Shown here one piece after another: positions 1-20,252 of a stretch of 20,252 nucleotides of DNA; the stretch's first letter is position 1, and the number at the start of each line of letters is the position of its first letter. A model generated the notes under the pieces. That model made no database searches. It was given only the letters and a program-made list of their open reading frames with translations, and was not told the DNA's origin. A program made the position numbers and the translations under genes. Origin of the DNA: a virus; the IMG/VR virus record IMGVR_UViG_3300044846_003501, positions 1 through 20,252 of that record. One strand, 5' to 3'.

Positions 1-69
1 GGGGGTTGCCGCCGTGCCGCCCGCCCTAGCTTCCTCCCTCCTCCCTCCCTTTTATGGTAGGCAAACAAA

Positions 70-89
70 TTGACAGAAAGGCGTTGACA
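70..89 (+). promoter_or_regulatory. Two direct TTGACA boxes upstream of the first gene
   Basis: Two perfect TTGACA hexamers lie at 70-75 and 84-89, about 50-70 bases before the first probable start codon at 138. Each matches the sigma70 -35 consensus. No good -10 hexamer follows at 16-18 bases; the region after the second box is only weakly TA-rich, with a TCTTAT at 110-115. They may be one -35 element plus a duplicated operator half, or chance. Sequence 1-60 before them is a C/T-rich tract with no recognisable gene. Confidence 0.25.
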
Positions 90-137
90 TACCGCCGCCC
101 GTGCCTTTGTCTTATCCCGCAACCCAATATTAAACAT

Positions 138-332
138 ATGAATAACTCAGATAATTCCTTCTCAAAATTCTTTCCTAAGCCCCGCAAGGTGGCCCGCAAG
201 CCTAAGGGCTTAACCGCACCAAAACCGCCGAAAGCGAAAACCGCCGCTTCCTGTAAATCAGAAATTACCCGTGCCGCTAATTCCGCCGCAACCCAGGTTT
301 ACAATTCTCTTTATAATCCTCTCCGCAAATAA
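138..332 (+). CDS. Small basic Lys/Pro-rich protein, unknown
   Basis: A 64-residue protein I do not recognise. Its first half is very basic and proline-rich, with repeated PKP/RKP/PPK motifs; the second half is an Ala/Ser/Asn-rich stretch. The lysines and prolines suggest nucleic-acid binding or an unstructured tail, but this is inference. An in-frame ATG at 54 would add 28 residues. I prefer 138 because it sits behind the short AT-rich leader (CATATG) seen at other genes in this block, and the longer form would read through the TTGACA boxes. It is first in a co-directional series and ends in TAA, as all its neighbours do. Confidence 0.5.
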   Translation: MNNSDNSFSKFFPKPRKVARKPKGLTAPKPPKAKTAASCKSEITRAANSAATQVYNSLYNPLRK

Positions 333-350
333 CCCCTTCTCTTCCTTCCT

Positions 351-434
351 ATGCGCTTTCTTTCTGACTTATTCACCGCCGCCGCGATCGTCGCCCTTGC
401 CTGGTATGCCGCCGTCTGCGTTATGTCCCTTTAA
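351..434 (+). CDS. 27-aa single-pass membrane peptide
   Basis: A very short reading frame encoding 27 residues, beginning MRFLSDLF and continuing as an almost wholly hydrophobic stretch rich in Ala, Val and Trp up to MSL. This looks like one transmembrane helix with a short charged N-terminus. It fits between the preceding TAA (330-332) and the next start at 436, and a CT-rich leader (CTTCTCTTCCTTCCT) stands directly before its ATG, as at other starts in the block. The frame contains a GCGATCGT element in codons for Ala-Ile-Val. It could be a real micro-membrane protein or a chance frame. Confidence 0.4.
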   Translation: MRFLSDLFTAAAIVALAWYAAVCVMSL

Positions 435-435
435 T

Positions 436-492
436 ATGAAAAGCCCCGCCCTAATAAAAGCCCGCCGTGCCTTTGCCGCCGCCCGCAAATAA
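436..492 (+). CDS. 18-aa basic peptide frame, doubtful
   Basis: An 18-residue frame, MKSPALIKARRAFAAARK, starting one base after the preceding TAA and ending in TAA 10 bases before the next start. It is basic and could form an amphipathic helix. The only support is its exact fit in the gene series and the same TTTAATATG start context. It may equally be a spacer. No function is proposed. Confidence 0.2.
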   Translation: MKSPALIKARRAFAAARK

Positions 493-502
493 TTTTTCTA
501 AT

Positions 503-889
503 ATGAAGCCCCACCCCATCCCGCCCGCGATCGTCGCCGCATTGTTTGACGTTGAACATATTGCTGACCAGCTTGCCGCAACCTTTTGCGATTACCCCGC
601 TAAGGGTTTAATGCCGGCGGAAACCGCCGCTTGCCTGGATAACTTGGATACGGTCGCCGCCGCCCTTACATGGAAAGAGCTGGAACAAGCCCCGGCCATG
701 TTGAACGCCGTTGCCCGTGCTTACCGTCAATCCTTCCCCAGTGATTCCCTAGGGTGGGAAGATGCCGGACGGTTGCAAACGATTGCCGCCCTTATTTCCC
801 ATTGGCAAACCTTGCCAGATAACGGCAGCGCAACCCCGCCCCCGCCCCCGCCCCCGCCTGATAACGGCACGGGCGGCGGACTCATTTAA
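503..889 (+). CDS. Hypothetical Ala-rich helical protein with polyproline tail
   Basis: A 128-residue protein I do not recognise. Residues 1-105 look alpha-helical, Ala/Leu-rich and mildly acidic. A run of eight prolines follows at about 112-119, then a DNGTGGG tail. Polyproline next to a Gly-rich end is usual for a flexible linker or a tail that contacts a partner. The upstream start at 467 is less likely: ATG 503 follows TTTTTCTAAT, the leader type shared by this block, while the extension would overlap the 436-492 frame. Ends in TAA. Confidence 0.6.
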   Translation: MKPHPIPPAIVAALFDVEHIADQLAATFCDYPAKGLMPAETAACLDNLDTVAAALTWKELEQAPAMLNAVARAYRQSFPSDSLGWEDAGRLQTIAALISHWQTLPDNGSATPPPPPPPPDNGTGGGLI

Positions 890-899
890 TTCCCTACAT

Positions 900-1292
900 A
901 TGAAAACAACCCAATATCAGAAAACCGCCGCCCGTGCAATTTATGCCGCCGCCGCGATCGCCACGGCGAAAGCTGGCCTTAGCATTGTTGCCGTTAATAT
1001 TCAACCCGGCGACCCCTTGCGGAACAAACCAGGCAACCTTTTGATTGCCTGGACAGCTGGCCCGGTTTGGGGTGAATTGAAATTTGAATTCCGCCGCTTT
1101 CCTATGCAATTGATTGCCGTAGGTAAACCGCAAGGGGTTTGGGTAAGGGTTAACGGCACGGCATCAACGCCGGCGGGCTTCCCTATGCTTCCCTCCCTTA
1201 TCAACGCACTTTCCGCGATCGCGATCGCCGCCGTTGACGTTGCCGATATACAAATGCCGCAAGGTGCTGTTTACGTTGATGCCGCCGAATAA
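900..1292 (+). CDS. Hypothetical 130-aa protein
   Basis: Not recognised. The N-terminal 35 residues are hydrophobic (poly-Ala, Ile, Val) after a polar MKTTQYQKTAAR start, so a weak membrane or signal-like segment is possible. The middle (about 45-100) alternates hydrophobic and charged residues in beta-strand fashion, and the C-terminus has another Ala/Ile-rich stretch. Two overlapping GCGATCGC elements at 1215-1228 encode the Ala-Ile-Ala-Ile-Ala-Ala part. Start 900 is chosen because TTCCCTACAT precedes it. Ends in TAA. Confidence 0.55.
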   Translation: MKTTQYQKTAARAIYAAAAIATAKAGLSIVAVNIQPGDPLRNKPGNLLIAWTAGPVWGELKFEFRRFPMQLIAVGKPQGVWVRVNGTASTPAGFPMLPSLINALSAIAIAAVDVADIQMPQGAVYVDAAE

Positions 1293-1314
1293 CCCCGCCG
1301 CCCTTTCCCTACCC

Positions 1315-1521
1315 ATGAAACCCAAAAAACAAACCGTGCCGCCGGTCAAAGCGGCAAAGCAAAAGAAGATCACCGCCGCAAATGTTATATGGTGGCTAGG
1401 ATGCGAAAACCCTACCCGGCAAAACCTGAATGAAGCGGCGCAAATGTTGGCCGAAATTGCAAATGGAACATACAAACCGCAAACCTTGCGGGAGGACATT
1501 TCAGGCACTTGCAATCTTTAA
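1315..1521 (+). CDS. Small basic protein, unknown
   Basis: A 68-residue protein. The first 20 residues are Lys/Pro-rich (MKPKKQ, KQKK). The rest, with NLNEAAQMLAEIANGTYKPQTLREDI, looks like two short helices around a turn. It could bind DNA, but no helix-turn-helix pattern is convincing. ATG 1315 is preferred over the upstream in-frame ATG at 1234, which would lie inside the preceding gene; CTTTCCCTACCC stands directly before 1315. Ends in TAA. Confidence 0.5.
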   Translation: MKPKKQTVPPVKAAKQKKITAANVIWWLGCENPTRQNLNEAAQMLAEIANGTYKPQTLREDISGTCNL

Positions 1522-1534
1522 CCCTTACCCCTTT

Positions 1535-2449
1535 ATGAAACCCATAAATCCGCCCGCCGTGCCGTCCGTCAACCTATGCCCGCCTATTGCCCCGCCGTTG
1601 CACAGGGGCGATTACGCAACCCCTGGCCCGCTACTATTTCGCAAGCCCGCCGCCGCGATCGTTCACCCCGCCGCTTTGCTTCCCTTCTTTATGCCGTCCT
1701 ATTTGCTTTCGGTCGAAGCGGACGCTAAAACGGATAAAGGCACGGCAAGCGGTTACCTTACGGGGATTCTTTACCTTGCCCCAGGCCAGCTTGCCGGCGT
1801 TGGCAACCTTTGCCCTAATGCTTCCGCAGGTTGCCTTGCCGCTTGCCTATTTACGGCGGGGCGGGCGGGCATATTTGAAGCGGTCAATAAAGCCCGTGTT
1901 ATGCGTACCCGTTTCCTTCACGATAACAAAGCGGGCTTTATTGCCGCCCTTAAAGGGGAAATTGCCGCCTTAGTCCGTAAGGCAAAGCGGCGGGGCTTAC
2001 GGCCGGTTGTAAGGTTGAACGGCACAAGCGATCTCCCTTGGGAAAAGTTAGCCCCTGAGCTATTCACTGACTTCCCCACCGTGCGCTTTTATGATTACAG
2101 TAAGAGCTTACGCCGTGCCATTGCCTACGCTAAGGGCGAATTGCCTAAGGGTTACCATATTACCTTTTCCCTTGCGGAGAATAACGCCGCCGCCGCCGCG
2201 ATCGCCCTTGCCGCCGGTGTTAACGTGGCGGCGGTTGCGGACGGCATCAAAGCGGGGCAACGGTTTGCCTTGCCTGGTATGACCGAAGCCCGCCCCACCT
2301 TTTCCGCTGACCGCCATGACTTGCGCTTTCTTGACCGGCGGTCGCCGGACGGCCGGGGCAGGATTGGAATCCTAAAAGCAAAAGGCAAAGCACGGGGCGA
2401 CACTTCGGGCTTTGTAATCCGTGCAACCGCCGCAACCGCCGCCGCCTAA
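1535..2449 (+). CDS. DUF7227 / Gp88-like phage or plasmid protein
   Basis: A 304-residue protein, the largest in the left block. Residues 1-55 are a Pro/Ala-rich leader. The core from about 58 to 235 matches my recollection of a phage/plasmid family (DUF7227, related to Gp88-like proteins): TGILYLAPG, then CPNASAGCLAACLFTAGR with cysteines at 93, 100 and 104, RFLHDNKAGF, RLNGTSDLPWE, VRFYDYSK and YHITFSLAENN. The three clustered cysteines suggest metal or Fe-S binding. The family has no established biochemical role that I know of. The C-terminus (after about 245) includes HDLRFLDRR and ends in Ala/Thr repeats. The start at 1535 is set by a CCCTTACCCCTTT leader. Confidence 0.65.
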   Translation: MKPINPPAVPSVNLCPPIAPPLHRGDYATPGPLLFRKPAAAIVHPAALLPFFMPSYLLSVEADAKTDKGTASGYLTGILYLAPGQLAGVGNLCPNASAGCLAACLFTAGRAGIFEAVNKARVMRTRFLHDNKAGFIAALKGEIAALVRKAKRRGLRPVVRLNGTSDLPWEKLAPELFTDFPTVRFYDYSKSLRRAIAYAKGELPKGYHITFSLAENNAAAAAIALAAGVNVAAVADGIKAGQRFALPGMTEARPTFSADRHDLRFLDRRSPDGRGRIGILKAKGKARGDTSGFVIRATAATAAA

Positions 2450-2459
2450 TTTCCCTAAT

Positions 2460-2879
2460 ATGCGAAAACCAATCCATCCCCTAATTCATCAGGCAATTGA
2501 TGCCGCTTTTTGCGTCATTCAAGAGGCTTATGACCCCATTAACCGATTTGATGCGGGCGGCCAGGCCGACCACTATTCCGAAAAATTTCAAACATTTGAC
2601 GCGATCGCGGAAGCCTTGGCCCATTATTCCGAATGGGAAGCGGCCAGGGTGAAAACGGCGAGAGCTTCCGCCGCCGAGGTTCAAGTTACCCCCGCAATGG
2701 CCGCTTCAATTGTTTCCCTTTTGGAAAACCCCGCCGCCTATGCGCTTGTGGGGTGGGAAGAGGCAATGGAAGACGAAAGGCCCGCTGAGTTTAAAGCCTG
2801 GGAAGACAAGTTAAACGCCGCCCTTGCCGCCCTGGGTTCTAAACATACCTTTGAAACCTTGCGCCGCTTCAATGGATAA
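2460..2879 (+). CDS. Hypothetical acidic helical protein
   Basis: 139 residues, not recognised. Predominantly helical and acidic (WEEAMEDERPAEFKAWEDK), with aromatic-rich N-terminal helices. A GCGATCGC lies at 2601-2608 inside codons for Ala-Ile-Ala. The in-frame ATG at 2421 falls inside the upstream gene; ATG 2460 follows TTTCCCTAAT and is preferred. The stop overlaps the next start by 8 bases (ATGGATAA), which suggests translational coupling. Confidence 0.6.
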   Translation: MRKPIHPLIHQAIDAAFCVIQEAYDPINRFDAGGQADHYSEKFQTFDAIAEALAHYSEWEAARVKTARASAAEVQVTPAMAASIVSLLENPAAYALVGWEEAMEDERPAEFKAWEDKLNAALAALGSKHTFETLRRFNG

Positions 2880-3147
2880 CGAAAACACAAAAGGGCAATT
2901 TCATCAAATTGCCTTAATGCATTCGGCGGCGGATTGCCTAGGGATTGAACCGCACCGGGGCGGGGTAAGTTCGCAAGGCCAGCTTTGCCTTGCAATGGGG
3001 CAAAAATCCGCAAATCGCCTTTCCGCCTTTTGCTTTGCAAGGTGGGGCTGGTCTCCTTCTCAAATCACGTTTGACGCCGCTTTGCCTAAGCTCCGCAAGG
3101 GGGCTTGGATTGCAACGGACATCCCCACCCCTTCCGCTAATGGATAA
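2872..3147 (+). CDS. Hypothetical 91-aa protein, coupled
   Basis: 91 residues, not recognised. It has three cysteines, aromatic residues (FCFARWGWSPSQ) and LRKGAWI. It begins MDNE within the last 8 bases of the previous gene and ends in the same 8-base overlap with the next one, so the three genes 2460-3658 are probably translated together. An upstream in-frame ATG at 2824 lies within the previous gene and is not needed. Confidence 0.55.
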   Translation: MDNENTKGQFHQIALMHSAADCLGIEPHRGGVSSQGQLCLAMGQKSANRLSAFCFARWGWSPSQITFDAALPKLRKGAWIATDIPTPSANG

Positions 3148-3658
3148 CGCCGCCAGCTTTCAATTTCCCCTTGGCAAGCGGTGGCCCGTTGTTTGCCGCG
3201 ATCGCGTCATCCGCAAAGCTGTCTTAACTGGGCGGGATGTTTTCTATAATGACGTTTACCTGGCGGCGGTTCAATTGACCGCTTCAGGCAGGCGGCGGAC
3301 GGTTTCCGGCTGGTTTGCCTGGGATTCAGAAAAGGGTTATTTTCGCTTTTTCGCAACCGGGGCAAATGCCGCCCTTATCCCGTTAACTGGACACAAGCCC
3401 CGGCTGGCAAAGCTGGCCCGCAAATTGATTGCCGCAACCTCTTACTCCAAAAGGGCGGAGGGATTGCCTAGCGATCACGCCGCCGCCCTTGCCTATATGT
3501 GCCAAACGGAAGCGGCGGGATTGACTGAGATAAGCGGCCAGGAAAGCCCCGGGTGGCTTGTGCGCCGCATATTGTGCCGCTTGTGGGGCGAAGACGTTGA
3601 AAGATTAGCTTTATTTTTCGACCGGCTGGCCCGCTTCCAATCCGCCGCCGGTGAATAA
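3140..3658 (+). CDS. Hypothetical 172-aa protein, last gene of left block
   Basis: 172 residues beginning MDNAASFQFPLGKR. Residues 1-85 look beta-rich (VVCRDRVIRKAVLTG, TVSGWFAWDSEKGYFRFF); the rest is helical and Arg/Leu-rich (RLAKLARKLIAAT, WLVRRILCRLWGEDVERLALFFDRLARF). It might be a small nucleic-acid-binding protein, but no family is recognised. It starts inside the preceding gene's stop (ATGGATAA) and ends 23 bases before a strong terminator stem. A long extension upstream to 2990 overlaps the previous gene and is rejected. Confidence 0.6.
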   Translation: MDNAASFQFPLGKRWPVVCRDRVIRKAVLTGRDVFYNDVYLAAVQLTASGRRRTVSGWFAWDSEKGYFRFFATGANAALIPLTGHKPRLAKLARKLIAATSYSKRAEGLPSDHAAALAYMCQTEAAGLTEISGQESPGWLVRRILCRLWGEDVERLALFFDRLARFQSAAGE

Positions 3659-3681
3659 GCCCCGCGATCGTCCGCCCTTAC

Positions 3682-3710
3682 AAGCCCCGCCCCGTGCGGG
3701 GCTTTTCTTT
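3682..3710 (+). terminator. Intrinsic terminator closing the left gene block
   Basis: A perfect 9-bp stem, AAGCCCCGC at 3682-3690 and GCGGGGCTT at 3696-3704, with a CCCGT loop, followed by TTCTTT to 3710. It lies 24 bases after the TAA of the 172-aa gene. This is a textbook rho-independent terminator and indicates that 138-3658 is one or more transcripts ending here. Confidence 0.85.
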
Positions 3711-4049
3711 TCCCTAGTGCTTACCCGTGCAACCGTGCCGCACAAGCCCCGCCCTTTGCCTTTGCCGCCGCTTTGCCGTCCGCCCTTCCCCTTTCCCCTT
3801 TCCGCCCCGCCGCCGCCCGCCTGGGGCAATCCAGGCACGTTTTCCGCCCCGTCCGTTTGCCGCCCGCCCTTGCGATTGCGATCGCGATCCCGTTTGCCCT
3901 TGCGTTTGCGATCGCGATCCCGTTTGCCCCGCTTGGATTGGTACGGCAACCCCTTTGCCAGCCCGCCGCTGGCCCGTGCCGCCCCGTTTGGACGGCAACC
4001 CAGGCCCGCCGCCGTCAGTGATCCCCGCCCGCCGGCGACCTAATCCCCA
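3711..4049. other. Non-coding C-rich stretch with HIP1 repeats
   Basis: About 340 bases after the terminator without a credible gene. The + strand is strongly C-rich. Open frames exist (for example 3651-4043, GTG start), but they translate to Pro/Arg low-complexity sequence and run through the terminator hairpin. The only structure seen is a 30-base tandem duplication at 3871-3930 carrying GCGATCGC twice. The sequence looks like the tail of the left block: HIP1-type palindromes end here. Confidence 0.5.
3871..3930. repeat. 30-bp tandem duplication with GCGATCGC
   Basis: Two adjacent 30-base units, 3871-3900 and 3901-3930, differ at two positions (A/T at unit base 5 and the last base). Each contains GCGATCGC immediately followed by GATCCC, then GTTTGCC. 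A two-copy tandem repeat could be a replication slippage product or a pair of protein-binding sites. Confidence 0.8.
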
Positions 4050-4071
4050 CCCATAACCCACCCATAACCCA
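4050..4071. repeat. CCCATAACCCA, exact 11-bp tandem repeat
   Basis: CCCATAACCCA occurs at 4050-4060 and again immediately at 4061-4071. The same 11 bases occur once more at 8141-8151, just before the SSB-like gene, and with one change (CCCATAATCCA) at 8710-8720 before the next gene. All copies are intergenic, so this is probably a binding site or control element of the phage. Confidence 0.65.
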
Positions 4072-4080
4072 CTTTTAATC

Positions 4081-4123
4081 ATAGGTTTACGACCTATCAT
4101 TCAGTAATCCTGATAAGATTACT
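4081..4123. repeat. Two adjacent perfect inverted repeats
   Basis: ATAGGT (4081-4086) pairs with ACCTAT (4092-4097) across a 5-base loop. AGTAATC (4103-4109) pairs with GATTACT (4117-4123) across a 7-base loop, and GATTAC recurs at 4127-4132. No T-run follows, so these are more likely protein-binding sites or cruciforms than terminators. Confidence 0.65.
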
Positions 4124-4250
4124 AATGATTACATAATTCAAATTTGTCGAAAACGCAATTTTCCGACGATCAACTCATACTGACCCCCCCCCCTCGCCCA
4201 ATTTTCAAAAAGTTTTTCCCATAAAAAAAGTTTTCTGCGACCCGCGCCTC

Positions 4251-4311
4251 GGGATTTTTTTGGGATTTTTTGGGGATTTTTTGCGTAGATAAATCGCCCT
4301 TAATCTACGCA
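4251..4311. repeat. Phased GGGATTTTTT triplet followed by 9-bp inverted repeat
   Basis: Three successive units, GGGATTTTTTT, GGGATTTTTT and GGGGATTTTTT, cover 4251-4282 at 10-11 base spacing, one helical turn. T-tracts at this spacing are known to bend DNA. Immediately after comes a perfect inverted repeat, TGCGTAGAT (4282-4290) and ATCTACGCA (4303-4311), with a 12-base loop. Confidence 0.65.
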
Positions 4312-4480
4312 CCGTCGACACGTCGAATTGCATATGTCGATTTATTATAGATAACTTTAGTCCAATAAAGACAGGCATTGTATAGGCCACTTTCTGCCGG
4401 CTACGCATGGCCGATATGAATAATCCGAAAACGAAGACCCCCTAAAATATTGCGACCCCTTTTTATTTTCCGAAGGATTT

Positions 4481-4541
4481 CCCCCCCCTGGGGGATAAAT
4501 ATTTGATTGCCTTTCTTTTTTCGGGGGGTACCCCTAGGGGG
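4481..4541 (+). promoter_or_regulatory. G/C-tract hairpins directly upstream of the lysozyme-like start
   Basis: C8 at 4481-4488 abuts G5 at 4490-4494. Further on, G6 (4523-4528), TA, CCCC (4531-4534), TA and GGGGG (4537-4541) run up to the ATG at 4542. CCCC can pair with the G-tract on either side, giving two mutually exclusive hairpins, one of which buries the bases next to the start codon. This could modulate translation; mechanism is inferred. Confidence 0.4.
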
Positions 4542-5015
4542 ATGACCAAGAACGCTATGCTTACGCTTGCTGCCATGCTCGCAGCCATGCCTGTCGAAGC
4601 CCGAGAGAAGGCTCACCTTCTAATCCTGACCAACGCCATCGGCGCGGTGGAGAGCGGGATGAACTACGCCGCACAGGGAGATTCTGGCAAGGCTCTGGGA
4701 GCTTGGCAGGTACACGTCGCCGCATGGATCACCGCCAACCAATGGCGTATCAAGGAGGGGTTGCCGTCTATCTCGCGCAAGGAGTGGCGGGTGCCTGACA
4801 ACCAACGGAACATTGCCGTGGCATATGTGACGTGGTGCCGTGACCGCCTGGTCGACGACGGCATTGAGAACCCGTCGCCTGAGCAAATCTACTTGGCCTT
4901 TACGATGGGCTTTGCTGGGGCAAAGGCGGTGGGCCACTCCCTCGTCACTGCGCCGAAGAAGAAGGCGGACGCTGCGGAGCGGGTGGGAAACATCTACCGA
5001 GAACTTATTAAGTGA
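4542..5015 (+). CDS. Lysozyme-like / lytic transglycosylase-type muramidase
   Basis: 157 residues. NAIGAVESGMNYAAQGDSGKALGAWQV (about 31-57) matches the SLT/lysozyme-like fold: a catalytic glutamate in AVESG (E37), then GxWQV. The later YLAFTMGFAGAKAVG corresponds to the AxxYNxGxxxV part of these enzymes. It would cut peptidoglycan glycan strands at lysis or entry. The N-terminal 20 residues (MTKNAMLTLAAMLAAMPVEA) resemble a short export signal with AxA-like cleavage, so Sec-dependent export is possible. An upstream ATG at 4503 is rejected because it would translate the G/C hairpins. The gene overlaps the next by 4 bases (GTGA). It stands apart from the minus-strand lysis genes 12 kb away, so a virion-associated or recycling role is an alternative. 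Confidence 0.65.
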   Translation: MTKNAMLTLAAMLAAMPVEAREKAHLLILTNAIGAVESGMNYAAQGDSGKALGAWQVHVAAWITANQWRIKEGLPSISRKEWRVPDNQRNIAVAYVTWCRDRLVDDGIENPSPEQIYLAFTMGFAGAKAVGHSLVTAPKKKADAAERVGNIYRELIK

Positions 5016-5452
5016 AATCTTACCTCTGCATCGACCCCGGAGCCTCTGGCGGCTGGGTGCTTCACGGGGATACGGGAAACTGCATCCAAGGCGGGAATGA
5101 GGAGCTGGCTGACCTTTGCCCGTCGATCAACACGACCGTGGTCGTGGAGAAGGTGCCGGCGTTCGTCGGCCCTATACCGGCGTCGGCGTCGTTCAAGCTG
5201 GGGTACTCTTACGGCTGGATTGTGGGCCTGTGGCAGGGGCGCGGATTCAAGGTCGTGCTGGTGACCCCGCAGGAGTGGCAGAAGACGATGGGGGTCGGCA
5301 CTAAGAAGGGTGGCGGGCATACTACGACCGAGTGGAAGAATAAGTTAAAGGCCGAAGCCCAACGCCGCTTCCCCAATACTATGGAAAAAATTACGCTCAA
5401 AACTGCTGATGCTTTTTGCTTGCTCTCCCACGCGCAGCAATTCAACCTTTGA
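5012..5452 (+). CDS. RuvC-like Holliday junction resolvase
   Basis: 146 residues with a GTG start overlapping the upstream TGA. The RNase H-like fold of RuvC is indicated by LCIDPGASGGWVL (D8), VVVEKVPAF (E46), KVVLVTPQEWQKTMG and the C-terminal TADAFCLLSHA (D133), in the order and spacing of the catalytic acidic residues. Phage enzymes of this type cleave four-way junctions and branched replication intermediates before packaging. Length fits small phage RuvC homologues. Placement next to recombination genes supports the role. Confidence 0.75.
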   Translation: MKSYLCIDPGASGGWVLHGDTGNCIQGGNEELADLCPSINTTVVVEKVPAFVGPIPASASFKLGYSYGWIVGLWQGRGFKVVLVTPQEWQKTMGVGTKKGGGHTTTEWKNKLKAEAQRRFPNTMEKITLKTADAFCLLSHAQQFNL

Positions 5453-5467
5453 TTCCTAGCCACTCCC

Positions 5468-5659
5468 ATGATTACGAAATATCACAACCGAGTCGAAGCC
5501 ACCGAAGTGGCCGACATCCCTGAAGCCGACCGTATCGTCCGTGAGGAACGAGCCGCCGGCAAACACCGCTTCCAGCTCGTCGCCCGTGGCGAACTGAAGG
5601 CCGAACTCGACGCCGAAGCCTTGATGGATTCGCTCGTACCTTGGAACCGCCTGGTCTAA
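5468..5659 (+). CDS. Hypothetical 63-aa charged protein
   Basis: A small, highly charged, mostly helical protein (EADRIVREERAAGKHRFQLVARGELKAEL). No family recognised. It starts 15 bases after the RuvC-like gene, and the next start follows 7 bases after its stop, so it belongs to the same operon. No Shine-Dalgarno sequence precedes it. Confidence 0.6.
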   Translation: MITKYHNRVEATEVADIPEADRIVREERAAGKHRFQLVARGELKAELDAEALMDSLVPWNRLV

Positions 5660-5666
5660 TCTTTCC

Positions 5667-5876
5667 ATGATCACCAAACTAGTTAAGACCCCTCCAGCTC
5701 GCCTGCTGGCATCCATTCCAGATACCGAGTACGTCGTCCTTTCGGACGGCACCGTTGCTCGCCGGCTCAAGCCCTATGTGGTCAACACGAAGGTGTCGTA
5801 CAATATGATGCTAGACGGCGTCCTCCGCCGTATCTCCAGCCGCAAACTTCTAGCCGCCGCTAAGGCCGTCGCCTGA
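5667..5876 (+). CDS. Hypothetical 69-aa protein
   Basis: Residues 17-60 (IPDTEYVVLSDGTVARRLKP ... NMMLDGVLRRISSRKLLAAAK) look like a compact beta-alpha domain. The SDGTVARRLKP pattern recalls the short strand pair found in NUMOD4-like segments of phage homing proteins, but no nuclease motif is present. It is probably a small DNA-associated protein; function unknown. Stop and next start share one base (TGATG). Confidence 0.55.
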   Translation: MITKLVKTPPARLLASIPDTEYVVLSDGTVARRLKPYVVNTKVSYNMMLDGVLRRISSRKLLAAAKAVA

Positions 5877-6076
5877 TGGAGACCGTGCTTAAAAGTTTCC
5901 TGCTGGTCACCGCCACCTGTTTTATCAGCGTGGCAACCGTCGCCTTCCTAGGCGTCCTCAAGGCTCGCCGCGCCGCCGATAAGACCGACGACGACATGGC
6001 CAAGGGGATGCTTGCCAGCCTGGTCTGCTGGATGCTAGGCGGTCTTTTCCTTTTCTTCGCTTACCTCGTCGCCTAA
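5876..6076 (+). CDS. Two-span small membrane protein
   Basis: 66 residues with two hydrophobic segments, about 6-27 and 47-65, separated by a charged loop (KARRAADKTDDDMAKG). Not recognised. It sits between a small hypothetical gene and the RecT-like gene and is read in the same operon. Phage early operons often carry such small membrane proteins; an effect on the host envelope or superinfection is possible but not shown. Confidence 0.55.
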   Translation: METVLKSFLLVTATCFISVATVAFLGVLKARRAADKTDDDMAKGMLASLVCWMLGGLFLFFAYLVA

Positions 6077-6077
6077 C

Positions 6078-6851
6078 ATGGAACCCAACGAACTGACGCC
6101 CGTCGTCACAATCCCAAACGAAGTCGGCGTCTCCGCCGGCGTCTATGATCGCATCACCGACCCGATGCAGGCCATCAAGACTCTTGGCCTAGCCATCTTC
6201 AAGTCCGGCATCTTCGGCCTTGATAAGCCCGAGCAGGGCGAGATTCTGGCCATGCAATGTATGGTCGAAAAGAAGTCCCCGCTGGAATTGGCGCGGACGT
6301 ACCACTTCATCCAAGGGCAGCTCGCCATTCGTGCCGACGCTCTGTTGGCTAAGTTCCACCAGGCTGGCGGCAGCGTCGACTGGACTGAGCGTACCGACGA
6401 GAAGGTGAAGGCCACCTTCCGCAAGGGAACCGCCTCCGCCGAGATTGTGGCCGACATGAAGGAGTACGTCGCCAACGGCACCGCGCTGGGTAAGGACGGC
6501 AAGCCCAAGGACAACTGGAAGAAGTGGCCCCGCCGTATGCTTACCGCCCGTGCAATCAGCGAAGGCGTTCGCCTCATCGCCCCGGAGTGCTGCTTCGGAA
6601 CCTACACCGTTGAGGAATTCGACCCCCCGTCTTCCCGTTCTTATAACCATGTGTCGAAGCAGGGAGACGTAAGCCTCGACGAACTGATCAACGTCGAGTA
6701 CCGCCCTGCCGCCGTCGCCGTGCTGCGCGAGAGTGGTCACTTGACTCCCGAGCAGGATTGGGCAGACATCTCGCCAGACCTCGCCGAGACTCTGGCAAAG
6801 AAGCCCGGGCCTTTCTGGGCTGCGGTCAAAGCCAAATATTTCACCCTATGA
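6078..6851 (+). CDS. RecT-family single-strand annealing recombinase (probable)
   Basis: 257 residues. Features that match RecT-type phage annealing proteins are: a helical N-terminal part with GEILAMQCMVEKKSPLELARTYHFIQGQLAIRADALLAKF, a beta-rich middle (GGSVDWTERTDEKVKATFRKG), and DNWKKWPRRMLTARAISEGVRLIAPE followed by TYTVEEF, the conserved W-PRRML-AR-G-R signature. These proteins coat and anneal complementary single strands, working with a 5'-3' exonuclease. Such a nuclease gene lies two genes downstream, and an SSB-like gene follows. The last 4 bases overlap the next start. Assigned from motif memory, without alignment. Confidence 0.72.
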   Translation: MEPNELTPVVTIPNEVGVSAGVYDRITDPMQAIKTLGLAIFKSGIFGLDKPEQGEILAMQCMVEKKSPLELARTYHFIQGQLAIRADALLAKFHQAGGSVDWTERTDEKVKATFRKGTASAEIVADMKEYVANGTALGKDGKPKDNWKKWPRRMLTARAISEGVRLIAPECCFGTYTVEEFDPPSSRSYNHVSKQGDVSLDELINVEYRPAAVAVLRESGHLTPEQDWADISPDLAETLAKKPGPFWAAVKAKYFTL

Positions 6852-7117
6852 AAAAACCCAAAGCCACCAAAGCAAAGCCCACGGATGACGGCATCGTCGT
6901 CCACGAATTCCGCCCTCTGCCCGACCGTCCCCCGGAAGAGCAGGTCAAGGCACTTACGCAGATCGTTCACCAGATGAGCCAGAACTGTTTCGAGGTTCGC
7001 CTGGAGATGAACGACCTGCGCGAGCAGAACGTCGCCCTGAAGGCCGAACTAGTTTACTTGAGGGGCATCTCTGACGCTCAAGCCCAAAAGAACTACTTAA
7101 ACCTTTTCAAAAACTAA
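6848..7117 (+). CDS. Small coiled-coil protein
   Basis: 89 residues. A basic N-terminus (MKKPKATKAK) is followed from about 32 by a heptad-like helix (QVKALTQIVHQMSQNCFEVRLEMNDLREQNVALKAELVYLRG), which should form a coiled coil. Not recognised. ATG 6848 overlaps the RecT-like stop by 4 bases, supporting coupling; the longer frame from 6758 is inside that gene. It may be an accessory oligomerising partner of the recombination proteins, by position only. Confidence 0.55.
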   Translation: MKKPKATKAKPTDDGIVVHEFRPLPDRPPEEQVKALTQIVHQMSQNCFEVRLEMNDLREQNVALKAELVYLRGISDAQAQKNYLNLFKN

Positions 7118-7118
7118 C

Positions 7119-7343
7119 ATGGAACGTCAACTCATTCTAGACCTCTTCACGGGAGCAATGGCCGTCATGGTCTTCGCCTTCCTGTGGGTCGGTCTCCTGA
7201 TCTCCCGTAAGCACGTCAACTGGGAGAACAATTACGAAAGCGTCGGCTACATCTTCATGTGCCTGCTGGTGGCCGTCGCCACCCTCGCCTGCACGGTCAA
7301 CGCCTACTTCTGGTTCACCGAACATATTATCTACATCCCATGA
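7119..7343 (+). CDS. Two-span small membrane protein
   Basis: 74 residues with hydrophobic segments at about 7-28 and 41-66 and a short polar loop (SRKHVNWENNYES). It resembles the 66-aa membrane protein at 5876 in architecture but not in clear sequence. It lies between the coiled-coil gene and the nuclease gene, overlapping the latter by 4 bases. Unknown function. Confidence 0.55.
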   Translation: MERQLILDLFTGAMAVMVFAFLWVGLLISRKHVNWENNYESVGYIFMCLLVAVATLACTVNAYFWFTEHIIYIP

Positions 7344-8128
7344 GCAACACCATCCCCGACGACGCCTATTCCACCCATGCCGGTTTGAGCCAAAGCGGCG
7401 CGAAGGAGCTACTCCGCTCCCCAGCCCACTTTAAGCAGTACCTTGAGCGTGACCGCTCCGAGCAGACGCCCGCGCAGCGTCTCGGTACGCTGATCCACCT
7501 CGCTTCGCTCCAGCCTAAGGTGTTCGACGCCACCATCGTCGTCGCCCCGGAGTGCGATAAGCGGACTTCCGCCGGCAAGGAGATTTGGGCCTCGTTCCAG
7601 TCCTCCCTGAAGCCTGGCCAAGAGGCCATCAGCCAGAAAGACAGCGAGCTGGTTACCAATGTCTCCATCGCTGCCCGTGCCGGCCTCGACAAGTTAATGA
7701 AGGACTTGGACGGCGAGTACATGATCACCGAAGTCCCGATGGTCGGTCGTGTGAACGGCACCGACATCAAGGGCAGGCTCGACGCCATCATCACGACTAA
7801 GGCTGGCAAGCGTATCGTCGTAGACATCAAGACGACAATGGACGCCGGTGCGGAATCCTTTGGTAGGGATATTGCCAATTATAAATACTTCCTACAGCAG
7901 GCGTGGTATACGACGCTGGCTCACGCCGATCAGTTCGTCTTCTTGGCCGTCGAAAAGGACGCGCCGAATTGCTGGGCGTGTTATCAGCTCGACGAGGCGT
8001 CGCACCAGAAGGGTCTTGTGCTGATGAATTCGGCCATTGACCTGTTTAAGTCCTGCAACACGTTCAAGCAGTTCCCCGGCTACCCGCAGGAAGTCCAGAC
8101 CCTGAGCCTCCCTAAGTGGGTTCAGTAA
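7340..8128 (+). CDS. RecE / exonuclease VIII-like PD-(D/E)XK nuclease
   Basis: 262 residues. The N-terminus LSQSGAKELLRSPAHFKQYL and LGTLIHLA (48-55) match the phage exonuclease VIII-like family (PD-(D/E)XK, RecB-like fold). Catalytic motifs follow in order: E131, GRLDAI (D148), VVDIKTT (D162-K164) and QQAWY (186-190), the QxxxY motif. It should resect double-strand ends 5' to 3' to make substrate for the RecT-like protein encoded upstream. ATG 7340 overlaps the preceding stop (ATGA). The longer frame from 7259 is inside the membrane-protein gene. Confidence 0.8.
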   Translation: MSNTIPDDAYSTHAGLSQSGAKELLRSPAHFKQYLERDRSEQTPAQRLGTLIHLASLQPKVFDATIVVAPECDKRTSAGKEIWASFQSSLKPGQEAISQKDSELVTNVSIAARAGLDKLMKDLDGEYMITEVPMVGRVNGTDIKGRLDAIITTKAGKRIVVDIKTTMDAGAESFGRDIANYKYFLQQAWYTTLAHADQFVFLAVEKDAPNCWACYQLDEASHQKGLVLMNSAIDLFKSCNTFKQFPGYPQEVQTLSLPKWVQ

Positions 8129-8140
8129 TTTCCACCCAAA

Positions 8141-8151
8141 CCCATAACCCA
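8141..8151 (+). promoter_or_regulatory. CCCATAACCCA motif upstream of SSB-like gene
   Basis: Exact copy of the 11-base unit tandemly repeated at 4050-4071, 17 bases before the ATG at 8169. A near copy, CCCATAATCCA, lies at 8710-8720 before the gene at 8729. Position suggests a regulator site or a translation-leader element. Confidence 0.4.
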
Positions 8152-8168
8152 AAACACAAGATACCATC

Positions 8169-8618
8169 ATGGCATTCAAGTTCAACCCCAACGCCGCCGA
8201 GGATCGTAAGTACGTTTCCAAGGCCGGCACCTACACCTGCACGGTGTCGGCGTTCAAGCAGGACTACCTCCCGCCCCGCGCTGACCTGTACGCCCGCATC
8301 ACCTTCGTCACCAGCGAAGGCGAGAGCGTTTACGGCGATCTGTTCGCCAAGCCCGATAAGAACGGTGGCCACGACCGCCTGGAGCAGTTTGTTGCTGCCA
8401 CGGCCAACGACGAGGAGATTAAGAAGTACATCTCCGGCGGCGAGCTGGAGGTCGACGAAGCCTTCCTGACCGCCGTCTGCACCCGTGCGGTCACCCGTAG
8501 CCTCAAGGTCAAGGTGACCGAGCGCAAGTACACCAAAAAGGACGGTTCGGAGGGGGTGGCCTACCAGGCGTCCTTCTTTACCCGCCTGCCGGCTGGCCCC
8601 GAATCCATCCCCTTCTAA
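8169..8618 (+). CDS. Single-stranded DNA-binding-like protein
   Basis: 149 residues. Beta-rich with Lys/Arg and aromatic residues (AGTYTCTVSAFKQDYL, DLYARITFVTSEGESVYGDLF, RSLKVKVTERKYTKKDG), consistent with an OB-fold or DUF669-type phage protein. It ends in PESIPF: the terminal IPF imitates the C-terminal tip of bacterial SSB that docks partner proteins, though the acidic run is weak. Its position just after the RecE-like nuclease fits a recombination/replication ssDNA-binding role. It is the last gene before a strong terminator. Confidence 0.6.
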   Translation: MAFKFNPNAAEDRKYVSKAGTYTCTVSAFKQDYLPPRADLYARITFVTSEGESVYGDLFAKPDKNGGHDRLEQFVAATANDEEIKKYISGGELEVDEAFLTAVCTRAVTRSLKVKVTERKYTKKDGSEGVAYQASFFTRLPAGPESIPF

Positions 8619-8639
8619 GGGGGGGCTAGGCGGTACTTT

Positions 8640-8666
8640 AGGGGGAACGAAAGTTCCTCCTTTTTT
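8640..8666 (+). terminator. Intrinsic terminator with GAAA tetraloop
   Basis: AGGGGGAAC (8640-8648) pairs with GTTCCTCCT (8653-8661) around a GAAA loop, with one G-U wobble, and is followed by six T (8661-8666). A GNRA tetraloop stabilises the stem. It lies 21 bases after the SSB-like stop and should end the early transcript starting near 4542. Confidence 0.88.
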
Positions 8667-8699
8667 GTGCTTGTGTTGTCCACGGCAATATACACAACA
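8665..8699 (+). promoter_or_regulatory. Possible promoter with operator dyad
   Basis: Directly after the terminator, TTGTGC (8665-8670) and TATACA (8689-8694) are spaced 18 bases, a weak sigma70-like pair. A dyad TGTTGT (8674-8679) / ACAACA (8694-8699) overlaps the -10 box. A new promoter is expected here because the upstream transcript ends at 8666 and the genes from 8729 onward are closely packed. Confidence 0.35.
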
Positions 8700-8728
8700 G
8701 GTCTTGCCACCCATAATCCATAACACCC

Positions 8729-9061
8729 ATGAAACTCACAAAGAAACAAGAACTCGCCCTCGCCCTCGCTGACTACAAGGAGTGCATCAGCATCAAACAA
8801 CTCTTCCAGCCGGAGTTCGCCAATGAATGGGCGTACTCCCTCTGGACGTGCAAGTGGCCTCACGACGCTGGTCAGGTCACCAACTGCCACGGCGGCGAGC
8901 CTAACCGCTACTGGTTCGACAAGCGTATCTGTGCTTCCGAATTGCGCGGCTGCGTCCAACTCGACCCAACCTGCGAACATATCGTCCTCGTCCGTGGTGG
9001 GAAGCGTCCGCAGTACACAATCCTCGACGCCAACAAGTACCGCACCCTTGTTGCTGCCTAA
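8729..9061 (+). CDS. Hypothetical 110-aa protein
   Basis: Not recognised. It has a helical Lys/Leu/Ala-rich N-terminus (MKLTKKQELALALADYKE), a middle with Trp, Cys and His (WTCKWPHDAGQVTNCHGGEPNRYWF), and LRGCVQLDPTCEH. Paired Cys/His residues could bind zinc, but spacing fits no finger I know. It looks like a small winged-helix plus metal module. The helicase start follows one base after its TAA. Confidence 0.55.
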   Translation: MKLTKKQELALALADYKECISIKQLFQPEFANEWAYSLWTCKWPHDAGQVTNCHGGEPNRYWFDKRICASELRGCVQLDPTCEHIVLVRGGKRPQYTILDANKYRTLVAA

Positions 9062-9062
9062 C

Positions 9063-10550
9063 ATGGAACTGAAGCTCCGAGACTATCAGGAAGCCGCCGT
9101 CACCGCCGCGCTGTCCTTTATTGCGAAGGCCGTCAACCCGCTAGTGATCGCACCGACGGGTGCCGGCAAGACCGTCATCGCCTCCAGCATTATGCTGCGC
9201 TGGCAGACTGGCACGACCCGCAAGTGTTTCTTCGTCGCCCACCGTAAGGAACTTATCGACCAGGCTAAGGCCACGATGGATAAGTTCGGCGTCCGGGGCG
9301 AAGCCCTGAGCGTTTTCTCCGCTGACTTTGACCATATCTCCGCCGAAGATAAGGCCACCGCGCTGGTCGTCTTCGACGAAGCCCACCATGCCGTCGCCTC
9401 TTCGTGGGCTAAGTTCAACGCCGTGTTCACCGGCCCGAAGGTCGCCGTGACCGCCACCCCTGATCGCCTCGACCGCCAGAAACTGGAGACGGTCGGTTTC
9501 GTGCCAGCCTACGAGATTGCGATTCGCACCCTTATCGAGCAGGGGCACCTTGTCCGCCCTATGGCTCAGAAGATGCCCGTGGAGATGAGCCTTATCCGCC
9601 TGCGCGGTTACGACGACGCCCTTGAGGCCGTGGCCGACTCCATTGTCAGCGAGCTGAACCGATGGGATCGCAAGAAGGCCATTTGCTTCCTGCCCGAGGT
9701 TGATACCTCCATCCGCCTAGTCGCCTTGCTCCGCCAGCGCGGCGTCGAGGCCGGCCACGCCGACGGCAGCACGGGCAAGTTCCGTGCCGGCACGGTCGAA
9801 GCCTTTAAGAACGGCGAGCTTCGGGTGCTGTGCAACGTGAACCTGTTCACCGAAGGGTTCGACGCCCCCGAGACCGATTGCGTCATCCTGCTGCGTCCGA
9901 CCCAGTCCCGCGCCCTTTGGTGCCAGATGATTGGCCGTGGTCTCCGCACGGCTCCAGGCAAGACCGATTGCCTCATCCTCGACCCCATGTGGATCAGCGG
10001 GGAGAATTCCTTCACGCCAGCAGACGCCTTCACGGTTCACCCTATGGCTAAGTCCGCAGCAATCGAAGGCGGGCATGACCCTCTGGACGCCGCCGAAGCC
10101 TGCGACCGTCAGGCCGAGGAAAGTATGCTCCGCCGTATCGCCTCCGAAGAGCAGCGGTCGGCGACCAAGGAAGCCAAGGAACTGGGGCTGGTCGACCTAT
10201 CGGTCGCCTGCGCGGTGTTTGGGTTCGTCCTGCCGGCTCCGACCACGGAGTCCGCCATGTTCGGCTATCAAGCCTCCGAATTAGCCCGCTACGGCGTCCA
10301 CGCCCGTGGTATGACCGTTGACCAGGCTGACTGGATGATCGCCCGCCTGAAGGCACGGGAAGCCCTTAATCTGGCCACCCTGAAGCAGGTTCGCAAGCTC
10401 CAGCAGTTTGGGGTGCGCGGTGCCGACCGCCTGTCGAAGGAATCGGCGTCGAAGGCCATCTCATCCGACTGGCGTATGCAAAAGGGGGCTGTTTCTAAAT
10501 CCCCCCTCCAAAAAATTTACGGACGCATTTTCGATAACTATGATGCCTAA
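9063..10550 (+). CDS. SF2 DNA helicase (DEAH, UvsW/RadD-like)
   Basis: 495 residues. Helicase motifs are clear: LRDYQEAAV (Q-like), APTGAGKT (Walker A, 30-37), HRKELIDQA (Ia), FDEAHH (II, 104-109), TATPDR (III, 130-135), LFTEGFDAPETDCVI (V, about 261-275) and QMIGRGLR (VI, 288-295). Order and length match phage superfamily 2 helicases of the UvsW/RadD-like type, which remodel forks and branched DNA. The C-terminal 180 residues are helical with no obvious nuclease. The long in-frame upstream part from 8823 is the out-of-frame shadow of the preceding gene; ATG 9063 after TAAC is the natural start. Confidence 0.88.
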   Translation: MELKLRDYQEAAVTAALSFIAKAVNPLVIAPTGAGKTVIASSIMLRWQTGTTRKCFFVAHRKELIDQAKATMDKFGVRGEALSVFSADFDHISAEDKATALVVFDEAHHAVASSWAKFNAVFTGPKVAVTATPDRLDRQKLETVGFVPAYEIAIRTLIEQGHLVRPMAQKMPVEMSLIRLRGYDDALEAVADSIVSELNRWDRKKAICFLPEVDTSIRLVALLRQRGVEAGHADGSTGKFRAGTVEAFKNGELRVLCNVNLFTEGFDAPETDCVILLRPTQSRALWCQMIGRGLRTAPGKTDCLILDPMWISGENSFTPADAFTVHPMAKSAAIEGGHDPLDAAEACDRQAEESMLRRIASEEQRSATKEAKELGLVDLSVACAVFGFVLPAPTTESAMFGYQASELARYGVHARGMTVDQADWMIARLKAREALNLATLKQVRKLQQFGVRGADRLSKESASKAISSDWRMQKGAVSKSPLQKIYGRIFDNYDA

Positions 10551-11130
10551 AAACAATAAGCCGCTGGTCTTTATGATCACCGGGGTCGCTCGCGCGGGGA
10601 AGGACACCTTCGCCGCTTGTCTGATGGAACACTTCAACGGCAACGGCAACCGTGCCGAGGTGTTTAAGTTCGCCGACGTGCTGAAGGAACGGGCGAACGA
10701 CGTGCTTCGGGCTATGGGAGTCTTCAAGGCTGGGGAGCGAGACTTCCACGCCGAAGATTTCAAGGTCAAGAATCGGGGGCTGCTGGTCGAATTAGGTCGT
10801 ACCCTCCGGGGGGTCGACAAAGACATCTTCGCACGGCACCTGAACGCGCAAGTGGCCTTGTTCATGGATTACGCGCCGCTGGATGTCCGCCCTATCGCCC
10901 TTATCTCCGATTGGCGTTATTTGAATGAGTACCTCTTTCTGGCCAAGCACCTTGAGGTGCAGATCGTGACGGTCGAGATTCAGCGTCCAGGCTTCGGGCC
11001 GGCGAACGACGAAGAGGCGGGCAGCTTGGCTGACATGATGTCGGCGATGCAGATACTGCATACTCGATTGGCGGTTGACCCTGCCGGCGTTCGTGCCGTA
11101 GCGTCCGAACTGTACCATATCTACCGATGA
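10540..11130 (+). CDS. Deoxynucleoside monophosphate kinase
   Basis: 196 residues. LVFMITGVARAGKDTFA gives a P-loop (GVARAGKDT, 15-23) of the GxxxxGKDT type seen in phage dNMP kinases. VFKFADVLKERANDVLRAMG, LLVELGRTLRGVDKDIFARHL and ALISDWRYLNE (an Asp-Trp-Arg segment) fit the substrate-binding and lid regions. It would phosphorylate dNMPs, possibly modified ones, for phage DNA synthesis. ATGATG at 10540/10543 gives two possible starts differing by one residue, both overlapping the helicase stop. Confidence 0.75.
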   Translation: MMPKNNKPLVFMITGVARAGKDTFAACLMEHFNGNGNRAEVFKFADVLKERANDVLRAMGVFKAGERDFHAEDFKVKNRGLLVELGRTLRGVDKDIFARHLNAQVALFMDYAPLDVRPIALISDWRYLNEYLFLAKHLEVQIVTVEIQRPGFGPANDEEAGSLADMMSAMQILHTRLAVDPAGVRAVASELYHIYR

Positions 11131-11426
11131 GCAAATTTATTCCCGTTGATCCAGATAAGTGGGCTGAGATGGTCAGGGCATGGGCCGACTTGCCGCGCTG
11201 GAAAGAGATTTGCGACGAGCTGGACGCCCGTTGTAACGAACTCAAGGCCGAGAACCAAAGGCTGCGTGAATCGTCTTTTGTCACCGCCGTCCCCTCCCAT
11301 CAATACGAGCGCGTCATCAAAGCAGGTGATGCGATGGCTGAAGACCTCCCGCAGTTTGGGAGCGTTAAAGAATGGAACGCCGCCAAAAACGGATGGGACA
11401 CCTCCAAGGAGGGCAGGCAGTCGTGA
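11127..11426 (+). CDS. Hypothetical helical/coiled-coil protein
   Basis: 99 residues. N-terminal KWAEMVRAWADLPRWKEICDELDARCNELKAENQRLRES is a long amphipathic helix with coiled-coil character; the C-terminus (DLPQFGSVKEWNAAKNGW) looks globular. Not recognised. It overlaps the preceding gene by 4 bases (ATGA) and the following by 4 (GTGA). Confidence 0.55.
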   Translation: MSKFIPVDPDKWAEMVRAWADLPRWKEICDELDARCNELKAENQRLRESSFVTAVPSHQYERVIKAGDAMAEDLPQFGSVKEWNAAKNGWDTSKEGRQS

Positions 11427-11683
11427 TTAAGCCAAAGCGATATCTTTGCGGCGGGTATGTTGGACTCATGCATGAGTTTGCAAAAGGTGATTGGGTTAAT
11501 TGGTCGGACTATGCATTATTGCAGGCCGAGGTAAAACGGCTTCAGAATAACTGCGATTACCTTGACCAGAAACTGGACGAGGAAATCGACAAGTCCGCCA
11601 TGCTTTGCGGTCAAATCGAACGGCTGACCGACGCCATTACGCGCGGTACGGCTATCACTCCAGACGCCCACCCCCAGCCATGA
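11423..11683 (+). CDS. Hypothetical 86-aa protein, GTG start
   Basis: Begins at GTG 11423 inside the preceding stop (GTGA). Residues 1-30 contain KRYLCGGYVGLMHEFAKGDWVNW; 31-70 form an acidic helix (LLQAEVKRLQNNCDYLDQKLDEEIDKSAML). Function unknown. The ATG at 11372 in the same frame lies within the preceding gene and is less likely, but the start remains uncertain. Confidence 0.45.
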   Translation: MIKPKRYLCGGYVGLMHEFAKGDWVNWSDYALLQAEVKRLQNNCDYLDQKLDEEIDKSAMLCGQIERLTDAITRGTAITPDAHPQP

Positions 11684-11832
11684 AGAAGCGTCGCCCCGAG
11701 ATCATGCGACCCGGACGCAAGCAGCAGACCCCCATCGAGATTAAGGCCACCGCGCTGGCTCTAAAGGCCGACCGTGATCGCTGGACTAAACTTATGGCTC
11801 AACCCCTTAACCAATGGAAACCCGTCGTCTGA
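11680..11832 (+). CDS. 50-aa basic peptide
   Basis: Fifty residues, strongly basic (MKKRRPEIMRPGRKQQT), then a helix (KATALALKADRDRWTKLMAQ). It overlaps the upstream stop by 4 bases and the next start at 11814 by 19 bases. It may bind nucleic acid; not recognised. Confidence 0.45.
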   Translation: MKKRRPEIMRPGRKQQTPIEIKATALALKADRDRWTKLMAQPLNQWKPVV

Positions 11833-11999
11833 ACCGAAAGGAAGCTTATGGCCTGGTCAAGCAAGCCGTGGTCGAAGGCCATGCCGCCTGCATGACCTAC
11901 GCCGAAGTTGTAGCCAAGTACGCCGTCCGCCTGGAAAGCCTTTACTCCGCTGCCAAGCGTCTCGGCCTTTCCCTTAAACCCTCCAAGCATAACAAATGA
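11814..11999 (+). CDS. Small helix-turn-helix-like protein, paralogue A
   Basis: 61 residues. VKQAVVEGHAACMTYAEVVAKYAVRLESLYSAAKRLGLSL reads as a helix-turn-helix of the type 'MT..E.A..Y....S....AA.RLG', as in resolvase or MerR-type minimal DNA-binding domains. It resembles the 71-aa protein at 12855 (shared AVVEG, MT, E, Y, L, AA-R-G-S positions). Its last 4 bases overlap the start of the first methyltransferase, so it may regulate or guide that enzyme; this is inference. Confidence 0.55.
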   Translation: METRRLNRKEAYGLVKQAVVEGHAACMTYAEVVAKYAVRLESLYSAAKRLGLSLKPSKHNK

Positions 12000-12613
12000 A
12001 AGTCTTGGAACTTTTCGCAGGATCGCGATCCATTGGTCAACAAGCCGAGGCTTTAGGCATGGAAGTATTTTCATCTGACATAAATCCTTTCCAAGGAATT
12101 CATTATGTCGTTAACATTCTTGAATTCGATGTTAACAAAGTACCATTTAAACCCGACATTATATGGGCATCCCCTCCTTGCACCACTTTTAGCGTGGCGT
12201 CTATCGGCCATCATTGGACTGGCGGCTCCAAGGCTTACATTCCCAAGTCTGCGTCCGCACAGGTTGGGCTTGCAATTGCGTTGAAGACCAAAGCCATCGT
12301 CAGGCATTTTAACCCACTTTTCTTTTTTATTGAGAACCCCCGTGGCCTGCTTCGCAAAATGGATTTCATGCAAGACATGATGCGTCATACGGTGACTTAT
12401 TGCCAATATGGCGACACCCGGATGAAGCCTACGGATATTTGGACTAACAACATGAATTGGAACCCAAGGACAGTATGTAGGAACGGAGACCCTTGTCATG
12501 TGGCAGCTCCCCGTGGGTCTAGAACTGGGACGCAAGGAATTAACGGTACCTATGACCGAAGCAAAATCCCTGAAAAACTTTGTCAAGAAATTCTTCAATC
12601 ATGCATACTATGA
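11996..12613 (+). CDS. Short C5-cytosine DNA methyltransferase
   Basis: 205 residues. Motifs: ELFAGSRSIG (I, 5-14), ASPPCTTFSVAS (IV, catalytic Cys62), FFIENPRG (VI, Glu113, with ENP rather than ENV) and YCQYGDTRMKPTDIWTNN (VIII-like, 135-152). This is the catalytic core of a Dcm-type enzyme that methylates carbon 5 of cytosine. At 205 residues it is far shorter than the usual 300-450, with no visible target-recognition domain. Codon use is noticeably AT-richer than its neighbours, which suggests recent acquisition. It overlaps genes on both sides by 4 bases. No restriction gene is nearby, so it is probably self-protection of phage DNA. Confidence 0.75.
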   Translation: MKVLELFAGSRSIGQQAEALGMEVFSSDINPFQGIHYVVNILEFDVNKVPFKPDIIWASPPCTTFSVASIGHHWTGGSKAYIPKSASAQVGLAIALKTKAIVRHFNPLFFFIENPRGLLRKMDFMQDMMRHTVTYCQYGDTRMKPTDIWTNNMNWNPRTVCRNGDPCHVAAPRGSRTGTQGINGTYDRSKIPEKLCQEILQSCIL

Positions 12614-12858
12614 GAAAACCCCCCATTAACCTGACCCAGTACACCCACAAGATGCCCAGGCGGTGCCACGCGCTGCTGGTAATCCTAGACGGTGGCAAGG
12701 TCGAGCATCCCGAGTTCGTGGCCTACAGCTGGGACGAGTTTGCCGACGAGCTGTCCAAGTGGAAGAAGACGGTTATGCCGACTCTAAGGCGATCTAACGT
12801 CGACTTCTGGGAACTGCACAACGGCAATCACCAGGCGGTCAACCTGCTTAACCGATGA
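12610..12858 (+). CDS. Hypothetical 82-aa protein
   Basis: Begins MRKPPINLTQYTHKMPRRCHALLVILDGGKVEHPEFVAYSWDEFADELSKW; a small alpha/beta protein with a helical C-terminal half. Not recognised. Start 12610 is chosen because ATGA overlaps the methyltransferase stop; 12580 and 12601 are alternatives. It overlaps the next start by 4 bases. Confidence 0.5.
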   Translation: MRKPPINLTQYTHKMPRRCHALLVILDGGKVEHPEFVAYSWDEFADELSKWKKTVMPTLRRSNVDFWELHNGNHQAVNLLNR

Positions 12859-13070
12859 GCGGGGTCAAGTCACGCAACCGTTACGGCAAGCCGCCGGCTC
12901 GTCTAGCCGTTGTTGAGGGCATCAAGCACGGCATGACGGCCAAGGAGACCGCCTACGCCTACGAGTACGGACTCCGTGCCGTGCAGGAAGCCGCCAACCG
13001 TATGGGGGTATCTTTTGTCTACTCTGGCACAGGGCGACCCCCTAAACACCTGCCTAACAATACACAATGA
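12855..13070 (+). CDS. Small helix-turn-helix-like protein, paralogue B
   Basis: 71 residues. ARLAVVEGIKHGMTAKETAYAYEYGLRAVQEAANRMGVSF is a helix-turn-helix-like segment that resembles the protein at 11814. The C-terminal tail is basic and Pro-rich (GTGRPPKHLPN). Probably binds DNA. It overlaps the phosphoesterase gene by 4 bases. Confidence 0.55.
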   Translation: MSGVKSRNRYGKPPARLAVVEGIKHGMTAKETAYAYEYGLRAVQEAANRMGVSFVYSGTGRPPKHLPNNTQ

Positions 13071-13789
13071 ACATCAATAAAGGCTGGAAGCGGTTTATGG
13101 CGGTTGGCTGCTCCCACGGGATGTACGCCGATCCGAAGGCTATCGAGGGGGTGTTAAAGTTCAAGGAACGCTGGAAGCCCCATATGACCGTCCACCTTGG
13201 AGACTTTGTAGATATGACCCCGTTCATGTCATCGGCGCGGGGCAAAGGCGACGCCGTTGAACCCGACATTGGCGGGGGGCTGAAGTTCCTTGACCAGCTC
13301 CGCCCTAACGTCGTTCTGGCCGGCAATCACGAAGTCCGCCTCTGGCGCGAAGCGGCCTCGGACGACGAAGTTTATTCGGGCTACGCAATCCGCCTTATCA
13401 ACGACATCACCGAGCATTGCCGAAAGCGGAAAGCCCTCTTCGTCGAGTACACGGGCATCTGGCAGGCGTTCCAGTTGGCCAACTACAAGTTTACGCACGG
13501 TACGGTGTACGGCGAGAACGCCCCAAGGGACATGGCCGAGATGTACGGGAACGTGATCTTCGCCCATACGCACAAGGTCGGTCGCATGACTGGACGACGG
13601 GACGATACTCCGACGGGCATCAGCGTCGGCACCCTGACCCGCCGGGGGGCTATGGATTACGCCAATACGCGCAGGGCGACGTTCGCCTGGTCGCAGGGCA
13701 TGGTCTTCGGCTACTACACGGACGATAAACTCATACCGTGGGTGCATGAGCAGCCTCACGGTCAAGACGAATGGATTTTGCCGGTATGA
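13067..13789 (+). CDS. Calcineurin-like metallophosphoesterase with altered first motif
   Basis: 240 residues. GCSHG (14-18), HLGDFVDM (43-50), LAGNHEVRL (84-92), FTHG (142-145) and FAHTHKVGR (165-173) follow the order of the calcineurin-type metallophosphoesterase motifs D-x-H, G-D-x-x-D, G-N-H-[ED], H and G-H-T-H. The first motif has Cys15 where the metal-binding Asp is usual. The residues for the second metal are intact. Substrate is unknown; phage members act on nucleotides or DNA ends. It may have altered metal binding. A 4-base ATGA overlap links it to the next gene. Confidence 0.72.
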   Translation: MNINKGWKRFMAVGCSHGMYADPKAIEGVLKFKERWKPHMTVHLGDFVDMTPFMSSARGKGDAVEPDIGGGLKFLDQLRPNVVLAGNHEVRLWREAASDDEVYSGYAIRLINDITEHCRKRKALFVEYTGIWQAFQLANYKFTHGTVYGENAPRDMAEMYGNVIFAHTHKVGRMTGRRDDTPTGISVGTLTRRGAMDYANTRRATFAWSQGMVFGYYTDDKLIPWVHEQPHGQDEWILPV

Positions 13790-14013
13790 ATTCAAAAGAC
13801 GTCCTGAAGGAGTTATGGGCCATCAAGTCCCGAGCTGCCGAACCTATTCCCAAGGGCTACAAATCTACGGAAGATTGGTCAAAGGAATGGGGCATCCACC
13901 TTTCAACGGGACGTATTTGGTTAATGCAGATGGAGAAGGCTGGGAGGATAAAGAAAGTAAAGTTACGCTTTTTCGACGGTCGCAGGATCCAGATGAAATA
14001 CTTTTACGGTTGA
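13786..14013 (+). CDS. Small winged-helix-like protein
   Basis: 75 residues: KELWAIKSRAAEPIPKGYKSTEDWSKEWGIHLSTGRIWLMQMEKAGRIKKVKLRFFDGRRIQMKYFYG. The pattern helix - W.KEWG - S...... L..ME.AG.I..... is typical of a winged helix with a terminal beta wing, so DNA binding is likely. Start ATG 13786 overlaps the upstream TGA; the alternative 13771 adds five residues. Confidence 0.5.
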   Translation: MNSKDVLKELWAIKSRAAEPIPKGYKSTEDWSKEWGIHLSTGRIWLMQMEKAGRIKKVKLRFFDGRRIQMKYFYG

Positions 14014-14051
14014 CGCATAGGGGGTACGGGGGGATAACGATTCCGCCACCT

Positions 14052-14273
14052 ATGAAAACTCCCATCCAACTGGAGCCGCACTCGGCTTTCAAGAAGGCTG
14101 TCGTCCGCAAGGGCAAAGACGGTCTTCTTACTTACAATTACTTTAAGCTCATTGAGGTCTGCAAGAAACTGCATGGCTGGAATGACGAGGTCGCCCAGGA
14201 GTGGGTTGACTACAATATCGTCGGCCTTGCCGTGAACGGTTTTAAAATATCCTACGCCCAGCCACGTCGATGA
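14052..14273 (+). CDS. Hypothetical 73-aa protein
   Basis: Starts MKTPIQLEPHSAFKKAVVRKGKDGLLTYNYFKLIEVCKKLHGWNDEVAQEWVDYNIVG. Mixed alpha/beta, basic; not recognised. It is preceded by a 38-base gap with no Shine-Dalgarno site and overlaps the second methyltransferase by 4 bases. A short partner or regulator of that enzyme is possible. Confidence 0.5.
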   Translation: MKTPIQLEPHSAFKKAVVRKGKDGLLTYNYFKLIEVCKKLHGWNDEVAQEWVDYNIVGLAVNGFKISYAQPRR

Positions 14274-14827
14274 AAATCCTTATTGCCTGCGAATATTCCG
14301 GCACCGTGCGCGACGCCTTCATCAAGGCCGGCCACGAAGCCATGTCCTGCGATCTGCTGCCTACCGATGTGCCTGGGCCGCATTATCAAGGTGATGTATT
14401 CGACATCATCGACCGAGGCTGGGACATGATGATTGCTCATCCCCCCTGTACACACTTGGCTGTCAGCGGTGCTAGGCACTTCAAGGAAAAACAGGCCGAC
14501 GGACGCCAGCAGCAAGCTTTGGATTTTGTCAGCAGGCTGCTAAACGCAGACATCCGCCGTATCGCTTTGGAAAACCCTATCAGCATCATTAGTTCAAAGA
14601 TTCGCAAGCCTGACCAGATTATCCAGCCCTGGCAGTTCGGCCACGGGGAAACGAAGGCCACTTGCCTCTGGATTAAAAACCTTCCGTCCCTTGTTCCTAC
14701 CGATGTCGTCGACGGGCGAGAGCAGCGCGTATGGAAACTCCCTCCCACGGCTGACAGATGGAAAATTAGGTCAAAGACGTATCAAGGCATCGCCGACGCT
14801 ATGGCCGCTCAATGGGGTTCCCTCTAA
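14270..14827 (+). CDS. Short C5-cytosine DNA methyltransferase, second
   Basis: 185 residues of a phage-typical methyltransferase family: ACEYSGTVRDAFIKAGHEAMSCDLLP (motif I region), MIAHPPCTHLAVSG (IV, catalytic Cys60), IALENPISI (VI, 98-106), then FGHGETKATCLWIKNLPSLVPT. These match proteins annotated as phage cytosine C5 methylases. Like the enzyme at 11996 it lacks an obvious target-recognition domain and uses ENP. The two share little beyond motifs and are not recent duplicates. GC content matches its neighbours. It overlaps the primase by one base (TAATG). Confidence 0.75.
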   Translation: MKILIACEYSGTVRDAFIKAGHEAMSCDLLPTDVPGPHYQGDVFDIIDRGWDMMIAHPPCTHLAVSGARHFKEKQADGRQQQALDFVSRLLNADIRRIALENPISIISSKIRKPDQIIQPWQFGHGETKATCLWIKNLPSLVPTDVVDGREQRVWKLPPTADRWKIRSKTYQGIADAMAAQWGSL

Positions 14828-16815
14828 TGACCACCGAAGATCGCATTTCCGGGGCGAGAGCCTATCTTGCCAAACTACCAGCCGCCGTAGCCGGCCAAGG
14901 CGGACATCCTGCCACCTACCGCGCCGCAAGCATATTGGCCAATGGCTTCGACCTACCGTGGTCGGACGCCTGGTCGCTACTTCAGGAGTTCAACCTCCGC
15001 TGCTCGCCGCCTTGGTCTGAGAAAGACCTGCGTCACAAGTTGAACGACGCCTACGTCAAGCCCCACGAACGCCAGAAGGGATGGCTCGCCAAGGGTACGG
15101 AGCGTAGGGTCGGTGCGAACGGTCGCTTCGTCTTTGACCCTAACCGTGTTGCAGAGCTGGCCGATGCACAGACGCCGTTCACGACCGCCGATGTCCTGCT
15201 GAATTGCTTTACGAACGAGGACATTATCTGCATTACGAACGAGGCCGGCCAGACCGAAGACGGCAAGTGGTTCCCGGCGTCGAAGGGCATCTTTCTGACT
15301 CGCGCTGAGTGGATCACCAAGTTCTTCGGCCCCGGAGCCGTGGGGGCTGCGAAGTTCGCCGGCACGGAGTCGGGGGCTTGGATTCGCATCAACCCCTTCA
15401 CGCCCGACGACTTCACGGGTACGGACGGTGCGGTATCTAACTACCGCCACGTCTTGGTCGAGTTCGACAAGAAGCCCAAGGACGAACAGGTGGCCATCTT
15501 CCAGCAGTCGAATCTGCCCATCAGCCTGCTCGTCGACTCGGGCGGCAAGTCCGTTCACGCATGGGTGCGCGTTGACGCCCAGACCAAAGAGCAATGGGAA
15601 GAGCGACGTAATACGGTGTATGACTACCTTTCCGACCATGAACCCGACCCGCAGAACAAGAACCCCTCCCGGTGGAGCCGCCTCGGCGGTGTCCTTCGTG
15701 GCGAGAACGAACAGAGAATTGTCGCTTTCAAGATTGGGGCTTTGGACTGGGATGAGTTCACCGCTTGGAGGGAAGGACAAGACTTCCCCCAAGAGGTTAG
15801 CACCGATACTCTTGAAAACTACGACACCAAGAACGATCCCAACCATGTGGTCGGTCACGGGCGGTATCTCTGTCGAGGAGGAAGTCTTTTGGTCACCGGG
15901 CAATCTGGTATCGGTAAGAGTTCCTTTGTCATGCAGATGGCCGCATCGTGGGCCATCGGGCGCGAGCTGTTTGGGATACCAGTCATTCGGCCACTACGCA
16001 TTGCGGTCGTTCAGGCCGAGTGTGACATCGGAGACTTGGCTGAAGCCTATCAGGGAGTTTCTTCAGGAATGCGACTCTCCCCCGATGAAAAAGTTCTTTG
16101 CAAAAGTAACCTAAAGTTCTTCACCGAGGCGTCGAAGACGGGCAAGGACTTCGTCGACCTGTGCCGAAAGATCATCGTAAGGCATAAACTGGACGTGCTG
16201 GTCGCCGATCCGCTGCTGTCATATGTGGGGGGTGACCTATCCAAGCAGGAGGTCTGTTCCCACTTCCTGCGTAACCTTGTGCAGCCCGTGCTTCAGGAGA
16301 CGGGGTGCATCATGGTCTTCATCCACCATGAGGGGAAGCCGAAGCCGCAGGAAGTTAAGGACGGCCAGACGGTGTCCGACCAGATGTACAGCGGTATCGG
16401 GAGTTCCGAGTTAGTGAACTGGGCGAGGGCCATTATCAACATCAGGCGGGAGTCGAAGGAACTGCCGGTGTTCTCGTTCAACCTGACTAAGCGCGGGAAG
16501 CTCGCCGGGATGCGGACGCCCGACGGCAAGCCTACCCTGTCAATCAAACTGAAACACGCCGATGATCGGGTGCTATGGGAGGTTGCCCCCTTGGCCGGCG
16601 GTTTCGAGCTGCTCAAGGTCGGGCAGCAGTACCGTCACTTTGAGTCCAAGCCCCGCATCAGCCGGGGGGCTTTACTGGAGGAATTGGTGTCCGACCACAA
16701 ACTCCAGCGCGACCAGGCGGAAGCCCTCATCAAGGCTATGGTGACCAACGGCATTATCGAACCCCGCAAGGTTGGTGCCGCGCTGTACTACCAAGGCACC
16801 AAATACGACGCCTAG
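14827..16815 (+). CDS. AEP-type primase fused to RecA/RepA-like helicase ATPase
   Basis: 662 residues. Residues 5-85 resemble a PriCT-like helical module (HPATYRAASILANGFDLPWSDAWSLLQEFNLRCSPPWSEKDL). Residues about 205-300 carry AEP motifs: HVLVEFDKKP (acidic motif), SGGKSVHAW (238-246, sxH) and NPSRWSRLGG (279-288). A RecA-fold ATPase follows: GQSGIGKS (Walker A, 358-365), LDVLVADP (Walker B, 455-462) and FIHHEGKP (498-505). The end (about 600-655) looks like a winged helix. The protein should make primers and unwind DNA at the fork. ATG 14827 at the TAATG junction is preferred to 14812, five codons upstream. Domain boundaries are by eye. Its stop interlocks with the minus-strand gene. Confidence 0.82.
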   Translation: MTTEDRISGARAYLAKLPAAVAGQGGHPATYRAASILANGFDLPWSDAWSLLQEFNLRCSPPWSEKDLRHKLNDAYVKPHERQKGWLAKGTERRVGANGRFVFDPNRVAELADAQTPFTTADVLLNCFTNEDIICITNEAGQTEDGKWFPASKGIFLTRAEWITKFFGPGAVGAAKFAGTESGAWIRINPFTPDDFTGTDGAVSNYRHVLVEFDKKPKDEQVAIFQQSNLPISLLVDSGGKSVHAWVRVDAQTKEQWEERRNTVYDYLSDHEPDPQNKNPSRWSRLGGVLRGENEQRIVAFKIGALDWDEFTAWREGQDFPQEVSTDTLENYDTKNDPNHVVGHGRYLCRGGSLLVTGQSGIGKSSFVMQMAASWAIGRELFGIPVIRPLRIAVVQAECDIGDLAEAYQGVSSGMRLSPDEKVLCKSNLKFFTEASKTGKDFVDLCRKIIVRHKLDVLVADPLLSYVGGDLSKQEVCSHFLRNLVQPVLQETGCIMVFIHHEGKPKPQEVKDGQTVSDQMYSGIGSSELVNWARAIINIRRESKELPVFSFNLTKRGKLAGMRTPDGKPTLSIKLKHADDRVLWEVAPLAGGFELLKVGQQYRHFESKPRISRGALLEELVSDHKLQRDQAEALIKAMVTNGIIEPRKVGAALYYQGTKYDA

Positions 16816-17165
16816 GAAGCCCGTGGCGGCGTTTTCTTCCGTAGTCTGACTACTACTGCCAACCCGACCCCCAGACAGCCTACGCCCAAAGCCCAGCCCA
16901 AGTCCCGGCAGGACTGAAGGGCTAGGGTGGCGGAGGACAGGTTTCGCTCCAAATCCTTGGAGTCGGACTTGATGCCCCCGTCGGTGATAATCATGGCCAT
17001 CGCCTCGGTGGACTGGAGCTGGTCTAGGACAAACCCAGCAATCCAAGCGGACATGATGGCGGACAGGGCGGCAGCGGCTACCAGCCCCATGACGGCAATC
17101 ATCAGATTGCTTTCAGTTCCGTTTGCCGCGCTTGGATGGTTTCTTTTTGCCATGTTTTTTTTCAT
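16812..17165 (-). CDS. Two-span membrane protein of the lysis block
   Basis: 117 residues. Hydrophobic segments at about 20-46 (LMIAVMGLVAAAALSAIMSAWIAGFV) and 88-108 (DLGWALGVGCLGVGLAVVV) bracket an acidic/polar loop; the tail is basic (RLRKKTPPRAS). It could be an antiholin or second holin, by neighbours. ATG 17165 (MKKNMAKRN) or 17153 are both possible; each overlaps the holin-like gene. Its stop codon overlaps the stop of the primase gene on the other strand. Confidence 0.55.
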   Translation of the reverse strand: MKKNMAKRNHPSAANGTESNLMIAVMGLVAAAALSAIMSAWIAGFVLDQLQSTEAMAMIITDGGIKSDSKDLERNLSSATLALQSCRDLGWALGVGCLGVGLAVVVRLRKKTPPRAS

Positions 17166-17475
17166 CCCCGACCTCGGCGTTGCCCTTGGCCTTGATGTAC
17201 CGCATCAGGTAGTCGAGGCACTCGGGGGCTGCGTAGCCGGCGGCACCAACGACGCCCATGCGGAGGCCGGGGCTTTCGATGTGATCCGTGATAGCGTAAC
17301 CGACCAAGGCGGCGGTAATGGCAGCGGCCAGCACTCTACGGATTACCCAGCCAGCCGAGACCGGCTCGGTACTCAAGAGAAGTCGCGCTACCATTGCCAA
17401 GCCCCCTAGGACGCCAGCCACAACGCCGTCTTTGACCTCCCGGGGGATGTCGTCGGGACTGATGGGGGTACTCAT
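17113..17475 (-). CDS. Putative holin
   Basis: 120 residues. Three hydrophobic stretches (about 18-35, 43-63 and 72-90) include GWVIRRVLAAAITAALVGYAI and GVVGAAGYAAPECLDYLM, followed by a highly basic tail (EKKHGKKKPSKRGKRN). Small multi-span proteins with a polycationic C-terminus and a G..GY..PE..D..... stretch are typical of phage holins (LydA / lambda-type). It would form membrane lesions that time lysis. It overlaps the genes on both sides. Assignment rests on topology and context rather than a firm family match. Confidence 0.55.
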   Translation of the reverse strand: MSTPISPDDIPREVKDGVVAGVLGGLAMVARLLLSTEPVSAGWVIRRVLAAAITAALVGYAITDHIESPGLRMGVVGAAGYAAPECLDYLMRYIKAKGNAEVGDEKKHGKKKPSKRGKRN

Positions 17476-17639
17476 TTACGGAGGAAGGTGGAGAGGAGGC
17501 AGATATTGGCCACCGAGTAGCAGAACCACATGGTCGCAATGGCGTAGTTGCGGGCATAGAGGTTGGCGACGCCGGCGGAGAAGTACGCAAGGGAAGCGAT
17601 GCCCGGGACGCAGACGGTCGTGAAGGTTTCAAGGGTCAC
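17472..17639 (-). CDS. 55-aa membrane protein, GTG start
   Basis: A short frame with a GTG start that overlaps the metallopeptidase stop (GTGA) and ends overlapping the holin-like ATG (ATGA). The product is hydrophobic (VCVPGIASLAYFSAGVANLYARNYAIATMWFCYSVANICLLS), with two membrane helices of about 20 residues and a basic end (FLRK). Its 4-base overlaps on both sides make it very likely real. It could be a pinholin, antiholin or small lysis regulator. Confidence 0.6.
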   Translation of the reverse strand: MTLETFTTVCVPGIASLAYFSAGVANLYARNYAIATMWFCYSVANICLLSTFLRK

Positions 17640-17914
17640 GAAATCTTGGGGGGCTTGGCGTTAGGCTGGAGCAGCACCCGGCGGTAGTTCTGATCCCAGA
17701 GGACGGCGGCTAGGTCTTTACCCAATCGGTCAATTTCTGCTTCTGATTTTTCTGGGAAAGTTAGATGCCCCTGCTCATGGCACAAAACCTCCAACTGACG
17801 CTTTGCCCCGAGGCGCGGATCAATCTCAATCAGCCCTTCGCCGATGGTAGCCTGCCCCCAGGCTTTCTGACGACCTAGTTTTACCCATACGACTTTAGAT
17901 TTTCGGCGGCTCAT
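17636..17914 (-). CDS. Small HExxH metallopeptidase-like protein
   Basis: 92 residues. LEVLCHEQGHLTFPEKSEAEIDRLGKDLAAVLWDQNYRR holds a zincin HExxH motif (HEQGH, 46-50) and acidic residues about 8-10 residues on that could be the third ligand. Short phage proteins of this type are related to ImmA/IrrE- or SprT-like metallopeptidases. ATG 17914 is favoured over the long upstream part of the frame, which is out of phase with the lipoprotein gene it overlaps. It may process a phage or host protein; no substrate is known. It overlaps the upstream lipoprotein gene by 20 bases. Confidence 0.6.
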   Translation of the reverse strand: MSRRKSKVVWVKLGRQKAWGQATIGEGLIEIDPRLGAKRQLEVLCHEQGHLTFPEKSEAEIDRLGKDLAAVLWDQNYRRVLLQPNAKPPKIS

Positions 17915-18617
17915 AGTCGGATTCTTTATTGGAGTCCCTAACCTTATCCCAGACGAACCAGATGCCCAGTCCCGCGCAAGCGGTAAGGGTCGTGCCGGCG
18001 ATGTAGGAGAAGTACTCCGAATCGATGATGAAGGGAACGGCTCCGCAGAAGGCTCCGCAGAGGATGAGGGGGATGCCAATCTTGGGGCCGGTAAAGGCCG
18101 TGGCGACGGCACCGATGACGGCTAGGGCGGCACCCGTGATCGTCCAGATGTTCTTGGCGGCGTCCTTCTTGGTCTGCTCGACCTCGGCGGTGAGTTCCTT
18201 GATGCGGGCGTCCTTCAGGCCAGAGACTCTCTTGGCTTCGGCGGAGTCGGCCTGAACCTTAGCCCAGTCGACGTCAATCTTGGCTAGGAGCTTCTTGCCA
18301 AATTCGACCGCCTGGGCATAGTCCTTCTGGTCAGCCTTGGCTGCGCGTTGGCGAGCTAGGGCCAGTTCCTCTTGTGCCGGGGCTGGGAGGAAGGACAAGG
18401 CGACGGTGGTCTCCCCACGGACGACCTCGGGCTTGTCGGCATTCTCCCGTGCAATGGTAACGGAGGCGGCGACCTTCTGATCGGCCTTGTCCCATTCCTT
18501 GCCGACCGTTGCTACGATGTTCTCGGAGGTCGGGGCGTCCGGCTGTTTCGGCAACGGAGCCTGGGACGACGTGGAGCATCCAGCCATCAGAACAGAGACA
18601 GCCAGAAGGACGCGCAC
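17895..18617 (-). CDS. Lipoprotein with C-terminal membrane segments, spanin-like
   Basis: 240 residues, GTG start. MRVLLAVSVLMAGCSTS is a signal peptide with a lipobox-like end (Cys14; MAGC, with Met at -3 in place of the usual Leu). A long helical part (about 30-152, Ala/Lys/Glu-rich) follows, then up to three hydrophobic segments (about 157-176, 179-198, 203-223). The C-terminus is charged. An outer-membrane lipid anchor plus C-terminal inner-membrane helices, with holin-like genes next to it, is the plan of a unimolecular spanin, which fuses the two membranes in the last step of lysis of Gram-negative hosts. Having three hydrophobic segments is unusual for that class, so an inner-membrane lipoprotein is an alternative. 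Confidence 0.6.
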   Translation of the reverse strand: MRVLLAVSVLMAGCSTSSQAPLPKQPDAPTSENIVATVGKEWDKADQKVAASVTIARENADKPEVVRGETTVALSFLPAPAQEELALARQRAAKADQKDYAQAVEFGKKLLAKIDVDWAKVQADSAEAKRVSGLKDARIKELTAEVEQTKKDAAKNIWTITGAALAVIGAVATAFTGPKIGIPLILCGAFCGAVPFIIDSEYFSYIAGTTLTACAGLGIWFVWDKVRDSNKESDYEPPKI

Positions 18618-18620
18618 GGC

Positions 18621-18743
18621 TTACTTCCCCTTGAGTTGGTCGATGATGGACTTGGCCTTCTCGACCTTGGACGAGTTGGCGTTCTTGACGCCGGCGTAGA
18701 AACCACCAGCGAACCCAACGACGATGCAGATAAGGTAAGTCAT
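18621..18743 (-). CDS. 40-aa single-span membrane protein
   Basis: Frame encoding MTYLICIVVGFAGGFYAGVKNANSSKVEKAKSIIDQLKGK: one N-terminal membrane helix (about 3-19) and a cytoplasm-like charged helix. Its stop is 3 bases before the lipoprotein GTG, and its ATG lies just 4 bases beyond the tail-fibre stop at 18748. Fits small phage lysis or tail-cassette proteins. Function unknown. Confidence 0.55.
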   Translation of the reverse strand: MTYLICIVVGFAGGFYAGVKNANSSKVEKAKSIIDQLKGK

Positions 18744-18747
18744 GTGA

Positions 18748-20252
18748 TTAAGGATTAACGAGGACGAGCGCGTAATACGTTGTTCCACCCACAACGAAAG
18801 ACGACGTGGTATAAGGGCCAGCCCAATATCCGAAATGCCTTACATACAAATACCCGTCATCTGGACAATCGGGGATTCCAGAAACAGCGGCGGTTGTTTG
18901 CGTCGTATTATCTGGGAATGTAATCCCATAAGCAAATACGTTCATACTACTTCCAACATTATCCTGAACCCTTAAATAATTTGGAGCAATCGAACTGATA
19001 AATCCAGTACCATCAGTTAGCGTTGCAACGGTTGGGTTATCATTAAAAACAAACGGAGGAGAGGCCGTGGTCTGGGTCGTGCCGTCTCCAAACATGATCC
19101 CGTTAGTGTCAACCTTCAGCGCGGCGGTCGCATCCGGGGCGACGCCGATGCCGACCTTGCCGAACTGATCTACGACAAAAGCCGTAGCGTCAGGGGTCGT
19201 GCTGTCTTCGACTTGGATGGCGTTACCTGTTCCAAGTTGAGTCAAAGCGGCATTAACAGTCCCAACAGTTGTCTGAATGATTTGCGGAGCGGTGTAGGTG
19301 TTGGAAGTGTTCGTGTTGGCTACGGCTTTTGCAGTTCCGTTCACATCCCGGTAGTTGATGTTGGTAGCAATCCAAATGTCGCCAGCGATAGTAGAGGAGG
19401 GGGCGGTAGCCTGCGGAGCAATATTTAAGGCGGCGGTCGTAGCCGTAACGGTCGTGTTGACCTTGCCAGTGAACGTAGCCCCAGAGAGGTTCGCCTTACC
19501 AGCGGCGGAAGCGATGGTGAAGTAGGTCGATGCCGCCGTCGTCGTTTCGAGCTTTCCGTTGAGCGCGGTGGCTAAATCCGTCTGGTTTCCGAGGACTCCA
19601 GTAATGTCACCCCAGACGATAGAAGCCGCTGGAACCGTACCGCCGACGTTGACCGTCCACACGGCAAACGTGCCTGTGCCGGTGTGCGTTTGCACGTCCA
19701 CGGTCATCACGCCAGTCCCAGAGTCGTAGGTCAGCACTTGCGCGTGCATGTGTTTGCTCGCATCGTATGCAATTACCACATCCTGCTGCGGAGTGTAGGA
19801 CAAGCCCGTGCCGACCGTCAGCGTCTTGTTGGCGTTGTCGATGGCCAGGCTGGTCGTCGAGGTCGTCAGGTAGCGGTCGCCTGGGATGACCACATCCCAA
19901 GCCGCATTCTTCCGGGCATACTGCGATCCGTCCGAGGGGGCGTCATTGACTACGGCCAGAGAGCCTAGGCCAGAGATGTCGGTATTGTCGAGGGTCACCA
20001 CGCCGACCTTTCCTGCGACCGATGTGACGGGGGCAGAGGTCAAATACCCCTGAGCCTTGACGAAGGCCGTGGTGGCGATGCTGGTACTGTTGTCCGAGGT
20101 GGCAGGCGTGGGAGCGCTTGGGTTGCCGGTCAGCGCTGCGTTGTCGAACAAGATTTCAGCTCCAGGGTAAGCCACCGTCTGCTTGGATATTCCACCATGC
20201 CAAAACGTAATGCCGTCCCCTTGGATCGTCATAGTCTTTGCAGTTGAGCCTG
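18748..20252 (-). CDS. Tail fibre protein (5' end beyond window)
   Basis: At least 500 residues, with no stop between ATG 20232 and the window edge, so the true start probably lies outside. Low-complexity Thr/Ala/Gly/Asn sequence with features of receptor-binding fibres: TSIATTAFVKAQGYL, SVAGKVGVVTLDNTDISGLG, GDITGVLGNQTDLATALNGK, FGKVGIGVAPDATAALKVD and two copies of GI-F-D-TTQTTA (near 18889-18930 and 19061-19102 on the DNA). The end (GYLYVRHFGYWAGPYTTSSFVVGGTTYYALVLVNP) is aromatic-rich, as in a tip domain. No S74 autoprotease is seen. It is the first gene of the minus-strand late block in this window. Confidence 0.82.
   Translation of the reverse strand, partial: GSTAKTMTIQGDGITFWHGGISKQTVAYPGAEILFDNAALTGNPSAPTPATSDNSTSIATTAFVKAQGYLTSAPVTSVAGKVGVVTLDNTDISGLGSLAVVNDAPSDGSQYARKNAAWDVVIPGDRYLTTSTTSLAIDNANKTLTVGTGLSYTPQQDVVIAYDASKHMHAQVLTYDSGTGVMTVDVQTHTGTGTFAVWTVNVGGTVPAASIVWGDITGVLGNQTDLATALNGKLETTTAASTYFTIASAAGKANLSGATFTGKVNTTVTATTAALNIAPQATAPSSTIAGDIWIATNINYRDVNGTAKAVANTNTSNTYTAPQIIQTTVGTVNAALTQLGTGNAIQVEDSTTPDATAFVVDQFGKVGIGVAPDATAALKVDTNGIMFGDGTTQTTASPPFVFNDNPTVATLTDGTGFISSIAPNYLRVQDNVGSSMNVFAYGITFPDNTTQTTAAVSGIPDCPDDGYLYVRHFGYWAGPYTTSSFVVGGTTYYALVLVNP

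Follow-up and report, generated by a model that had tools for sequence, protein, structure and literature searches.

Gene content and setting of the left block

The window, G000, is the whole IMG/VR virus record under study (20,252 bases). A compositional island on its plus strand, delimited as the maximal-scoring segment of a distinct k-mer signature, occupies positions 6–4032 and has 12 CGATCG sites in 4,027 bp. The left end of the contig cuts this island, so its left edge is visible only in relatives. The left 4 kb form a plus-strand gene row in which the island marker GP88 (1535–2449; PF17338, phrog_1617; 139.5 bits against a curated cut-off of 24.4) is the sole gene with a known family. 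Its neighbors g2 (503–889, with homologues in most relatives), g3 (900–1292), g4 (1315–1521), g6 (2460–2879), g7 (2872–3147), and g8 (3140–3658), all on the plus strand, are without known family. A terminator-like inverted repeat with a T-rich tail (3680–3712, plus strand), recognized by eye and with a matching stretch in relatives, ends the row. Next to the island lies a boundary zone (4033–4500) that is A+T- and homopolymer-rich, common to relatives and devoid of CGATCG.

Right of 4.5 kb, the backbone carries genes for RuvC, RecT, an exonuclease, a helicase, a dNMP kinase, a C5-methyltransferase, a metallophosphoesterase, and a primase. Moving right from the island, the first backbone gene with an assigned name is that of the RuvC-like Holliday junction resolvase (5012–5452, plus strand), and the C5-cytosine DNA methyltransferase-like gene (11996–12613, plus strand) corresponds to 205 aa. 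Neither RNA families nor tRNAs were found in the window, and relatives have no tRNA. Verrucomicrobia phage P8625 (NC_029047) is the best or near-best cultured match, with identities of 45% for RecT, 28% for capsid and 24% for terminase, and these protein matches make a verrucomicrobial host likely; the nearest cultured matches do not point to cyanophages. P8625 has a similar replication set (metallophosphoesterase, dNMP kinase, RuvC, helicase, primase) but no such island, and its profile is flat, with two CGATCG in 32.9 kb. Two scans of 84,980 prokaryote genomes for homologous genes, as a host clue, gave none, and no relative of the gp88 clade was found there.

Relatives, some of them about 36–37 kb long, were retrieved by IMG/VR scans with GP88, g8, exonuclease, metallophosphoesterase, and RuvC; in IMG/VR alone, some 40–50 close clade members have the metallophosphoesterase in common. 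The GP88 cassette is present in 13 IMG/VR relatives, and its gene order is the same as far as the contigs reach. In oriented relatives, late genes on the minus strand are followed by the island and then by replication genes, both on the plus strand. The cassette sits between a late operon starting with terminase genes (minus) and a replication operon (plus), a position and orientation from which it may be termed early. The original prediction had considered a chimeric contig. Assembly of a cyanobacterial fragment onto a phage would agree with the sharp change of signature near 4040, yet it has almost no probability left, given that independent contigs have the same order and that homology is unbroken over the island/backbone junction in four of them (G001, G002, G004, and G005). 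A chimera is ruled out as far as sequence allows.

A compositionally distinct island of 2.6–4.2 kb is found at the same place in every GP88-bearing relative. In all 14 GP88-bearing genomes, window included, the signature consists of raised CCGC, TTGC, and GCAA and lowered GTCG, CGAC, CTGC, CTCG, and GAGC, and island codon use favors TTG and CTT for Leu together with GAA, AAA, CAA, TTT, ATT, and GTT instead of CTG, GAG, AAG, CAG, TTC, ATC, and GTC. Contig L144 has the same backbone with more distant gp88 and g8 homologues and lacks a strong island signature, which indicates that the genes do not force the signature. Trees of island genes and backbone disagree. These data support a history of the left block partly separate from that of the backbone: k-mers and codon use differ sharply between the two, and the idea of another history holds to that extent. 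Entry of the palindromes along with cyanobacterial DNA is not supported.

Abundance of CGATCG in island and backbone

The highly iterated palindrome HIP1, GCGATCGC, occurs in cyanobacteria at 500–2,500 sites per Mb (PMC4390886). A recount of the window reproduced all twelve CGATCG sites at the coordinates first reported by eye, comprising eight GCGATCGC and four GCGATCGT; the last core is at 3909, and 4041–20252 has none, again as first reported. All four sites that are not GCGATCGC are GCGATCGT, a deviation at an outer base, though the number is small. Within genes, GCGATCGT encodes A-I-V at 384–391 (ORF 351–434) and at 527–534 (g2), and lies in the GP88 gene at 1655–1662, where G000 has A-I and most relatives P-V. 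GCGATCGC encodes A-I-A at 954–961 and in the first copy of an overlapping pair (1215–1222 and 1221–1228, both coding), all in g3; it lies in the GP88 gene at 2198–2205, encodes A-I-A in g6 at 2601–2608 (Q-L in both aligned relatives), and R-D-R in g8 at 3198–3205. The three intergenic sites are a GCGATCGT directly 3' of g8 (3664–3671) and two GCGATCGC in a C-rich zone (3878–3885 and 3908–3915), one in each copy of a 30-bp direct repeat. Sites thus occur about once per 400 bp, in genic and intergenic DNA alike, with nine of the 12 inside genes.

The island count of 12 compares with expectations of 0.74, 0.51, and 2.2 under Markov models of order 1, 2, and 3, respectively, and the remaining window has no site where 6.3, 8.0, and 3.1 are expected. 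The predicted enrichment over k-mer expectation and the contrast with the other 16.2 kb are therefore both borne out. GC content is 0.568 in the island and 0.571 in the rest, and so is not the cause of the contrast. A very improbable alternative is that Ala-Ile-Ala in alanine-rich proteins yields GCG ATC GCC by chance or codon bias. The island is indeed alanine-rich, and eight of the nine coding sites are in the GCG-ATC-G frame. Against this, 5000 synonymous-codon shuffles of the island genes gave a mean of 1.4 and a maximum of 6 CGATCG vs. nine observed, one coding site lies outside that frame, three sites are intergenic, and the proteins of homologues without palindromes are nearly the same. 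The Markov expectations and the shuffling together rule out both base composition and codon use as explanations.

Among relatives, only G011, from another metagenome, carries the palindromes: 10 CGATCG, nine of them GCGATCGC, all in the island, and none in the 15.8 kb outside it. The other twelve islands have 0–2 CGATCG each. Scans with gp88, g8, exonuclease, metallophosphoesterase, and RuvC, and with the boundary motif, returned no palindrome-bearing relative besides G011, and the trait is known in two phages only. Pooled, the G000 and G011 islands have 22 CGATCG where 1.1 (order 2) to 3.7 (order 3) are expected, and their GCGATCGC density is about 2,000–2,100 per Mb (eight and nine sites in about 4 kb each). 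Spacing is more regular than random in G011 (p = 0.027) and in G000 (p = 0.008 with near-adjacent copies merged, p = 0.069 unmerged), values that are suggestive only, as is the TGATCA result below, because many tests were run.

Genomes that evade restriction usually show it by a shortage of many 6-bp palindromes. The clade backbone (20 records) has 19 CGATCG where about 199–233 are expected, an approximately tenfold depletion, and many other 6-bp palindromes are likewise rare (GGGCCC 0 of 149 expected, GCATGC 0 of 105, CCGCGG 1 of 129, ACGCGT 0 of 75). The backbone shuns most 6-bp palindromes, in a pattern like that under restriction. The HIP-bearing islands share this avoidance, CGATCG excepted: GGGCCC, GCATGC, CCGCGG, GGCGCC, and GGATCC together number 0 vs. 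about 29 expected (order 3). The common avoidance set favors a shared evolutionary setting for island and backbone over recent import, and the sharp boundary arises because backbone avoidance meets real island enrichment.

Sites in the two carriers compared with palindrome-free homologues

The two carriers are not sisters in the backbone tree, where G000 groups with G012 (support 0.996) and G011 is placed elsewhere, and the GP88 tree gives them no clear grouping. Of the sites alignable between them, one is common, that at 3198 in g8 (CRDR in both, CRDG in 12 other relatives), and the remainder differ. Conserved residues are replaced at several copies. For example, the G000 palindrome at 2198 changes AAAGIA to AAAAIA in gp88, replacing a glycine present in all 13 aligned relatives, and a G011 palindrome in GP88 changes LLP to IAA. 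Across alignable sites, the 8-mers diverge from palindrome-free relatives by 0.405 per base vs. a background of 0.196; compared with the nearest island, that of G013, 21 of 56 footprint bases differ, against a background of 0.132. Motif footprints contain nine residues absent from all palindrome-free relatives, where 3.2 are expected (p = 0.0017).

This divergence and the replacement of conserved residues argue that the palindromes arose in place, mainly by substitution. Most alignable sites have no gap within the motif, so insertion of a mobile repeat is not favored as their origin, with the reservation that 13 of 37 site comparisons with relatives are gapped and some alignments are uncertain. 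By comparison of homologues, the sites were made in place by point mutation, at largely different positions in the two phages, and are confined to the cassette. Conserved amino acids were given up for copies, and selection may therefore favor the motif there as DNA. The proposed derivation of the palindromes from cyanobacterial DNA is not supported, given 12 homologous islands without them, sites that differ between both carriers, and broken conserved residues. The signature is just as foreign-looking in the 12 islands that lack palindromes, so the two features are distinct, with the palindromes forming a less common second layer over the signature.

Forces that may favor the motif

Regular spacing and indifference to gene borders favor build-up in place by a DNA-level force on the cassette. 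The reading preferred here, with a probability of about 0.55, is that a HIP1-like palindrome was built up in a swappable early cassette because it is favored at the DNA level. Copies of GCGATCGC, or copies one base off, would accumulate by point substitution at scattered cassette sites, in two of 14 lineages. Confinement would follow if the site, like most 6-bp palindromes, is steadily removed from the backbone and the cassette is exempt. Two routes, methylation-linked bias and dispersed binding, are about equally likely; in our estimate the former takes slightly over a third of the weight and the latter slightly under, exchange of the cassette with a HIP1-host pool accounts for about a quarter, and other mechanisms for a small remainder.

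In the methylation route, either host or phage would methylate CGATCG or GATC, and repair or selection would be biased at hemimethylated sites, in line with the proposal made for HIP1 in cyanobacteria. Elhai linked HIP1 to CGATCG and GATC methylation and proposed its repair-biased creation, and also described outer-base deviations and alternate palindromes in some genomes (PMC4390886). A genome-wide methylation bias alone leaves the confinement to one cassette unexplained. G000 and G011 have different C5-methyltransferase genes, of 205 aa and 324 aa, respectively, and genes of this kind also occur in several relatives without palindromes; no methyltransferase restricted to the palindrome-bearing phages was found among the compared relatives, and no Dam-type gene reached the cut-off in 15 records. 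The trait could not be tied to a cognate methyltransferase among these genes.

In the binding route, a protein would occupy sites dispersed along the cassette. As an explanation of its own, which is plausible at well below even odds, the CGCGATCGCG sites are putative operators, or resemble stoperators, parS, or packing sites, at which a protein of phage or host acts, and stray sites elsewhere would be harmful. The perfect palindrome, its fairly regular spacing and its confinement to an early cassette agree with such an array, as does selection strong enough to alter conserved residues. Promoters would account less well than a dispersed function for sites that are regularly spaced and disregard gene borders. 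The stoperators of Cluster A mycobacteriophages are likewise short and scattered over phage DNA, but they lack symmetry and have a known repressor that binds them (PMC9283540), whereas the island site is palindromic and mostly inside genes. Three-quarters of the sites being genic counts against the array, as does CGATCG avoidance in the backbones of relatives without island sites; moreover, neither an integrase nor a repressor was identified among the G000 genes searched, which were part of the ORFs. Palindrome-free islands have 37 TGATCA vs. 7.9 (order 2) or 16.7 (order 3) expected, an excess that halves at order 3 and includes copies common by descent. TGATCA would be the possible site of another lineage if the array exists, and as an alternate palindrome of other lineages it is suggestive only.

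The main rival to build-up in place, possible with about one chance in four, is that the G000 and G011 island was long resident in phages of a HIP1-type host, cyanobacterial or other, and then recombined into a backbone that never met that host. Discordant island and backbone trees and an island codon use far from that of the backbone would fit, and the single HIP site and the g8 start common to both carriers may be counted on the same side. HIP1-type phage DNA is illustrated by L356, a phage-like IMG/VR contig with 26 GCGATCGC in 9 kb, throughout the stretch, among the matches listed; phages of HIP1 type therefore exist. L356 resembles G000 in having many GCGATCGC in a phage-like contig, but its sites run from one end of the contig to the other, which a host-wide trait would predict. 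The points against exchange are that no gp88-bearing IMG/VR contig was found with HIP sites in its backbone, that the foreign-looking signature is equally present in the 12 islands without palindromes, that the islands share the palindrome avoidance of the backbone, and that no gp88-clade relative was found in the prokaryote genomes scanned.

Island sites resemble cyanobacterial HIP1 in the 8-mer itself, its strong over-representation and a density within the same range, and also in the CGATCG core, the outer-base deviations (GCGATCGT) and the presence in genic and intergenic DNA. Unlike HIP1, which is genome-wide, they are restricted to one 4-kb phage cassette; the backbone is nearest to a Verrucomicrobia phage, the candidate cognate methyltransferase is not tied to the sites, and the outer context is mostly CGCGATCG, given for Halothece in a table of PMC4390886, instead of GGCGATCGCC. 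A broader proposal, offered tentatively and with less confidence than build-up in this cassette, is that HIP-type palindromes extend beyond the chromosomes of cyanobacteria, and that a DNA-level force specific to one region leads phages of another bacterial phylum to build them repeatedly and independently in one early cassette and to purge them elsewhere; TGATCA may take the place of CGATCG in lineages that lack the latter. The system bears on the origin and use of HIP1, as each gain of a palindrome can be traced by comparison with homologues that lack it, in one small cassette of two phages in which the rest of each genome is an internal control. It also illustrates how two compositional regimes with sharp borders can persist in one phage genome over long divergence at nearly equal GC.

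Edges of the island

The island, the compositionally distinct, presumably early cassette at positions 6-4032, has at both ends long non-coding, C-rich zones of low complexity (3720-4060, and the left flanks in relatives), which contain short tandem words, e.g., CCGTCCGT in relative G006. At the left edge, the contigs of relatives G007 and G010 share one start point, consisting of GTCGG followed by a TGGGGCTTCGCCCCC-like hairpin, and the contig of G011, the only relative also having the island CGATCG cluster, starts approximately 90 bases beyond it. The common start possibly corresponds to a physical genome end, or to an assembly break located at a hairpin.

Palindromes in islands, backbones and a comparison phage

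TGATCA is over-represented in the islands without CGATCG (G001-G010, G012, and G013), with 37 copies observed and 7.9 (order 2) or 16.7 (order 3) expected, and accounts for five of the six GATC in the G012 island. In the G001-G014 backbones, 6-bp palindromes are very broadly avoided, several having zero copies clade-wide; GCCGGC, TGGCCA, GAATTC, GATATC, and TGATCA are tolerated or over-represented. This pattern may be read as a putative restriction profile of the hosts. L356, an unrelated phage-like contig with one terminase-like and one recombinase-like ORF, carries GCGATCGC 26 times within 9 kb; it is a HIP1-type phage usable for comparison.

Metallophosphoesterase and C5-cytosine methyltransferase genes

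The metallophosphoesterase (13067-13789) has amino-acid identity of 97-100% across about 40 contigs, whereas adjoining proteins are often 70-90% identical; its DNA identity is 84-95% among the records compared. C5-cytosine methyltransferase genes vary from relative to relative, and that of G011 (324 aa; L086:11147-12118) is located between the metallophosphoesterase and primase genes.
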